Of a DNA stretch of 64,000 nt, positions 1-64,000 are shown piece by piece; the first letter of the stretch is position 1; each line of letters opens with the position of its first letter. The stretch lies in the NCBI RefSeq assembly GCF_025822765.1, contig NZ_JACKUK010000016.1, forward strand, positions 2,458 through 66,457, given 5' to 3'. The translations under genes were made by a program, and so were the position numbers. This stretch comes from Mycobacterium barrassiae (GTDB lineage: Bacteria > Actinomycetota > Actinomycetes > Mycobacteriales > Mycobacteriaceae). The notes below the pieces were generated by a model. The model ran no database searches. It had not been told where the DNA came from and worked only from the letters and a program-made list of their open reading frames with translations.

Positions 1-225
1 GGACGAACCTCTGGTCCACCAGTTGTCCCACCAGGGGCACCGCTGGATAGCCACGTTCGGACAGGATAACCGCTGAAAGCATCTAAGCGGGAAACCCCCT
101 CCAAGACCAGGCTTCTCACCCATTAAGTGGGATAAGGCCCCCCGCAGACCACGGGATCGATAGACCAGACCTACACGCACCGCAAGGTGTTCAGGGAACT
201 GGCACTAACCGGCCGAAAACTTACA
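1..225 (+). rRNA. rrl: 23S ribosomal RNA, 3' end (partial)
   Basis: The window opens inside the large-subunit rRNA gene. The tail contains the conserved stretches GCTGAAAGCATCTAAGCGGG and GGCACTAACCGGCCGAAAAC that close mycobacterial 23S genes. The 5' part, the 16S gene and the promoters lie outside. The 3' boundary is placed just after the AAAACTTAC tail by memory of the mycobacterial gene and may be off by a few bases. Confidence 0.95.
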
Positions 226-355
226 CACAACCCACCTCGCAACCACACACACATCCACAAACATCACGACACCCACCCCACCACCAAAAACACCCACGGG
301 GCAATGCTCAAAAGGATTCCCACCCAGCGTGGGTCACTTTGACAAGTGAATAACG

Positions 356-472
356 TTACGGCGGTCCATAGCGGCAGGGAAACGCCCGGACCCATCCCGA
401 ACCCGGAAGCTAAGCCTGCCAGCGCCGATGATACTACCCAACACGGGTGGAAAAGTAGGACACCGCCGAACA
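356..472 (+). rRNA. rrf: 5S ribosomal RNA
   Basis: The segment begins TTACGGCGG and ends CCGCCGAACA, so the two ends pair as the 5S terminal stem. Inside are the conserved CCCGAACCCGGAAGCTAAGC and GGTGGAAAAGTAGGACACC blocks. The length, about 117 nt, matches mycobacterial 5S. It follows the 23S gene by about 130 nt in the usual operon order. No protein is expected in the AC-rich 23S-5S spacer. Confidence 0.95.
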
Positions 473-515
473 CAAATTTGTTGGGGGGCACAGGCATTCG
501 TGGGGCTGTTCCGTC

Positions 516-1016
516 CTAGAACAAGGTCGGAGCAGCGCCGACTCGCTTCTTCTCCATGTCGAGAAGCGCCCGTTTACGATCGAGTCCACCGCCGTATCCG
601 GTGAGGCTTCCGTTGGAACCGATCACCCGATGGCACGGCACGATGATGCCGATCGGGTTGTGACCGTTGGCCAGTCCGACCGCGCGAAACGCACCAGGCG
701 ATCCGATCTGCCTGGCGATCTCACCATATGAGCGCGTCTCCCCGTAGGGGATCGTCAGCAGGGCGGCCCATACCCGACGCTGAAAGTCGGTACCGACCAG
801 ATCGAGAGCGAGGTCGAAATCGGTTCGCGCCCCAGCGAAATAGGCCTCGAGCTGTTCGACGGCATCGGGAAACGCATCGTCATCGACCTTCCAACCGTCG
901 CGGCTCGGCTCGTAGGTCTGGTCGACCATCCGCAAGTGCCGCAACCGCCCGTTCTTGCCGGCCAAGGTGAGCAGACCGACCGGGCTGTCGACAGCGCGAA
1001 ATTGCAGAGTTTCCAT
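516..1016 (-). CDS. ogt: Methylated-DNA--protein-cysteine S-methyltransferase (Ogt)
   Basis: Suicide repair protein that moves the alkyl group from O6-alkylguanine or O4-alkylthymine in DNA to its own cysteine. The 166-residue product carries the family signature PCHRVIGSNG with acceptor Cys128, and the DNA-binding region FQRRVWAALLTIPYGETRSY at about 78-97. The ATG at 1016 is preferred over the adjacent ATG at 1019 because the AAGGAG box upstream then has better spacing. The stop of the upstream alkA gene overlaps these start codons, so the two repair genes are translationally coupled. The order rrn-ogt-alkA matches M. tuberculosis Rv1316c-Rv1317c. Confidence 0.95.
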   Translation of the reverse strand: METLQFRAVDSPVGLLTLAGKNGRLRHLRMVDQTYEPSRDGWKVDDDAFPDAVEQLEAYFAGARTDFDLALDLVGTDFQRRVWAALLTIPYGETRSYGEIARQIGSPGAFRAVGLANGHNPIGIIVPCHRVIGSNGSLTGYGGGLDRKRALLDMEKKRVGAAPTLF

Positions 1017-2500
1017 CATTTCTCCTTTGGCGGCCACTCGTTGACCGCGTGATCCAAAGCTGTCCACAGATGTTGGGTCGCATATGACCGCCATGGCCGC
1101 CACCGCATGCTGTGCTCAGTGAGTGGCCGCGGCTCGGCCGGCAAGCCACGCTGCTGCGCCGCCACGCGCACTCCAAGATCGCTGGCGGGGAACGCATCTG
1201 GATCACCGAGCCCGCGCATCGCGATCACCTCGGCCGTCCACGGTCCGACCCCGGGCAGCTCCATCAGCTGCGTGCGGGCGCGGTCCCAGTCGCATCCGGC
1301 GTCCAGCACCACATCACCGTTGGCCAGCGCCCTGATCATGGCGATCAGCGACCGCTGGCGGGACTTCGGAAAAGCAAGATGCACGGGATCGATCTCAGCA
1401 AGGTCTTCCACCGCGGGGAACACGTGTGTGAGACCACCATCGACATCGGAGACCGGCTGACCGTAGGCAGTGACGATGCGGTGGGCGTGGGTACGGGCTG
1501 CCTTCATCGACACCTGCTGCCCGAGCACAACCCGCAGTGCCAGTTCCTGTTCGTCGACGGTCCGCGGTATCCGCTGCCCCGGTGCCTTGGCCACCAACAC
1601 GCTGAGGTCGGTGTCGGCACTGAGCGCGTCAACGACCGCCTCGGGATCGGCGTCGAGGTCGAGCAGGCGCCGGCAGCGTGCGATCGCCGCGGCCAGATCG
1701 CGGAAGTCGTCCAGCACGATCTCGCATCGCACGTGGTCGGGTTGTGGTGTGAGACTAACGATTCCGTTGCCATTGGCCAGCCTCACGGTCCGTCGATAGC
1801 TGCCGTCGCGTACCTCTTCGACACCGGGTACCGCGCTGGCCGCCAGATGGCCGAACAAGCCCTCGTAGGCGAACGGCGTGCGCACCGGCAGTCGTAGGGA
1901 CAGCGTTCCCGGCGCACCGTCACTGCGGCTGAACTTCGCGCGCGCACGTTGGCGCAACGCGGTCGGAGTCAGATCACATACCGCTCGGACCGTGTCGTTG
2001 AACTGCCGGATGCTGGAGAACCCGGCAGCGAACGCAACGTCGCTGAACGGCAACTCGGTCGTTTCGATGAGCACGCGGGCGGTCTGCGTGCGCTGCGCTC
2101 GCGCCAGCGTGAGCGGATTCGCCCCGACCTCAGCCTGCAGCAGACGCTCGAGTTGGCGTGTGGTGTATCCGACGCGCGCAGCGAGGCCGGTGACACCTTC
2201 ACGGTCGACGGTGCCGTCGGTGATGAGTCGCATCGCCCTGGCGACCACGTCGCCGCGCATGTTCCACTCCGGTGATCCGGGGGAGGCGTCCGGTCGGCAC
2301 CGCTTGCAGGCGCGGAAACCGGCCTTCTGTGCGGCGGCGGCGGTGGGGTAAAACCGCATGTTGCGTGCGTAGGGCGGGCGGACCGGGCAGCTGGGCCTGC
2401 AGTAGATCTTCGTGGTGAGCACGGCGGTGACAAACCAGCCGTCGAACCGGGCGTCCTTCGACTGGACGGCCCGGTAATAGCGGTCGAAATCCTCGTGCAT
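1016..2500 (-). CDS. alkA: Ada-AlkA fusion: adaptive-response regulator and 3-methyladenine DNA glycosylase
   Basis: A 494-residue three-part protein. Residues 1-75 are an Ada N-terminal zinc domain with Cys34, Cys38, Cys65 and Cys68; the first is the expected methyl-phosphotriester acceptor, whose alkylation switches on DNA binding. An AraC-type helix-turn-helix follows at about 80-185. The C-terminal half is an AlkA-type HhH-GPD glycosylase with the hairpin LPGVGPWTAEVIAMRGLGD and, shortly after, the Asp of FPASDLGV expected to be catalytic. It should both sense methylation and excise alkylated purines. The start is ATG 2500 (MHEDFDRYYR), since the 17 residues upstream are not family-like. 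It overlaps ogt. Confidence 0.93.
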   Translation of the reverse strand: MHEDFDRYYRAVQSKDARFDGWFVTAVLTTKIYCRPSCPVRPPYARNMRFYPTAAAAQKAGFRACKRCRPDASPGSPEWNMRGDVVARAMRLITDGTVDREGVTGLAARVGYTTRQLERLLQAEVGANPLTLARAQRTQTARVLIETTELPFSDVAFAAGFSSIRQFNDTVRAVCDLTPTALRQRARAKFSRSDGAPGTLSLRLPVRTPFAYEGLFGHLAASAVPGVEEVRDGSYRRTVRLANGNGIVSLTPQPDHVRCEIVLDDFRDLAAAIARCRRLLDLDADPEAVVDALSADTDLSVLVAKAPGQRIPRTVDEQELALRVVLGQQVSMKAARTHAHRIVTAYGQPVSDVDGGLTHVFPAVEDLAEIDPVHLAFPKSRQRSLIAMIRALANGDVVLDAGCDWDRARTQLMELPGVGPWTAEVIAMRGLGDPDAFPASDLGVRVAAQQRGLPAEPRPLTEHSMRWRPWRSYATQHLWTALDHAVNEWPPKEK

Positions 2501-2767
2501 GGCTCCCACAATTACACGCGCGCACCGACAACACTGGCGGAAAACCGACATGGTCGTCGTTGGGTGCGTCCGGTGCGAATCAGCCTGGTCGGGATCTCAA
2601 TGCTTGACGACGGGTCAGCGTCGAACGTGGGCTACGCTGGGCCCCTTTGGACTGGCACGCTACCTGTCCGGAAACAGCCCAGACGCCTGAAACGGCGGGC
2701 CACCGGTCTCAAGGCCCTAACGATCTCGTCAATTGTCGGCATCGTCACTCGCACAATAGGACCCGCT

Positions 2768-3289
2768 GTGTTCTGGTGTATGGCGATGTCCACTCGTGTG
2801 CTGTCCATCCTTCGTTTGTCCGCCGCCGCCGCGGCATTCGCAGTGCTGGCCGGTGTCGAATGGGGCGCGGCCAATGCGGCGCCCACCGCCGACAATCAGG
2901 GATACGTCAACTCCACCGCGCGATGCGCCTCACCCAGCGAGACCGTCGTCTTCGGCAGCACGGAATCATCGCGGGTGGCGATATGCGAGGTCGACGGCGA
3001 GTACGTCTACCGCGGCGTCCGACTCCGTGACGGCGCAAAGTTGGTTATCCCCGCCACCAAGTCGGGCGATGGCTACACCGCCGAGAACAACGGCATCACG
3101 TACACCGTCACCGAGGATTCGTTGGTCGTCAGCACGGGCTCGCGGGTGATCCGTGAGGAAACGATGATCGACTTCCACACCGCGCAGATGACCGAGGTGG
3201 GTGCATCACCGCCAGAGGCCCAGACATCAACGCCCACAACGCCATTGCCGCCGCCTCTGCCCGCCGAAGTCGGCGGCGAAGCCAGCTGA
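2768..3289 (+). CDS. Secreted hypothetical protein
   Basis: No family recognised. The N-terminus has a basic stretch, a hydrophobic core (LSAAAAAFAVLAG) and a likely signal-peptidase site near AANAAP, so export is predicted. The mature part is small and acidic, with two cysteines (ARCASP and AICEVDGEY) that could form a disulfide, and a Thr/Pro-rich tail ending in Gly-Gly-Glu-Ala-Ser. The GTG at 2768 is chosen because AGGA lies six bases upstream; the in-frame ATG at 2780 is the alternative and still leaves a signal peptide. It is transcribed away from alkA and converges with the FAAL gene, whose end is only five bases beyond its stop. Confidence 0.7.
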   Translation: MFWCMAMSTRVLSILRLSAAAAAFAVLAGVEWGAANAAPTADNQGYVNSTARCASPSETVVFGSTESSRVAICEVDGEYVYRGVRLRDGAKLVIPATKSGDGYTAENNGITYTVTEDSLVVSTGSRVIREETMIDFHTAQMTEVGASPPEAQTSTPTTPLPPPLPAEVGGEAS

Positions 3290-3294
3290 TCTGA

Positions 3295-5103
3295 CTACCC
3301 GCGCAGTTCTCCCCGGAGATACTCGGCGCGGCATGCGCGACGGGCGAGCTTGCCGCTGGTCGTGCGCGGGATGGCGCCCGCGGGGACGAACCGGACATCG
3401 GCGACAGCGAGGCCGTGGACCTCGGCGACGGCCGCTCGGATCGCGACGGCGGCGGCGTCCGCGTCAGTGCGGCGGCTGCCCGACGCACGCTCAGCGACGA
3501 TGACGACGCCTGCGTCGGTGGCGAACGCCGCGACGTAGCCCCGTCGCACGATCGGTGAGGCGGCCTCGGCGGTGCACTCGATGTCGTGCGGATAGTGCTG
3601 CAGGCCGTCGACCAGGATCACGTCCGCGCGGCGGCCGGTGATATACAGCTCGCCGTCGACATATACCCCGAGATCGCCGGTGCGCAGCCATGTTCCATCC
3701 GTCGACACGCCCTCGGTGTGACTTCCCGACTCCAACCGCGTACGAAGATTCGCGTCGAACGTCTGTCGTGACTCCTCGGGCCGCCCCCAGTACCGCCGCG
3801 CGGTGTTGTCGCCGTGCAGCCAGACCTCGCCAACCCTCCCATCGGGGAGTTCGGCGTGGGCGTCGGGATCCACGATGGCGGCCCACTGGCTTCGAGCGAC
3901 CTGCCCGCAGGACACGTGTGGGACGGCCCCGACTGCATCTGCGGGAACACGGACCGCTCGGCCTTCAGCCAGCTGCCGTCGATCGAGGTAAGCGACCGTC
4001 GGGCGGGCCGACGGAGCGATGGTCGACACGAACAGGGTTGCCTCGGCGATCCCGTACGACGGTTTGATCGCTGTGGGCGGCAAGCCGTACGGAGCAAACG
4101 CGTCACTGAACGCGGTGATGGCATCGATGCTGACGGGTTCGGAGCCGACGATCATCACCACATTGCCGAGGTCGAGATCCTCGCCGGGCCCGGGTAACCC
4201 GCGCTGGGCGGTGTACTCGTAGGCGAAGTTCGGTGCCGCGGTGACAACCCGCCCATGCCGCGACCCGTCGGCAAGCGCACGAATCCAACGCTGCGGCCGG
4301 CGAATGAAGGCCGTCGGCGACATCAGCGTCGAATGACCGCCGTACACCGCCGGGAAGCCGATCATCGACAACCCCATGTCGTGGTACAGCGGTAACCAGC
4401 TGACGCCGTGGGTATTTCGGTCAAGCAGGTCGATCGAAAGGATCATCTGCAACAAGTTGGTCCCGACCGCGCGGTGGGTGATCTCCACACCGACCGGCGG
4501 ACGCGTCGACCCGGAGGTGTACTGCAGATGCGAGACATCGTCCACCTCGAGGTCGACGGCGACGAACGCGTCGGCGGCGTCGTCTGGAACGTCGTCCACC
4601 GCGATGACGGGCAGTGAACGCGTGAATGCGAAGTGGGCGAGGAAGTCTCGTACCTTTTCGACCGACGCGCTCGCCGTCAGAATGGCCGTGGGCCGCGCAT
4701 CGCGCAGCGCCGTTTCGAGGCGTTCGGCGTGGCCGTGAAGTTCCGGGGCGAACAACGGCACCGCGATCGTGCCCGCCTTCACGGCCGCGAAAAAGGCCGC
4801 GACGTACGCGAGGCCCTGCGGCGCCAGGATGGCCACCCGATCTCCCCTGGATGTCACCTGTTGCACCCGGGCGCCGACGGCACGCATCCGGCGGCCCAAC
4901 TGGTTCCAGGTCAACTCGTCGGGCGCTCCACTGTCCGACACCGCGAAATCCAGGTACCGATAGGCGACCGCGTCGCCGACGTTGGCGATGTTGCGGTCGA
5001 TGAGCGATATCAGCGTCACTCCGGGCGGCAGCACGATGCCACCGTCGGCATCGAGACAGTCCTCGATCTGCAGCAGGCCCTCGCCGGCCATCGAACCGCG
5101 CAC
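3295..5103 (-). CDS. Fatty-acyl-AMP ligase (FAAL, FadD-type)
   Basis: Adenylate-forming enzyme of 602 residues, about the size of mycobacterial FAALs such as FadD26 or FadD32. The P-loop reads [20 protein letters not shown] and is followed by the FAAL-type SWLPLYHDMGLSMIGFPA and the conserved KPSYGIAEATLFVS. The C-terminal subdomain has TGRRADVILVDGLQHYPHDI and the hinge/lysine region PRTTSGKLARRA. FAALs activate fatty acids as acyl-adenylates and pass them to an acyl carrier domain rather than to CoA, but no polyketide synthase or carrier protein gene is near, so the acceptor is unknown. GTG 5103 and ATG 5091 are both possible starts. It is absent at this point in the H37Rv order as I recall it. 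Confidence 0.85.
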   Translation of the reverse strand: MRGSMAGEGLLQIEDCLDADGGIVLPPGVTLISLIDRNIANVGDAVAYRYLDFAVSDSGAPDELTWNQLGRRMRAVGARVQQVTSRGDRVAILAPQGLAYVAAFFAAVKAGTIAVPLFAPELHGHAERLETALRDARPTAILTASASVEKVRDFLAHFAFTRSLPVIAVDDVPDDAADAFVAVDLEVDDVSHLQYTSGSTRPPVGVEITHRAVGTNLLQMILSIDLLDRNTHGVSWLPLYHDMGLSMIGFPAVYGGHSTLMSPTAFIRRPQRWIRALADGSRHGRVVTAAPNFAYEYTAQRGLPGPGEDLDLGNVVMIVGSEPVSIDAITAFSDAFAPYGLPPTAIKPSYGIAEATLFVSTIAPSARPTVAYLDRRQLAEGRAVRVPADAVGAVPHVSCGQVARSQWAAIVDPDAHAELPDGRVGEVWLHGDNTARRYWGRPEESRQTFDANLRTRLESGSHTEGVSTDGTWLRTGDLGVYVDGELYITGRRADVILVDGLQHYPHDIECTAEAASPIVRRGYVAAFATDAGVVIVAERASGSRRTDADAAAVAIRAAVAEVHGLAVADVRFVPAGAIPRTTSGKLARRACRAEYLRGELRG

Positions 5104-5173
5104 GCCCCAATCTTAGTTAGCGTGACGGCAAGTATCACTTACCTGACAGGTCGATGTGACCAAGCGCGCACGG

Positions 5174-6778
5174 TCAGACGGGCAGCGCGAGCCGAGTCGG
5201 TTCGTCGTATCCGCGCAACGTCACCGAATCGCCGAGGGTCCAGTGCGCACGCTCTTCTTCGTCTGCATTCGAGACCGCCTCGGACGACGCCAGCAGGTGT
5301 CCGGGTACCTCTTTGGCGAGTTCGCAGAGTCGCGCGGCCTCGTTGACCGGGTCGCCGATCACGGTGTATTCGAAGCGTTCGTGCGCGCCCACGTTGCCGG
5401 CGACCGCCTCGCCGGCCGCGATGCCGATGCCGGCTTCGCATTCGGGTGCCTCGTCGCGGATCCGCCTGGCGATCGCCCGCCCCGCGGCCAGTGCCTCGCC
5501 TTCCGGATTGTCGAGATGATTGGGCGCACCGAACACGGCCAGCGCGGCATCACCCTCGAACTTGTTGACGAACCCGTGGTGGCGATCGACTTCGTCGACG
5601 ATGACCGCGAAGAACCGGTTCAACAGGTCCACCACCTCGGTCGCGGGTCGACCGGTCACCAGCTGGGTGGACCCGATGATGTCGACGAAGATCACCGCGA
5701 CGTGGCGCTCCTCGCCGCCCAACTTCGGGCGCTGCTGTTCCGCCGCCGCGGCCACCTCACGGCCGACATGACGACCGAACAGATCCCGAACACGCTCGCG
5801 CTCACGCAATCCCGCGACCATCGAGTTGAACCCTCGCTGCAGCTGGCCGAGTTCGGTGCCGTCGAACACGACCACGTTGGTGCGGAGGTCGCCTTCCTCG
5901 ACGCGGGTGAGGGCGTCGCGGACCACGCGCACCGGAGTGACGGTGAGCCAGGACAGGATCCACATCAGAATCGCTCCGAAGAGCAACGCGAACAGCGCGA
6001 GAATCATGACGGCGACGGTGAACTGCTTCGGTGTGACGTTCTGCTGGAACAACGTGATCCCGGCAGCGAGGAAGATGCCGAGTACCGGTACGCCAGAGCC
6101 AAGAGCCCAGACCAGCATCGTGCGGCCCATCAGCCCTTCGGTGAGACGACGCGGCGGCTCACCCGCCTCGAGCGCCTGAGCGGCGACCGGCCGCAGGGCG
6201 AACTCGGTGAACAGGAAGCAACTGGCTGAGACGACGATGCCGGGGAAGCTGACGCCCAACAGCCATTTCGGGATGTAGTCGGTATCCACCTGCGCGTACA
6301 ACGCGGTGAGCACGATGGTGCCGACGCCCCACAGGAACAGCAACACGCGGGTCAGCCGCCAAGGGGCGAGGAAGGTGTTGCGCTCGTCCTCGCGCGTCGG
6401 TTGTCGCTCCTCGATCGCCCAGCGCACATTGTTCATGACGCGAGTAGTCGCCCAGACCACCCCGACGATCAGCGCGGTCAAAACGTAGATCGGTACCGCG
6501 ATGAACGTGATCCAGCGGACCTCCGGCTCGAACACGCTGGGCGTCGGAAAAGCGACGATGACGACCAGCGCCGCTACTGCGATTCCGATCAGATTCGCCG
6601 TGACGATGAAGACCGTCAAGATGATCTGGATGCGGACTCGTCGTCTGCGTTGACTCTCGGAGACCCGGCCCAGCACCCACGAGCCGTATTCGGGTGTCGA
6701 GGAAAGACGGCCGCCCTGCCGTGTCACCCGTTCCAGCAGGCGACCGAGCCGCTGCGGCACCGACTTGTTCACCGTCAT
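5174..6778 (-). CDS. Membrane-anchored class III adenylate cyclase with HAMP domain
   Basis: Likely makes cAMP from ATP at the inner face of the membrane. The 534-residue protein has six hydrophobic segments in its first ~300 residues, then a HAMP linker (TPVRVVRDALTRVEEGDL) and a cyclase domain. Catalytic positions are present: metal-binding Asp in IFVDIIGST and in KFEGDAALAVFG, the adenine-specifying Lys in the same stretch, and YTVIGDPVNEAARL with the Asp, Asn and Arg used in catalysis. This architecture is that of M. tuberculosis Rv1318c-Rv1320c, which sit at the same place; only one copy is here, and a relative lies at 44.8-46.2 kb. Start ATG 6778 (MTVNKSV) excludes residues without similarity. 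Confidence 0.93.
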   Translation of the reverse strand: MTVNKSVPQRLGRLLERVTRQGGRLSSTPEYGSWVLGRVSESQRRRRVRIQIILTVFIVTANLIGIAVAALVVIVAFPTPSVFEPEVRWITFIAVPIYVLTALIVGVVWATTRVMNNVRWAIEERQPTREDERNTFLAPWRLTRVLLFLWGVGTIVLTALYAQVDTDYIPKWLLGVSFPGIVVSASCFLFTEFALRPVAAQALEAGEPPRRLTEGLMGRTMLVWALGSGVPVLGIFLAAGITLFQQNVTPKQFTVAVMILALFALLFGAILMWILSWLTVTPVRVVRDALTRVEEGDLRTNVVVFDGTELGQLQRGFNSMVAGLRERERVRDLFGRHVGREVAAAAEQQRPKLGGEERHVAVIFVDIIGSTQLVTGRPATEVVDLLNRFFAVIVDEVDRHHGFVNKFEGDAALAVFGAPNHLDNPEGEALAAGRAIARRIRDEAPECEAGIGIAAGEAVAGNVGAHERFEYTVIGDPVNEAARLCELAKEVPGHLLASSEAVSNADEEERAHWTLGDSVTLRGYDEPTRLALPV

Positions 6779-6824
6779 CGTGCCCTCAGCGTAAGTTGCC
6801 GCGCCGCCGCCTAAGGTGGTTCGG

Positions 6825-7496
6825 GTGCGTCTCGTGATCGCCCAGTGCACTGTCGACTACGTCGGACGCTTGACGGCTCACCTGCCGTCCGCCCGGCGCC
6901 TGCTGCTCATCAAGGCCGACGGATCGGTCAGCGTCCACGCCGACGACCGCGCCTACAAGCCGCTGAACTGGATGTCTCCGCCCTGCTGGCTCACCGAAGA
7001 GTCCGAAGGACCCGTCCCGGTATGGGTGGTCGAGAACAAGGCGGGGGAGCAATTGCGCATCACCGTCGAGTCCATCGAGCACGACTCCAGCCACGAGCTC
7101 GGTGTCGACCCGGGGTTGGTCAAAGACGGCGTCGAAGCGCATCTGCAGGAGCTGCTGGCCGAGCACGTCGAGCTGCTCGGCACGGGCTACTCACTGGTGC
7201 GTCGCGAGTACATGACCGCGATCGGTCCCGTGGATCTGCTGTGTCGTGACGAGAACGGGCGCTCGGTCGCCGTCGAGATCAAACGGCGCGGCGAGATCGA
7301 CGGCGTCGAACAACTCACGCGGTATCTCGAACTCCTCAACCGCGACACGCTGCTGGCTCCTGTCGCCGGCGTGTTCGCCGCCCAACAGATCAAGCCACAG
7401 GCGCGGACCTTGGCTACTGATCGTGGGATTCGTTGCGTGACTTTGGATTACGACAAGATGCGTGGCATGGACAACGACGAGTTCCGGCTCTTCTGA
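6825..7496 (+). CDS. nucS: Mismatch-specific endonuclease NucS (EndoMS)
   Basis: NucS makes double-strand cuts at mismatches and is the core of the non-canonical mismatch repair of actinobacteria, which lack MutS/MutL. The 224-residue product opens [16 protein letters not shown], the conserved N-terminal DNA-binding and dimer domain. The RecB-like nuclease core [20 protein letters not shown] supplies the D-(X)n-E-X-K metal ligands. The C-terminus [10 protein letters not shown] resembles the sliding-clamp-binding tail known in the family. GTG 6825 follows an AAGG box; a GTG at 6816 would add three residues. It corresponds to Rv1321 and is divergent from the cyclase gene. Confidence 0.95.
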
Positions 7497-7498
7497 GC

Positions 7499-7795
7499 AT
7501 GCCTCGGCGCCGGACACCGCCGCGCAAGCGACGAGCCGTGCCACCACTGCCCGCGAGCAGGCGGATCGAATCCGGCCCGGACGGCTACGACTATGAAGTG
7601 CACCCGGTCGCGGCCGCGCGTGCGACCAAGACCTACCGCTGCCCGGGGTGCGATCACGAAATACGTCCTGGGACCGCGCATTTGGTCGTGTGGCCAGCCG
7701 ATCGCGGCGAGCAGGCGTCAGAGGACAGGCGACACTGGCACACCCCGTGCTGGGCGCATCGGGCTACCCGGGGTCCAACCAGGAAATGGTCTTGA
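7499..7795 (+). CDS. Small conserved zinc-ribbon-like protein (Rv1322-position hypothetical)
   Basis: A 98-residue basic protein starting two bases after the nucS stop, so probably co-translated with it. It has one CxxC pair (YRCPGCDHEIRPG) and a later HWHTPCW, a Cys/His arrangement that could bind one zinc. The N-terminus is very Arg/Pro-rich (MPRRRTPPRKRRAVPP), suggesting contact with nucleic acid. I do not know a biochemical function. The constant adjacency to nucS in mycobacteria makes a role linked to DNA repair possible, but that is inference. Confidence 0.75.
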   Translation: MPRRRTPPRKRRAVPPLPASRRIESGPDGYDYEVHPVAAARATKTYRCPGCDHEIRPGTAHLVVWPADRGEQASEDRRHWHTPCWAHRATRGPTRKWS

Positions 7796-7803
7796 TGTAA
7801 GCG

Positions 7804-8274
7804 TCAGTGATCGGCGGCGGGCTCGACGAGTTCGATCAGCACACCGCCCGCATCCTTGGGATGGATGAAGTTGATCCGCGAGTTCGAGGTGCCGCGGCGC
7901 GGGGCGTCATAGAGAAGGCGAACGCCGTCTGCGCGCAGGCGCTCCGACAGGGCGTCGATGTCGCTGACCCGGTACGCAAGCTGCTGGAGCCCGGGGCCGC
8001 GCTTGTCGATGAACTTCGCAATGGTCGAGGTCTCGTCGAGCGGGGACATCAACTGGATCTGGGCGCTGCCGACGGGCGCGCCACGCACCGACAGCATGGC
8101 CTCGCGGACACCCTGCTCCTCGTTGACTTCCTCATGCAGGACGATCATGCCGAGGTTGTCGTGGTACCACTTGATGGCGACGTCGAGATCGGGGACTGCG
8201 ATGCCGACATGGTCGAGCGCGGTCACCAACGCACTTGCGAGGATCGGACGGGCATCAACCTGCTCGGCAGTCAT
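7804..8274 (-). CDS. mce: Methylmalonyl-CoA epimerase (VOC family)
   Basis: Interconverts (2S)- and (2R)-methylmalonyl-CoA, linking propionyl-CoA carboxylation to the B12-dependent mutase. The 156-residue protein has two vicinal-oxygen-chelate repeats. Three metal ligands are where expected: His in LDHVGIAVPD, Gln in SAQIQLMSPL and Glu in VLIELVEP. At the fourth position, where characterised epimerases have a His in a HHxA-type motif, this protein reads GLQQLAYRV. It faces nucS-Rv1322-like and is divergent from fadA4, as at Rv1322A. It would serve any methylmalonyl-CoA made by the pathways in this window. Confidence 0.88.
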   Translation of the reverse strand: MTAEQVDARPILASALVTALDHVGIAVPDLDVAIKWYHDNLGMIVLHEEVNEEQGVREAMLSVRGAPVGSAQIQLMSPLDETSTIAKFIDKRGPGLQQLAYRVSDIDALSERLRADGVRLLYDAPRRGTSNSRINFIHPKDAGGVLIELVEPAADH

Positions 8275-8354
8275 GAGCCAACGGTAACGTTTAATAGATC
8301 GGTTGCATATGCGTAATCGGTCACATCGGTCGGCAGGACCCCCGGAGGAAAAGA

Positions 8355-9536
8355 ATGACGACGTCGGTAATTGTTGCTGGAGCTCGTACGCCGGTCGGCA
8401 AACTCATGGGGTCGCTCAAAGACTTCTCGGGTAGCGATCTGGGGGCCATCGCGATCGCCGGTGCGCTGGAAAAAGCCAAGGTCCCGGCCTCGGCCGTCGA
8501 ATACGTCATCATGGGCCAGGTCCTCACCGCCGGAGCCGGGCAAATGCCAGCCAGGCAGGCGGCGGTCGGCGGAGGCATCGGCTGGGACGTGCCGTCGCTG
8601 ACCATCAACAAGATGTGCCTGTCGGGTATCGACGCCATCGCACTGGCCGACCAGCTGATCCGGGCCGGCGAGTTCGACGTCGTGGTCGCGGGCGGCCAGG
8701 AATCGATGACCAAGGCGCCGCACCTGCTGATGGACAGCCGCGCCGGTTACAAGTACGGCGACGTCACCGTTCTCGACCACCTGGCCTACGACGGCCTGCA
8801 CGACGTGTTCACCGATCAGCCGATGGGGGCTCTGACCGAGCAGCGCAACGAGGTTGACCAGTTCACCCGGGCCGAGCAGGACGAGTTTGCGGCGCGCTCG
8901 CACCAAAAGGCCGCTGCCGCATGGAAAGACGGCGTCTTCGCTGACGAGGTCGTACCGGTGAAGATCCCGCAGCGCAAGGGAGACCCGATCGAGTTCGCGG
9001 AAGACGAGGGCATCCGCGCCAACACCACCGCCGAGTCGCTGGCCGGGCTCAAGCCGGCGTTCCGCAAGGACGGCACCATCACCGCGGGATCGGCATCGCA
9101 GATCTCCGACGGGGCCGCCGCAGTGGTGGTGATGCGCAAGGAAAAGGCTCAGGAACTGGGGCTGACCTGGCTGTGCGAGATCGGTGCGCATGGCGTGGTG
9201 GCCGGTCCGGATTCCACGCTGCAGTCGCAGCCGGCGAATGCGATCAAGAAAGCCATTGCCCGCGAAGGCATTTCGGTTGATCAGTTGGACGTCATCGAAA
9301 TCAACGAGGCGTTCTCGGCAGTGGCGTTGGCCTCGATGAAGGAGCTCGGCGTCGATCCGGAGAAGGTCAACGTCAACGGCGGTGCGATCGCCATCGGACA
9401 TCCGATCGGCATGTCGGGTGCCCGGATCACCCTGCACGCCGCCCTTGAGCTGGCACGACGCGGTTCCGGCTATGCCGTCGCGGCGCTGTGCGGCGCCGGC
9501 GGCCAGGGCGACGCCCTGGTGCTACGGGCGGGCTAG
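8355..9536 (+). CDS. fadA4: Acetyl-CoA acetyltransferase (thiolase)
   Basis: Thiolase of 393 residues that condenses or cleaves acetoacetyl-CoA or similar 3-ketoacyl-CoA. The nucleophilic Cys88 lies in [11 protein letters not shown], the catalytic His in [16 protein letters not shown] near 345, and the second Cys in [14 protein letters not shown] near the C-terminus. A strong GGAGGAAAAG ribosome-binding site stands just before the ATG. Corresponds to Rv1323 by sequence and position. Thiolases of this biosynthetic type work in ketone-body and short-chain acyl-CoA metabolism. Confidence 0.95.
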
Positions 9537-9580
9537 AGACCTACGACACCGTGTAGTAATCCACGGGGTATTCCGGCACA

Positions 9581-9952
9581 ATGGCGGCCATGACTGGCGC
9601 CTTTGATCTGCGGTCCGTTGCTGGGTGGTTCCGTCTGGTGGCGCTGCTCGAGGCCGTCAGCTGGGTCGGACTGCTGCTAGGCATGTATTTCAAGTACCTC
9701 GGTAGCCCCAGGACCGAGATCGGCGTCAAGATCTTCGGCATGGCGCACGGAGTGGTCTTCGTAGCCTTCGTGGTGGCGGGTTTACTGGCCGGAATCGCCT
9801 TCAGATGGGCGGTCGGAACGTGGTTGCTGGCGGTTCTTGCAAGCATCGTGCCACTCGGCAGTGTGATCTTCCTCATATGGGCCGACCGGACCGCGAAGTT
9901 CGGCGCCGGGGCCATGGCTGAACCGGGGCAGCCGGCCGTCGAAACGACGTGA
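9581..9952 (+). CDS. DUF3817 integral membrane protein
   Basis: A 123-residue protein with three hydrophobic segments. The motif FRLVALLEAVSWVGLLLGMYFKY (positions about 18-40) and the following GMAHGVVFVAFV are typical of DUF3817, a small actinobacterial membrane family of unknown function. A second DUF3817 gene is at 34672-35004. ATG 9581 and ATG 9590 are both in frame and neither has a clear ribosome-binding site. It ends seven bases before the thioredoxin-like gene, so the two are probably one transcript. Confidence 0.85.
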   Translation: MAAMTGAFDLRSVAGWFRLVALLEAVSWVGLLLGMYFKYLGSPRTEIGVKIFGMAHGVVFVAFVVAGLLAGIAFRWAVGTWLLAVLASIVPLGSVIFLIWADRTAKFGAGAMAEPGQPAVETT

Positions 9953-9959
9953 CAAACTT

Positions 9960-10850
9960 GTGGGCGTGACTCGTCCACGTCCTGTTGCTGCGTCCATGGC
10001 TGGTGCGATCGACCTTTCGGCGCTCAAACAACCGGCGTCTGCCGGGGGCGCCGGCGCGGCCGGCCCATCCGGTGGGGTCGAGGTCACCGAGGCCAATCTG
10101 GAGGCCGAGGTTCTCGTCCGCTCCACCCAGGTTCCCGTCGTCGTACTGCTGTGGTCACCGCGCAGCGACGCCAGTGTGCAGTTGGGTGAAGTGCTGGGGA
10201 GCCTCGCCGCGGCCGACGGCGGTAAGTGGGCGCTCGCGACGGTCAACGTCGACACCACCCCGAAGGTGGCGCAGATGTTCGGCGTGCAGGCCATCCCGAC
10301 CGTCATCGCTCTGGGTGCCGGCCAACCGCTGTCGAGTTTTCAGGGAATGCAGCCGCCGGAGCAGCTGCGCGGCTGGATCGACTCTCTTCTGAAGGCGACC
10401 GCGGGGAAGCTCAGCGGCGGAGGCGAGGATTCCGAACAGGTCGACCCCCAGCTGGCCCAGGCGCGGGCGCATCTGGAGGCCGGTGACTTCGACGCCGCGC
10501 GAGAGGCGTATCAGGCGATCCTGGATGCCAGGCCCAACGATGCGGAGGCCAAGGGTGCGGTGCGTCAGATCGCGTTCCTGCAGCGGGCATCCGCGCACAG
10601 CCCCGATGCGGTGGCTACGGCCGATGCCGCCCCCGACGACATCGAGGCGGCGTTCGCCGCGGCCGACGTGGAAATCCTGCAGCAGAACATCGAGGCTGCG
10701 TTCGATCGCCTGATCGCATTGTTCAAGCGCACCAAGGACGACGACCGCACGCGGGTCCGCACCCGGCTGATCGAGCTGTTCGATCTCTTCGATCCTGCCG
10801 ACCCCGAGGTCATCGCGGGCCGGCGCAAGTTGGCCAACGCGCTGTACTGA
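9960..10850 (+). CDS. Thioredoxin-like, TPR-containing co-chaperone (CnoX/YbbN-like)
   Basis: A 296-residue protein with a thioredoxin fold (about 40-150), then helical TPR-like repeats (about 165-290; QARAHLEAGDFDAAREAYQA). The site where thioredoxins have WCGPC reads LWSPRSDAS, so there is no redox-active cysteine pair and it should not act as a disulfide reductase. The cis-Pro loop QAIPTVIAL is kept. Such proteins (E. coli CnoX/YbbN) act as holdases that hand clients to GroEL or DnaK; the role here is inferred from the family. Corresponds to Rv1324. Starts at GTG 9960. Confidence 0.87.
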   Translation: MGVTRPRPVAASMAGAIDLSALKQPASAGGAGAAGPSGGVEVTEANLEAEVLVRSTQVPVVVLLWSPRSDASVQLGEVLGSLAAADGGKWALATVNVDTTPKVAQMFGVQAIPTVIALGAGQPLSSFQGMQPPEQLRGWIDSLLKATAGKLSGGGEDSEQVDPQLAQARAHLEAGDFDAAREAYQAILDARPNDAEAKGAVRQIAFLQRASAHSPDAVATADAAPDDIEAAFAAADVEILQQNIEAAFDRLIALFKRTKDDDRTRVRTRLIELFDLFDPADPEVIAGRRKLANALY

Positions 10851-10873
10851 GCCCGCGGAGCACCCCGCCGAGC

Positions 10874-10920
10874 AGACGCGAAAACCCCTATTTCGCTGCG
10901 AAATGGGGGGTTTCGCGTCT
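10874..10920. terminator. Long double hairpin between convergent genes
   Basis: The arms AGACGCGAAAACCCC (10874-10888) and GGGGTTTCGCGTCT (10907-10920) are complementary apart from one bulged A. The loop contains a second perfect stem, ATTTCGC/GCGAAAT (10890-10904). It lies between the ends of the CnoX-like gene and glgB. There is no long T-run, as is common for mycobacterial terminators, so it probably ends transcription from both sides. Confidence 0.7.
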
Positions 10921-10945
10921 AGCCGTGAGAGGAAAGTGACGCGCG

Positions 10946-13153
10946 CTAGTCGACGGGTTCGAACCACAGCGCCGCCAGCGGAGGCAACACCATGACCGCA
11001 GAGGCCGGCCGACCGTGCCACGGCTCGTCGGTCGCCTCGACCGCGCCGTAGTTGCCGATGCCCGACCCGTTGTAGATGTCGGCGTCGGAGTTGAGAACCT
11101 CCCGCCAGGTGCCCGCATGTGGCAGGCCGAGGCGATAGCGGCTGTGTTCTGAGCCCGAGAAGTTGAACACACACGCCAGTTTGGAGCCGTCATCGCCGAA
11201 CCGCAGGAAGCTCAGCACGTTGTTGGCCGAGTCGTTGGCGTCGATCCACGAATAACCCTCCGGCTTCGTGTCCTGAGACCACAGTGCTCGCCTGGTGCGG
11301 TAGATCTCGTTCATGTCCTGCACGAACCGCTGCACGCCCGTGGAGAAACTGTTCTCGTCCAGCTGATACCAGTCGACGCCGCGCTCCTCCGACCACTCGG
11401 CACGCTGGCCGAACTCCTGCCCCATGAACAGCAACTGCTTGCCGGGGTGGGCCCACTGGTAGGCGAGCAGGCCGCGCAGTCCCGCGGCTTTGGTGTGGTC
11501 GTTGCCCGGCATGCGACCCCACAGCGTGCCCTTGCCGTGCACCACCTCGTCGTGACTGATGGGCAGCACGAAGTTCTCGCTGAACGCGTAGAGCATCGAG
11601 AACGTGATCTCGTGATGGTGGTAGCTGCGGTGAATGGGATCCCGCTTGATGAACTCCAGCGTGTCGTTCATCCAGCCCATGTTCCACTTCATCGAGAAGC
11701 CAAGGCCACCAAGGTTCGTCGCCCGCGTCACACCCGGCCATGACGTCGACTCCTCGGCGACTGTGACGATGCCCGGTGCGAGCTTATGCACCGTGGCGTT
11801 CATCTCCTGGAGGAACTGCACGGCCTCGAGGTTCTCCCGGCCGCCGTACACGTTCGGCGTCCAACCACCTTCGGGTCGCGAATAATCCAGGTAGAGCATC
11901 GACGCGACGGCATCGACGCGTAACCCGTCGATGTGATACTCCTGCAGCCAGTACAGCGCGTTGGCCACCAGGAAGTTGCGGACCTCGGCGCGACCGAAGT
12001 CGAATACGTAAGTGCCCCAGTCGAGTTGCTCGCCGCGGCGGGGGTCGGAGTGTTCGTAGAGCGCGGTGCCGTCGAAGCGGCCCAGCGCCCAGGCATCCTT
12101 GGGGAAGTGGGCGGGCACCCAGTCCATGATCACGCCGATGCCGGCCTGGTGCAGGGTGTCCACCACGTGGCGGAACTCGTCGGGGGTGCCCAATCGCGCC
12201 GTCGGCGCGTAGTAGGACGTCACCTGATAACCCCACGAACCGCCGAACGGATGCTCGGCGACGGGCATCAACTCGACGTGGGTGAACCCGTTGGACACCA
12301 CGTATTCGGTGAGTTCAGTGGCCAATTCGCGGTAGCTCAGGCCCGGGCGCCACGACATCAGGTGCACCTCGTAGGTGCTCATCGGTTCGAAAACCGGATT
12401 CTCGCGGGCGCGACGCTCCATCCACTTGTCGTCCTGCCAGGTGTATTCGCTCTGCGTGACCTTCGACGCCGTCTGCGGCGGCACCTCGGTGGCGAACGCC
12501 ATCGGGTCGGCGCGGTCGCTGACCGAACCGTCGGCGCCGTGCACCCGGAACTTGTACAGTCCGCCGATTTCGAAACCGGGCCAGAACAGCTCCCAGACCC
12601 CGGTCGAACCGAGCACGCGCAGCTGCGCCTCGTTGCCGTCCCAGTGGTTGAACTCGCCGATCAGGCTGACGCCCTTGGCATTTGGCGCCCACACCGCGAA
12701 GGATACGCCGTGGACCACGCCGTCGGGTGTGGTGAAACTGCGGGGATGCGCGCCGAGAATCTCCCAGAGGCGCTCGTGGCGACCCTCCGCGAACAGGTGC
12801 AGATCGATCTCCCCGAGGGTGGGCAGGAACCGGTACGCATCGGCGACGGTGTGTACGACCTGACCGTCGCCGCCGGGATAGGCGATCTCGAGCCGGTAGT
12901 CCATCAGGTTCGTCATCGGCAGCGCGACGGCGAAAAGCCCGCCCTCGATGTGCTGGAACGGATATCGCTCGCCGCCCACGAGGGCCGCCACCTCCACCGC
13001 GTGGGGTCGGTAGGCGCGGATGACCGTGTGGTCGCCGTATTCATGCGCACCCAGGATCGAGTGCGGGTCGTGGTGTTCGCCGGCAAGCAGACGGTTCAGA
13101 TCGGCTGTGTGCGGGCGGAGGTTCGGGCTCGTGCGTTGGTTGGTCTGCGTCAT
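10946..13153 (-). CDS. glgB: 1,4-alpha-glucan branching enzyme
   Basis: Transfers a maltooligosaccharide from an alpha-1,4 chain to a 6-OH, making branch points in glycogen and in the glucan of the GlgE pathway. The 735-residue protein has N-terminal carbohydrate-binding modules (about 25-235, with [12 protein letters not shown]), a GH13 barrel and a C-terminal sandwich. Catalytic residues are visible: Asp414 in [13 protein letters not shown], Glu467 in [11 protein letters not shown] and the Asp of [13 protein letters not shown]. The start follows an AGGGAG box, four bases after the glgE stop, so glgE-glgB form an operon as in Rv1327c-Rv1326c. Confidence 0.97.
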
Positions 13154-13157
13154 CTCG

Positions 13158-15248
13158 TCACTCCCTACGCAGTAGGTTGAGTCGTTGGTCGGCCGGCACC
13201 TGGGGCATGTTCAGCACGTGCGCCACCGCCCTTGCCGGGTCGAGGCGGACGTAATTTGCTTGTCCCCACTGATATTCGTCGCCGGTGATTTCGTCGCGCA
13301 CCCAGAAGCGGTCGTACGGTTCCATCCCCAACGCGCCCATGTCGAGCCAGAGTGTGGCCTCTTCGGGGCCGAACGGGTTGAGCGTCACCACCACCAGCAC
13401 CTGATCGCCCGTCACCGGGTCGAACTTGCTGTAGGCCAACAAGCCGTCGTTGTCGACATGGTGGAACTTGATGGTGCGCAGCTGATGCAGCGCGGGGTGC
13501 ACGCGGCGGATCTCGTTGAGCCGGGTCAGGAACGGCTCCAGCGATTCGCCGTCGGCCAGCGCGGCCTCGAAATCGCGCGGCCGCAGTTCGTACTTCTCGG
13601 AATTGAGGTACTCCTCGCTGCCCTCGCGTACGGCGCGGTGCTCGAAGAGCTCGTATCCCGAATACACACCCCATGCCGAACTCATCGTCGAGGCCAGCAC
13701 CGCCCGGATCGCGAACATGCCGGGACCGCCGTGCTGCAGGCTCTCGTGGAGGATGTCCGGGGTGTTGACGAACAGGTTGGGACGCGCGTAGTCGGCGTGC
13801 TGCGCGATCTCTTGACCGAACTCGGTGATCTCCCACTTCGCCGTCCGCCACGTGAAGTACGTGTAGGACTGCGTGAATCCGAGTTTGGCCAGACCGTATA
13901 GCCGCGCCGGCCGGGTGAACGCCTCCGAGAGGAACAGGACGTCGGGATCGTCGTTCTTCACCTTGCCGATCAGCCACGCCCAGAAGTTCGGCGGTTTGGT
14001 GTGCGGATTGTCAACCCGAAACACCTTGACCCCGTGCGAGACCCAGAACCGCACCACCCGAAGGACTTCTGCGTATAGCCCGGCGGGGTCGTTGTCGAAG
14101 TTGATCGGATAGATGTCCTGATACTTCTTCGGCGGGTTCTCGGCATAGGCGATGGTGCCGTCCGGCAGCACCGTGAACCACTCCGGATGCTCCTTGGCCC
14201 ACGGATGGTCCGGTGCGCACTGCAGTGCGAGGTCCAGCGCCACTTCCATCCCGAGATCGCGAGTGGCGGCGACGAAGTCGTCGAAATCATCGATGGTGCC
14301 CAGCTGAGGATGGACCGCGTCATGGCCGCCCTCGTCGCTGCCGATCGCCCACGGCGAGCCCACGTCGCCGGGTGCGGCGGTGACCGAGTTGTTGGGGCCT
14401 TTGCGATGGACCTTGCCGATCGGATGGATAGGTGGCAGATAGACGACGTCGAAGCCCATGGCTGCGATGCGGGGCAGCGCTTTGGTGGCGGTCGCGAACG
14501 TTCCGTGGACGGGCTTACCCTTCTTGTCCCAGCCGCCGGTCGACCTCGGGAACATCTCATACCAGCTGCCGAACCGCGCCAGGGGGCGATCCACCCAAAT
14601 ACCGTATTGCTCTCCGCGCGTGACCAATTCGCGTAGCGGATACTCGGCGAGCAGCGCCGCCACTTCGTCTGACAGCGCCGCACCGGCCCTGGCGAACGGG
14701 TCGCCGGGTTGGCGCAGCGCTTCGGCCGCCGCGATGATCGGGTCCCGCAGCTTACGAGGCACACCGGTCGAGGCGCGTTCGAGCAACCGCGCTCCGACGA
14801 GCAGATCGTTGGACAGTTCGACTTCGCCCTGGCCGGCATCCAGCTTGGCGGTGACGGCCTTGCGCCACGTCGTGATCGGATCACCCCACCCGTCCACGCG
14901 GAACGTCCACAGCCCGACGGAATCGGGCGTGAACTGCCCGTGAAACACGTCGGGCGTCGTACCCGGGGCCATCGGCAGGTGTTGTCGCTTGATGCGTTCC
15001 CGTGGTTTGACGACCTCTTCGATGGGCACCGGCTCCGCAGCGGGAGCGGTCACCCCCGCCGGCCCGTTGACCAGCTGTGGGTAGGCCGAACCGTGGTAGC
15101 GGACGACGAGGGTGGCCGCGACGGCGTCGTGGCCCTCGCGCCACACCGTCGCCCGGACCGGCACGACTTCGCCCACGACCGCCTTGGCCGGGAACTTTCC
15201 GCCGGATACGACGGGCGCGACGTCATCGATCCCGATCCGACCGACCAC
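13158..15248 (-). CDS. glgE: Alpha-1,4-glucan:maltose-1-phosphate maltosyltransferase
   Basis: Uses maltose 1-phosphate to lengthen alpha-1,4 glucans by two glucose units. The 696-residue GH13_3 protein has the nucleophile Asp413 ([14 protein letters not shown]), acid/base Glu442 ([10 protein letters not shown]) and the donor-site run [16 protein letters not shown]. The GTG start at 15248 is preceded by GGAG. In M. tuberculosis loss of GlgE with maltose 1-phosphate present is toxic, so this gene is likely important; that is family knowledge. It is divergent from glgP, and the 170 bp between them should hold both promoters. Confidence 0.97.
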
Positions 15249-15418
15249 TTCCCACCACTCCTTCAGCTGCGTCGTCTGAGGTCATTGACTGTGATTGCGC
15301 ACCCTCGTGAACCCACTTGGCCCTATACCCACCGTAATGCGCTGCCCAATCAAGCGGAGGTGAAGCGGTATCGGCGCCAAGCCTGCAGCCCCGCGAAATG
15401 TCAGTAAGGTTGGCTCGC

Positions 15419-18031
15419 GTGAAAGCTCTTCGCAGGTTCACCGTCCGCGCCCATCTTCCCGACCGGTTGGTCGCACTCGAGCGGCTGTCGATCAACCTGC
15501 GGTGGTCATGGGACAAGCCCACCCAGGACCTGTTCGCGACGATCGATCCGGAGCTCTGGAGTCAGGTCGGATGTGACCCGGTCGCGTTGCTGGGGCTGGT
15601 CAGCCCGACGCGGCTGGACGAATTGGCTGTCGATGAATCCTTTGTCCGCCGGCTCGACGAACTGGCCGCCGAGCTGGACGACTACCTGAGTCGGCCGCTG
15701 TGGTACCAGCAGCAGCTCGAACAGGGTGCCGAACTGCCCAACGGCATCGCCTACTTCTCGATGGAGTTCGGCGTCGCCGAGGTGCTGCCCAACTACTCCG
15801 GCGGGCTGGGCATTCTCGCCGGTGACCACTTGAAGTCCGCCTCGGATCTGGGTCTGCCGCTGATCGCCGTCGGCCTTCTCTACCGCTCCGGGTACTTCCG
15901 GCAGTCGCTGACCGCCGACGGCTGGCAACACGAGAGCTACCCGTCCATCGATCCGCAGGGCCTGCCGCTGCGGTTGCTCACCGACGCCGGCGACAACCCT
16001 GTGCTGGTGAGCGTCGCGATGCCCGAGGACACCGAGTTGCGTGCCCGCGTCTGGATCGCTCAGGTCGGCCGAATTCCGTTGCTGCTACTGGACTCCGACA
16101 TCCCGGAGAACGATCACGACCTTCGTGGCGTGACCGATCGGCTGTACGGCGGCGACCAGGAACACCGGATCAAGCAGGAGATCCTCGCCGGTATCGGCGG
16201 CGTGCGCGCGATCCGCGCCTTCATCGAGGTCGAGGGTCTGGCGTCACCCGAGGTGTTCCACATGAACGAGGGGCATGCCGGCTTCCTCGGTGTCGAGCGG
16301 ATCCGCGAACTGATCGACGCCGGGTTGGACTTCGACACCGCCCTGACCGTCGTGCGTTCGTCGACGGTGTTCACCACCCACACCCCTGTTCCAGCCGGTA
16401 TCGACCGGTTCCCGGTGGACATGGTCAAGCGGTATTTCGGCGGCCCGGAAGGCGATCCGTCCGGCGCTGATTCGCGCCTGCTGCCCGGTGTCTCGCTGGA
16501 TCGCGTCATCTGGTTCGGCGCCGAGGACGACCCGTCGAAGTTCAACATGGCGCATATGGGGCTGCGGCTCGCTCAGCGGGCGAACGGTGTCTCGCTGCTG
16601 CACGGCAAGGTCAGCCGCGGCATGTTCAACGAGCTGTGGCCGGGCTTCGACCCCGGCGAGGTGCCGATCGGCTCGATCACCAACGGTGTGCACGCGCCCA
16701 CCTGGGCGGCCCCGGAATGGGTGGAGTTGGGCCGCGAACTGATCGGCAGCGCGGACCTCGGCGAGCTGAGGGAGCCCGAGGTGTGGGAGCGGCTGCACGA
16801 GGTCGATCCCGGACACATGTGGTGGATCCGCTCGCAGCTGCGCGAGAAGTTGGTCCACGACGTCCGGGCCCGGCTGCGTCGGTCCTGGCACGAGCGCGGC
16901 GCATCCGAGGCCGAATTGGGCTGGATCGCAACGGCATTCGATCCTGACGTGCTGACCATCGGCTTCGCGCGGCGTGTCCCGACGTACAAGCGGCTGACCC
17001 TGATGCTGCGTGATCCGGAGCGGCTGGAGAAGTTGCTGCTCGACGAGGAGCGGCCGGTCCAGCTGATCGTGGCGGGCAAGTCGCACCCGGCCGACGACGG
17101 CGGTAAGGCGTTGATCCAGCAGGTGGTCAAGTTCGCCGACCGTCCCGAGGTTCGCCACCGCATCGCGTTTCTGCCCGACTACGACATGTCGATGGCTCGC
17201 CAGTTGTACTGGGGGTGCGACGTCTGGCTGAACAATCCGTTGCGACCGCTGGAGGCGTGCGGCACGTCGGGCATGAAGAGTGCGCTCAACGGCGGGCTGA
17301 ACCTGTCGATCCGCGACGGTTGGTGGGACGAGTGGTACGACGGCGAGAACGGCTGGGAGATACCCACCGCCGACGGCCTTGCGGACGAGGGGCGGCGCGA
17401 CGACATCGAGGCCGCCGCGTTGTACGACCTGATCGAGCGGTCGGTGGCGCCGAAGTTCTACGACCGCAACGAGCACGGCGTCCCGATGCGGTGGGTGGAG
17501 ATGGTGCGGCACACGCTGATCGCGCTCGGGCCGAAGGTGCTGGCGTCGCGGATGGTGCGTGACTACACCGAGAAGTACTACGCGCCCGCCGCGCAATCGC
17601 TGCGTAGGACCGTCGAGCCCGGCGCTGACGGGCAGCCGTTCGGTGCGGCCCGCGAATTGGCCGCCTACCGCGAGCGCGCCACCGAGGCGTGGCCCAAGAT
17701 CCAGATCACCGACGTCGACAGCTACGGCCTTCCCGACACCCCGCTGCTCGGCTCCGAACTGACCCTGACCGCGACGGTCCACCTGGCCGGACTGACGGCC
17801 GAGGAGGTGTCGGTACAGGCGGTGCTGGGGCGCGTCGATGCGAGCGACGCGCTGGTGAACCCGGTCGCGGTGCCGATGCAGCACACCGGCACCGCCGACG
17901 GTGGAAACGAGGTCTTCACGACCACCACACCGCTGCCGGTCGCGGGGCCGGTCGGCTACACGGTGCGAGTGTTGCCGCACCACCCACTGCTGGCCGGCGA
18001 CAACGAACTCGGCCTCGTCACGCTCGCGTGA
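15419..18031 (+). CDS. glgP: Alpha-glucan (glycogen) phosphorylase
   Basis: Degrades alpha-1,4 glucans with phosphate to give glucose 1-phosphate, a PLP enzyme. The 870-residue product begins VKALRRFTVRAHLPDRL and includes NYSGGLGILAGDHLKSASDL near the N-terminal third, EVFHMNEGHAGFL, and EACGTSGMKSALNGGLNLSI with the PLP-binding Lys. The C-terminal ~100 residues form an additional domain found in the actinobacterial long type. GTG 15419 is the start that matches the family; an earlier in-frame ATG at 15398 adds seven unrelated residues. The stop overlaps the next gene by four bases. Confidence 0.96.
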   Translation: MKALRRFTVRAHLPDRLVALERLSINLRWSWDKPTQDLFATIDPELWSQVGCDPVALLGLVSPTRLDELAVDESFVRRLDELAAELDDYLSRPLWYQQQLEQGAELPNGIAYFSMEFGVAEVLPNYSGGLGILAGDHLKSASDLGLPLIAVGLLYRSGYFRQSLTADGWQHESYPSIDPQGLPLRLLTDAGDNPVLVSVAMPEDTELRARVWIAQVGRIPLLLLDSDIPENDHDLRGVTDRLYGGDQEHRIKQEILAGIGGVRAIRAFIEVEGLASPEVFHMNEGHAGFLGVERIRELIDAGLDFDTALTVVRSSTVFTTHTPVPAGIDRFPVDMVKRYFGGPEGDPSGADSRLLPGVSLDRVIWFGAEDDPSKFNMAHMGLRLAQRANGVSLLHGKVSRGMFNELWPGFDPGEVPIGSITNGVHAPTWAAPEWVELGRELIGSADLGELREPEVWERLHEVDPGHMWWIRSQLREKLVHDVRARLRRSWHERGASEAELGWIATAFDPDVLTIGFARRVPTYKRLTLMLRDPERLEKLLLDEERPVQLIVAGKSHPADDGGKALIQQVVKFADRPEVRHRIAFLPDYDMSMARQLYWGCDVWLNNPLRPLEACGTSGMKSALNGGLNLSIRDGWWDEWYDGENGWEIPTADGLADEGRRDDIEAAALYDLIERSVAPKFYDRNEHGVPMRWVEMVRHTLIALGPKVLASRMVRDYTEKYYAPAAQSLRRTVEPGADGQPFGAARELAAYRERATEAWPKIQITDVDSYGLPDTPLLGSELTLTATVHLAGLTAEEVSVQAVLGRVDASDALVNPVAVPMQHTGTADGGNEVFTTTTPLPVAGPVGYTVRVLPHHPLLAGDNELGLVTLA

Positions 18032-18876
18032 CGGCCGCCCTCAAGGTCGCGGTCGACGGCGGACCGTACGCGCTTGCGGCAGGCCCGGACGGCGCGCTGT
18101 GGGTGACGCTGGTGCACCGGGGTGCGATCGCGCGGGTGACGACGGGCGGCGACGTCGCGATCTATCCCGTCGCCGCTGCGTGCAGGCCGTCGATCATCAC
18201 CGCGGCCCCAGACGGTGCACTGTGGTTCACCCGAAACGGCGACGACCGCATCGGGCGGATCACCACCACAGGGGAGCTGAGCGACGTCGACGTGGGGGAG
18301 GGGACCGCGCCGTACGGGATCGCCGTCGGAGCCGACGGTGCGCTGTGGTTCACGGCGATGACGACGGGCGAGGTCGGCCGGGTGTCCGTCGACGGCGAGC
18401 TCACCGATCGATATGCGGTCGGAGGTGCGCCGGCGATGATCGTCAGCGGACCCGACAACGCGCTGTGGTTCACCCTCAACCAACGCAGCGCGATCGGCCG
18501 ACTGTCGTTGTCCGGAGAACTCACTGTGCGCGAATTACCCACTGCCGCAGCCGGTCCGGTGGGCGTAGCGGCCACCCACGACGACGCGATCTGGTTCACC
18601 GAGTTCCTTGCCGAGCGGCTCGGTCGGATCCCCATGGACGACGCCATCCAGGAGATGGATCTGCCAGGAAAGCCCCACGCCGTCGTCGCCGATCCCGACG
18701 ACGGCGTTTGGGTGAGCCTGTGGGGTTCGAATCAGTTGGCCCGCGTCAGCGGCGACGGTGAGATCGTCACCATCGACCTCCCGCCGGGCAGTGAGCCGCA
18801 CGGTCTGGCGATCGGTCCCGACGGCGCGCTGTGGGTCGCTTTGGAAGCCGGTTTCGTGCTGCGCATGCCGTCCTGA
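18028..18876 (+). CDS. Virginiamycin B lyase-like seven-bladed propeller protein
   Basis: A 282-residue protein made of about seven repeats of the form GPDGALWFT...IGRI(T/S)TxGE, the Vgb beta-propeller. Vgb lyases linearise type B streptogramins without water. The last repeat keeps a His (SEPHGLAIGPD) and a following Glu (GALWVALEAG), the kind of residues used by known lyases, so activity is possible but not shown. There is no signal peptide. It starts at GTG 18028 inside the glgP stop region (4-nt overlap), so it is translated with glgP, an odd pairing. Alternatively it may be a sugar- or lactone-acting enzyme tied to glucan metabolism. Confidence 0.85.
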   Translation: MTAALKVAVDGGPYALAAGPDGALWVTLVHRGAIARVTTGGDVAIYPVAAACRPSIITAAPDGALWFTRNGDDRIGRITTTGELSDVDVGEGTAPYGIAVGADGALWFTAMTTGEVGRVSVDGELTDRYAVGGAPAMIVSGPDNALWFTLNQRSAIGRLSLSGELTVRELPTAAAGPVGVAATHDDAIWFTEFLAERLGRIPMDDAIQEMDLPGKPHAVVADPDDGVWVSLWGSNQLARVSGDGEIVTIDLPPGSEPHGLAIGPDGALWVALEAGFVLRMPS

Positions 18877-18986
18877 CCGGGGCCGTTCGGAAGCCGATCA
18901 AACTATCTCGCCGACACCTGCCCGGCGCGCATCGCAGTCGGGGTAGGTTGCGTCAATTACTGCGACTCGTAGGAGGGGACTCGGCT

Positions 18987-19751
18987 GTGACGGTTGGGGA
19001 TGTGCTGCGATGCGGCATCACGGTGTTTGCCGTGGGTGGATTGCTCGCTTGCCCATCAATCGGAGCCGCGTCCGCCCAGCCGGCGCCTGAGCCCACCCCG
19101 GTCATTGCGCCCGTGGCCTCGGCCGCGCCGGCGCCCGAAGGTGTGGCGCCACCTCCGCCCGTCGACGAAGGACGCGTCGAATCGACACCGCCTGCCGTCA
19201 CGGAGACGCCCGACGGCTGGCAGCTCACCCTGTCGGCGAAGGACGAGACACAGGCGCCCATACCGCCGCTCACGACGGCGTTGTCGTCGCGCGAATACGT
19301 CGTCGGCGGAACCTACAGCGGCACACTGAGGGGACCGGACGACGGTGAAGAGCCGGGCGGCACCCTCGAGGTCGGCTACGAGATCGGCTGCGGTATCGAC
19401 ATGAGCACCTCCAACGGTGTCTCGCTGACCGGAACGATGGGCATCAGCCCGTCGATCGGGTTGCTCGGCATCGACGTCATCTCGCCGGGGATCGACGGCG
19501 TCCTGCCCTCTCTCGGCGGAAACCTCGGCGGCGGCATCACAGTCGGCCTCAAGCCCGGGCTGGTCAACGTGGTCCCGGTGACGAAGAAGGAGTACACCGG
19601 GGCCGACCCGTGGGTCATGGTCAGCAAGTTCCGCGTCAAGATCGACGGCTGCGTGGGCGAGTCGTTCATCCGCTCGTACGCATTCCTGACGAGGTCGACT
19701 GCCCAGTCCGAGGCCGTGCTCGCCTGGTACGGCGTGACCAAACAGATCTAG
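18987..19751 (+). CDS. MspA-family outer-membrane porin-like protein
   Basis: A 254-residue exported protein. A hydrophobic signal sequence ends near SAQPAP, followed by a long Pro/Ala-rich linker (about 30-65), then an MspA-type domain with NGVSLTGTMGISPSIGLLGI and a glycine-rich GGNLGGGITVGLKPG. MspA proteins form octameric pores in the mycobacterial outer membrane. Two cysteines (EIGCGIDM and IDGCVGESF) may form a disulfide. The proline-rich linker is longer than in classic MspA. GTG 18987 follows a clear AGGAGGGG. Its last four bases overlap the end of the convergent peptidase gene. Confidence 0.85.
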   Translation: MTVGDVLRCGITVFAVGGLLACPSIGAASAQPAPEPTPVIAPVASAAPAPEGVAPPPPVDEGRVESTPPAVTETPDGWQLTLSAKDETQAPIPPLTTALSSREYVVGGTYSGTLRGPDDGEEPGGTLEVGYEIGCGIDMSTSNGVSLTGTMGISPSIGLLGIDVISPGIDGVLPSLGGNLGGGITVGLKPGLVNVVPVTKKEYTGADPWVMVSKFRVKIDGCVGESFIRSYAFLTRSTAQSEAVLAWYGVTKQI

Positions 19752-21187
19752 TCGAAGCGCTTGAAGCAGCGCTCCTGATCGCCGAGCACGCCGACGCGGA
19801 ACGCGTCGATCCGGGAGAAGCCCGACGGCACCGACTCGCCGTTGACGTCGCTGGCGACCAGTCCGTTGGTGAGGATCCCGGACACCGCCTCGTCGACGTC
19901 GCCCGCGGTCAGTTGAATGGTGTTCCCGTCGGGAGTGGTGGCTTCCTTCGACAACTTCGCGGTGGCCACTCCGGTCAGGCATGCGGTGCGCAGCGCGGCC
20001 TCGGCGTTGTCGAGGGTTACGCCGCCGTGCTCATGCTGAATGGCCTGCATGTATCGCGAGACCAGTACGGAGTACGCGGTGTTGTCCCCGGTCGCCAGAC
20101 TGACCTCTTCCTCGGAATCATCCTGTGCGCCAAGCGCTTCGAGCTCGGGTAGGTCGACGGAGATCGTGTTGGTCGCCGGACAGAAGGACACCGGCGGACT
20201 GGGCCGCGCATCGGGGCAGTCGACGGCCTCGAAGGTCAGTTCCGGCGGGTTCTTCGGGCTGAACAGGGTGTCCATCGCCGCCATGATGTCCTGCACGGAC
20301 TTCTCGGTGATCGCCAGTTCGCCGGTGTGGTCCTCGGGGAGCAGCACGGGCAGGTCGCCGCGGCGCTGGCCGATCTCACGCATGTCTATCGACGCACAGG
20401 CCTGCACCCCGTCGGTGAATCCGAACTGGAACGCCGACACCCGTTCGAACGCCGAACCGTGTTCGTCCACGCCGACTTCCGGGTCGTCCTCGTTGAGCAG
20501 CGGATCGCGGAATCCGATGACGGCCGCCAGCACGTTGTTCAGGCCCTCTCCCGTCGAGAGGGTGAAGCGCGGTGAGTTGTCTTCGGCGACCCAGCGCATG
20601 TAGGCACCGGCCAGGCAGTCGGCCTGCTGCTCGGACACCAGTGTCTCGGTGTCTTCGTCGGACATCCCGGACTGGTACTGGATGGCGTGCCCGTATTCGT
20701 GCGCGAGCACCATCGTCACGCCCATGTCGCCGTGCGCCTGCTGCAGCGCGGGCAGCAGTTCACCGCGGTCCCATCCGATGGTGTGGTCGTCGAGGCAGTA
20801 GCCGGCGTTCACGATCCCGTACGTGCTGTCGCCGCAGAACTCGATGTCCTCGAAACCGTTGGCGTCCCAGGAGATCAGCTCCTCCACCGGGGTGAAGCCG
20901 CCGTCGAAGTACTCGCCGTAGTTGAGTTCCCAGAACTCCTCGATGTCGCTGATCGCCTGGCGGCCGAGTTCGTCCATATCGCCGTCGTCGGTGCCGAGCA
21001 CGACCCGCGTCGGCCCCGCAGGATCGGATCGCATACCGGTCGGCCCATCGGTGGCGGGCATCCCCGCGACGCTGAACGGGTCGTCGAACACCGATACGGC
21101 GTGCCCTTGCAGCGTCGTGCTGCACGACGAGAGGACGAGTGCGGCAGAGACCGTGATCACCGCGCCCAACAGGTGTCGTCGGGGCAT
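19748..21187 (-). CDS. Secreted neutral zinc metallopeptidase lipoprotein
   Basis: A 479-residue protein with a lipoprotein signal (ALVLSSCSTTLQG, lipobox Cys22), so it should be lipid-anchored outside the membrane. The zinc motif HEXXH appears in MVLAHEYGHAIQYQSGM, with downstream QQADCLAGAYMRWV giving the likely third ligand region. This is the predicted neutral metallopeptidase family (COG2321, YpfJ-like), whose substrate is unknown. Cysteines in ECF/YCLDD-type positions may form disulfides. Its neighbours are the porin and dinG; the insertion is not in the H37Rv order I recall, where a PE_PGRS gene stands nearby. Confidence 0.87.
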   Translation of the reverse strand: MPRRHLLGAVITVSAALVLSSCSTTLQGHAVSVFDDPFSVAGMPATDGPTGMRSDPAGPTRVVLGTDDGDMDELGRQAISDIEEFWELNYGEYFDGGFTPVEELISWDANGFEDIEFCGDSTYGIVNAGYCLDDHTIGWDRGELLPALQQAHGDMGVTMVLAHEYGHAIQYQSGMSDEDTETLVSEQQADCLAGAYMRWVAEDNSPRFTLSTGEGLNNVLAAVIGFRDPLLNEDDPEVGVDEHGSAFERVSAFQFGFTDGVQACASIDMREIGQRRGDLPVLLPEDHTGELAITEKSVQDIMAAMDTLFSPKNPPELTFEAVDCPDARPSPPVSFCPATNTISVDLPELEALGAQDDSEEEVSLATGDNTAYSVLVSRYMQAIQHEHGGVTLDNAEAALRTACLTGVATAKLSKEATTPDGNTIQLTAGDVDEAVSGILTNGLVASDVNGESVPSGFSRIDAFRVGVLGDQERCFKRFD

Positions 21188-21262
21188 TGACGCCGCCTTT
21201 CGCGTCTGCAGGCGGCCAGGGCGACCCGCACGTGGAAGTAGCCGACAGGATAGTGAAATTAA

Positions 21263-23320
21263 TCAGCTGCCGCGTAAACGTTCGAGCGCCTGTCGGACCC
21301 GGACCGGGTCGGTGGTCGCCCAAAACGGTGGCAGCGAGGCCCGCAGAAACCCGCTGTACCGGGCGGTGGCCATCCGCGAGTCCAGCACCGCGACGACGCC
21401 GCGGTCGTCGATGCGGCGCAGGAGCCGGCCGGCGCCCTGTGCCAGCAGCAGCGCCGCGTGGCTGGCCGCGACGGCCATGAAACCGTTGCCACCGCGAGCC
21501 GCCACCGCACGCTGGCGGGCCGTCAGCAGCGGGTCGTCGGGCCGTGGGAAGGGGATGCGGTCGATGAGTACCAGTGACAGTGACGGGCCGGGGACGTCGA
21601 CGCCCTGCCACAGTGAGAGGGTCCCGAACAGCGACGTCTCGGCATCGTCGGCGAATCGCTTCACCAACGCCGACGTGGTGTCCTCGCCCTGACACAGGAC
21701 CGGGGTGTCGAGGCGCTCCCGCATGATCTCGGCGGCGGACTTCGCCGCGCGCATCGAGGAGAACAGGCCGAGGGTGCGGCCGCCGGCGGCGGCGATGAGC
21801 GAAGCGATCTCGTCGAGCTGCTCGGCGGAGCCGGTGCCGTCGCGGCCGGGCGGCGGGAGGTGGGCGGCCACATAGAGGATGCCCGACTTCGCGTGCTCGA
21901 ACGGCGATCCGACGTCGATGCCGCGCCACCGCACCTTGTCGTCACCGGCCAGCCCCCACGCGGACGCCATGGCGTCGAACGTGCCGCCGATTGTCAGCGT
22001 GGCCGAGGTGAGTACCGCCGTCGCACTCTCGAACAGCCTGGTGCGCAACAGACCCGACACCGACAGCGGCGCCACCCGCAACACCGCCCGGACGTTGCCC
22101 CTGTTGTCCTCGTGGTCCAGCCACACCACATCGGACCGGTCGGTGATGGCGGGGACGAAGGAGTCCAGGATGCGCGACGCCGTATCGCCGACGTCGGTCA
22201 GCGCGGTCACGGCCTCGGCACGCGCGGCAGCCGCCTTCGGATCGCTGGGGCTGGTGTCGATCGCCGACCGCACGCGGTGCGCGGCGTCCCGAAGAGCGGT
22301 CAGGTAGGTCGCCATCTCGTCGTCGAGGGTGTCGATGCGCCCGGGCGTCGCGTCGTGGATGACCGACGACAGAGTCGCGGTGGCCGCCTCGAGACGTTGC
22401 GCGAGTTCCTGGTCGACCAGGCGCGCGGAGCGGCGATGGGCAACACCCATGGACGTCGCCGACAGTTCGGCGGTGGCCACACCGGTGACCCGGTCCACGA
22501 GTTCGTGGGCTTCGTCGACCACCAGCAGGCGGTGTTCCGGGAGCACGGCGGCGTCGGACACGGCGTCGATGGCCAGCAGCGCGTGGTTGGTGACGACCAC
22601 ATCGGCCTGGCCGGCCTTGTCGCGCGCCTTCTCCGCGAAACAGTCGGTGCCGAACGGGCAGCGTGCCATCCCGATGCACTCCCGGGCCGAGACGCTGACC
22701 TGCGACCACGACCGGTCAGGCACACCCGGGGTCAGGTCGTCTCGATCGCCTGTCTCGGTCTCCGACGACCACGCGATGAGCCGCTGCACGTCGCGTCCCA
22801 GTGCCGACGTCGCGACCGGCTCGAACAGCTCCTCCTGCGACTGCTCATCGGGCTCTGTCGCCGCTCCATTGTGAATCTTGTTGAGACACAGGTAGTTTCC
22901 TCTACCCTTCAGCAGCGCGAATTTCGGGCTGCGCGGCAGGGCGTCGGTCAGCGATTCCGCCAGCCGGGGGAGGTCGCGGTCTACCAGCTGGCGCTGCAGC
23001 GCGATGGTCGCCGTCGATATGACGACGGGTTCCTCGGTGTCGACGGCCCGCGCGATGGCGGGCACGAGGTACGCCAGCGATTTGCCCGTCCCGGTACCCG
23101 CCTGCACGGCCAGGTGTTCGCCGGTGTCGAACGCATGCGCCACCGCCTCGGCCATCTCGATCTGGCCGGGGCGTTCTGCACCGCCGAGTGCCGTGACCGC
23201 CGTGGCCAGCAGTTCGGTGACGTTTCCGGTTTCGCCCGTGGCTGCTCCTAGTGACTCGCGGGGGCGATCATGCGGGTGGGTATCGCCGGTTCGCCCCGGG
23301 ACAGTTTGAGGCCGTCCCAC
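21263..23320 (-). CDS. dinG: DinG-family ATP-dependent DNA helicase
   Basis: Superfamily 2 5'-3' helicase of the DinG/XPD group, corresponding to Rv1329c. Walker A is QAGTGTGKSLAYLVP, the Walker B box is LLVVDEAHELVDRV, and cysteines in NYLCLNKIH, ECIGMARCPFGTDCF look like the iron-sulfur cluster ligands. The C-terminal motif AQGAGRLLRRIDDRGV is complete. The start is unclear: the conserved region begins about VTELLATAV (residue 34), but the only standard in-frame start upstream is GTG 23320, 73 bases inside pncB, and the next ATG (23155) would cut conserved sequence. The coordinates use GTG 23320; a rare start near the GGAG at the pncB stop is possible. Confidence 0.93.
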   Translation of the reverse strand: MGRPQTVPGRTGDTHPHDRPRESLGAATGETGNVTELLATAVTALGGAERPGQIEMAEAVAHAFDTGEHLAVQAGTGTGKSLAYLVPAIARAVDTEEPVVISTATIALQRQLVDRDLPRLAESLTDALPRSPKFALLKGRGNYLCLNKIHNGAATEPDEQSQEELFEPVATSALGRDVQRLIAWSSETETGDRDDLTPGVPDRSWSQVSVSARECIGMARCPFGTDCFAEKARDKAGQADVVVTNHALLAIDAVSDAAVLPEHRLLVVDEAHELVDRVTGVATAELSATSMGVAHRRSARLVDQELAQRLEAATATLSSVIHDATPGRIDTLDDEMATYLTALRDAAHRVRSAIDTSPSDPKAAAARAEAVTALTDVGDTASRILDSFVPAITDRSDVVWLDHEDNRGNVRAVLRVAPLSVSGLLRTRLFESATAVLTSATLTIGGTFDAMASAWGLAGDDKVRWRGIDVGSPFEHAKSGILYVAAHLPPPGRDGTGSAEQLDEIASLIAAAGGRTLGLFSSMRAAKSAAEIMRERLDTPVLCQGEDTTSALVKRFADDAETSLFGTLSLWQGVDVPGPSLSLVLIDRIPFPRPDDPLLTARQRAVAARGGNGFMAVAASHAALLLAQGAGRLLRRIDDRGVVAVLDSRMATARYSGFLRASLPPFWATTDPVRVRQALERLRGS

Positions 23321-24573
23321 GGCAGGCTGTGCAGCCCCTCCTTGACGCGCTCGCGCGCGGCTTCGAGGCCGAGGCTGGCTTCCACGGGCTCACCCTGCTG
23401 AACCAGCGGCACGGTCAGCGGACGCTCGACCAGGGCGGGAGGCGCATCCGGTTTGGCACCGATGGGATGCACGATCTCTTCGACCACGGTGCCGGTGCGC
23501 TTGGCCAGACGCACTCCCTGCTTACGGCCGCCGTGGGACGTCTTGTGGAGGCTGCGTTTCTCCACGGGTATGCCGTCGACCTCGACCAGCTTGTAGACCA
23601 TGGACGCCGTCGGTGCGCCCGAGCCTGTGACGACCGAGGTGCCCACACCGTAGATGTCGACGGGCTCGGCACGCAACGCGGCGATCGAGAACTCGTCGAG
23701 GTCGCCGGACACCACGATGCGGGTGTTGCGGGCACCGAGGCCGTCGAGTTGGTCGCGCACCTGGCGCGCGAGCACGCCCAGATCACCGGAGTCGATGCGG
23801 ACCGCGCCGAGCTCCGGGCCCGCCACCTCGACGGCATTGGCCACACCCGCGGTGATGTCGTAGGTGTCCACGAGCAGCGTGGTGCCGACGCCCAACGCGT
23901 CGACCTGCGCCTTGAACGCCGCCTTCTCGTCGGATCCGTCGCGCGTGGTGTGCAACAGCGTGAACGCATGCGCACTCGTGCCGAGCGCGGGCACCCCGTA
24001 GGTGCGTTGAGCCTCGAGGTTCGACGAGCCCGCGAAACCCGCGATGTAGGCGGCGCGCGCGGCCGCGACGGCGGCCTGCTCATGTGTGCGACGCGAGCCC
24101 ATCTCGATCAGCGCCCGGCCTTGTGCGGCGACGACCATCCGGGCCGCTGCCGATGCGATCGCGGTGTCGTGGTTGAAGATCGACAGCGCCAGCGTTTCCA
24201 GGACGACGCACTCCGCGAACGTGCCGTGGACGGCCAGCACGGGGGGGCCGGGGAAGTAGAGCTCGCCTTCGGCGTACCCGTCGACATCACCGCGGAACCG
24301 ATAGTCGGCGAGATATGCCAGCGTCTCGCGGTCACAGAAGTCCGACAACGACACGAGTGCCTCGTCGTCGAACGTGAACTGTGCCAACGCTTCCACGAAT
24401 CGCGCCGTCCCGGCCACCACACCGTAGCGACGACCGTCCGGCAGTCGGCGGGCGAACACCTCGAACGTGGTCCGTCGGTGCGCTGTGCCGTCGCCGAGTG
24501 CGGCCGAGAGCATCGTCAGCTCGTATTTGTCGGTGAGGAACGCTGGGGACATCCCCTTGGACTGCGGGACCAC
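23248..24573 (-). CDS. pncB: Nicotinate phosphoribosyltransferase
   Basis: Salvages nicotinate to nicotinate mononucleotide for NAD synthesis. The 441-residue product has LTDKYELTMLSAAL near the N-terminus, the active-site His region NHDTAIASAAARMV, EMGSRRTHEQAAVAAARAAY and the phosphate-binding VVSGDLDEFSIAAL and VGTSVVTGSGAPTASMVYKL. It matches Rv1330c (PncB1). GTG 24573 is the longest start; ATG 24552 (MSPAFLTDKY) is the alternative and fits family length as well. It precedes dinG with overlapping reading frames. Confidence 0.95.
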   Translation of the reverse strand: MVPQSKGMSPAFLTDKYELTMLSAALGDGTAHRRTTFEVFARRLPDGRRYGVVAGTARFVEALAQFTFDDEALVSLSDFCDRETLAYLADYRFRGDVDGYAEGELYFPGPPVLAVHGTFAECVVLETLALSIFNHDTAIASAAARMVVAAQGRALIEMGSRRTHEQAAVAAARAAYIAGFAGSSNLEAQRTYGVPALGTSAHAFTLLHTTRDGSDEKAAFKAQVDALGVGTTLLVDTYDITAGVANAVEVAGPELGAVRIDSGDLGVLARQVRDQLDGLGARNTRIVVSGDLDEFSIAALRAEPVDIYGVGTSVVTGSGAPTASMVYKLVEVDGIPVEKRSLHKTSHGGRKQGVRLAKRTGTVVEEIVHPIGAKPDAPPALVERPLTVPLVQQGEPVEASLGLEAARERVKEGLHSLPWDGLKLSRGEPAIPTRMIAPASH

Positions 24574-24611
24574 CTAGCAACCGTATCGGCTGATGGTCGA
24601 CAAGCATCGAC

Positions 24612-25568
24612 TCAAACAGCGGGGCATGCGTGTTGTGCCCTGGCCACGGCGCAGATCTGGCCGATCACCAGCGCGGGACTCTCGTTCTCGATGAAGTGAT
24701 CGCTGTTAGTCGCAGTGATGTGGTTGGCGCTCAGGTAGGTGGAGAGCCTGGCGGCGGCGTCGAGCCACTGTGGCCAATACGTGTCGGCGTTGCCGATGCC
24801 GAGATAATCAAAGGGTTTGTCGGCACTGAGCACCGAGACGGGGATCGCAGGGACGGGTGGTGTCGCCGCGAGTTGGCCGACGCTCGAGGGATAGTTGGTC
24901 GACTCGATGCCGGGATTTTGGCGGCCGTGCTCGACGAGGCTTTCGATCCAATTCGCCCATACGTTGGTCGGCAATACCGTTGGTAAGAACTGCGAACTGG
25001 GGTCGACAAGCACGAGTCCGGACATTTCGGACGGGAAGGTTCGTGCGTAGGTCTGGGCGATGAGCCCTCCCCAGGAGTGGCCGACCAGAACGTACGGGCC
25101 GGCAAGCTGCGCAGCCGACACCAGCGCGTGCAGGTCGGCGGCCGCGCTCTGTGCCGTTGTCGGTTGGGCCACGGGTGTCGACCTGCTCGGCGCACCGTTC
25201 ATCTGTTCGGTGCCGGGCCGGTCGTAGGCGCACACCCTGGTGAACGTTGCAACCGACGGATAGACCGCGTTTTCGGTGCGTTTCGCGACGTTCACGGAAT
25301 CGTTCGGGTCGCCGGTGTAGCTCCAGTTGTCTGCGGCCACCCCGGCGCCCGAGATGAGTAGCACGGTGGGGGAACCCATCCCGCGGCATTCGAGGTAGAT
25401 CACGCGACCGTCGCCGATGTCGACAAGCCCGGCGCTGTCGCCCATACCGGGAACGAAGGCATCCGGTTGGCCCAGTGCGGTGGAGGACCCGAGGCCCGCC
25501 CAGACGAGTACCAGACAGGTTGCTGCTGCGCACCTCGCGATATGTACCGCGAGCCTGGGGAATGTCAT
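24612..25568 (-). CDS. Secreted alpha/beta-hydrolase
   Basis: A 318-residue hydrolase with a signal sequence (about 1-32, hydrophobic [16 protein letters not shown]) that points to export. The nucleophile elbow is GHSWGG with Ser in the middle, the oxyanion-side motif is [12 protein letters not shown] and the catalytic His lies in [10 protein letters not shown] close to the C-terminus. Substrate unknown; the fold covers esterases, lipases and peptidases. ATG 25568 is chosen because translation upstream of it is arginine/proline-rich and lacks similarity. It is not part of the conserved pncB-clpS block in H37Rv, as far as I recall. Confidence 0.83.
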
Positions 25569-25682
25569 CGCACGAATCGTATGGGGGGTCGGCTTTGGAT
25601 GCGCTGGAATGCGCTTCGCGGTGGGCATGAGGCGAAGCATCCGCTGCACGCGCTACTTCGCGGCCTCGCTATCCTTGTCCAC

Positions 25683-25985
25683 ATGGTTACGCCTGCGAAG
25701 ACCCGACCGGGAACTCGCGAGGAACGGGATGTCGCAACCATCGATGCGACCGATAGCCCCTGGGTGACCCTGGTCTGGGACGATCCGGTCAACCTGATGA
25801 CCTACGTGACGTACGTCTTCCAGAAACTCTTCGGCTACAGCGAGCCGCACGCGACCAAACTCATGCTGCAGGTGCACAACGAGGGCAAGGCCGTGGTGTC
25901 GGCGGGCAGCCGGGAGTCGATGGAGATCGACGTCTCCAAGCTCCACGCCGCGGGCTTGTGGGCAACCCTGCAGCAGGACCGCTGA
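25683..25985 (+). CDS. clpS: ATP-dependent Clp protease adaptor ClpS
   Basis: Delivers N-degron substrates to the ClpC/ClpA unfoldase. The 100-residue protein has the conserved core [20 protein letters not shown] and the His-containing [13 protein letters not shown], the regions that form the substrate pocket and the ClpC-binding face in the family. The variable N-terminal ~25 residues correspond to the flexible tail. It matches Rv1331 and lies seven bases before the aosR-like gene, so the two should be co-transcribed. Confidence 0.95.
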
Positions 25986-25992
25986 TCCGGCT

Positions 25993-26574
25993 GTGCGCAA
26001 ATGGAAACGGGTCGATACCGCTGACGGCCCGCGCTTCCGCTCAGCGCTGGCCGCACACGAGGTGTCGCTGCTGCAGAACCTTGCGACGTCATTGGTCGGA
26101 ATGCTCGACGACCGCCAATCATCGTCTCCCGCTGACGAACTGAAGGACATCACCGGTATGCGCACCGGTCACTCGTCACCGCCGGAGGACGAGACGATGA
26201 AACGTCTGCTGCCGGACTTCTTCCGCCCGCAAAACGATCACCCCGCCGGCTCGGGTACTGCCGAAAGCCTCAACAGCGCGCTTCGAAGTCTGCATGAGCC
26301 GGAAATCATCGACGCCAAACGTGAAGCAGCCCAACGGTTGTTGGACACAGTGCCGCCGAACGGCGGCAAGTTCGAGCTCACCGAGGACGACGCTCATGCA
26401 TGGGCGGCGGCGGTCAACGATATGCGGCTGGCGTTGGGCACCATGCTCGGAGTCACCGCCGACGGCCCTCACGAATTGCCGCCCGACCATCCGATGGCGG
26501 GCCATCTGGACGTATATCAGTGGCTGACCGTGATGCAGGAGTATCTGGTGCTCGGAATGATGGGGAAGTCGTAA
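25993..26574 (+). CDS. aosR: DUF2017 protein, AosR-type oxidative-stress regulator
   Basis: A 193-residue protein corresponding to Rv1332, DUF2017 family. In M. tuberculosis this protein (AosR) is reported to sense oxidants through an intramolecular disulfide, bind SigH and activate the mec-cysO-cysM operon, which lies just downstream here too. The product contains ETMKRLLPDFFRPQ, the family landmark, and a C-terminal DVYQWLTVMQEYLV helix. It has no cysteine at all in the frame read, which does not fit a disulfide switch. GTG 25993 is the start. The P1 peptidase gene follows after two bases. Confidence 0.85.
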   Translation: MRKWKRVDTADGPRFRSALAAHEVSLLQNLATSLVGMLDDRQSSSPADELKDITGMRTGHSSPPEDETMKRLLPDFFRPQNDHPAGSGTAESLNSALRSLHEPEIIDAKREAAQRLLDTVPPNGGKFELTEDDAHAWAAAVNDMRLALGTMLGVTADGPHELPPDHPMAGHLDVYQWLTVMQEYLVLGMMGKS

Positions 26575-26576
26575 GC

Positions 26577-27608
26577 ATGGGCGCGATCACCGACGTCGGC
26601 GGAATCCGCGTCGGCCACCACCATCGAATCGACCCCGACGCTGAGCTTGGTTCGGGGTGGGCCGCCGGTACGACGGTGGTGTTGACCCCGCCCGGTACGA
26701 CCGGCGGCGTCGACTGCCGCGGTGGCGCACCTGGCACCCGGGAGACAGACCTCCTGGACCCGATCAACTCCGTGCGTCATGTCGACGCCGTTGTGCTGAG
26801 CGGGGGCAGCGCGTTCGGACTGGCCGCCGCACACGGCGTGATGGAGTGGCTAGAAGAACAGGGCCGCGGCGTCGCGCTCGACGACGGCATCCAAAAGGGT
26901 GTGGTGCCGATCGTTCCGTCCGCCGTGATTTTCGACCTCCCGGTCGGTGGGTGGCAGTGCCGGCCGGATGCGACGTTCGGCCGGGCCGCCGCCGAGAGCG
27001 CGGGTACCGATGTGGCGATCGGCACCGTGGGTGCAGGGGTCGGGGCGCGCGTCGGGGTACTGAAGGGTGGCGTCGGCACCGCATCGGTGACGCTGCCCTC
27101 CGGCGTGACGGTGGGGGCGCTCGTGGTCGTCAACGCCGCAGGTGACGCCGTGGATCCTGCGACGGGGTTGCCCTGGCTCGCCGACCAGATCGAGGAGTTC
27201 GGTCTGGTGCCGCCACCCGCTGATCAGATCGCCGCGTATGCCGACCGCCACACCGAGCTCAGTCCCCTGAACACCACCATCGCCGTCGTCGCCACCGACG
27301 CGGTGCTGAGCAAGGCCGCATGCCGACGGATGGCAGTCGCGGCGCAGGACGGACTGGCCCGCACCATCCGGCCGTGTCACACCCCGCTCGATGGCGATAC
27401 GGTGTTCGCGCTGGCCACCGGAGCAGTCGAGGTGCCGCCGGACCCGACGACCCCGGCGTCGATGTCCCCGGAGGTGCCTCTGATCACCGCGCTGGGAGCC
27501 GCCGCGGCGGACTGTCTGGCACGTGCGGTGCTGGTGGGGGTGCTGGCCGCGGAGCCGGTAGCAGGAATACCGACGTACCGTGGCATGTTGCCGGGTGCGT
27601 TCGAGTGA
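26577..27608 (+). CDS. P1 family (DmpA/NylC-type) self-cleaving peptidase
   Basis: A 343-residue member of the N-terminal-nucleophile P1/S58 family, corresponding to Rv1333. Conserved parts are ITDVGGIRVGH at the N-terminus, VVLSGGSAFGLAAAHGVM and VGAGVGARVGVLKGG. The likely autoprocessing point is in SPLNTTIAVVATDA, where cleavage between Asn and Thr would expose a Thr nucleophile as in the nylon hydrolase NylC. Substrates in the family are small amides and aminopeptides; the natural one is not known. It lies between aosR and mec in a run of co-directional genes. Confidence 0.9.
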   Translation: MGAITDVGGIRVGHHHRIDPDAELGSGWAAGTTVVLTPPGTTGGVDCRGGAPGTRETDLLDPINSVRHVDAVVLSGGSAFGLAAAHGVMEWLEEQGRGVALDDGIQKGVVPIVPSAVIFDLPVGGWQCRPDATFGRAAAESAGTDVAIGTVGAGVGARVGVLKGGVGTASVTLPSGVTVGALVVVNAAGDAVDPATGLPWLADQIEEFGLVPPPADQIAAYADRHTELSPLNTTIAVVATDAVLSKAACRRMAVAAQDGLARTIRPCHTPLDGDTVFALATGAVEVPPDPTTPASMSPEVPLITALGAAAADCLARAVLVGVLAAEPVAGIPTYRGMLPGAFE

Positions 27609-27644
27609 TCGCTCGCGGTCGCGGTTGAGTAGGAGGAACAGGCA

Positions 27645-28058
27645 GTGCTGGTGATCCGAGCGGACCTGGTCGACGCGATGGTCGCCCATGCCCGCGCCGA
27701 CCACCCCGATGAGGCGTGCGGCGTGATCGCGGGACCAGAGGGCGCCGATCGCCCGGAGCGGTTCATCGCGATGACGAACGCCGAGCGTTCGCCGACCTTC
27801 TATCGGTTCGACTCCGGTGAGCAACTCAAGGTGTGGCGCGCGATGGACGAGGCGGACGAGGTGCCCGTCGTGATCTATCACTCGCATACCGCCACCGAGG
27901 CGTACCCCAGCCGCACCGACATCTCGTACGCGTCCGAGCCGGATGCCCACTACGTATTGGTGTCGACGCGTGACCCCGACGAGCACGAGCTACGCAGCTA
28001 CCGCATCGTCGACGGCGTCGTCACCGAAGAGCCCGTCAAAATCGTCGAGCAGTATTAG
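27645..28058 (+). CDS. mec: CysO-cysteine peptidase (JAMM metalloprotease)
   Basis: Releases cysteine from the CysO-cysteine adduct, last step of the sulfide-carrier route to cysteine. The 137-residue protein has the JAMM zinc signature HSHTATEAYPSRTD (two His and an Asp) with the upstream Glu in HPDEACGVIAG. Starts at GTG 27645 after AGGAGGA. It corresponds to Rv1334 and leads the mec-cysO-cysM set; the product also resembles Mov34/ubiquitin peptidases. Confidence 0.95.
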   Translation: MLVIRADLVDAMVAHARADHPDEACGVIAGPEGADRPERFIAMTNAERSPTFYRFDSGEQLKVWRAMDEADEVPVVIYHSHTATEAYPSRTDISYASEPDAHYVLVSTRDPDEHELRSYRIVDGVVTEEPVKIVEQY

Positions 28059-28082
28059 AACTTTGGAAAGGAGTGGCCGACC

Positions 28083-30011
<1,929 letters not shown>

Positions 30012-30015
<4 letters not shown>

Positions 30016-30845
30016 GTTCTCCAACCGCGCCCGTCGGGATCTTTGACTCCGGGGTCGGCGGGCTGACGGTCGCCCGCGCGATCATCGACCAGCTACCCGA
30101 CGAGGACATCATCTACGTCGGCGACACGGCCAACGGCCCATACGGTCCACTGACCATTCCGGAGATCCGCGCGCACGCGCTGGCGATCGGTGACGATCTC
30201 GTCTCGCGCGGTGTCAAAGCACTCGTGATCGCATGCAACACAGCGTCATCGGCCTGCCTGCGCGATGCTCGCGAGCGCTACGCACCCGTCCCCGTGGTCG
30301 AGGTGATCCTGCCCGCGGTCCGTCGCGCGGTGGCCGCCACCCGCAACGGCCGCATCGGGGTCATCGGCACCGAGGCGACCATCGCCTCGGGGGCGTATCA
30401 CGACGCATTCGCGGCGGCGCGCGATACCGAGGTGATCGGGGTGGCGTGCCCTCGCTTCGTCGACTTCGTGGAGCGGGGAGTGACCAGCGGTCGGCAGGTG
30501 CTCGGTCTTGCGGAGGGATATCTCGAGCCGCTTCAGCGCGCCGAGGTCGACACGTTGGTTCTCGGGTGCACGCATTACCCGATGCTGTCGGGCCTGATCC
30601 AACTCGCCATGGGCGATCACGTCACGTTGGTGTCGAGCGCGGAGGAAACCGCCAAAGACTTACTCCGCGTGCTCACCGAACTGGATTTGCTGCATCCTCA
30701 TCCCGAGGATCCGGGGTCCGCAGTTCGCCGCCGATTCGAGGCCACCGGTGACCCTGAGGCTTTCACCACATTGGCGGGCCGGTTCCTCGGTCCGACACTG
30801 GATGGGGTTCGCCCTGTTCAGCGCCACGTCGACGGGCAAAAGTGA
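30012..30845 (+). CDS. murI: Glutamate racemase
   Basis: Makes D-glutamate for peptidoglycan. The 277-residue product shows the substrate-binding [15 protein letters not shown] and the two catalytic cysteines, Cys75 in [12 protein letters not shown] and the second in [16 protein letters not shown] 30012 overlaps the rhomboid stop by four bases. Corresponds to Rv1338. Mycobacterial MurI is reported also to inhibit gyrase, which is family knowledge and not visible here. Confidence 0.96.
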
Positions 30846-30903
30846 ATTCGCATGCGCAAACCGGCGATGTTTTCGTCAAGTCGCAGGTGGGCATGGCAAG
30901 CTA

Positions 30904-31677
30904 GTGAGTGTGCGAATCACCGTTCTCGGTTGCTCCGGCAGTGTTGTCGGGCCTGATTCGCCAGCTTCCGGTTATCTCGTAACGGCTCCCGAGACCCCAC
31001 CGCTAGTCCTGGATTTCGGCGGCGGCGTTTTGGGCGCTCTTCAGCGTTACGCCGACCCGAACTCGGTGTACGTACTGCTCTCGCATCTGCATGCCGACCA
31101 CTGTCTCGATCTGCCGGGCCTGTTCGTGTGGCGGCGATATCACCCCTCGCCCGCTCAGGCTCGCGGCGTGATGTACGGCCCGGCCAACACCTGGGCCCGG
31201 CTGGGTGCCGCGTCATCACCCGAGGGTGGGGAGATCGACGACTTCTCCGACATCTTCGAGATCCGGCACTGGGTCGACAACCACGCGGTGGAGATCGGGA
31301 CACTGAGTGTGGTGCCGCGCCTCGTCTGCCACCCCACCGAGTCCTACGGCATGCGGATCACGGATCCGGACGGCGCCACACTGGTGTACAGCGGTGACAC
31401 CGGCTACTGCGACGCGCTCATCGACCTCGCTCGCGGAGCCGACGTCTTCCTCTGCGAGTCGTCGTGGACGCATTCACCCGAGCGCCCGCCGAGACTGCAC
31501 CTGTCGGGCACGGAGGCGGGCCGGGCCGCGGCCAATGCGGGTGTCGGTGAACTGCTGCTGACGCACATCCCGCCGTGGACGTCGCGCGAAGACGTCATCA
31601 GTGAGGCGAAGGCCGAGTTCGACGGTCCCGTGCACGCCGTGGTCTGCGGCGAGTCGTTCGAGGTCGAACGGTCCTGA
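30904..31677 (+). CDS. Metallo-beta-lactamase-fold cyclic nucleotide phosphodiesterase (Rv1339-like)
   Basis: A 257-residue MBL-fold protein with the zinc motif SHLHADHCLDLPG, further ligands in LVCHPTESYG and VYSGDTGYCD, and a late THIPPW. Its counterpart Rv1339 has been described as an atypical phosphodiesterase that hydrolyses cAMP. With two class III cyclases in the same window it could set cAMP levels. GTG 30904 is taken as the start (VSVRITVLGCSGS). It lies between murI and rph as in M. tuberculosis. Confidence 0.88.
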   Translation: MSVRITVLGCSGSVVGPDSPASGYLVTAPETPPLVLDFGGGVLGALQRYADPNSVYVLLSHLHADHCLDLPGLFVWRRYHPSPAQARGVMYGPANTWARLGAASSPEGGEIDDFSDIFEIRHWVDNHAVEIGTLSVVPRLVCHPTESYGMRITDPDGATLVYSGDTGYCDALIDLARGADVFLCESSWTHSPERPPRLHLSGTEAGRAAANAGVGELLLTHIPPWTSREDVISEAKAEFDGPVHAVVCGESFEVERS

Positions 31678-31736
31678 GCTTCGGGCCCGATCGGCGGCTC
31701 GGCCGACCCGTCGGGCCCACCCGATAGGGTTGGCTC

Positions 31737-32519
31737 GTGTCCACACGAGAAGATGGCCGGCTCGACGACGAGCTGCGACCGGTTCGCATCACCCGCGGCT
31801 TCACCACTCATCCCGCCGGGTCGGTGCTTGTGGAGTTCGGCCAGACGCGGGTCATGTGCACGGCCAGCGTCACCGAAGGCGTGCCGCGCTGGCGTAAGGG
31901 GTCCGGGCAGGGCTGGTTGACCGCCGAGTACGCGATGCTGCCCGCCGCCACCCACGATCGCTCCGACCGCGAGTCGGTGAAGGGCCGCATCGGCGGCCGC
32001 ACGCAGGAGATCAGCCGGCTGGTCGGCCGGTCGCTGCGTGCGTGCATCGATCTGGGGGCGCTGGGGGAGAACACCATCGCGGTCGACTGCGACGTGCTGC
32101 AGGCCGACGGCGGTACGCGAACCGCCGCGATCACAGGTGCGTATGTGGCGCTGGCCGACGCGGTCACGTATCTGGGCGCCGCCGGCAAGCTGTCGGATCC
32201 GCGCCCGTTGTCGTGCGCGATCGCCGCGGTCAGCGTCGGTGTGGTCGACGGCCGGGTCCGCGTCGACCTGCCCTACAGCGAGGACTCGCGGGCCGAGGTC
32301 GACATGAACGTCGTCGCCACCGATACCGGCACGCTGGTCGAGATCCAGGGCACCGGGGAAGGCGCCACGTTCCCGCGGTCGACATTGGACAAGATGCTCG
32401 ACGCCGCGATGGCGGCATGCGATCAGCTCTTCGTGATCCAGCGCGAGGCGTTGGAGTTGCCCTATCCCGGCGAACTGCCGGAATCGACGGAACCACCGAA
32501 GAAAGCGTTCGGAAGCTGA
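31737..32519 (+). CDS. rph: Ribonuclease PH
   Basis: Phosphate-dependent 3'-5' exoribonuclease that trims tRNA 3' ends. The 260-residue protein begins with [16 protein letters not shown] and carries [14 protein letters not shown], the basic [19 protein letters not shown] and [20 protein letters not shown]. Length and order fit Rv1340. GTG 31737 is the start. Its stop falls at the first codons of the rdgB-like gene. Confidence 0.96.
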
Positions 32520-33130
32520 CCGATCTGCTCGTCGCCAGCCGCAACCGCAAGAAGTTGGCCGAGTTGCATCGTGTGCTCGACGCGGCGGGCATCTCGGGTC
32601 TGACGCTGTTGTCGCTTGATGACGTCGCGGCGTTCGACGAAGCGCCGGAGACCGGCGCGACGTTCGAGGAGAACGCGTTGGCCAAGGCGCGGGACGCGTA
32701 CCGCGCGACGGGGCTGCCCTCGGTGGCCGACGACTCCGGCCTCGAGGTGGCGGCGTTGAACGGGATGCCCGGCGTGCTGTCAGCGCGGTGGTCAGGCGTG
32801 ACCGGCGACGCCGCGGACAACGACAGAGCGAACACCGCGCTTTTGTTGGCGCAACTCGAAGATGTGCCGGATTCGCGGCGAAATGCCGCATTCGTATCGG
32901 CGTGCGCGTTGGTGTCGGCGGCGGGCGAGGTGGTGGTGCGCGGGGAGTGGCCGGGCGCCATCGTGCGAGAACCGCGCGGGGACGGTGGATTTGGCTACGA
33001 TCCGGTCTTCCTGCCGACGGGATCGGACCGTACGGCCGCTGAGCTCAGCCCCGCCGAGAAGGATGCGGTATCGCATCGCGGCCGAGCGCTGACGCTGTTG
33101 GTGCCCGCGCTGCGCGAGTTGGCGGATTAG
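32516..33130 (+). CDS. rdgB: Non-canonical purine NTP pyrophosphatase (RdgB/HAM1)
   Basis: Removes (d)ITP and XTP from the nucleotide pool. The ~204-residue product has the substrate motif [18 protein letters not shown], the metal site [18 protein letters not shown] and the [10 protein letters not shown] and AVSHRGRAL motifs of the family, matching Rv1341. The start is a problem: no ATG, GTG or TTG lies in frame between the conserved N-terminus and far upstream. The coordinates use a CTG at 32516 that overlaps the rph stop (CTGA) in the place where a coupled start is expected. A TTG further in would delete the catalytic motif. Confidence 0.9.
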
Positions 33131-33729
33131 GTGCGCGCGTCGACGAGATAGCCGTCGATGAAGTCATGCAGCGCGGGCGCGAGCGCATCCACACCGGAGT
33201 CGTTGAGCTTGGCCAGCAGGATGATGCCCTGATATTGCGCCAGCAGTGCGTGAGCGAGCCGGTCCGGGTCGGTGCCCGCGCGTAATACCCCGGCCGCCGC
33301 CGCGTCGTGACATACCGCAGCGAGGTGGCGTTCCATGGCCGCGAGCACGACGGCCAGGTGGGTGCGCACGTCGTCGTCGGTGGTCGACAGTTCGGCGGCG
33401 AAATTTCCGAACGGGCATCCGACGGCGCGCCCGAACTGTGCCTCGAGTGCGGTCTGGATGGCTCCGATCGCATCGGGGATCGCGTGCAGTCGTTGCGCCG
33501 GCGTCGCTGCGGAGGATCCGGACAGCCGTCGCGCGAAGACCTCGGCGTGCAGGTCGATCACGGCCTTGGCGAGTTCCGACTTAGAGGGGAAGTAGTGGTA
33601 GAAGCTGCCCTTCCGGACGTCGGCGGCGCGGCACAGTTCGTCGACGCCGACGTCCTGATAGCTGCGTTCGAGAAATAGGCGTGCAGCCATCGTGACGATC
33701 CGCTCGCGGGCGTCCGACGTGCGTGGCAT
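33127..33729 (-). CDS. TetR-family transcriptional regulator (dehalogenase divergon)
   Basis: A 200-residue TetR repressor. The helix-turn-helix is at about 28-48 (VDELCRAADVRKGSFYHYF) and the rest is a ligand domain with CPFGNFAAELS, typical of the TetR_C subgroup that regulates oxidoreductases. It is divergent from the haloalkane dehalogenase gene with only 54 bp between the start codons, and a perfect palindrome in that gap is a likely operator for both. Its stop overlaps the rdgB stop in convergent orientation. Confidence 0.9.
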   Translation of the reverse strand: MPRTSDARERIVTMAARLFLERSYQDVGVDELCRAADVRKGSFYHYFPSKSELAKAVIDLHAEVFARRLSGSSAATPAQRLHAIPDAIGAIQTALEAQFGRAVGCPFGNFAAELSTTDDDVRTHLAVVLAAMERHLAAVCHDAAAAGVLRAGTDPDRLAHALLAQYQGIILLAKLNDSGVDALAPALHDFIDGYLVDART

Positions 33730-33747
33730 GTGTCGATCCTACGATAG

Positions 33748-33763
33748 TTGACCGGTCGGTCAA
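33748..33763. promoter_or_regulatory. Probable TetR operator between regulator and dehalogenase
   Basis: TTGACCGGTCGGTCAA is an inverted repeat of TTGACCG/CGGTCAA around a two-base centre, sitting 18 bp from the regulator start and 20 bp from the dehalogenase start. Position and symmetry fit a TetR dimer site covering both promoters. Binding is inferred. Confidence 0.72.
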
Positions 33764-33783
33764 ATTATGGCTAGGTTGTCTTT

Positions 33784-34668
33784 ATGACTGATGAGGTCTT
33801 CCGGACACCGGATGAACGCTTCGAGAACCTGCCGGGCTACGACTTCGCGCCCAACTATGTCGATGTCGACGGCCTGCGAATGCACTACGTCGACGAGGGG
33901 CCGCGCGGCGGCAGGCCGATCGTGTGCTTTCACGGCGAGCCGACTTGGGCGTACCTCTACCGCAAGATGGTCGGCCCGCTCGTGGAGGCGGGCAATCGCG
34001 TGGTGGTCCCGGACTATGCGGGGTTCGGGCGGTCGGACAAGCCGACCGACCGCGGGTGGTACAGCTATGACCGCCACGCCGAGCTGACGTCTCGTGTGCT
34101 CGCGGGGCTCGATCTGCGCGACGCCATCGTGGTGGTGCAGGACTGGGGTGGTGCGATCGGACTGCGGTGGGCCGTCGAGAACGCCGACCGTGTCGGAGCG
34201 CTGGCGATTCTCAACACCGGACTGTTCACCGGACGCGTTTCGAAGGGCTTCATGGCCTGGCGCGACTTCGCCGAGCGGAACCCCGACTTGCCGGTGGGCT
34301 TTGTCATCCAGAGTGCGACGACGACCGAACTGGCCGACGACGTGATGGCCGCCTACGACGCGCCGTTCCCCACTGTCGGGTCGAAGGCCGGTGCGGCGCA
34401 GTTCCCGCTGCTCGTACCGATCGCCGAGGACGCACCCGGCGCGCGTGAGATGAGTGCGGTGGCCGACGAGTTGTCGCGGTGGCAGAAGCCGGCATTGATC
34501 GCGTTCTCCGATCAGGATCCGATCTTTCCGTATCCCAAAGCTGGGCAAGCCTTCTGCGATCTGATTCCCGCCGCGACCGAACAGGTCAGGATCGAGGGAG
34601 CGGCGCATTTCCTGCAGGAGGACCGCGGTGAGCGGCTGGCCGAGGAAATCCTCAAGCACCTGACGTGA
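33784..34668 (+). CDS. Haloalkane dehalogenase
   Basis: Alpha/beta-hydrolase of 294 residues with dehalogenase features: nucleophile Asp120 followed by halide-binding Trp121 in VVVQDWGGAIGLRWA, HGEPTWAYLYRKM at 50-62 for the oxyanion and halide site, catalytic acid Asp245 in FSDQDPIFP and His275 in EGAAHFLQED. An Asp nucleophile separates it from esterases, and the arrangement matches haloalkane dehalogenase subfamily I (DhlA/DhmA-like). It would turn a haloalkane into alcohol and halide. Regulated probably by the divergent TetR. Epoxide hydrolases share Asp-Trp, but they use a Tyr pair in the cap that I do not recognise here. Confidence 0.85.
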   Translation: MTDEVFRTPDERFENLPGYDFAPNYVDVDGLRMHYVDEGPRGGRPIVCFHGEPTWAYLYRKMVGPLVEAGNRVVVPDYAGFGRSDKPTDRGWYSYDRHAELTSRVLAGLDLRDAIVVVQDWGGAIGLRWAVENADRVGALAILNTGLFTGRVSKGFMAWRDFAERNPDLPVGFVIQSATTTELADDVMAAYDAPFPTVGSKAGAAQFPLLVPIAEDAPGAREMSAVADELSRWQKPALIAFSDQDPIFPYPKAGQAFCDLIPAATEQVRIEGAAHFLQEDRGERLAEEILKHLT

Positions 34669-34671
34669 CGA

Positions 34672-35004
34672 CTAGAGCTCGTACTTCTGCTTGATGTCCC
34701 TGGTCTGGATCTGCTCGGCGATGATGCCGACCAGCGGGATGGTGCCGGCCAACAGGATTCCGATGGTCTTGGCGATGGGCCAGCGCACCTTGACCGCGAG
34801 GTTGGCGGTGAAGAGCAGGTACACGAAGTAGACCCAGCCGTGGACGACGGCGATCCAGTTCAGGCCTTCCACTCCGAAGCCGTACTTCATCACCATCTCG
34901 TAGCAGAGCGCGATGAGCCAGATGCCGGTGATCCAGGCGGTGACGCGGTAGCCGAGCAGCGCCTTGCGGATGGCTTCAACGGGGGTTCCGGTTGTCTCCG
35001 TCAT
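34672..35004 (-). CDS. DUF3817 membrane protein (Rv1342c-like)
   Basis: A 110-residue protein with three hydrophobic segments and the family core WITGIWLIALCYEMVMKYGF and WIAVVHGWVYFVYLL. It matches the position of Rv1342c. Its ATG overlaps the stop of the lprD-like gene (ATGA), so both are made together. Function unknown; DUF3817 proteins are widespread in actinobacteria. Confidence 0.9.
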   Translation of the reverse strand: MTETTGTPVEAIRKALLGYRVTAWITGIWLIALCYEMVMKYGFGVEGLNWIAVVHGWVYFVYLLFTANLAVKVRWPIAKTIGILLAGTIPLVGIIAEQIQTRDIKQKYEL

Positions 35005-35375
35005 GTCGTGGGTCGTTCCTTGTCTTCCTTGGCGAGGTCGGCGAGGTAGGCGTTGTACTCGCTCAACGCGGGGTCGTCATCGATGGGTTGTGTCGCGGCT
35101 GTCGGTCGTTCCGGAAGCAGGCCCGCAGGTATCTCGGTGACCTCATCCTGCCGCCTGGGCTCCGGTGGCGCGTCCTCGTAGCGCACGAACTTGTAGTAGG
35201 CGTAGACGACGAAACCGGCGAACAGTGGCCACTGCAGTGCGTAGCCGAGGTTCTGGAACGTGCCCGATGCGGACTCGAAGCGGGTCCACTGCCACCAGGC
35301 GAGGGCGAGGCAGCCGGCGGCTCCGATGATCGCCAAAAGGATGAGCGCCGGTCTCCTACGACGCGTAGTGGACAC
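35001..35375 (-). CDS. lprD: LprD-like membrane protein
   Basis: A 124-residue protein like Rv1343c, which is named a lipoprotein. It has a first hydrophobic stretch ILLAIIGAAGCLALAWWQW and a second, ALQWPLFAGFVVYAYY, so it looks like a two-span membrane protein, and the cysteine is not in a convincing lipobox. The tail is acidic and contains a tyrosine-rich ALSEYNAYLADLA segment. GTG 35375 is chosen because translation from there (VSTTRRRRPAL) matches the family. Coupled to the DUF3817 gene downstream. Confidence 0.85.
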   Translation of the reverse strand: MSTTRRRRPALILLAIIGAAGCLALAWWQWTRFESASGTFQNLGYALQWPLFAGFVVYAYYKFVRYEDAPPEPRRQDEVTEIPAGLLPERPTAATQPIDDDPALSEYNAYLADLAKEDKERPTT

Positions 35376-35562
35376 CTTCCAACGGTACCGCGCGGGTCTT
35401 CGGCCCGACGAATTCGTCCAGACGAGCCGTATCAATGAGGCGCTGCGCAGCGTTGAACTCCTCGGCAGATCGCATGACCTGCCCCTTTAGTCAGGCTTGC
35501 TATCAAGTTAAACCTGTCGTCCGACAAGTTCGTGGAGACGGTTGGGTACGATCAACCACGCC

Positions 35563-35646
35563 GCGGGCGTGGCGCAACTGGCTGACGCGCCGGCTTTAGG
35601 TGCCGGTGTTCGAAAGAACGTGTGGGTTCGAGTCCCACCGCCCGCA
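35563..35646 (+). tRNA. tRNA-Leu (anticodon UAG)
   Basis: The acceptor stem GCGGGCG/CGCCCGC closes the molecule, the anticodon stem CCGGC/GCCGG holds the loop TTTAGGT giving anticodon UAG, a long variable arm GTTCGAAAGAAC is typical of leucine class II tRNAs, and the T arm is GTGGGTTCGAGTCCCAC. The CCA end is not encoded. A terminator hairpin follows at 35670. Confidence 0.95.
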
Positions 35647-35669
35647 CATCAAACACACTCGTGTGCCAG

Positions 35670-35699
35670 GCGCCGTCATCAACTGATGACGGCGCTTTG
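35670..35699 (+). terminator. Hairpin terminator after tRNA-Leu
   Basis: The arms GCGCCGTCATC and GATGACGGCGC are a perfect 11-bp stem around the loop AACT, followed by TTTGT. It is the most classical factor-independent terminator in the window and sits 24 bp after the tRNA gene. Confidence 0.85.
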
Positions 35700-35734
35700 T
35701 CGAAATATCCACCGGGGTGAGCCGCGCCCAAGTA

Positions 35735-37174
35735 TCAGATCTTTGGTCTGCGATCACTCCAGGGCTTCGCCTGCTCGAGCTGACTCGCAATGCGAATCAA
35801 GACGTCCTCGCGTCCATACGCCGCGACCAGCTGCACGCCGACCGGCAGGCCCTCCGGCGTCCACTCCAACGGAAGGCTGATCGCCGGTTGCCCGCTCGTA
35901 TTGATCGGGGGAGTGAAGGGGACGAAGTCCCCGGAGCGACGAATCGGTGCCATCGGGTTGTCGGGGTCGTTGACGATCGTGCCGAGTTTCAGCGGCAGTT
36001 CCGCGAGTGTCGGCGTGAGCAGCAGATCCCAACCCTGGTACCACCACGAGTGCATCGCCCGACGGAACTGCGCGACACCGGAGAGCGCGACTGCGAAATC
36101 GATTGCCGTGAAGTGCTTGGCGAAGTCGGCCTGGGCGCGGTTCATAGGTTCGAGCTCGTGACTCTCGAGCGGCCGGCCGAGCGCTTCCTCGAAACGACGC
36201 TGCGCGAGCCCCACGTTTGCGCTCCACATCGCACCGAACTTGGAGCCGAGCGTCTCGTCCTCCAACGCCTTCGGCCATGCTTCCTCGACGTGGTGGCCTA
36301 ACGACTCGAGCAGCCGACCAACGGACTGGGTCGCCTCAGTGACTTCAGGATCGACTCGCCCGCCCTGCGCGTGGTGGTCGAGGATGCCGATGCGCAGTCG
36401 CCCCGGGTCTGCGCCCAGCTCTTCGACGTAGGGACGTGCGGGCGGTGGTGCGATCACGGTGTCACCGATCGCCGGGCCGCGGGTCGCATCGAGCAGCGCC
36501 GCCGAATCGCGGACGGTGCGACTGACGCAGTGTTCGACCGCAAGACCGCTTTCGTCGCGCACCGGGCCGAGCGTGATCCGACCCTGGCTCGGCTTGAGAC
36601 CGACCAGCCCACAACACGAGGCGGGGATACGAATCGATCCGCCGCCGTCGCTGGCATGGGCGAACGGCACCATCCCCGACGCCACCGCAGCGGCCGCACC
36701 ACCGCTGGACCCGCCGGGCGTGCGGGTCGTGTCCCACGGGTTGTGCGTCGCGCCCCACGCGACAGGCTCGGTGGTCGGCACGCTGCCCAGCTCGGGGCTG
36801 TTCGTGCGACCGGCGATCACCAGCCCCGCCGCGCGGTAGCGACTGACGAGCGTCGTATCGGCTGGGGCGATGAAGTTCGCCTCTTTCAATGCCACGTTGC
36901 CGTTGCTGATGCGCTGTCCGGCGTAGTCGGCGAACAGATCCTTGATGAGGAACGGCACTCCGCGGAACGGGCCGCTGGGAAGACCGGGACTTGCCGCGAC
37001 CTCCCGGGCGTGATCGAACCAGCGGATCACCACGGCGTTGAGCGCAGGGTCGATGCGGTCGATGCGCTCGATCGCCGCGTCCAGTAGCTCCACCGGCGAC
37101 ACGTCGCCCGATGCGACGAGCGCCGCTTGATCCGTCGCCGTCATCCAACGGGTTTGGTCCGCAAGTGAACTCAC
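35735..37174 (-). CDS. Amidase (amidase signature family)
   Basis: A 479-residue Ser-cisSer-Lys amidohydrolase. The lysine is in [15 protein letters not shown], the Ser-rich block in [20 protein letters not shown] and the nucleophile Ser in [20 protein letters not shown]. The N-terminus ([20 protein letters not shown]) is family-like, which supports GTG 37174 or the internal ATG 37144 as start. It hydrolyses an amide, possibly aryl or acyl, but the substrate is unknown. The stop lies 11 bases before the SRPBCC gene start on the same strand, which reads into it. Confidence 0.9.
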
Positions 37175-37185
37175 GATGCGGCGAC

Positions 37186-37680
37186 CTAGCTCCGCTCCGC
37201 GAAGTACTTCTGACCGCCTGCCGGTATCCGCCCGAAGCCGGCCTTCAGCAGCGGCGCCAGCAGCTTGACCGGCAGGGCGAACGCCGGCTTCGGTTCCACC
37301 GCCAGCGTCCAGGTGAACAGCGTCTCGGTTCCGGCCGGTTCGACGAGGTAGTGCTCGGCGAAGCGCTTGAACACCGGCAGCGCGGACTCGTAGACGTAGA
37401 ACGACTTGCTGTGTCCGTCCTCCCACTGGAAAAAGCGCTCCCGCATCACGGATCCGCCGGGAGCCGTGACGTCACGCGTGGTGCCCACTCCGAACGGACG
37501 GGGCGAGGTCCATGTGACGTCCTTGATCATCGGCCCCCAGGCAGCGAGCGACTCGTCGGAAACGAGTGATTCCCATACCTTTTCGGGCGGCGCGGCATAT
37601 CGCTTGTGATAGCGGAAGATGTGCGGTGCCGTGGCCAGGAAATCACTGTCAGCGGGTTCGAGCGCATACGAACGTGTCAT
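37186..37680 (-). CDS. SRPBCC (START-fold) family protein
   Basis: A 164-residue polyketide-cyclase/START-like protein: RYHKRYAAPPEKVWESLVSDE at the N-terminus is the signature opening, and the C-terminal LLAPLLKAGFGRIP helix closes the cavity. These proteins bind hydrophobic ligands. It is upstream of the amidase with 11 bases between, and may be read with it. Chosen start ATG 37680 (MTRSYAL). Function not known. Confidence 0.8.
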   Translation of the reverse strand: MTRSYALEPADSDFLATAPHIFRYHKRYAAPPEKVWESLVSDESLAAWGPMIKDVTWTSPRPFGVGTTRDVTAPGGSVMRERFFQWEDGHSKSFYVYESALPVFKRFAEHYLVEPAGTETLFTWTLAVEPKPAFALPVKLLAPLLKAGFGRIPAGGQKYFAERS

Positions 37681-37706
37681 GGCTGACCATCCTTGCATTC
37701 GCCGCG

Positions 37707-38036
37707 CTAGCCCGTCTTTCGTACTGGATATCCGTTCTGCTCGGCCAACGACCGCAGCTGCTTCAGTGCGAATCGTCGTGCACGTCCTCCTTCAGGTATC
37801 AGGATGCCGGCCCACACCCCTTCGGCCCCCGGCGTCAAGCACGCTTCCTGAGCGCAGCGCCACCGAAGCGGGCAGGTTCGGCACAGGGCCTTCGCGCCTT
37901 CGTCGACCGTCGTCGTCCACCGATCGGGGTCCTGCGTGCAGACCCCGATCGGTGACCCCTCGATGACAGCAGGGGCCTCGGACACATCCACTGCGCGCAG
38001 ATGTGCGCCTGCCCTTGGTCGTGCCTGGTTTCGCAT
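37707..38036 (-). CDS. WhiB6-like iron-sulfur regulator
   Basis: A 109-residue WhiB protein. Cluster ligands are Cys33, Cys52, Cys55 and Cys61 (GVCTQDPDRW and ALCRTCPLRWRC). The turn is EGVWAGILIPEGGRARRFAL in place of the usual GVWGG, and the tail reads QLRSLAEQNGYPVR. These features, including GVCTQDPDRWTTT, are those of M. tuberculosis WhiB6, an ESX-1 and redox regulator, but the gene is not next to ESX-1 here, so it could be an ortholog moved or a paralog. ATG 38036 is preferred over 38072. A twin operator lies upstream. Confidence 0.9.
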   Translation of the reverse strand: MRNQARPRAGAHLRAVDVSEAPAVIEGSPIGVCTQDPDRWTTTVDEGAKALCRTCPLRWRCAQEACLTPGAEGVWAGILIPEGGRARRFALKQLRSLAEQNGYPVRKTG

Positions 38037-38069
38037 TGCTCTGTCCTCCCCGAATGCCAGCCCCCCCAG

Positions 38070-38108
38070 CAATACGTTTGTATGGTAGACACAATACGTC
38101 TGTATTGT
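38070..38108. promoter_or_regulatory. Twin palindromic operators upstream of WhiB6-like and TetR genes
   Basis: ACAATACGTCTGTATTGT (38091-38108) is a 7-bp inverted repeat around GTCT. A related CAATACGTTTGTATGG (38070-38085) stands 21 bp before it, with ATAC/GTAT arms around the same spacing. They lie between the WhiB6-like start (38036) and the TetR start (38145), so one regulator can control both, most likely the TetR itself. Confidence 0.72.
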
Positions 38109-38144
38109 CTAATCTAAGCCTGTGATCACCGAAGTAGCTGCCCG

Positions 38145-38780
38145 ATGACGGCAGTGACGAACCGCGAGCACGTCGGCGGCGACGAACTAAAGAAGCTCGA
38201 GCGGATCCGTCGGGCGGCGTTGAAGAGCTTCGCGACCAAGGGTGCGGCGGCAACGTCGCTGCGTTCTGTCGCGGCCGACGCCGGTGTTTCGCTCGGCCTC
38301 GTCCAGCATCATTTCCAGACGAAGGCGGGTCTGATCAAAGCCGTCGACGACTACGTCCTGGGAGTGGTGATCGACGTTGTGGCGCAGCAGCCGGCCTCGG
38401 TGCAGCCGCGGGATTCCATCGCCGACATGGGCAGCCGCGTCACCACGCTGCTCCTCGAGCATCCCCACGTCGTGGACTACTTCGGTCGCGCGCTCATCGA
38501 CGGCAGCCAGTTGGGCAACACGATTTGGGACACCCTCTATGCGTTCGGGACGGCCCGGTGGGCGGCGCGGAAAGAGCGCGGCGAAGCTCGCGACGACATC
38601 GACGTGACGTGGGCGTCGGTGAACTCGCTGGTGCTGGCGGTTGGCACTCTCATCGTGCGCGGCCATATCGAGCGGCAGATGCCGGACGCCTTTACGACGC
38701 CTGAACAACTGGACCGGTGGCAGAACTCCGTCAATACGCTGCTGCGAGAGGGACTTTATCCGCGACCGAGCGACATCTAA
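38145..38780 (+). CDS. TetR-family transcriptional regulator
   Basis: A 211-residue TetR protein with DNA-binding domain about 16-66 (ALKSFATKGAAATSLRSVAA, then VSLGLVQHHFQTKAGL). The C-terminal domain is unassigned. It is transcribed away from the WhiB6-like gene, and two near-identical palindromes lie in the intervening 108 bp, so autoregulation and control of the WhiB gene are likely. It ends one base before the convergent AraC gene. Confidence 0.9.
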   Translation: MTAVTNREHVGGDELKKLERIRRAALKSFATKGAAATSLRSVAADAGVSLGLVQHHFQTKAGLIKAVDDYVLGVVIDVVAQQPASVQPRDSIADMGSRVTTLLLEHPHVVDYFGRALIDGSQLGNTIWDTLYAFGTARWAARKERGEARDDIDVTWASVNSLVLAVGTLIVRGHIERQMPDAFTTPEQLDRWQNSVNTLLREGLYPRPSDI

Positions 38781-38781
38781 G

Positions 38782-39621
38782 TCAAACCGCTTCGCCCGCA
38801 ACCCTTTTGCGATAGGAGCTCGGAGTCTCGCCGCAAAACTGTGTGAATGCCCTAGTGAACGAGCTGAGGCTCTCGAAGCCGACCGCCGACGCCGCACCTT
38901 GCACCGACTGTCCCGGCCCGGCCAGCAGCGCCATCGCCCGCAACATGCGCGCATGCAAAAGATATGTCCGCCAAGATAATCCGAGTGTCTCCTGAAACAG
39001 ACGGCGCAGTGTTCGTTCTGACACCGATACCGCCCGGGCCACCTCCTCGGCGCTGACCGAGTCCAGATGCTCCTTCGTGAAGGCCATTGCCGCTGCCACG
39101 ATCGGATGGTCACACGTCGGCAAGGACAGCGGAGCCTCATGGTCCAAGGCCTCGGTGACCAGATTGGCCAATGTGCGGAAGAAGCTGTCGGACTCGGCAT
39201 CGCCGTTGGGGCGGTCTATCTGCCATCGCAGTGCGTAGACCATCATCTCCCGGATCAACGGCGACACCGCGAGGATGCGGGCGCGATCACCCGGCGCCGC
39301 CACGAGCGCCGGATCGAACATCACCGCGACCGTCTTCACATCCGGATTCATCACCGCCTGATGCTCGAGGCCGGCCGGTATCCAGGCCGCCTGCTGGGGT
39401 GGCAGCAGATAGTGCGCGGAGTCGGTCTCGACTTCGACCACGCCGTGCAGGGCGTACTCGATCTGGTGCACCTCGTGGGAATGCCAGCCGGTGATCAGGC
39501 CGTCGCCCTCGTACAGGTAGCTGCCCCCGAGCGCGCGCCCACCGCGACGCAGTTCGATCACGCGCCGGGGAACTCTGGCCGTTTCGGCCAAATCCCTGTC
39601 CGATAGCGCAGAGACGGTCAT
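38782..39621 (-). CDS. AraC-family transcriptional regulator
   Basis: A 279-residue regulator with an N-terminal cupin-like ligand domain (GWHSHEVHQIEYALHGVVEV) and two C-terminal helix-turn-helices (about 180-275; VSAEEVARAVSVSERTLRRL and AASAVGFESLSSFTRAFTQF). The promoter region shared with the divergent amidohydrolase is only 25 bp between start codons, which suggests that it controls that gene or that the real AraC start is further in. The pattern cupin-AraC is that of CdhR/ArgR-like activators. Confidence 0.88.
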   Translation of the reverse strand: MTVSALSDRDLAETARVPRRVIELRRGGRALGGSYLYEGDGLITGWHSHEVHQIEYALHGVVEVETDSAHYLLPPQQAAWIPAGLEHQAVMNPDVKTVAVMFDPALVAAPGDRARILAVSPLIREMMVYALRWQIDRPNGDAESDSFFRTLANLVTEALDHEAPLSLPTCDHPIVAAAMAFTKEHLDSVSAEEVARAVSVSERTLRRLFQETLGLSWRTYLLHARMLRAMALLAGPGQSVQGAASAVGFESLSSFTRAFTQFCGETPSSYRKRVAGEAV

Positions 39622-39646
39622 GAAGCTAGACGGTACTATTTAAGTC

Positions 39647-40909
39647 ATGAGCCCAGACGACCTGATCCTGGTGAGCATCGACGACCACGTCGTCGAGCCG
39701 CCCGACATGTTCCTCAACCACGTGCCGGAGAAGTACAAGGAGGAGGCCCCGATCGTCGTCACCGACGACAAGGGAGTCGATCAGTGGATGTATCAGGGTC
39801 GGCCGCAGGGCGTCAGCGGGCTGAACGCGGTGGTGTCCTGGCCGGCCGAGGAGTGGGGCCGCGACCCCGCCGGTTTCGCCGAGATGCGGCCCGGCGTGTA
39901 CGACGTGCACGAGCGGGTCCGGGACATGAACCGCAACGGCATCCTGGCGTCGATGTGCTTCCCGACATTCACGGGCTTCTCCGCAAGGCACCTCAACATG
40001 ACGCGCGAGAACGTCACCTTGGTGATGGTGTCGGCCTACAACGACTGGCATATCGACGAATGGGCCGGGTCCTACCCGGATCGCTTCATTCCGATCGCGA
40101 TCCTGCCGACGTGGAATCCGGAGGCGATGTGCGCCGAGATCCGCCGCGTCGCCGCGAAGGGCTGCCGGGCGGTCACGATGCCGGAATTGCCACATCTGGA
40201 AGGCCTTCCGAGTTATCACGACGAGGACTACTGGGGCCCGGTGTTCACCACCCTCTCAGAGGAGAACGTGGTGATGTGCCTGCACATCGGCACCGGGTTC
40301 GGCGCGATCAGCATGGCGCCGAACGCACCGATCGACAATCTCATCATTCTGGCCACCCAGGTGTCGGCGATGTGTGCGCAAGATCTGCTGTGGGGTCCTG
40401 CGATGCGCAATTACCCGGATCTGAAGTTCGCCTTCTCCGAGGGCGGAATCGGTTGGATTCCTTTCTATTTGGATCGCAGCGACCGGCACTACACGAACCA
40501 GAAGTGGCTGCGCCGCGACTTCGGTGACAAGCTGCCGTCCGACGTGTTCCGCGAGCATTCCCTGGCCTGCTACGTCACCGACAAGACGTCGCTGAAACTG
40601 CGCCACGAGATCGGTATCGACATCATCGCCTGGGAGTGCGACTACCCGCACTCGGACTGCTTCTGGCCCGATGCGCCCGAGCAGGTGCTGGCCGAGCTGA
40701 CCGCCGCGGGCGCCGACGACAGCGACATCAACAAGATCACGTGGCAGAACGCGTGCAACTTCTTCACGTGGGATCCGTTCAAGCTGACGCCGCGCGAGCA
40801 GGCGACGGTAAAAGCTCTGCGCGCCAAGGCAGCCGACGTCGATGTGTCGATCCGGCCGCGCGCCGAGTGGGCACGGCTCTACCACGAGAAGCAGCTCGCG
40901 AAGGCGTAA
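39647..40909 (+). CDS. Amidohydrolase-2 family metal-dependent hydrolase/decarboxylase
   Basis: A 420-residue TIM-barrel protein of the ACMSD/LigW-like amidohydrolase family. It begins VSIDDHVVEPPDMF, where the usual DxHxx metal motif has an Asp-His pair, and has the metal-site regions CLHIGTGFGAI, FSEGGIGWIPFYLDR and WECDYPHSDCFWPDAP. Family members decarboxylate or hydrolyse aromatic and cyclic acids. The substrate is not known; the divergent AraC and nearby transporters suggest uptake and use of an organic acid. ATG 39647 has only 25 bp upstream to the AraC start. Confidence 0.85.
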   Translation: MSPDDLILVSIDDHVVEPPDMFLNHVPEKYKEEAPIVVTDDKGVDQWMYQGRPQGVSGLNAVVSWPAEEWGRDPAGFAEMRPGVYDVHERVRDMNRNGILASMCFPTFTGFSARHLNMTRENVTLVMVSAYNDWHIDEWAGSYPDRFIPIAILPTWNPEAMCAEIRRVAAKGCRAVTMPELPHLEGLPSYHDEDYWGPVFTTLSEENVVMCLHIGTGFGAISMAPNAPIDNLIILATQVSAMCAQDLLWGPAMRNYPDLKFAFSEGGIGWIPFYLDRSDRHYTNQKWLRRDFGDKLPSDVFREHSLACYVTDKTSLKLRHEIGIDIIAWECDYPHSDCFWPDAPEQVLAELTAAGADDSDINKITWQNACNFFTWDPFKLTPREQATVKALRAKAADVDVSIRPRAEWARLYHEKQLAKA

Positions 40910-40912
40910 GCG

Positions 40913-41230
40913 TCAGTCGAGCACTGCGACGAGGCGGCCGACGACATCGCCGGTCGTGAGTCGTTCGATGGCGTCGGGTATGTCGTCGAAGCCGATCTCG
41001 GATGTGTGGATTGCCAAGTCGCCTTTGGCGATGAGGTCAAGCACCGTTTCCAGATCCTGTACGCGTCCGCCGCGGGCGCCGCGGAGCGTGACGGCCTTGA
41101 GCACCAACTCCGCGGTGGAGATCGTCGCCTCGTTGCGCCCGAGCCCCACCTGGATGACACGCCCGCCCGGCCGTACCGCCGAAATGGCGCCGGCGGTGGT
41201 GGTGCGCGCCACCAGTTGCCATGTCTTCAC
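40913..41230 (-). pseudogene. Zinc-type alcohol dehydrogenase C-terminal remnant
   Basis: The reading frame from GTG 41230 encodes 105 residues that match only the last third of medium-chain dehydrogenases: AVRPGGRVIQVGLGRNEATI, LVLKAVTLRGARGGR and AIERLTTGDVVGRLVAVLD. The zinc-binding and catalytic N-terminal domain and the GxGxxG motif are absent, so it cannot be a working dehydrogenase. The GTG overlaps the MFS stop, which is suspiciously neat and may let the fragment still be translated. It ends three bases from the convergent amidohydrolase. Confidence 0.82.
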
Positions 41231-42513
41231 GAGGACACCGCACGTGTGTTGCCCTCGGGAAGGAACCACGCCGACACCGCGGAGATGACCGACACCACAA
41301 CGAGATAGGCGACGATCGAGTTGCTCGTCTTCGTCGCGGCGTACAGCGCTGCCGCGATCGTCGGCGCGAAAGCGGAACCGAGCACCTGCGACAGCGTGTA
41401 GCCGATCGATACGCCGCTGTACCGAACGTCGGGGTCGAACGCGAGGCTGAACAGCGAACCCGTCACCCCCGCGGCGGGTGCCATCGCAAACCCGAACACC
41501 AGCAGCAGAGCCGCCAGGAACAGCAGCGGCTTACCGGTATTGATCAACGCAAATGCCGGTGCGATCGAAAGGCCCATCAGCACGACGCCCGACAGAAAGA
41601 CCGGCTTGCGGCCGTAGGTGTCCGACAGTGCGCCGAAGATCGGGTAGGTCACCACCGCCACCACGGCGGCGACAAACACGCCAAAGAGTGCCTGTGTCCG
41701 GTCGATTCCGGCGACGGTCGTGCCGTACGACACGAGATACGCCACACAGATGTACGCGAACACGCCCTGTGACAGGTATGCGCCGGCGACGAGCAGAATC
41801 TGCTTCCAATGCTTGCGGAACGCATCGGCGATCGGCACTCGAGCGACGGCCGATCGTTTCGTCAGCGCATCGAAGTCCGGACTCTCGGACAGCGAAAGGC
41901 GGATCACCAGGCCGATGGCGATCAGAACGGCGCTCGCGAGGAACGGTATCCGCCATCCCCACGCCATGAACTGCTCGTCGGGAAGCAGGGAGATGGTGTA
42001 GAAGGCCAGTGTCGCGGTCGCAGTACCGGCGGGAGCGCCCATCTGCGGAAACGCCCCGTACAGGCCCTTGCGTTCTGCCGACGCGTGTTCGACGGCCATG
42101 AGCGTCGCCCCACCCCATTCGCCACCGACCGCGAACCCCTGCGCAAGACGCAACAGCGTCAACAGGATCGGGGCGGCGAGGCCGATGTGGGAGAAGGTGG
42201 GCAGTAGCCCCATCAGCACCGTGGCGGTGCCCATGATGAGCAGCGAATAGACGAGCATGCGCTTGCGCCCCACGCGATCACCGAAGTGGCCGAAAACGAT
42301 TCCGCCCAGCGGCCTGGCGACAAAGCCGACCCCGAACGTCGCGAACGACAGCAACAGCCCCGATGCCGGTGAGACGTTGGGGAAGAACAGTTTCGGGAAG
42401 ACCAGTGCCGCGGCGGTGCCGTAGATGAGGAAGTCGTAGAACTCGACCGTGGTGCCGATGAAGCTCGCCAGTGCCACCCGCAGCGGAGAGGTGGCCCGTT
42501 TCGGTGTCGACAT
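41227..42513 (-). CDS. MFS transporter, metabolite:H+ symporter type
   Basis: A 428-residue protein with about 12 hydrophobic segments. The motifs FIGTTVEFYDFLIYGTAAAL and GHFGDRVGRKRML are typical of the MHS subfamily (relatives of the shikimate, alpha-ketoglutarate and proline/betaine symporters). It should import a small organic acid or compatible solute with protons. It is 115 bp from a second MHS gene on the same strand and is followed by the alcohol dehydrogenase fragment. Confidence 0.93.
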   Translation of the reverse strand: MSTPKRATSPLRVALASFIGTTVEFYDFLIYGTAAALVFPKLFFPNVSPASGLLLSFATFGVGFVARPLGGIVFGHFGDRVGRKRMLVYSLLIMGTATVLMGLLPTFSHIGLAAPILLTLLRLAQGFAVGGEWGGATLMAVEHASAERKGLYGAFPQMGAPAGTATATLAFYTISLLPDEQFMAWGWRIPFLASAVLIAIGLVIRLSLSESPDFDALTKRSAVARVPIADAFRKHWKQILLVAGAYLSQGVFAYICVAYLVSYGTTVAGIDRTQALFGVFVAAVVAVVTYPIFGALSDTYGRKPVFLSGVVLMGLSIAPAFALINTGKPLLFLAALLLVFGFAMAPAAGVTGSLFSLAFDPDVRYSGVSIGYTLSQVLGSAFAPTIAAALYAATKTSNSIVAYLVVVSVISAVSAWFLPEGNTRAVSS

Positions 42514-42628
42514 GTCCGGTCCCTTAGATCAGTCGCGATCCTTGGCCGCTGCGCGCGCGTCCCTCATCGCGGGCAAGCATAGGCAGAACGGCAATCCTGC
42601 GACGGACTACCGAGCTATCTCGCGTGCG

Positions 42629-43948
42629 CTATGTGCGCACCGTATGCCGCAGCGGCTGAGCGGCCGTCTCCCGCATGGTCATCACGGTGGCGAGGGTGAT
42701 GATCGCCGCGGCGATGACGTAGTAGGCGGGTGCGGTCACGTTGCCGGTCCGGTCCACCAGCCAGGTCGCCACGTACGGTGCGGTGCCGCCGAACACGGCG
42801 ACGGACACGTTGTAACCGATCGAATAGCCGCTGGAGCGCACCCGGGTCGCGAACAGTTCCGCTCCTGCCGCCAACGACGCGGATACGAAGACCGCCTCGA
42901 TGGCGGCCAGGCATGCGTGCGCCGCGATCGCCGCGGCCAGTGACCCGGTGTTGAGCAACATGAACAGCGGATAGGCGAATACCGCGAATCCGACCGCGCC
43001 CGCGATCAGCAGAGGTTTGCGGCCGACGCGGTCCGACAGCGCACCCAGCGGCGGGATGAGGATGATCGCGACGATGCTGGCGATGGTGATCGAGACGAAG
43101 GCATTGGTCTTGGTGAACTCAAGCGTCTTGGTGAAATACGTTGGCAGGTAGGTGAAGACGACATAGAACCCGACGTTGTGAATAACCACCAGACCGGCGA
43201 TCTGCAGGATCGGTCGCCACGACGTCGTGAGCGCCTCGCGCAGCGGCGAGGACGCGACCTCGCCTTCGTCGCGCAGGGTCTCGAACTCGGGGGTGTCCCC
43301 GAGTCGCAGCCGGATGTAGAGGCCGACCACGCCCAACACGCCGGCGATGAGGAAGGGGATCCGCCAACCGTAGGACTCCATTGCCGTTGCGGGCAGTAGT
43401 GTTTCCAGCCCGGTGACGGTCAGCGAGCCCAGCAGGAAGCCGACGACGACCGACCAAACCAGGAAGGACACCACGAACCCTCGGTGCCTATCGGGTGCGA
43501 ACTCCGCAAGATAGCACGCGCCGCTGCCGTATTCGCCGCCCGCCGAAAAGCCCTGCACGCAGCGGAGTAACAACAGCAGCAGGGGCGCGGCGACGCCGAT
43601 GGACTCGTAGCTCGGCACCAGGCCGATGATGAATGTCGACCCCGACATCAGGATGATGACAAGTGCCAGCACCCGTTGCCGGCCGATCCGGTCGCCGAGT
43701 GGGCCGAAGAAGAATCCGCCGAGCGGTCGCATGAAGAAGGCGGCGGCGAAGACGGCGAAGGTGCTGAGGAGTGCCGCTGTCTCGTCGCCGGAGGGGAAGA
43801 ACTTGTCGGCGATGTATGTCGCGAGAGTGCTGTAGATCGCGAAGTCGTACCACTCGACCGTGTTGCCGATTGCGGCACCGCGCACCGCTTTTCGGACCAT
43901 CTTGGGGTCGCTGTCGCGTCGGCGGTGGGGCGCCTCATGGATGGTCAT
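42629..43948 (-). CDS. MFS transporter, metabolite:H+ symporter type (second)
   Basis: A 439-residue MHS transporter. The opening [19 protein letters not shown] and the loop [14 protein letters not shown] are diagnostic. It overlaps the DUF1445 gene start region by 14 bp, so it is translated with it. Two different MHS pumps in a row point to import of related acids for the neighbouring catabolic genes; the ligand is not known. Confidence 0.93.
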
Positions 43949-44744
43949 GACCCTCCTTGATGTCGAAGTCGAGGTGGCGTCGATCAGTGACGAACATGTG
44001 GCCGGGTGCGTGAAAGATCGCCAGTGGCGGCCGTGCCTCGATGGCGACGGCCTGCGGGGTTACGCCGCAAGCCCAGAAGACAGGCACTTCATCAGCACCG
44101 ACTCGTACCGCGTCGCCGAAGTCCGGTTTCGCCAGGTCGTCGATGCCGATTTCGGTCGGGTCGCCGATATGTACCGGGGCGCCGTGCATGGCGGGAAACC
44201 GGGCGGAGATCTCGACGACGCGGGGGATGGCGTCGGGCGGGAACGGTCGCATCGACACCACCAGCGGACCGTCGAACGCACCCGCGGGACTGCAGCGCCG
44301 GTCGGTGACGTACATCGGTACGTTCACACCCTGTACCTGGTGTGCGATCGGCAGACCGGCGGCGGCCAGCGCCCATTCGAACGTGAACGAGCACCCGAGC
44401 AGGAACGCCACCAGATCCGTCCGCCAGTGCTCGGTGATGTCGGTCGGCTCGCAGATCAGCTGACCATTCCGGAATACCCGGTAGCGGGGCAGGTCGGTCC
44501 GCAGATCGGCGTCGGGGGCGAGAGCCCTCGGGTGCGGTGACCCGGTGTCGGGCACCTCGAGCAGCGGACACGGTTTCGGGTTGCGAACACAGAACCGGAG
44601 GAAGTCGAGTGCTTCGTCAGCAGGCAGGATCACGAGGTTGGCCTGCGCGAAACCCGGCGCGAGCCCACTCGTGGGGCCGGTGTGCTCGCCGGCCCGAATG
44701 CGGAGGCGATCAGCGGCAGGGGTCTGCGCAGCCCGCAAGGTCAT
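43935..44744 (-). CDS. DUF1445 / D-glutamate cyclase-like putative hydro-lyase
   Basis: A 269-residue protein of the DUF1445 family, whose members include mammalian D-glutamate cyclase, YcsI-like proteins and putative hydro-lyases. Visible family landmarks: [36 protein letters not shown] and [13 protein letters not shown]. In other bacteria such genes lie next to transporters and oxoprolinase genes; here the MHS transporter follows with an overlap. Reaction unproved. Confidence 0.85.
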
Positions 44745-44773
44745 ACACGTGCATTCCCCTTCGCGCGGGAGAC

Positions 44774-46231
44774 CTAACCTGCAGGTGCGGAGATCTCCGT
44801 CGGGACCGAACGCCCGCGCAGGATCTCAGAACCGTGCGGCGCCCAGTGCGCGCGTTCCGCTTCGGCTGCCTGCTCGATCGCGGCGCCGGAACACAGCACC
44901 CTGCCGACATGGTCCTTGGCGAGGTCGGCAAGCCGCGCGGCCTCGTTGACGGCGTCGCCGACGACGGTGTATTCGTAGCGGTTCTCCGCGCCGATATTGC
45001 CGGCGAACACCGGGCCTGCTGAGACACCGATGCCGAAATCAACAGGGAGTCTGCGGAGTTCGACAGCGAGGTTGCGGGCGGTTGCCAGTGCCGCCGACGC
45101 TGGATCGTCCGTCCGCAGCGGCGCGCCGAAAACGGCGAGCACCGCGTCACCCTGGAACTTGTTGACCAGTCCGTTGTTTGCATCGACCTGGTCGACGACC
45201 ATCCGAAAGAATTCGTTGAGCACGGCCGCGACCTCGTGTGGTTCACGCGACGCCGCGAGTTGTGTCGAGCCGACCAGATCGATGAACAGAATCGCGACGT
45301 TTCGCTCGTCGCCGGACACCGATTCGTTCTCGTCGATGGCGCGGCGCACCACCTCTTCGCCGACATGGCGGCCGAACAGATCCCGTAGCCGTTCGCGTTC
45401 CCGCAATCCGGCGACCATTCGGTTGAATCCGGTTTGCAGCCGCCCGATTTCGGACCATTCGTAGACATCCAACGTCCGGTCGATCTCGCCGCGCTCCACC
45501 TCGGCCATGGCGTCAACGACCTCACGCAGCGGATCCGAGATCGAGATGGACACCAGAATCATCGCCCGAAGTCCGAGCACCACGGCGACGAGGGCCAGCA
45601 CCAGCAGTGCGAGCTCTATCTGCGTGGTCTTCTGGATGATCCATCCGTTTGCCCGCATCGTCAGCAGCGAGGCGATGGCCACGCCGGGCAGAGCCGTGCA
45701 CACGGCCCACATGATCAGCATCCTGGCCCGTACGCCAGGGGCCGTGCTCGGAGTGATGTCGCTGAAATCCCGTGTCAGACCTGCGAGTAGCGGGCGCAGG
45801 GTGCGCAGGGTGAACAGGAAGCCGGTGCAGACTGTGGCGATGGCGCCGAACAGGATGGCCGAGGCGATCACGACTTGTAGCTCGGCTGGCGCACGGAGGT
45901 TCAACGGCACCATGACCGCGGCACCGACGATCCACGGCGCGACCGTGATCGCCGATTGCCAGCGCATGATTTTCAGCGCGGACCTTCGCTCGGCATCCGT
46001 GGGATCTCGCACCCCGAGCCACCGCAGCGTCGGCGCGATGATGAGGACGGCCCCCACCGCGACGATCACGGTTCCGACGATGATCACCGCCACGGCGGCG
46101 AAGGCGATCGTCGGCGTGGCCCTGCCGCGACCGGTGAGCGAGATGACCAGCGCGGCGACTTCTGCCGTCGTCAGTAGATACGCGAACGTGAGCCCGGCGG
46201 CATACCGAATGAGCAGCCTGCGGGGCTTCAC
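44774..46231 (-). CDS. Membrane class III adenylate cyclase with HAMP domain (second)
   Basis: A 485-residue cyclase with six hydrophobic spans in the first ~240 residues, HAMP linker (SDPLREVVDAMAEVERGEID), and a cyclase domain with LFIDLVGSTQLAA, NKFQGDAVLAVFG and EYTVVGDAVNEAARL, so all metal, Lys, Asp, Asn and Arg positions are kept. It is a close relative of the one at 5-7 kb and of Rv1318c-1320c. It begins 13 bp after the stop of the 104-residue protein gene, so it may belong to the acyl-CoA operon on the minus strand. Confidence 0.92.
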   Translation of the reverse strand: MKPRRLLIRYAAGLTFAYLLTTAEVAALVISLTGRGRATPTIAFAAVAVIIVGTVIVAVGAVLIIAPTLRWLGVRDPTDAERRSALKIMRWQSAITVAPWIVGAAVMVPLNLRAPAELQVVIASAILFGAIATVCTGFLFTLRTLRPLLAGLTRDFSDITPSTAPGVRARMLIMWAVCTALPGVAIASLLTMRANGWIIQKTTQIELALLVLALVAVVLGLRAMILVSISISDPLREVVDAMAEVERGEIDRTLDVYEWSEIGRLQTGFNRMVAGLRERERLRDLFGRHVGEEVVRRAIDENESVSGDERNVAILFIDLVGSTQLAASREPHEVAAVLNEFFRMVVDQVDANNGLVNKFQGDAVLAVFGAPLRTDDPASAALATARNLAVELRRLPVDFGIGVSAGPVFAGNIGAENRYEYTVVGDAVNEAARLADLAKDHVGRVLCSGAAIEQAAEAERAHWAPHGSEILRGRSVPTEISAPAG

Positions 46232-46244
46232 ATGGCCGAAGGTA

Positions 46245-46559
46245 TCAGTCGCTCGCGGGCAGCGGCTTGGCTTCCTTGAGTGACAGTGGAGTCGTGCCGA
46301 CGGACAGCGTGCCCGCGCCGGCCTTGGTCACCAGCACCTCGGCGCCGGACTCGTCGACGTAGCGCTTGCCCATCGCATTGCCGTCGGAGAACGCCGGATC
46401 GATCGTGGCGTCGGCAGACTTCTCCGGATCTTTCTGACTGTCGAGCGGCACCATCGGAACCCCGCCCGCGCGCAGGTCGTCGAGGCTGTCGCTGCTGCGC
46501 ACGACGATCACCTGGGTGTCGCAGACCTGGCTCTGCAGTCGCGTGCCGTTCTTGATCAT
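46245..46559 (-). CDS. Small conserved protein of unknown function
   Basis: A 104-residue protein without a known domain. It opens MIKNGTRLQSQVCDTQVIVV and has a single cysteine, followed by a conserved-looking DDLRAGGVPMVPL and a lysine-rich C-terminus. An AAGGAG box is well placed before the ATG. It lies 13 bp after the acyl-CoA synthetase gene and 13 bp before the cyclase gene, so it is part of the same minus-strand transcript. A role with the acyl-CoA pathway is inferred only from position. Confidence 0.75.
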   Translation of the reverse strand: MIKNGTRLQSQVCDTQVIVVRSSDSLDDLRAGGVPMVPLDSQKDPEKSADATIDPAFSDGNAMGKRYVDESGAEVLVTKAGAGTLSVGTTPLSLKEAKPLPASD

Positions 46560-46572
46560 GTTCGGCTCCTTG

Positions 46573-48063
46573 TTAATTCGAGGCTGTCAGTTCCTGAACC
46601 AGTTCGCGACGCAGCACCTTGCCGGTCGCGTTGGTCGGTAGTTCGTTCCGGAATACCACGCGGTCGGGAGTACGCGAACCCCGCAGGTGAGCGCGCACGT
46701 GCTCGCGGAGTTCATCGGGGTCAGGTGTGGAGTCGCCGTCGGGCACCACCACCGCGACGATGATCTGGCCCCACTGGGGATCCTCGGGTCCGACGACCGC
46801 GCAGTCGCGCACCAGCGGATGTTCGACGAGGACGTCCTCGATCTCGGCCGGCGCGATGTTCTCGCCGCCGCGGATGATCGTGTCGTCGGAGCGGCCACCG
46901 ATGAACAGGTACCCCTCCTCGTCGAGCATGGCGATGTCCTTGGTGGGGAACCACCCCTCGGCGTCGAGTACGGACCCGATCTCGGCGTAGCGGCCCGACA
47001 CCTGTTCGCCGCGCACGAAAAGCTCACCCGTTTCGCCGGGGCCGAGGACTTCGCCGGCCTCACTGCGGATCTGCACCTCGACCCCGGGGACCGGTTGGCC
47101 GACGGAGCCCAGTCGCCGGATGACCGAATCGTCGGAGGAGGCCAAGGCTGCGCGGTGATCGTCGGGGCCGAGTACGGCGATCGTCGAACTCGTCTCGGTA
47201 AGGCCGTAGGCATTGGCGAAGCCGACATCGGGCAACAGCCCAAGTGCTTTGCGCACCAACGGAAGTGCGACCTTCGACCCGCCGTATGCCAGGTTGCGCA
47301 GAGTGGGCAACTCGACCGGATCTGCTTCCAGCGCCGATACGATGCGATCCAGCATCGTCGGTACGACGGTCGCTGAGGTGACGCCTTCGTCGCGGACCAG
47401 ACGCACCCATTCCGCCGCGTCGAACTGCGGCAGGTACACCATCTTTCGGCCGGCATACAGATTCGACAGCGCGGCGCTGACCCCTGCGATGTGGTACGGC
47501 GGCACACAGATCAACGCCGCATCGGCGGGCTCGGCGCCGTCGAACTCGACCGTCCCGGTGATATAGCTGGTCAGGTTGTTGTGAGTGAGCTCAACGGCTT
47601 TGGGGCGCGATGTGGTGCCCGACGTGAACAGCACCACCCCGACGTCGTCGGGGTCGGCGAACTCGGCGGCCGGTTCGGCGGTGCGGGCCGCCGCGATGAA
47701 CTCGTCAGAGCTGATCACCTGCTTGCCTGCTCCCGCGACGACGTCGAGATACTCCGCGTCCGCGACCACCAGCGGTTGCGGGAGGCGGTCGATCAGTTCG
47801 CGCAGGCCGTCGGCGCTCAGCCGGTAGTTGAGCGGTGTGACGGCTGCGCCCGCGCGCGCCGAGGAGAACAGCAGCAGAGGCAACATCGCGCCGCCGAGTC
47901 CGACGTAGGCCACGTGAGAGGTGCCGGCAGCCGTGATGACACCCGCGCCGCCGTCGGCGAGCTGGCTCAGTTCGGCTGTGGTGAGCCGCATCTCGCCGGA
48001 CACCAGTGCCGTCCGGTCCGGGTTTGTGGAGGCTGCCATCTCCAGCAGCAATGAGATGCTCAT
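46573..48063 (-). CDS. Acyl-CoA synthetase (AMP-forming)
   Basis: A 496-residue FadD-type ligase. The P-loop is GVVLFTSGTTSRPKAVELTH, then VPPYHIAGVSAALSNLYAG, NAYGLTETSSTIAVLGPDD, and the C-terminal GRSDDTIIRGGENIAPAEIE with ATGKVLRRELVQEL bearing the catalytic lysine. It activates a free acid to its CoA thioester; the chain type cannot be read from sequence. Its ATG overlaps the SDR stop (ATGA). Part of the minus-strand arm of the acyl-CoA island. Confidence 0.92.
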   Translation of the reverse strand: MSISLLLEMAASTNPDRTALVSGEMRLTTAELSQLADGGAGVITAAGTSHVAYVGLGGAMLPLLLFSSARAGAAVTPLNYRLSADGLRELIDRLPQPLVVADAEYLDVVAGAGKQVISSDEFIAAARTAEPAAEFADPDDVGVVLFTSGTTSRPKAVELTHNNLTSYITGTVEFDGAEPADAALICVPPYHIAGVSAALSNLYAGRKMVYLPQFDAAEWVRLVRDEGVTSATVVPTMLDRIVSALEADPVELPTLRNLAYGGSKVALPLVRKALGLLPDVGFANAYGLTETSSTIAVLGPDDHRAALASSDDSVIRRLGSVGQPVPGVEVQIRSEAGEVLGPGETGELFVRGEQVSGRYAEIGSVLDAEGWFPTKDIAMLDEEGYLFIGGRSDDTIIRGGENIAPAEIEDVLVEHPLVRDCAVVGPEDPQWGQIIVAVVVPDGDSTPDPDELREHVRAHLRGSRTPDRVVFRNELPTNATGKVLRRELVQELTASN

Positions 48064-48893
48064 GGTTTGTCGACGAAGATATCAAGGATGGGGTCATCGC
48101 CACCGCCGTAGCTGGACAAATCAGTGATACCCGCCGATGCGAGGGCCTCGACATCGATGAAGCATTTTCCGTTGACCTCCGCAGCAGGGCGGGTCAGGAT
48201 CGCCACCGCCGCGTCGCCCATGATCTGGGGATCGCGTGACCGGGCCAGCATCTCCTTGAAGCCGGGCGCGTTGGCGACCGCGGCCGTAGCGATGTACGTC
48301 TCGGGCCAGAGGCAGCTGAATCCGATGTCGGAATCGGCATACTCCGCCGCCCAGCCCAGCGACAGCAACGTCATCCCGTACTTGGACAAGGTGTAGGACG
48401 GATGTGCACCCAGCCAGTGCGGGTTCATGTTCAGCGGGGGCGCCAGCGTGATGACGTGTGCGTTCGGGGACTTCCGCAGGTGGGGGAGCGCCGCCTTGGT
48501 CAGGAGGAACGTCCCGCGCACGTTGATGTCCATCATCAGATCGAACTTCTTGGCGGCCAGTTCCTCGGTCGGTTCGGTGGCGATGGCGCTGGCGTTGTTG
48601 ATGACGATGTCTATGCCGCCGAAGTGCTCGACGGCCGCCTCCACCGCGCGCTGTACATCCTCTTCCTTGCGCACGTCGCCGACGACCGCGACGCCCTTTC
48701 CGCCCGCGGCCTCCACGTCGGCCACGGCGGTGTGCACGGTGCCGGGCAGCTTGGGGTGGGGTTCGGACGTTTTCGCCAGAAGAACGACGTTCGCACCCTG
48801 CTTTGCCGCGCCCAGAGCGATCGCCAGTCCGATGCCGCGGCTGCCGCCAGAGACCACGAGCGTGCGATCGGTGAACGGTGCTGGGCTCGTCAT
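48060..48893 (-). CDS. Short-chain dehydrogenase, HSDL2-like
   Basis: A 277-residue SDR with the NADP-binding GGSRGIGLAIALGAAKQGAN, NNASAIA and the catalytic YxxxK in SYTLSKYGMTLLSL. The nucleophile-side segment ITLAPPLNMNPHW resembles human HSDL2, a peroxisomal hydroxyacyl/steroid-type enzyme. It heads the minus-strand operon with the FadD and shares a 202-bp divergent promoter region with the mutase. A role in oxidising a 3-hydroxyacyl-CoA or related intermediate is probable. Confidence 0.9.
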   Translation of the reverse strand: MTSPAPFTDRTLVVSGGSRGIGLAIALGAAKQGANVVLLAKTSEPHPKLPGTVHTAVADVEAAGGKGVAVVGDVRKEEDVQRAVEAAVEHFGGIDIVINNASAIATEPTEELAAKKFDLMMDINVRGTFLLTKAALPHLRKSPNAHVITLAPPLNMNPHWLGAHPSYTLSKYGMTLLSLGWAAEYADSDIGFSCLWPETYIATAAVANAPGFKEMLARSRDPQIMGDAAVAILTRPAAEVNGKCFIDVEALASAGITDLSSYGGGDDPILDIFVDKP

Positions 48894-49095
48894 GGGCCTC
48901 CTCGGGATGCGCGGTGCTTGGATTCTACTTGGACTCTAAAGGACCGGTAGTGGCGTTCTCATTCTAGGCAAGTGCCATAATCGCTGTTTACTGGGCCTTC
49001 GATCGCGTTCTGGATGCTGCCGCGGGTCCTGCTGACTGCACATTTGCGGCGTGCGGTATTGGCATTCTCATTTTTTGCAAGTACGTTATCGAGTG
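48894..49095. promoter_or_regulatory. Divergent promoter region of the acyl-CoA island with repeated element
   Basis: This 202-bp region between the SDR and the mutase holds two copies of a ~33-bp direct repeat starting TGGCGTTCTCATT (48951) and TGGCATTCTCATT (49060), each followed by GCAAGT. ATTCTCA is the half-site of the palindrome seen at 53542 and 59287, so a shared regulator is likely. There is no ORF I support here. Confidence 0.6.
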
Positions 49096-50672
<1,577 letters not shown>

Positions 50673-50673
<1 letters not shown>

Positions 50674-51098
50674 TGTCTGATTCCGTTACCGCCCAAGGGA
50701 GTCCGGCGCGTGTCCTGGTCGCCAAGCCGGGTCTGGACGGTCACGACCGCGGAGCCAAGATCGTGGCACGCACGCTGCGCGATGCCGGCTTCGAGGTCAT
50801 CTACACCGGCATCCGTCAGCGCATCGAGGACATCGTGTCCATCGCGCTACAGGAAGACGTTGCGCTGGTGGGGCTTTCGATCCTGTCTGGTGCGCACATA
50901 GCGCTGACGAAGCGAACGGTCGACGCGTTGCGTGCCGCCGACGCAGGCGACATCGCCGTCGTGGTCGGCGGGACGATCCCGGAGGCCGACGTACCCAAAC
51001 TCCTGGAATCCGGTGCGGCCGCGGTCTTTCCGACCGGAACACCGCTGGACACGCTCGTCGGCGAGGTCCGCAAGCTGACCGAGAAGGCGGAGAAGTGA
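50673..51098 (+). CDS. Acyl-CoA mutase, B12-binding small subunit
   Basis: A 141-residue Rossmann-type cobalamin domain. The DxHxxG motif is in KPGLDGHDRGAKIV (Asp22, His24, Gly27), the Ser-Xaa-Leu is in VGLSILSGAH and the base-off pocket ends VVVGGTIPEADV and FPTGTPLDTLV. It supplies the B12 for the large subunit as in isobutyryl- and 2-hydroxyisobutyryl-CoA mutases. GTG 50673 shares one base with the large-subunit TAG, so the two are tightly coupled. Confidence 0.95.
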
Positions 51099-51104
51099 CC
51101 CATT

Positions 51105-51166
51105 CGCCGAACGTGCGCTGGCTGCGAAATTCCCGGGCATATTTCGCCGTGAGCGCACATTCGGCG
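51105..51166 (+). repeat. Imperfect hairpin inside the mutase operon
   Basis: Arms CGCCGAACGTGCGCT (51105-51119) and AGCGCACATTCGGCG (51152-51166) pair at 14 of 15 positions and enclose a second stem GCGAAAT/ATTTCGC (51124-51147). The same inner stem is in the terminator at 10890. It sits in the 94 bp between the small subunit and the LLM gene, so it may attenuate or stabilise transcripts. Confidence 0.7.
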
Positions 51167-51192
51167 CTGACGTTACAGAAGGCGGATCCGTC

Positions 51193-52149
51193 ATGAGACT
51201 GGGCGTGATGATCGGGGCCGAGCGCGGGGATATGGCGCGCAAGGTCAAGAAGCTGCTCGAGGACATCGAGTGGGCGGAAGCGGCGGGTATGGACACCGCG
51301 TGGATGCCGCAGGTGCCCAACGATTTCGACTGCCTGACCATGGTCTCCCTGATGGGTTCGCGCACGTCGCGAATCGAGCTGGGCACCGCCGTCGTGCCGC
51401 TGCAGGCGCAGCATCCGATCGCGTTGGCGCGCCAGGCGTTGTCCGTTCATGCGGGCACGGGAGGACGGCTGGCGCTCGGCGTCGGTCCGTCGCACCATTG
51501 GATCGTGCGCGACATGCTCGGCATCCCCTACGAGAAGCCGGCGGCCTACACCCGCGACTATCTCGAGGTGCTCAACGCCGCGATCGCCGGCCCCGGCGAC
51601 GTCGACGTGGAGAACGACACGTTCACCGTGCACAACCCGACCGTCCTCGCCGCCGACCCGCCGATGCCGGTGCTGGTGTCCGCGCTCGGACCCGTGATGC
51701 TGCAGATCGCAGGGGAACTCGCCGACGGCACGGTGCTGTGGATGGCCGACGAGCGCGCAATCGGTGAGCACATCGCGCCGCGCATCACCAAAGCCGCAGA
51801 CAATGCGGGGCGCCCGGCCCCACGGATCGTCGCGGGCATCCCGGTGTGCTTGTGCGCCAACTCAGAGATCGAGGCCGCCAAGGAGCGTGCCAACCGCATC
51901 CTGGCCGAGGCGGAGACGTCGCCGAACTATCAGCGGTTGCTGGATCGCGGCGACGCGCGCGACGTCGGCGACCTGACCGCGGCGGGTGACGAGGAGGCAA
52001 TCCTCGCGCGCTTCCGCCAGTTCGCGGACGCCGGGGTGACCGACCTGTCGGTCCGCCTGCTGCCGATCGGCGAGAACCGCGACGAACTGATCGCCTCGAA
52101 ATACCGCACCCGCGAGGTGATCGCCGAACTCGCCAAGGCCGTGCGGTGA
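51193..52149 (+). CDS. LLM-class flavin/F420-dependent oxidoreductase
   Basis: A 318-residue luciferase-like TIM-barrel enzyme. Opening MRLGVMIGAERGDMARKVKK, DTAWMPQVPNDFDCLTM, SRIELGTAVVPLQAQHP and LALGVGPSHHWIV are typical of mycobacterial F420-dependent members, but FMN use cannot be excluded. It could dehydrogenate, reduce a double bond or act as a monooxygenase on the pathway intermediate. Its TGA overlaps the CoA transferase GTG by four bases. Confidence 0.88.
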   Translation: MRLGVMIGAERGDMARKVKKLLEDIEWAEAAGMDTAWMPQVPNDFDCLTMVSLMGSRTSRIELGTAVVPLQAQHPIALARQALSVHAGTGGRLALGVGPSHHWIVRDMLGIPYEKPAAYTRDYLEVLNAAIAGPGDVDVENDTFTVHNPTVLAADPPMPVLVSALGPVMLQIAGELADGTVLWMADERAIGEHIAPRITKAADNAGRPAPRIVAGIPVCLCANSEIEAAKERANRILAEAETSPNYQRLLDRGDARDVGDLTAAGDEEAILARFRQFADAGVTDLSVRLLPIGENRDELIASKYRTREVIAELAKAVR

Positions 52150-53207
52150 GCCAAGCCGGACCACTGGCGGGCATCCGGATCCTCGAGGTCGGAGTGATGC
52201 TCGCGGGCCCGTACGCGACCATGCTGCTGGCCGATCTCGGTGCCGAGGTCATCAAGATCGAACCGCCTGGTGGCGAGATCTCGCGCCAGGTCAGTGACAG
52301 CTACTTCGCGAGCCTCAACCGCAACAAGCAGAGCATCGTCCTGGATCTGCGCTCAGATGAAGGGCGTCAGCGCCTCGGTGAACTCGTCGCGAATTCGCAT
52401 GCGCTGCTGGTGAATATGAAGCCCTCAGCGATCAAGCGGCTGGGACTCACTTACGAGGCACTGCGACAGTTCAACGACCGGATCGTGTGCGTCGCGCTGA
52501 CCGGGTTCGGGTTGAACGGCGGTGACAATCCCGCGTTCGACTACGTCATCCAGGCGGCGACGGGCGTGGCGGCGATGACGGGCAATCCCGACGATCCGCC
52601 GACCCTGCCGGGCTATTCATCGGCCGACAACTCGACCGGGCTCACGGCGGCGCTCGGCCTGCTCGCGCAGATCGTCTCGGGACGTGGGGGACAGGTCGAT
52701 GTCTCACTGCGGGACGTGATGCTGTCTCAACTGAACTACCGCGCCTCGGCCTATCTGAACGACGGCGTGGCGCCGCAGCGGTACCCCTACGGCGCCCACT
52801 CGTATTACGTTCCGGCGCAGCTCTTCTCGACCGCCGACGGTTTCCTCGCGTTGTTCATCACGCACGACGCATTCTGGAAGTCGTTCGCCGCGGAGGCGCG
52901 GATCGAGGGGTTCACGACGATGGCCGAACGAGCGGCCCGCCGTGAGGAGGTGCTCGCCGTCGTCGCCGCCGCCCTTGCCGCGGACACCGCGAAGCACTGG
53001 GAGGCCAGGTTACGGCCGCTGGGGATTCCGGCCGCCGCCGTGCGAACGCTGCCTGAAGCGCTGGAGGCGACGCCTGAAGTCATCGTCACCGCAGGGGATT
53101 TCCGGTTGGTCGGCAGTCCGATCCACATCGACGGGTATGACCCCGAATACCGTCCGGCGCCGCGCATCGACGAACATGCCGAGCCGACGTCACCTCAGTC
53201 GTCGTAG
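52146..53207 (+). CDS. Class III (CaiB/BaiF) CoA-transferase
   Basis: A 353-residue CoA-transferase of the formyl-CoA transferase/alpha-methylacyl-CoA racemase family. The catalytic Asp132 is in NPAFDYVIQAATGVAAMTG; the CoA-binding opening LAGIRILEVGVMLAGPYATM and KIEPPGGEISRQ are present. It could move CoA from one acid to another or racemise a 2-methylacyl-CoA. In a mutase operon a CoA transfer onto a dicarboxylic acid, or an epimerase step, are both reasonable. The 3' end overlaps the convergent ferredoxin gene by 13 bp. Confidence 0.9.
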   Translation: MSQAGPLAGIRILEVGVMLAGPYATMLLADLGAEVIKIEPPGGEISRQVSDSYFASLNRNKQSIVLDLRSDEGRQRLGELVANSHALLVNMKPSAIKRLGLTYEALRQFNDRIVCVALTGFGLNGGDNPAFDYVIQAATGVAAMTGNPDDPPTLPGYSSADNSTGLTAALGLLAQIVSGRGGQVDVSLRDVMLSQLNYRASAYLNDGVAPQRYPYGAHSYYVPAQLFSTADGFLALFITHDAFWKSFAAEARIEGFTTMAERAARREEVLAVVAAALAADTAKHWEARLRPLGIPAAAVRTLPEALEATPEVIVTAGDFRLVGSPIHIDGYDPEYRPAPRIDEHAEPTSPQSS

Positions 53208-53524
53208 GTGAAGCTGATCGAATCCGTGTCCGGAACCGCTTGGCAGGTCAGGATGTATCCCTCTTCGACCTCGTCCTCGTCCAGCGCGTCGTTGACACGC
53301 ATGGTTGCTTTGCCTTCGACGAGCTTGCCCATGCAGGTGCCGCAGTTGCCGGCTTCGCACGAGAACGGGGGAGCGAGGCCAGCGCGCCGTGCGCTTTCCA
53401 GGAGAGTCTCGTTGGGGACCCGCCGCACCGATACCGTCTTTCGGTCGAGCACGATGGTCACTTGCCCGTCGTCGGCGGGTGAGCTCGGCGCCGGTTCTGC
53501 CGTCACAAGCCTCTCTCCTGGCAC
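53195..53524 (-). CDS. 2Fe-2S plant-type ferredoxin
   Basis: A 109-residue ferredoxin. Cluster ligands are Cys56, Cys61, Cys64 and Cys94 in PFSCEAGNCGTCMGKLV and YILTCQA, the CX4CX2CX29C pattern. No reductase or oxygenase domain is fused, in contrast to KshB-like proteins, so it needs an outside reductase and an acceptor such as a P450 or oxygenase, neither of which is in the window. It is transcribed on the minus strand from a region with the GAGAAT palindrome. Confidence 0.93.
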   Translation of the reverse strand: MPGERLVTAEPAPSSPADDGQVTIVLDRKTVSVRRVPNETLLESARRAGLAPPFSCEAGNCGTCMGKLVEGKATMRVNDALDEDEVEEGYILTCQAVPDTDSISFTYDD

Positions 53525-53541
53525 ATTGGTTCTGTCAATTA

Positions 53542-53579
53542 GAGAATACCATTCTCGTTAAATGATACGCTATTCTCAA
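53542..53579. promoter_or_regulatory. GAGAAT-N3-ATTCTC operator between ferredoxin and FadD
   Basis: GAGAATACCATTCTC (53542-53556) is a perfect 6-bp inverted repeat with a three-base centre. A second half-site, ATTCTCA (53572-53578), follows. It lies 18 bp upstream of the ferredoxin start and about 65 bp before the fadD start. The same symmetrical sequence with another centre is at 59287. A TetR-type dimer is the likely reader. Confidence 0.75.
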
Positions 53580-53621
53580 ATTCGCGTCATGACGGACGGC
53601 AGCGGCGAGTGAGGACAGGCT

Positions 53622-55019
53622 GTGGGTGAGGCGATCGCGCTCGCTTTCGAGGAGCGTGAGTACACGCTGTCCGAACTCGACGCGCTGGCCGGCGGCATGG
53701 CCGGCACCCTCGAGCAACACGGCGTCGGGCAAGGCGACCGGGTCGCGCTGATGTCGTCGAATCGGCCCGAATTCGTCATCGCGCTGCGGGCCGTCTGGCA
53801 GCTGGGCGCATCGGCGGTCCTGCTCAGCCCGGCGTGGAAGCGCACCGAGGTCGAGCATGCCCTCATCCTGACCAGGCCGACATATGCGGTCGGTGACCAT
53901 CCGGTGCTCGCCGAGTTGATGTCGATGCTGTCGTTGGATCAGCCGATCACGCCCGGCCATCGGGCCGTCGAACCGCAGGCGCCCGAGTCCGATGCGCTCT
54001 TCGTCTTCAGTTCGGGCACCACCGGTATGCCCAAGGCGGTGCGCCATACGCACGGCTCGTTCGCGGTGGCGGTGCGGCACTGGCGCGATGCGCTGGGCCT
54101 GTCCGCGGCGGATCGTATGCAGATCATGACGCCGCCCTCGCACATCCTCGGGCTGCTCAACATCGCGATGGCGCTCGACACGGGCACCTGGATCCGGTTG
54201 CACAGCCGCTTCGACATCGACCAGATGCTGCGGCACATCGAGTCCGACCGGATCACCATCGAGATGGCCGTGGCACCGATCGCCTTGGCGCTGGCAGCAC
54301 ATCCCAACCTCGAGAAGTACGACCTGTCCTCACTGCGGTATGTGATGTGGTGTGCCACCCCGGTCACCGAGAGCGTCGCCGACGTCGTCACGCGCCGGAC
54401 GGGGGTGAACTGGGTGACCGCATACGGCGCCAGTGAGCTGCCGGTGATCTCGTGCAATGAGTTGACCGGCGCCCGCCTCGACACCGTGGGGCGTGCCGTC
54501 CCGGGTGTCGACCTGCGAGTGGTGTCGCTGGAGACCGGCCAGGTGGTGGCGCCGGGCGAACCCGGGGAGATCCAGGTGCGGTCCGACACCGTGATGGCCG
54601 GGTATCTGCCGGATTCGGCCACCCCCGAAGCCTTTTCGGACGGCTGGTATAGGACAGGCGACGTCGGCTACCTAGACGCCGAGGGCTGGTTGCGGATCAC
54701 CGACCGCTCAAAGGAAATGATCAAGGTGCGCGGCTTTCAGGTCGCACCTGCCGAGATCGAAGCCGTGCTGCACAGCCATCCGGCGGTCGAGGATTGCGCT
54801 GTGTTCGGCGTACCCGATCCGGCGAACGGCGAGGCGATCGTCGCTGCGGTCAAGACGTCCGCCTCCGTCGACGCCCAGGAGCTTGCTGCCCTCATCGGCG
54901 ATCGGCTCGCCTCGTACAAACGACCCAGCCAAATCACGTTCGTGGACGAAATACCTCGTCTGCCATCAGGAAAGGTATTGCGTCGAGTGTTGAAGGAGCG
55001 TCTGTGGACGTCCGTCTGA
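53622..55019 (+). CDS. Acyl-CoA synthetase (AMP-forming), second
   Basis: A 465-residue FadD-type ligase, shorter than usual at the N-terminus. The P-loop is FVFSSGTTGMPKAVRHTHGS, and YGASELPVISC, GWYRTGDVGYLDAEGWL and DRSKEMIKVRGFQVAPAEIE follow, with the C-terminal Lys in RLPSGKVLRRVLKERL. It starts a plus-strand run with two acyl-CoA dehydrogenases and a crotonase. The FadD of this arm and the one at 46.5 kb could act on different acids. GTG 53622. Confidence 0.92.
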   Translation: MGEAIALAFEEREYTLSELDALAGGMAGTLEQHGVGQGDRVALMSSNRPEFVIALRAVWQLGASAVLLSPAWKRTEVEHALILTRPTYAVGDHPVLAELMSMLSLDQPITPGHRAVEPQAPESDALFVFSSGTTGMPKAVRHTHGSFAVAVRHWRDALGLSAADRMQIMTPPSHILGLLNIAMALDTGTWIRLHSRFDIDQMLRHIESDRITIEMAVAPIALALAAHPNLEKYDLSSLRYVMWCATPVTESVADVVTRRTGVNWVTAYGASELPVISCNELTGARLDTVGRAVPGVDLRVVSLETGQVVAPGEPGEIQVRSDTVMAGYLPDSATPEAFSDGWYRTGDVGYLDAEGWLRITDRSKEMIKVRGFQVAPAEIEAVLHSHPAVEDCAVFGVPDPANGEAIVAAVKTSASVDAQELAALIGDRLASYKRPSQITFVDEIPRLPSGKVLRRVLKERLWTSV

Positions 55020-55819
55020 CAAGTGAACAACAACAGTTGCGCGACGCCGCGGCCAAGCTCGCCGACGATCTCGGCCCTGGCTCGGTCGCCGACCTCGACG
55101 ACGAGAGTCGGCGCGTTCGGCTGGAGAAGGCCGTCGAGGACACGGGTTTTCGCACGCTGCGCTCCGATGGCGCATCCGGTGTCGAGGTGGCCATCGTCGC
55201 CGAGGAGTTCGCACGCGGCCTGGTCGACGTGCCGTTCATCGGACCGGTGCTTGCCGACGACCTGCGGCGTGCACTGGGGCACGAGCCGTCGGCCGCCCCG
55301 GCGGATGATGAAGCCGTCGACCTGACGAAAAGCCTTGCCGGAGTGATCGAATCGCCCCTCGAACTCGGCGAGTTGACGGAGGAGGACGCCGGCCGGTGGC
55401 GTGCACTCGCACTCACCGTGACCTGTGCCGACCTGGTGGGCGCCGCGCGCGGCGCGCATACGCTGGCGTGCGAGTACGCCAAGGTCCGCGAACAGTACGG
55501 CGCGACCATCGGCTCCTATCAGGCGATCGGCCACCTGCTGGCCGAGAGCCTTGCTCTCATCGAGGGATCGATCAGTGTGCTGCGCCACGCCGCGTGGGCG
55601 GTCGATGAACTGCCGAGCGCGGAGGCCATCGAGGTGGCGCGGGTGGCCAAGATCTACTGTGCGCGTGCGGCGCTGACCGTGTGCGAAACTTCGATCCAGG
55701 TGCACGGCGGTATCGGCAACACCTGGGAGTGCCTTGCCCACGTCTACCTACGGCGGGTGCTGTCCGCCACCGAGACGTGGCCCGTCAAGCTGGAGGAGCT
55801 GACCATTGGATTTCCGTGA
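55004..55819 (+). CDS. Acyl-CoA dehydrogenase, small/partner subunit
   Basis: A 271-residue protein with the N- and C-terminal halves of an acyl-CoA dehydrogenase, but shortened through the middle beta domain. The C-terminal YAKVREQYGATIGSYQAIGH, and TSIQVHGGIGNTWECLAHVYLR are typical. Its length is clearly below the usual ~380, which fits one partner of the alpha2beta2 dehydrogenases used for bulky CoA substrates in mycobacteria (FadE28-FadE29 type). GTG 55004 lies within the end of fadD (16-bp overlap), with AAGGAG upstream. Confidence 0.87.
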   Translation: MDVRLTSEQQQLRDAAAKLADDLGPGSVADLDDESRRVRLEKAVEDTGFRTLRSDGASGVEVAIVAEEFARGLVDVPFIGPVLADDLRRALGHEPSAAPADDEAVDLTKSLAGVIESPLELGELTEEDAGRWRALALTVTCADLVGAARGAHTLACEYAKVREQYGATIGSYQAIGHLLAESLALIEGSISVLRHAAWAVDELPSAEAIEVARVAKIYCARAALTVCETSIQVHGGIGNTWECLAHVYLRRVLSATETWPVKLEELTIGFP

Positions 55820-56903
55820 TTCGCCGGAGGAAGCCGCGTTCCGGGAACGGCTGCGCGCCTGGCTGATCGAACAGAAGGGCAAGTTCCCGACGTCGGGCGA
55901 CGAATACTGGGCCGCCCAAGGCGAGTGGCACCAGGCGCTGTATCAGGCCGGCTTTTTCGGTACGTCGTGGCCGAAGGAATACGGTGGCCAGGATCTGCCT
56001 CCGGTGTACGACGTCATCGTCGACGAGGAGATCGCCAAGGCGGGGGCCCCCGCGCGCCCGAGCCTGGGGTATCTGGTCGTGGCGTTTGGCCATCATGGAA
56101 GCAAGGAACTGCAGCAGCGATTCCTGCCCGGCATGATCAACGGCACCGAGCGGTGGTGCCAGGGCTTCTCGGAGCCCGGCGCCGGTTCGGATCTCGCCTC
56201 GCTGACCACGACGGCCACCCGCGACGGCGGGGATTCCGGGGAGTACGTGATCCACGGTCACAAGATCTGGACGAGCTACTCCGATGTCGCCGACTGGTGT
56301 CTGTTGCTGGCGAGGACTGACAAGGATGTGCCGAAGCATCGCGGGATCTCGGCGTTCGTCGTTTCGATGCATCAGCCCGGTGTTGAGCAGCGGCCTCTGA
56401 AGATGATCAGCGGCGTCACCAAGGAATTCGGCCAGGTGACCTTCGACGGCGCGCGTGTCCCGGCCGAGAATCTGGTCGGCAGCCTCGGGGAGGGCTGGAA
56501 GCTCGCGATGACGGTCGTCAGCCATGAGCGCGAACCGTCGACGCTTGGCTTCTCCGCGCGCTATGGGAAACTGGTGCGCCAGTTGGCATCCCGGGTGGAC
56601 GGCACGCCGCCCGAAGAGTTGGCATGGGCGTGGGTGCAGACCGAAATGCTCAGGTTGCACGTGCGCCGACGGCTCTCCGAACAACTCGACGGCATGACGC
56701 ACGGGCCGCAGGGCTCGCTGGACAAGCTGTTGATGACCTGGGTCGAGCAGTCCGTCGGCCATGCGGCGCTCGCTACTGTGGGCACCAGTGATCCCGAACT
56801 GTTCGGCGCCTACATGTACAGCCGTGCGCAGAGCGTGATGGGCGGAACGTCACAGATTCAGAAGAACATCATCGCTTCGCGGATTCTCGGATTAGGAGTC
56901 TAG
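55806..56903 (+). CDS. Acyl-CoA dehydrogenase, large partner subunit
   Basis: A 365-residue flavoprotein with GFSEPGAGSDLASLTTTATR in the substrate loop, the FAD-binding IHGHKIWTSYSDVADWC and the end RAQSVMGGTSQIQKNIIASRILGLGV. It begins at TTG 55806 inside the end of the previous gene (14-bp overlap). Together with the short partner it should make a heterotetramer that introduces an alpha,beta double bond into a branched or cyclic acyl-CoA. Confidence 0.9.
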   Translation: MDFRDSPEEAAFRERLRAWLIEQKGKFPTSGDEYWAAQGEWHQALYQAGFFGTSWPKEYGGQDLPPVYDVIVDEEIAKAGAPARPSLGYLVVAFGHHGSKELQQRFLPGMINGTERWCQGFSEPGAGSDLASLTTTATRDGGDSGEYVIHGHKIWTSYSDVADWCLLLARTDKDVPKHRGISAFVVSMHQPGVEQRPLKMISGVTKEFGQVTFDGARVPAENLVGSLGEGWKLAMTVVSHEREPSTLGFSARYGKLVRQLASRVDGTPPEELAWAWVQTEMLRLHVRRRLSEQLDGMTHGPQGSLDKLLMTWVEQSVGHAALATVGTSDPELFGAYMYSRAQSVMGGTSQIQKNIIASRILGLGV

Positions 56904-57671
56904 ATGTACGGAATGCCGGACGAGATCGACGTCAAGGCCGACGGCGGCCTGCGGATCATCACGCTCAACCGCCCGGATGAGCTCAATGCGGTCAACGATC
57001 CGTTGCACGTGGGATTGGCCAAGATCTGGGAAGAGCTCAATGAGGACACCTCCGCCCGGGCCGCGGTGATCACCGGTGCGGGACGGGCCTTTTCGGCCGG
57101 CGGCGACTTCAACTACCTCGACGAGTTGCGCAACGACGAAGCGCTGCGTCAGAAGACGATCAAGCATGGGCGCGACCTCGTCATCGGTATGGTGCGATGC
57201 CGGATCCCGGTGATCGCCGCCGTCAACGGTCCAGCCGTCGGGCTGGGCTGCAGCCTGGCGGCCCTTTCGGACATCGTGTACATGGCCGAGAACGCATTCT
57301 TCGCCGATCCGCATGTGTCGATCGGGTTGGTGGCCGCCGACGGTGGGCCCTTGGTGTGGCCGTCGCAGATAAGTCTGTTGCACGCCAAGGAATTCGCGTT
57401 CACCGGCATCCGGATCAAGGCCGCGCGAGCGCTCGAACTGGGAATGGCCAACCACGTCGTTGCCGATCCGCTGGCCGAGGCGATCGCGTGCGCGACGAAG
57501 ATCATGGAGTTGCCGCAGCAGGCGCTCGAGAGCACCAAGCGGCTGATGAACCTGCAACTCGAGAAGTCGGTGATGGCGTCACTGGACTACGCGAACCTCT
57601 CCGAATACGTGTCGTTCGGGACTGCCGACTTCAACAAGATCGTCGACGGGCTGATCGCGAAGGACAAGTAG
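56904..57671 (+). CDS. Crotonase-fold protein lacking both catalytic glutamates
   Basis: A 255-residue crotonase with the oxyanion loop ITGAGRAFSAGGDFNYLD and GPAVGLGCSLAALSDIVYM. Rat crotonase uses Glu144 and Glu164; the matching positions here are Ser117 (GLGCSLA) and His137 (FADPHVSIG), while Asp146 appears in GLVAADGG. Therefore hydration of an enoyl-CoA by the standard route is unlikely, and other crotonase chemistry (isomerase, decarboxylase, C-C hydrolase) should be considered. The ATG directly follows the dehydrogenase stop, so it is co-translated. Confidence 0.85.
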   Translation: MYGMPDEIDVKADGGLRIITLNRPDELNAVNDPLHVGLAKIWEELNEDTSARAAVITGAGRAFSAGGDFNYLDELRNDEALRQKTIKHGRDLVIGMVRCRIPVIAAVNGPAVGLGCSLAALSDIVYMAENAFFADPHVSIGLVAADGGPLVWPSQISLLHAKEFAFTGIRIKAARALELGMANHVVADPLAEAIACATKIMELPQQALESTKRLMNLQLEKSVMASLDYANLSEYVSFGTADFNKIVDGLIAKDK

Positions 57672-57680
57672 CGGATCCCG

Positions 57681-57741
57681 CGAGAAGACGCGAACACACC
57701 CAATTTGGGGGCATTTTAGGGGGATTTCGCGTCTGCTCGCC
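57681..57741. terminator. Hairpin between convergent crotonase and SDR genes
   Basis: AGACGCGAA (57687-57695) pairs with TTCGCGTCT (57727-57735), and GCGAG (57681-57685) with CTCGC (57737-57741) outside. The outer arm is the same AGACGCGAA word as in the hairpin at 10874. It lies in the 71 bp between two convergent genes, as expected for a bidirectional terminator. Confidence 0.68.
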
Positions 57742-57742
57742 G

Positions 57743-58489
57743 TTAAAAGGTGAGCTCTTCGGAACGCTGGATGGTGCCGGTGACACCGCCTGCGTCCTGC
57801 TGGGCCAGCCGCACCGCGGCGTCGGCCATCGCCTCCGGTGGCTCGACCATCTCGGGCGGGATCTCCATGCCGCCGCCTCCGGCCTGCCATCCCTCGGTGA
57901 GGACGACCCGCGACGGGCTCAGGCAGTTCACGGCGATGTTGTCGGCCTTGAGGTCGGCGGCCAAGCCGAGGTACAGGCGCTCGACCCCGGCCTTGGACAC
58001 CCAGTAGGCGTTGGCGCCGTGCTCGATCATCCCGACGCCGGTCGTGGTGATCGCCACCAGCGAGCCGCCGCCGCGCGCTTTCACATGCGGTATGACGGCC
58101 TTCGTCACCAGGAACACCCCGGTGAGGTTGACGTTGAGGCACAACTGCCACCGCTTCAGCGGCGTCGACTCGATCGGGCCGAGCCCCAGCACCCCGGCGT
58201 TGGCGATCAGGATGTCGATGCCGCCGAACTCCGAAACCGTTGTAGCGACGGCATTCTCTACAGACTCCTCGCTGGAGACGTCGCAGTGCACCGGCAGGGC
58301 TCGGCCGCCGGCTGAGGCGATGCGCTCGGCGACGCCATGAATCGTGCCGGGTACCTTGCCCTCCTGCTCCGAACGCGCCGCGACGGCCACCGCCGCACCC
58401 TCGCGGGCCAGCGCCGTGGCGATCGTCGCTCCGATACCGCGGCTGGCTCCGGCGACGAAGGCCACCTTGCCTGCCAGCGATCCGGTCAC
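57743..58489 (-). CDS. Short-chain dehydrogenase
   Basis: A 248-residue SDR with AGASRGIGATIATALAREGA, NAGVLGLGPIE and the catalytic YxxxK in NAYWVSKAGVERL. The catalytic Ser region reads VAITTTGVG, with Thr in place of Ser. Its ATG overlaps the previous gene's stop (ATGA) so the two SDR genes are one unit. It should oxidise a hydroxy group in the same acyl-CoA pathway. Substrate unknown. Confidence 0.9.
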   Translation of the reverse strand: MTGSLAGKVAFVAGASRGIGATIATALAREGAAVAVAARSEQEGKVPGTIHGVAERIASAGGRALPVHCDVSSEESVENAVATTVSEFGGIDILIANAGVLGLGPIESTPLKRWQLCLNVNLTGVFLVTKAVIPHVKARGGGSLVAITTTGVGMIEHGANAYWVSKAGVERLYLGLAADLKADNIAVNCLSPSRVVLTEGWQAGGGGMEIPPEMVEPPEAMADAAVRLAQQDAGGVTGTIQRSEELTF

Positions 58490-59250
58490 TTCGGCGGGAA
58501 CCGTAATGCTCCGTCGAGGCGAATGATCTCGCCGTTGAGGTAGTCGTTCTCGACGATGCTCTGGGCCAGTTGGGCGTATTCCGTCGACCGGCCCATGCGC
58601 TTGGGGAATGGCACCTGCGGACCCCAGTACTGCTCGAGTTGGTCGGCCGCCTTGCCGTACGCAGGTGTGTTGATGGTGCCTGGCGCAATGGTGACGACGC
58701 GGATACCCAACGGCGAGAGGTCGCGTGCCGCAACGAGTGTCATGCCGAGCACGCCACCCTTGGCTGCCGAGTAGGGGAGTTGGCCGATCTGCCCCTCAAA
58801 GCCGGCGATCGAGGCGGTGTTGATGATGACGCCCCTGCCGCCCTCGTCGAGCGGCTCCGACTTGGCGATCTCGGCCGCCGACAGGCGCATCACGTTGAAG
58901 ACTGCGGTCAGATAGAACTCGATCGTCTTCTTGAAGCCATCGAGATCGAGCGGCGACCCGTCCTTACCGATGAGCCTGCCGCCACTGGCGGGGCCGCCGT
59001 GGGTGTCGACCGAGATGCGCAGCGGGGCGAGGGAGGCGGCTTCGGCGATGGCCGCATTGACCGACTCCTCGGACGTGGCGTCGGTGCGGACATAGCGCAC
59101 ACCGAGTTCACCCTCCAACTCCTTGCCCTTGTCGTCGGCCAGGTCGGCGACCACGACCTTGGCGCCAGCACCGTGCAGGCGCCGGACCGTCGCCTCGCCA
59201 AGGCCACCTGCGCCTCCGACAACAATCGCCGAGCTACCTGCGATTTGCAT
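58486..59250 (-). CDS. 3-hydroxyacyl-CoA dehydrogenase type-2-like SDR
   Basis: A 254-residue SDR like human HSD17B10: the nucleotide motif GGAGGLGEATVRRL, the segment GVIINTASIAGFEGQIGQLP with Ser, and YSAAKGGVLGMTL with Tyr and Lys. Such enzymes oxidise 2-methyl-3-hydroxyacyl-CoA. That would fit a branched acyl-CoA pathway. Start ATG 59250 is 37 bp from the GAGAAT palindrome at 59287, which is divergent to the meaB gene. Confidence 0.9.
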   Translation of the reverse strand: MQIAGSSAIVVGGAGGLGEATVRRLHGAGAKVVVADLADDKGKELEGELGVRYVRTDATSEESVNAAIAEAASLAPLRISVDTHGGPASGGRLIGKDGSPLDLDGFKKTIEFYLTAVFNVMRLSAAEIAKSEPLDEGGRGVIINTASIAGFEGQIGQLPYSAAKGGVLGMTLVAARDLSPLGIRVVTIAPGTINTPAYGKAADQLEQYWGPQVPFPKRMGRSTEYAQLAQSIVENDYLNGEIIRLDGALRFPPK

Positions 59251-59286
59251 GTGATTCCCCTTCTTGCAACTGGCACTCTCGGACTG

Positions 59287-59303
59287 TGAGAATATCATTC
59301 TCA
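59287..59303. promoter_or_regulatory. Perfect TGAGAAT-ATC-ATTCTCA operator
   Basis: TGAGAATATCATTCTCA has 7-bp arms around ATC and no mismatch. It lies between the divergent SDR (59250) and meaB (59346) genes. It is the best copy of the symmetrical word seen at 53542, and its ATTCTCA half also occurs twice in the 48.9-49.1 kb divergent region. Confidence 0.78.
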
Positions 59304-59345
59304 TGTGTTCCGAGACAGAGATGCCTGCTCCGTAAGCTGTACGGA

Positions 59346-60215
59346 ATGACCATCGACGAGCTCATCGAGGCGGCGCGCAGTGGGTCCACCCGCGCGGCCG
59401 GCCGACTGCTGAGCCTGGTCGAAAGTCCGAGGCGCGGCGAGGTGCTCGATTCGCTCGGCCCGGTCCAGGCCCCACGCGTGATCGGGGTGACCGGCCCGCC
59501 CGGAGCGGGGAAGTCGACGACGGTCGGGGCACTGGTCAGCGCGTACCGCGAACGCCAGATGCGCGTGGCGGTACTCGCGGTTGATCCGTCGTCGCCCTAC
59601 AGCGGGGGAGCGCTGCTGGGCGACCGGATCCGAATGGCCGCGCACATCAACGACTCCGACGTGCTCATTCGATCGGTGGCGGCGCGCGGCCACCTCGGTG
59701 GGTTGGCCGCCGCGGTGCCGGCCGCCATCCGGCTGCTCGCCGCGTTGTCCTACGACCTGGTGGTGTTGGAGACGGTCGGTGTCGGCCAGTCGGAGATCGA
59801 GATCGCCGCCATCGCGGACCCGACGATCGTCATCCTCAATCCCGGTGCGGGCGACGCGGTTCAGGCGGCCAAAGCCGGCCTGCTCGAGGTCGCCGACATC
59901 GTGGTCGTCAACAAGGCCGATCGCGAGGGGGCCGACCAGACGGTGCGCGACCTGAAGGCGGAGACCAAGGCGCCGATCCTGAAACTCGTTGCCGCAGAAG
60001 GGCAAGGCATACCCGAGTTGGTCGACGCCATCGAGGTCCACCATCGCACCGACAGCCCGGAACGCCGAATTGCGCGCGCACGCGCGCAGATCCTGTCGCT
60101 GGCGCAGACGCGATTGCGGAGTCATCCCGAGCTGGATCGCCTCGCAGGACAGGTTGCCGAAGGTGGGTCGGATCCCTATGCCGCGACCGAGCAGTTGTTC
60201 ACCGTCGACCCTTAG
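59346..60215 (+). CDS. meaB: MeaB/ArgK G-protein chaperone of acyl-CoA mutase
   Basis: A 289-residue GTPase that gates cofactor entry and protects B12-dependent mutases. Walker A is GVTGPPGAGKSTTVGALV, followed by VDPSSPYSGGALLGDRIRM, LETVGVGQSEIEIA and VVNKADREGADQ, all family-specific. It is in its own plus-strand transcript 8.7 kb from the mutase, but the shared palindrome in front of it supports co-regulation with the mutase. ATG 59346. Confidence 0.95.
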   Translation: MTIDELIEAARSGSTRAAGRLLSLVESPRRGEVLDSLGPVQAPRVIGVTGPPGAGKSTTVGALVSAYRERQMRVAVLAVDPSSPYSGGALLGDRIRMAAHINDSDVLIRSVAARGHLGGLAAAVPAAIRLLAALSYDLVVLETVGVGQSEIEIAAIADPTIVILNPGAGDAVQAAKAGLLEVADIVVVNKADREGADQTVRDLKAETKAPILKLVAAEGQGIPELVDAIEVHHRTDSPERRIARARAQILSLAQTRLRSHPELDRLAGQVAEGGSDPYAATEQLFTVDP

Positions 60216-60676
60216 CCGATTGCGGGGACGTCGGTCGGGAACGGCTGCGTCGTCACAGTCCCGTCGGTGTTCCGCATCAGCGCGTCGTAACGACGGTGCA
60301 GGATCAACCACGTGTCGCCGTCGCGGACATACTCGTCGTGATACACGCCCGAGATGATCAAGTTGACGCCCTCGGCGCGTTGGCCGGTCTCCTGAACGAA
60401 CCAACGGCCTACGGCGCGTTTGGAATTGAAATTGTCGACGACGACCACCCCGGACAGCATCGCCTGCAGAAAGACGTTCCAGCCGTCGAGCATCGAGGTG
60501 AAGAACGCGACCATCGCATCGCGTCCTTCGAAACGACCCAGCTCCGGTGCGTACCACGTGCCCTCGGCTGTGAACGTGCCCGCGACGCCGGCCGGGTCAC
60601 GACGCGAGGCGGCATCGGCGTACCGGTTCACCAGGTTGCGAATCGCTTGATCATCCGTATTGTGCGGCAACATCAT
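60212..60676 (-). CDS. NTF2/SnoaL-like protein
   Basis: A 154-residue cone-shaped NTF2-fold protein. IRNLVNRYADAASRRDPAGV and GTFTAEGTWYAP open it like many SnoaL-like and limonene-epoxide/steroid isomerase relatives; DTWLILHRRYDAL closes the fold. Function unassigned; possibilities are an isomerase or hydratase for a catabolite. Its stop overlaps the meaB stop in convergent orientation, and its start overlaps the TetR stop. Confidence 0.85.
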   Translation of the reverse strand: MMLPHNTDDQAIRNLVNRYADAASRRDPAGVAGTFTAEGTWYAPELGRFEGRDAMVAFFTSMLDGWNVFLQAMLSGVVVVDNFNSKRAVGRWFVQETGQRAEGVNLIISGVYHDEYVRDGDTWLILHRRYDALMRNTDGTVTTQPFPTDVPAIG

Positions 60677-61257
60677 TCGGGTAGACCCAGCATGCGACTG
60701 GTCATCTGCTTCAACTGAGTGCGCAGGGTCTCACCGTCGACGTCGGCGAGCAGTGGGTGCATGACGGCGACGCTGATCGCACTCGAGAGCATCGCCGCAT
60801 GCAGACGCGCCTCGACGCCGGCCTCCGTCCCGAGCAGCGCGGCGTACAGTCGCTCGATGAACCGCTGGAACGGTTGATACTCGGCCTGCAGCCGGATGAT
60901 CACCGGATCGAACATCGGCACGCGGAACGCGTCGCGCCGGTCGATGGCCTGCTCGACCATCCGATCGAGCAGCACGGCGCGTGCTCTCACCGGATGTCCT
61001 TCGGCCTCGGCCGCTTCCAGCACATCTTCGAGCTTGCTCATCTCGCGCTCGGTGATGGCGATGACGATCTCTTCCTTGGTCTTGAACTGGCGGTACACCG
61101 CCGCCTTCGTCACGCCCATCGCGTCGGCGATCATCTGCAGCGACGTCCCGCTGACACCGTGCTCGGCGATCAGCTTCAACGCCGCATCCAGGACGCGGGT
61201 CTGCGCGGCGGTACGGGTGATCTCACTGAACTTGAGGTCATCCTGTGTGGATGTCAC
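60673..61257 (-). CDS. TetR-family transcriptional regulator
   Basis: A 194-residue TetR protein. Its helix-turn-helix is in SLQMIADAMGVTKAAVYRQF. GTG 61257 (VTSTQDDLKF) is preferred, since the longer TTG start at 61278 would read through an inverted repeat that looks like its own operator. The NTF2-like gene follows with a 4-bp overlap, so both are one unit. The operator word is repeated before the gene at 63454. Confidence 0.88.
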   Translation of the reverse strand: MTSTQDDLKFSEITRTAAQTRVLDAALKLIAEHGVSGTSLQMIADAMGVTKAAVYRQFKTKEEIVIAITEREMSKLEDVLEAAEAEGHPVRARAVLLDRMVEQAIDRRDAFRVPMFDPVIIRLQAEYQPFQRFIERLYAALLGTEAGVEARLHAAMLSSAISVAVMHPLLADVDGETLRTQLKQMTSRMLGLPE

Positions 61258-61264
61258 GGGTCGA

Positions 61265-61296
61265 GAGTAGCCGAGCAAGTTGCCGATCGGCTACTC
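61265..61296. promoter_or_regulatory. Nested palindrome, probable TetR autoregulatory operator
   Basis: GAGTAGCCGA (61265-61274) and TCGGCTACTC (61287-61296) are perfect inverted arms. Inside lies AGTTGCCGATCGGCTAC, which shares 17 bases with the copy at 63385. It stands immediately upstream of the TetR start at 61257. Confidence 0.72.
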
Positions 61297-61307
61297 ACCG
61301 TTCTCCT

Positions 61308-61360
61308 GCGATTTGTGTGCGTTTCGGAGCGCTCACCGCTCGCGAACGCACACAAATCGC
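61308..61360 (-). terminator. Long hairpin after TetR gene
   Basis: GCGATTTGTGTGCGTT (61308-61323) pairs perfectly with AACGCACACAAATCGC (61345-61360). It stands just after the stop of the minus-strand TetR at 61361 and before the next minus-strand TetR. It resembles the other intergenic hairpins of the window in having a GCGA(A/T)(A/T)T core. Probably a terminator. Confidence 0.7.
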
Positions 61361-62017
61361 TCAGGGTGCGACGAGGACTGACTCGGCGAGCATCCGACGA
61401 CACCACCGTCGGTAGTCATCGACGCTCCAGCCGTGGCGGCTGGTGAGCCGCAGGTATGTCTCGATGCTGCAGAACACCGTTGTCGTGGCGACGAGTTCAT
61501 CGAATGGGATATCGGTGCGGATCCATCCGCGGGTGCGAAACACCTCGAGGACCCGCTGAGACTGCAGGTTGATGCTGACGAGTAAGTCGTTCAGGTACCG
61601 CTCGAGTTCGGGATCGCCGTTGGCTCCGCCGTACAGTGCGGGCGCGAGGGGCGCGGTGCGGATGTGGACATCGGTGACGGTGTCGACCACCAAATCCAGT
61701 GCCTCGTCGAAATCGTCGATCGTCAACAGGTGGCGCCCCACGTCGAGGTTGAGCACGTTCTCTTCGCCGGCCACACCGAAACCGGCGTACTGGATCGCGG
61801 CGATCAGCAGCGCCGCCTTGGGACCCTGACCCTGAACGGTCTCGGCTGACACCCCAGCCGATGCGGCAATCTTCGCCAGGGTCGTCCGCGCATAACCGTC
61901 GGTGGCGAACAGGTCCGCCGCCGCAGCGAGGATCCGCGACCGCGTCGCCTCGGCCTGTTGTTGGCGCAGCTCCGATCGATAGCGACGGGGACGGTCAGCT
62001 ATTGACTTGGGTGACAC
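61361..62017 (-). CDS. TetR-family transcriptional regulator (divergent from glycosyltransferase)
   Basis: A 218-residue regulator with the DNA-binding domain at about 18-64 (ILAAAADLFATDGYARTTLA, then KIAASAGVSAETVQ). The recognition-helix follow-up reads VQGQGPKAALLIAA, so it is slightly atypical. GTG 62017 is the chosen start. It is divergent from the glycosyltransferase (start 62071), so it probably controls it. Confidence 0.88.
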   Translation of the reverse strand: MSPKSIADRPRRYRSELRQQQAEATRSRILAAAADLFATDGYARTTLAKIAASAGVSAETVQGQGPKAALLIAAIQYAGFGVAGEENVLNLDVGRHLLTIDDFDEALDLVVDTVTDVHIRTAPLAPALYGGANGDPELERYLNDLLVSINLQSQRVLEVFRTRGWIRTDIPFDELVATTTVFCSIETYLRLTSRHGWSVDDYRRWCRRMLAESVLVAP

Positions 62018-62070
62018 AGTAATGAATACTACACCACAGTAGGCATTCGCCGGGGAGGCGGTGGGACGCG

Positions 62071-63378
62071 ATGTCATCGATATTGATCGTCGGATTTTCC
62101 GCACACGGTCACGTAGCCCCCCTGCTGGCCGCCGCTGAAAACTTCGTGAAGCGCGGCGACGACGTTCGCTTCATCACCGGTGCGCTGTTCGCCGACAAGG
62201 TTGCCGCCTCTGGTGCGACGTATATACCTGTGCATCCGGACGCCGACTTCGACGAGCAACCGCTGAACGAGCGATTTCCCGAACGCGCCGCGCTTACAGG
62301 GCGGAAGGCCATTGCCTTCGATATCGAGCAGGTCTTCGCCAAGCCTGCCAGGCCCCAATACGAAACGATCATGGCCGCGCTCGCAGTACGCCCTGCCGAC
62401 GTGGTCATCGCCGACATCGCTTCGCTCGGCGCGGCGTTCCTCCTCGGTCACCCGCGTCCGGACCGGCCACCGGTGATCATGTGCGGGGTCATCCCGGTTA
62501 CCCTCCAGAGTCGCGACACCGCCCCGTACGGCATGGGACTGATGCCGGCCGTAATTGGGAACCGAGCGCGAAATGCATTGCTGACAGCCGTTTCTCGTCG
62601 CGTCCTGCGCGAGGGGTTTGCAGCCATCGACGCGGCCCACCGACAGGTGCATGGCATCGACATGCCCTTCACGTTCATGGATTGGGGCCGGCACGCTGAG
62701 GCCATCGCGCAGTTCTGTGTTCGGTCGTTCGACTACCCGATGTCCGACGCTCCGCCCAACCTCCACTTCATCGGGCCGCTGTCTCCCACGTGTTCGCAGA
62801 CGCCGGTGCCGGACTGGTGGTCCGATCTGGACGGAAGCCGACCCATCATCCATGTCACGCAGGGGACGATTGCCAACACCGACTACAGCCAAGCCATCGC
62901 GCCGACGCTGCGCGCCCTGGCCGACGACGACGTTCTGGTCGTGGTCAGCACGGGCGGTCGACCCGTCGACACCCTGCCGCCGTTGCCTGCCAACGCGCGC
63001 GCGGCGACCTTCCTGCCCTACGACGAATTGCTGCCGCGCACTTCGGTTTTGGTGACCAACGGCGGATACGGCGGCGTTCAGTACGCCCTGCGATACGGTG
63101 TGCCGATCGTTGCGACCGGCGGTAAAGAGGACAAGCCCGAGGTCGGCGCGCGCGTCGCATGGTCCGGTGTCGGGCGACGTCTCAAAACCGAACATCCGAC
63201 GCCGAAGGCGATGCGCCACAACATCCTCGCGGTCTTGAACGATCCGCGCTACCGCCAAGCCAGCGGGCGCATCGCGGTGGACATGGCCTCGGCCCCCGGG
63301 TTCGCCGGCCTGGCCGACATTGTCGACCGGCTCACCGGCCGACCCGCTGCCGCAGGAGCCGGGACCGCCCAGCATTGA
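62071..63378 (+). CDS. GT1-family glycosyltransferase (macrolide-type)
   Basis: A 435-residue UDP-sugar glycosyltransferase of the MGT/erythromycin-like type. N-terminal LIVGFSAHGHVAPLLAAAENF forms the acceptor half; the nucleotide half has PIIHVTQGTIANTDYSQAIA and the signature LVTNGGYGGVQYALRYGVPI, where Gly-Gly replaces the usual HGG. It could glycosylate a small hydrophobic molecule, such as an antibiotic or lipid. Divergent from a TetR. No lipid-biosynthesis cluster follows in the window. Confidence 0.88.
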   Translation: MSSILIVGFSAHGHVAPLLAAAENFVKRGDDVRFITGALFADKVAASGATYIPVHPDADFDEQPLNERFPERAALTGRKAIAFDIEQVFAKPARPQYETIMAALAVRPADVVIADIASLGAAFLLGHPRPDRPPVIMCGVIPVTLQSRDTAPYGMGLMPAVIGNRARNALLTAVSRRVLREGFAAIDAAHRQVHGIDMPFTFMDWGRHAEAIAQFCVRSFDYPMSDAPPNLHFIGPLSPTCSQTPVPDWWSDLDGSRPIIHVTQGTIANTDYSQAIAPTLRALADDDVLVVVSTGGRPVDTLPPLPANARAATFLPYDELLPRTSVLVTNGGYGGVQYALRYGVPIVATGGKEDKPEVGARVAWSGVGRRLKTEHPTPKAMRHNILAVLNDPRYRQASGRIAVDMASAPGFAGLADIVDRLTGRPAAAGAGTAQH

Positions 63379-63384
63379 CCGCCT

Positions 63385-63425
63385 AGTTGCCGATCGGCTA
63401 CCGTGCGAGTTGCCGATCGGCAACT
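63385..63425. promoter_or_regulatory. Tandem GTTGCCGATCGGC operators before the terminal membrane gene
   Basis: AGTTGCCGATCGGCTACC (63385-63402) and the perfect palindrome AGTTGCCGATCGGCAACT (63408-63425) stand in tandem, 23 bp apart. The first shares 17 bases with the site at 61278-61294. It supports control by the TetR at 60673-61257. Confidence 0.75.
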
Positions 63426-63453
63426 GACGCTACGCATGGGATTAGGTCCGACG

Positions 63454-64000
63454 ATGAAACGACGTGACGGCGAGTTGATCATGCTCTGGGCGTTGCCCGC
63501 GATGGTGATCATCTGGGTGTCGGCGTTCCTGCTGTTCCCCGGGTTCCTTCACCCGATGTCGCCGACCATGTCGGCCGAGGAGGTCGCCGGCTTCTACCGC
63601 GATGACACCGCGCGGATCCGTTACAGCATGATCCTGTTCAACTGGTTCGGCGTCGGTCTGATCCCCACCGTCATCCTGTTGGCGATGCAGGTACGCAAGA
63701 TGGCGCACCGGACGCCGATCCTGTCCTTCTGCCTCATCGCTTGCGCGGGCGGGCCGCCGACATTGTTTCTCATCGCGAACATGTTCTGGCTGCTGGGATC
63801 TTTCCGGCCCGAGCGTTCCCCCGAACTCACCCAGTTGCTCAACGACCTCGCGTGGGTCACGTTCACCGTCCTGGTGCCCTACCTCATCGCCCAGTGCCTG
63901 GTGTTGGCGCTGGCGATCTACTGGGATCGCCAAGACCAACCGGTGTTCCGGCCGTGGGTGGCACACTTCAACCTGCTCGTCGCGGCCGCGCTGGTGCCGG
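63454..64000 (+). CDS. Membrane protein, 5' part only (runs off the window)
   Basis: The frame stays open to the end of the window, so about 182 residues are seen. Four hydrophobic segments are clear: LWALPAMVIIWVSAFLLF, MILFNWFGVGLIPTVILLAM, TLFLIANMFWLLG and VLVPYLIAQCLVLALAIYW. I do not recognise a family. ATG 63454 follows GG-rich sequence; ATG 63436 would add six residues. The tandem operators at 63385-63425 probably control it. Confidence 0.7.
   Translation, partial: MKRRDGELIMLWALPAMVIIWVSAFLLFPGFLHPMSPTMSAEEVAGFYRDDTARIRYSMILFNWFGVGLIPTVILLAMQVRKMAHRTPILSFCLIACAGGPPTLFLIANMFWLLGSFRPERSPELTQLLNDLAWVTFTVLVPYLIAQCLVLALAIYWDRQDQPVFRPWVAHFNLLVAAALVP

Follow-up and report, generated by a model that had tools for sequence, protein, structure and literature searches.

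Gene content and conservation of the locus

The window is a 64,000-nucleotide stretch of the Mycobacterium barrassiae genome, 14 kb of which (46245..60215) make up the locus described here. An earlier note, made from the letters alone, had listed the genes of these 14 kb, and family matches bear out every one of them, with some starts corrected (those of mutL, acd1 and the MeaB-type chaperone). The left end, on the minus strand, comprises a 104-aa protein (46245..46559) for which searches of Pfam and NCBIfam at E 0.001 returned no match, an AMP-forming acyl-CoA ligase, lig1 (46573..48063; PF00501, 207 bits), and the short-chain dehydrogenase SDR1 (48060..48893; NF006133, 408 bits versus 250), which is divergent from mutL. 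On the plus strand mutL (49096..50673; TIGR00641, 655 bits over 21-537, and PF01642) encodes the large subunit of an AGAH-type acyl-CoA mutase; its open frame begins at 49051, and the ATG at 49096 (MSEPVQTPSG) is the probable start, because conservation is strong immediately 5' of it in an alignment of 80 loci. It is followed by mutS (50640..51098, plus; exact start uncertain), the B12-binding small subunit with a DxHxxG motif (TIGR00640, 145 bits; PF02310, 92.5 bits). Between them the two subunits display the full-length large-subunit domain (PF01642/TIGR00641) and the B12-binding domain (TIGR00640) of the methylmalonyl-CoA mutase superfamily.

Downstream, still on the plus strand, lie an LLM-class oxidoreductase of the F420_MSMEG_4879 family (51193..52149; TIGR03564, 359 bits versus a cut-off of 234) and a class III CoA-transferase (52146..53207; PF02515, 282 bits). 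A stand-alone 2Fe-2S ferredoxin, fdx (53195..53524, minus; PF00111), has counterparts of 332-349 aa with a C-terminal 2Fe-2S domain at three other loci (L114_115, L117 and L121). Next on the plus strand come a second AMP-forming ligase, lig2 (53622..55019; PF00501, 210 bits), the small and large acyl-CoA dehydrogenase partners acd1 (IpdE2/PimD-like, 55004..55819; NF050027, 75 bits, and PF00441) and acd2 (PimC-like, 55806..56903; TIGR03204, 177 bits, under the cut-off), and the crotonase ech (56904..57671; PDB 3rrv, E 5e-117). As read from the sequence, the acd1 frame opens at 54794 with a probable start near 55004, and acd2 carries a Gly at the usual base position; in alignment ech has Ser and His in place of both hydratase Glu residues. 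The right end holds SDR2 (57743..58489, minus; PF00106), SDR3 (58486..59250, minus; PF00106) and a MeaB-type GTPase chaperone (59346..60215, plus; TIGR00750, 242 bits versus a cut-off of 240.75, and PF03308, 236 bits). The frames of the last two open at 59304 and 59286, and their probable starts, read likewise, lie near 59250 and 59346.

We compared the best 80 of 408 relatives, including 70 mycobacterial loci with sufficient right flank and 76 with sufficient left flank. The order mutL, mutS, LLM and CoA-transferase holds in 70/70; fdx and lig2 are kept in 66/70, acd1, acd2 and ech in 62/70, SDR3 in 59/70 and the optional SDR2 in 46/70, while meaB, which sits close to the flank end, is found in 42/70. 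To the left, lig1 is present in 59/76 loci, SDR1 in 61/76 and the 104-aa protein, which accompanies lig1/SDR1, in 63/76. The order of genes thus far exceeds chance. Orthologues of mutL at 76% or more occur in 46/394 genomes of the same class, and the next matches in the phylum reach at most 55%. Among the ligases, lig2 has homologues at 66-69% in the loci of family f87, and lig1 has matches at 51% in genome G023 and at just 30-32% in the f87 stretches examined.

A separate clade of split B12-dependent mutases

In a tree of 48 rows the window mutase falls into a clade of 20 actinobacterial and four proteobacterial members (SH-aLRT 100), which stands apart from the methylmalonyl-CoA (MCM), ethylmalonyl-CoA (ECM), isobutyryl-CoA (ICM)-type and 2-hydroxyisobutyryl-CoA (HCM)-type mutase rows. 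The clade is marked by GAH in 25/25 aligned rows versus GYH in 27/27 others, a few rows being one gene present twice; further large subunits from outside the clade have GYH or SYH (four) or GYH (another four), with one distant GQH. The change corresponds to Tyr243 of MCM, which is Ala in the clade, while Tyr89, Arg207, Gln197 and His244 are retained. The alignments give two other pocket changes, His328 to Gly and Gln330 to Val (MCM numbers counted with an offset of one), at positions that presumably have roles in MCM. Because Ala replaces Tyr243, together with these other changes, the mutase should take a substituent larger than methyl. Tyr89 and Arg207, the residues that clamp the free carboxylate in MCM, are kept, and therefore a dicarboxylic acyl-CoA is favoured.

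We thus predict that the substrate is probably a dicarboxylic acyl-CoA, and it should be bulkier than methylmalonyl-CoA. The earlier note had proposed a branched, cyclic or dicarboxylic acid, and the active-site residues favour the dicarboxylic option. The Phe/Gln pair in place of Tyr89/Arg207, which we take to be the mark of the ICM type, is lacking, and we rejected that type, as we did 2-hydroxyisobutyryl-CoA mutase, which has Ile and Gln where the window enzyme has Tyr and Arg. By residues and tree, the split mutase looks like a subclass of its own, neither MCM, ECM, ICM nor HCM.

A five-gene module shared with proteobacteria

On proteobacterial plasmids, genes for a crotonase, mutL, mutS, a class III CoA-transferase and a MeaB-type GTPase stand in a single row, which is present on all four plasmids examined out of seven with a match of at least 55%. 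The window CoA-transferase matches the four proteobacterial module members at 48-56%, versus at most 33% for the other paralogues on its contig (C16), and by this measure is their orthologue. All five aligned CoA-transferases keep the Asp of the DNSTG/DNSAG region, which we assume to be the catalytic residue of class III enzymes; with the PF02515 fold, this places the window protein in class III (Frc). No ligase was seen in the proteobacterial five-gene rows. Product names in the proteobacterial stretches never suggest terpenoids, and for this reason the acid handled by the core may be a small, general one.

The module crotonase, 36-42% identical between phyla, keeps one of the two hydratase Glu residues and, judged by sequence, is a protein separate from the window ech. 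In four genomes (G306, G023, G378 and G511) its best match is the crotonase of the mutL cluster; in the window genome it is C16:197011-197730 (7e-37; next 7e-27), about 145 kb from mutL on the same contig. Two ligases and an amidohydrolase that adjoin mutL in other families also lie about 145 kb along this contig. The "complete toolkit" that had been seen in the 14 kb is therefore not complete: these four genes lie outside it, and the core common to the phyla numbers five genes.

A palindromic operator links the locus to a wider gene set

A palindromic candidate operator, GAGAATNNNATTCTC, has seven perfect copies in the 5.9-Mb window genome versus 0.05 expected; all seven lie on contig C16 from 55999 to 199405 (within 143 kb), and every one precedes candidate start codons. 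It is found in 39/44 tested genomes with mutL versus 1/29 without. Two copies fall in the locus, neither assigned to a strand: GAGAATACCATTCTC (53542..53556), a perfect palindrome in the fdx-lig2 gap, and GAGAATATCATTCTC (59288..59302) in the SDR3-meaB gap. With up to two mismatches, the former recurs in 73/73 mycobacterial loci with fdx, and an operator lies upstream of SDR3 in 61/61 loci with that gene. The conserved stretch 5' of mutL (49060..49095, plus) contains a single half-site, ATTCTC, and in the alignment of 80 loci the mycobacterial mutL promoter has this half-site only and no full operator. Within the 290 bases that surround the start of mutL, the best operator-like match has three mismatches in 75/80 loci versus 3/80 shuffles, and is not always the ATTCTC copy. 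At eight loci of families f4, f86 and f87 the operator directly heads a row of amidohydrolase, ligase, mutL, mutS and LLM genes, six of these copies being perfect and two having one mismatch; one f4 locus (L118) has no operator near mutL, and five mutL-bearing genomes of f83/f82 have no perfect copy.

A shared palindrome that stands before genes, is clustered and co-occurs with mutL delimits a gene set, and we consider it likely that the operator-bearing units are co-regulated in the cell. The co-regulation on which the earlier reading depended is thereby supported through the shared operator, but at the mycobacterial mutL promoter the full site is missing. Among candidate regulators, an IclR protein is remote or missing in genome G050 and in the f4, f86 and f87 genomes, and the TetR of the window is not universal. 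As the operator copies have it, the 14-kb locus stands at one end of a gene set that resembles a regulon and extends over about 145 kb. The set includes genes for a FadD3-family ligase (762 bits versus 657), Rieske, thiolase and acyl-CoA dehydrogenase proteins, and, behind the operator at 111200, a DitZ-like amidohydrolase (E 1.4e-114 to PDB 8uyr, DitZ). The neighbouring Mce row has no operator, and the gene behind a one-mismatch operator at 202188 has no Pfam match.

Predicted reaction and its alternatives

To our knowledge, few substrate classes of B12 acyl-CoA mutases have been described, and each new one has opened a pathway. Environmental mycobacteria appear to carry an undescribed kind of B12-dependent carbon-rearranging enzyme. 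The question is directly testable, because the clade is marked by the diagnostic replacement of a residue, its partner genes are common to two phyla, and the mycobacterial operator connects the mutase with a large catabolic set.

On balance we favour a new subclass of split mutase, dependent on adenosylcobalamin and acting on a bulky dicarboxylic acyl-CoA, for which the locus also supplies a GTPase chaperone and a dedicated class III CoA-transferase. Ring opening would leave a substituted malonate or succinate, onto which the transferase would load CoA, or within which it would shift CoA; excerpts of PMC11659651 give precedents for inter- or intramolecular transfer on a dicarboxylate. The mutase would then move CO-SCoA between adjacent carbons, interconverting substituted malonyl-CoA and substituted succinyl-CoA; this would free beta-oxidation from the block that a quaternary or branched carbon poses. 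The partner crotonase, with its single hydratase Glu and perhaps a decarboxylase, and the acyl-CoA dehydrogenases would finish the route. This exact reaction, and its direction, we put forward tentatively.

The alternative that survives best, possible though not probable, is an Scp (Sbm)-like cycle of CoA-transferase, mutase, crotonase-fold decarboxylase and MeaB/ArgK, in which a substituted succinate would be decarboxylated to a shorter acid and the transferase would recycle CoA. The module matches the E. coli scpA-argK-scpB-scpC set in all four enzyme types, ScpB and the module crotonase both keep the Glu of the first catalytic position and lack the second, and the ligase-free proteobacterial rows would suit such a cycle. 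However, the E. coli mutase is a single chain, the class III CoA-transferase of the module does not match ScpC at E 1, the crotonases are just 21-25% identical, and the actinobacterial module sits among ligases and acyl-CoA dehydrogenases.

We consider unlikely an aerobic counterpart of the anaerobic route for auxin in Aromatoleum aromaticum (iaa), with a phenylsuccinyl-CoA/benzylmalonyl-CoA-type mutase (IaaGH), a phenylsuccinyl-CoA transferase (IaaL) and an acyl-CoA dehydrogenase (IaaF), for an aryl- or alkylsuccinate. By the description in excerpts of PMC8360864, on which the likeness is drawn, a CoA-transferase, a mutase acting on substituted succinyl/malonyl-CoA and an acyl-CoA dehydrogenase act there in sequence, and a benzyl group would fit the enlarged pocket. 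Excerpts of PMC11659651 place IaaL in family III and give the benzylmalonyl-CoA dehydrogenase Gly or Ala at the base position, where acd2 has Gly; yet by the same account that Glu is also absent from long-chain and isovaleryl-CoA dehydrogenases, and the iaa pathway is anaerobic.

Still less probable is a diverged methylmalonyl- or ethylmalonyl-CoA mutase for propionate or acetate assimilation. The window enzyme shares with MutAB/ScpA the overall family, 43-44% identity and the Tyr89/Arg207 carboxylate pair, and MCM is among its better PDB matches; but the Tyr243, His328 and Gln330 replacements, the first without exception in the clade, and the failure to cluster with MutB led us to reject MCM proper. 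A separate MutAB on contig C14, together with the mutase's own clade, supports the view of the earlier note that this is not propionate metabolism. MeaA (ECM) keeps the dicarboxylate-binding residues too, but ECM rows retain the Tyr (SYH, in a differing CSYHLQEAG motif) at about 41% identity, and MeaA adjoins crotonyl-CoA carboxylase/reductase (ccr), for which a search of the window genome (G000) gave nothing over the cut-off; ECM was accordingly rejected. Very improbable, finally, is a mutase of the 2-hydroxyisobutyryl-, isobutyryl- or pivalyl-CoA type that would serve short branched monocarboxylic acids: HcmAB is likewise a split adenosylcobalamin mutase with a MeaB-type chaperone, HcmA (PDB 4r3u) is the best PDB match and, by excerpts of PMC13188929, Mycolicibacterium can have such an enzyme. 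But where HCM has RQI, Gln for Arg207 and GYH and the ICM type has Phe/Gln, the window clade shows RQY, Arg and GAH; it also separates from the HCM- and ICM-type rows compared, and has different partners.

For the favoured bulky dicarboxylic substrate, the wider gene set offers a context. Degradation of a terpenoid-type hydrophobic compound by this set is a serious candidate, if somewhat short of probable; the reading is based on the PDB names of the amidohydrolases and on gene types (the best PDB match of C5 is an uncharacterised protein), and our estimate was lowered slightly because a link to mce could not be established for the gene at 202210. The DitZ-like amidohydrolase behind an operator inclines us towards a terpenoid over a sterol side chain. 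More speculatively than the reaction itself, the AGAH mutase might unlock quaternary carbons in terpenoid breakdown: from a 2-alkyl-2-methylmalonyl-type unit, a carbon with methyl, carboxyl and CO-SCoA left after ring opening, it would take H from the methyl and transfer CO-SCoA there, giving an alkylsuccinyl-CoA fit for beta-oxidation. If true, such rearrangement at a quaternary carbon would extend B12 chemistry by a new reaction and offer biology a general way of dealing with gem-substituted carbons. How bacteria pass the quaternary carbons of terpenoids is an open question on which the mutase clade bears; excerpts of a resin-acid metabolism paper from 2026 describe the downstream metabolites as not yet elucidated (PMC13063091), and the word "mutase" is absent from the main text of that paper and of PMC10710418. 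The latter, as excerpted, concerns the dit resin-acid cluster, which our gene set resembles in its DitZ-like amidohydrolase, Rieske oxygenase and ligases, DitZ being the sole dit gene compared.

An AGAH subclass of acyl-CoA mutases

The best PDB match of the large mutase subunit (MutL) is HcmA (4r3u), yet its aligned active-site residues are MCM-like (RQY with Tyr89, and Arg207), and the alignment reveals neither the Ile/Gln pair of HCM nor a Phe/Gln-type pair. Residue numbers follow P. shermanii in the printed alignment, read with an offset of one. The distinguishing position of the clade lies in the MCM motif SGYH, which becomes AGAH: GAH is found in 25/25 printed clade rows (21 actinobacterial, 4 proteobacterial) and GYH in 27/27 other rows of a table in which a few genes appear twice and which omits, with two exceptions, clade members of at least 88% identity. 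GYH is seen in two mutases of actinobacterial family f4 and in four further plasmid mutases, SYH in two mutases adjoining a crotonyl-CoA carboxylase/reductase (ECM), and, among distant rows, GQH in a second Diaphorobacter mutase (37%) and GPA in the MutA subunit (26%). The His/Gln pair of the MCM motif RTHSQ is also gone in the clade (RFG, C or V, V).

In a 48-row tree, 20 actinobacterial and 4 proteobacterial members formed a single clade (SH-aLRT 100); the tree was obtained by a quick method and carries a long-branch warning that includes the join of the four proteobacterial rows with non-clade rows, so their placing deserves a careful tree. Together, residues and tree rule out the window mutase as an MCM, ECM, ICM or HCM; as judged from sequence, it appears to represent a subclass of AdoCbl acyl-CoA mutases that is marked by AGAH and has a common module. 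Orthologues of mutL at 76% or more occur in 46/394 genomes of the class and in 25/26 of the same genus; at 84% or more they occur in 7/296 genomes of the phylum, the next best there reaching at most 55%. One mutL orthologue contains an in-frame TAG (G419:C27:199516-201147). Among the open-access papers listed in literature searches, none describes by title or abstract the clade or the operator and regulon presented below.

Gene order around the mutase

The window lies at positions 2458-66457 of contig C16 in a genome of 5.9 Mb. ORF calling and Pfam/NCBIfam scans confirmed every gene that the earlier note had listed for a 14-kb island; its reading of the island as a catabolon was partly right, with an extent that proved understated. 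Gene order was studied in the best 80 of 408 relatives, among which the nearest named loci are from Mycolicibacterium (M. tusciae mutase, 96%), and is strongly kept around mutL in mycobacteria. On the right, the small mutase subunit gene mutS, LLM and the class III CoA-transferase gene (CoAT) are present in all 70 mycobacterial loci with sufficient flank, followed by the ferredoxin (fdx) and the ligase lig2 (66/70), the acyl-CoA dehydrogenases acd1 and acd2 and the crotonase ech (62/70), SDR3 (59/70), SDR2 (46/70), and meaB (42/70, its position being close to the edge of the fetched flank). On the left, lig1 is found in 59 and SDR1 in 61 of the 76 mycobacterial loci with sufficient flank. They are accompanied in 63/76 by a 104-aa protein (window 46245-46559) without a Pfam or NCBIfam match.

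A palindromic operator

The fdx/lig2 and SDR3/meaB intergenic regions have in common the perfect palindrome GAGAATNNNATTCTC. With up to two mismatches, the window alone holds three matches versus 0.86 expected, little above chance; the strength of the operator lies in its perfect copies and conservation rather than in this count. At the same tolerance it is found between fdx and lig2 in 73/73 mycobacterial loci with fdx and upstream of SDR3 in 61/61. The 80 loci contain a further 64 matches, of which 40 fall outside tracked genes, 14 within LLM and 10 inside or close to other genes; mono-nucleotide shuffles yielded 9 matches in total. Two perfect copies are present in 57 of the 80 loci, one in 14 and none in 9.

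Genome-wide, there are seven perfect copies, all on C16 (55999, 61745, 70870, 103337, 111200, 163622 and 199405), versus about 0.05 expected from composition and zero for the reversed control; four one-mismatch copies lie at C16:148101, C16:202188, C11:26602 and C34:61259. The nine C16 sites are 0 to 185 bases upstream of a candidate start codon; at 61745, 103337, 111200 and 163622 the longest frame would cover the operator, and a later start was therefore assumed. A perfect copy occurs in 39/44 tested genomes with mutL versus 1/29 without (Fisher p 5e-14, kinship ignored). The five exceptions with mutL belong to families f83/f82, and three of them have a two-mismatch copy between a crotonase and mutL (L123, L125, L126). 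Judged from these sequences, the operator is shared by the AGAH mutase sets of mycobacteria and some other actinobacterial families.

No full operator was found at mutL itself in the mycobacterial alignment of 80 loci. The SDR1-mutL gap (window 48894-49095) holds, in several loci, two copies of a TTCTCATTTT..GCAAGT-like element about 100 bases apart, the copy closer to mutL being strongly conserved in that alignment.

Operator units elsewhere on the contig

The operator at 70870 (region C16:68400-74351) separates an IclR regulator and a KstD-like flavoprotein, which scores under curated cut-offs, from a divergent set of an alpha/beta hydrolase, MhpA and MhpB, the latter two both above cut-off. 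An acyl-CoA dehydrogenase and a crotonase are associated with the copy at 103337. That at 111200 has a carboxymuconolactone-decarboxylase-type gene and a Rieske oxygenase on one side and, divergently, an amidohydrolase, an acyl-CoA dehydrogenase, a CoA-transferase, a crotonase, a thiolase and another acyl-CoA dehydrogenase. The copy at 163622 has two amidohydrolases on one side and, divergently, a frame without known family and then an acyl-CoA dehydrogenase on the other. Of the one-mismatch copies, C16:148101 precedes a P450 and C16:202188 a 313-aa protein with no Pfam match; a by-eye reading of the latter as mce-associated was dropped because Pfam yields no family.

Orthologues of an aldehyde dehydrogenase (C17) and a CoA-transferase (C9) that neighbor the mutase in family f87 are located among these units. 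After them comes a Mce-type importer row (C16:180116-189790) of two MlaE permeases and MlaD/Mce4_CUP1 (Mce/MlaD) proteins; it contains no operator copy (C16:180.1-189.8 kb), and is thus treated as a neighbor of only putative membership.

Colinear rows in other actinobacterial families

An amidohydrolase (C5), a FadD3-family-like ligase (C7), mutL, mutS, LLM and CoAT are consecutive on one strand in eight loci from families f4, f86 and f87 (L114_115, L117, L119-L122, L128, L131), with an operator 20 to 70 bases upstream of C5 (perfect in 6/8, one mismatch in 2/8). The module crotonase (C3) is close by in 8/8 and a second ligase (C8) in 6/8, and in the f87 stretches the row extends with a reductase, lig2, acd1, acd2 and ech as far as the contig permits. 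A ninth stretch, the f4 locus L118, has mutL, mutS and LLM without C3, C8, C5, C7 or such an operator. In the window genome, C3, C8, C5 and C7 (762 bits to the FadD3 family; cut-off 657) occupy C16:197.0-202.1 kb, some 145 kb away from mutL, and a perfect operator separates C8 from C5. Because C5, C7, mutL and CoAT adjoin in the f4/f86/f87 loci, we take these distant pieces to belong together.

A module shared with proteobacteria

Seven plasmid records have a mutL match of at least 55%, and the four inspected (Paraburkholderia, Sulfitobacter, Marinobacter, Diaphorobacter) encode in one row a crotonase, mutL, mutS, a class III CoA-transferase and a GTPase, which is annotated as GTP-binding or hypothetical and matches the window MeaB at 42-46%. 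The CoA-transferase is, by sequence comparison, a clear orthologue of the window CoAT (48-56%, versus at most 33% for other C16 paralogues). An IclR-type regulator, in one case annotated KdgR, adjoins 3/4 rows; TRAP or tripartite-transporter genes come next in 3/4 and are more distant in Marinobacter, past transposase genes.

The window crotonase was rejected as the core partner because the proteobacterial crotonase better matches C16:197011-197730 (7e-37; next 7e-27). In four genomes (G306, G023, G378, G511) its best match adjoins their own mutL; in G074 it lies about 145 kb from mutL (5e-35) and is only a candidate family member, and two genomes lacking mutL give matches at 4e-30 and 2e-23. 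For the module crotonase, the alignment shows a retained Glu144-type residue and a Gln at the position of Glu164. E. coli ScpB shows a similar half-loss of the catalytic Glu pair, at an identity of only 25%.

The window crotonase (56904-57671) has Ser and His in the positions of the two hydratase Glu and could be a C-C hydrolase. PDB 1szo is among its matches, and its His...Asp spacing resembles that of 6-oxocamphor hydrolase; catalysis of that kind was set aside, this spacing being the one feature that points to it.

Proposed reactions

Sequence, gene order, clade, residues and operator are observed; the reaction steps that we infer from them would begin with the class III transferase loading CoA onto an imported or ring-opened dicarboxylic acid, or moving CoA between its carboxyls. 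The mutase would interconvert substituted malonyl- and succinyl-CoA esters, its Ala pocket accommodating a bulky group, with MeaB serving in cofactor loading and protection; the crotonase and acyl-CoA dehydrogenases may finish the removal. The nearest working analogy to the module is scpA-argK-scpB-scpC of E. coli. The anaerobic auxin pathway (PMC8360864) offers the nearest reaction analogy, and PMC11659651 provides IaaL and Mct as CoA-transfer precedents for class III enzymes.

As for the substrate acid, we tentatively favor a terpenoid. The amidohydrolase behind 111200 matches DitZ in PDB at 1.4e-114, and C5 matches an uncharacterised protein (2e-81), PtmU3 (1e-20) and DitZ (3e-7). PtmU3 acts on diterpenoid-CoA. 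The dit genes function in resin-acid degradation, according to PMC10710418.

Candidate regulators and ferredoxin variants

The IclR protein at C16:70040 is present at 78% or more in 10/10 tested same-genus genomes with mutL, with no match in the one same-genus genome tested that lacks it. It was rejected as the regulator: G050 offers only 34%, genomes of f4, f86 and f87 give 31-42% or no match, and comparable matches are also found in f4 genomes without mutL. The window TetR is weak as a universal regulator, matching at 60% or more in 6/10 same-genus mutL-bearing genomes, at 43% in one and not at all in three. Its gene (window 60673-61278), downstream of meaB, is preceded by its own, different palindromes.

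The mycobacterial ferredoxin (window 53195-53524) consists of the 2Fe-2S domain alone; its counterparts in L114_115, L117 and L121 are proteins of 332-349 aa that carry this domain C-terminally. Two of them share 47% identity with a full-length reductase (FAD, NAD and Fer2 domains) encoded at C16:143730-144743.
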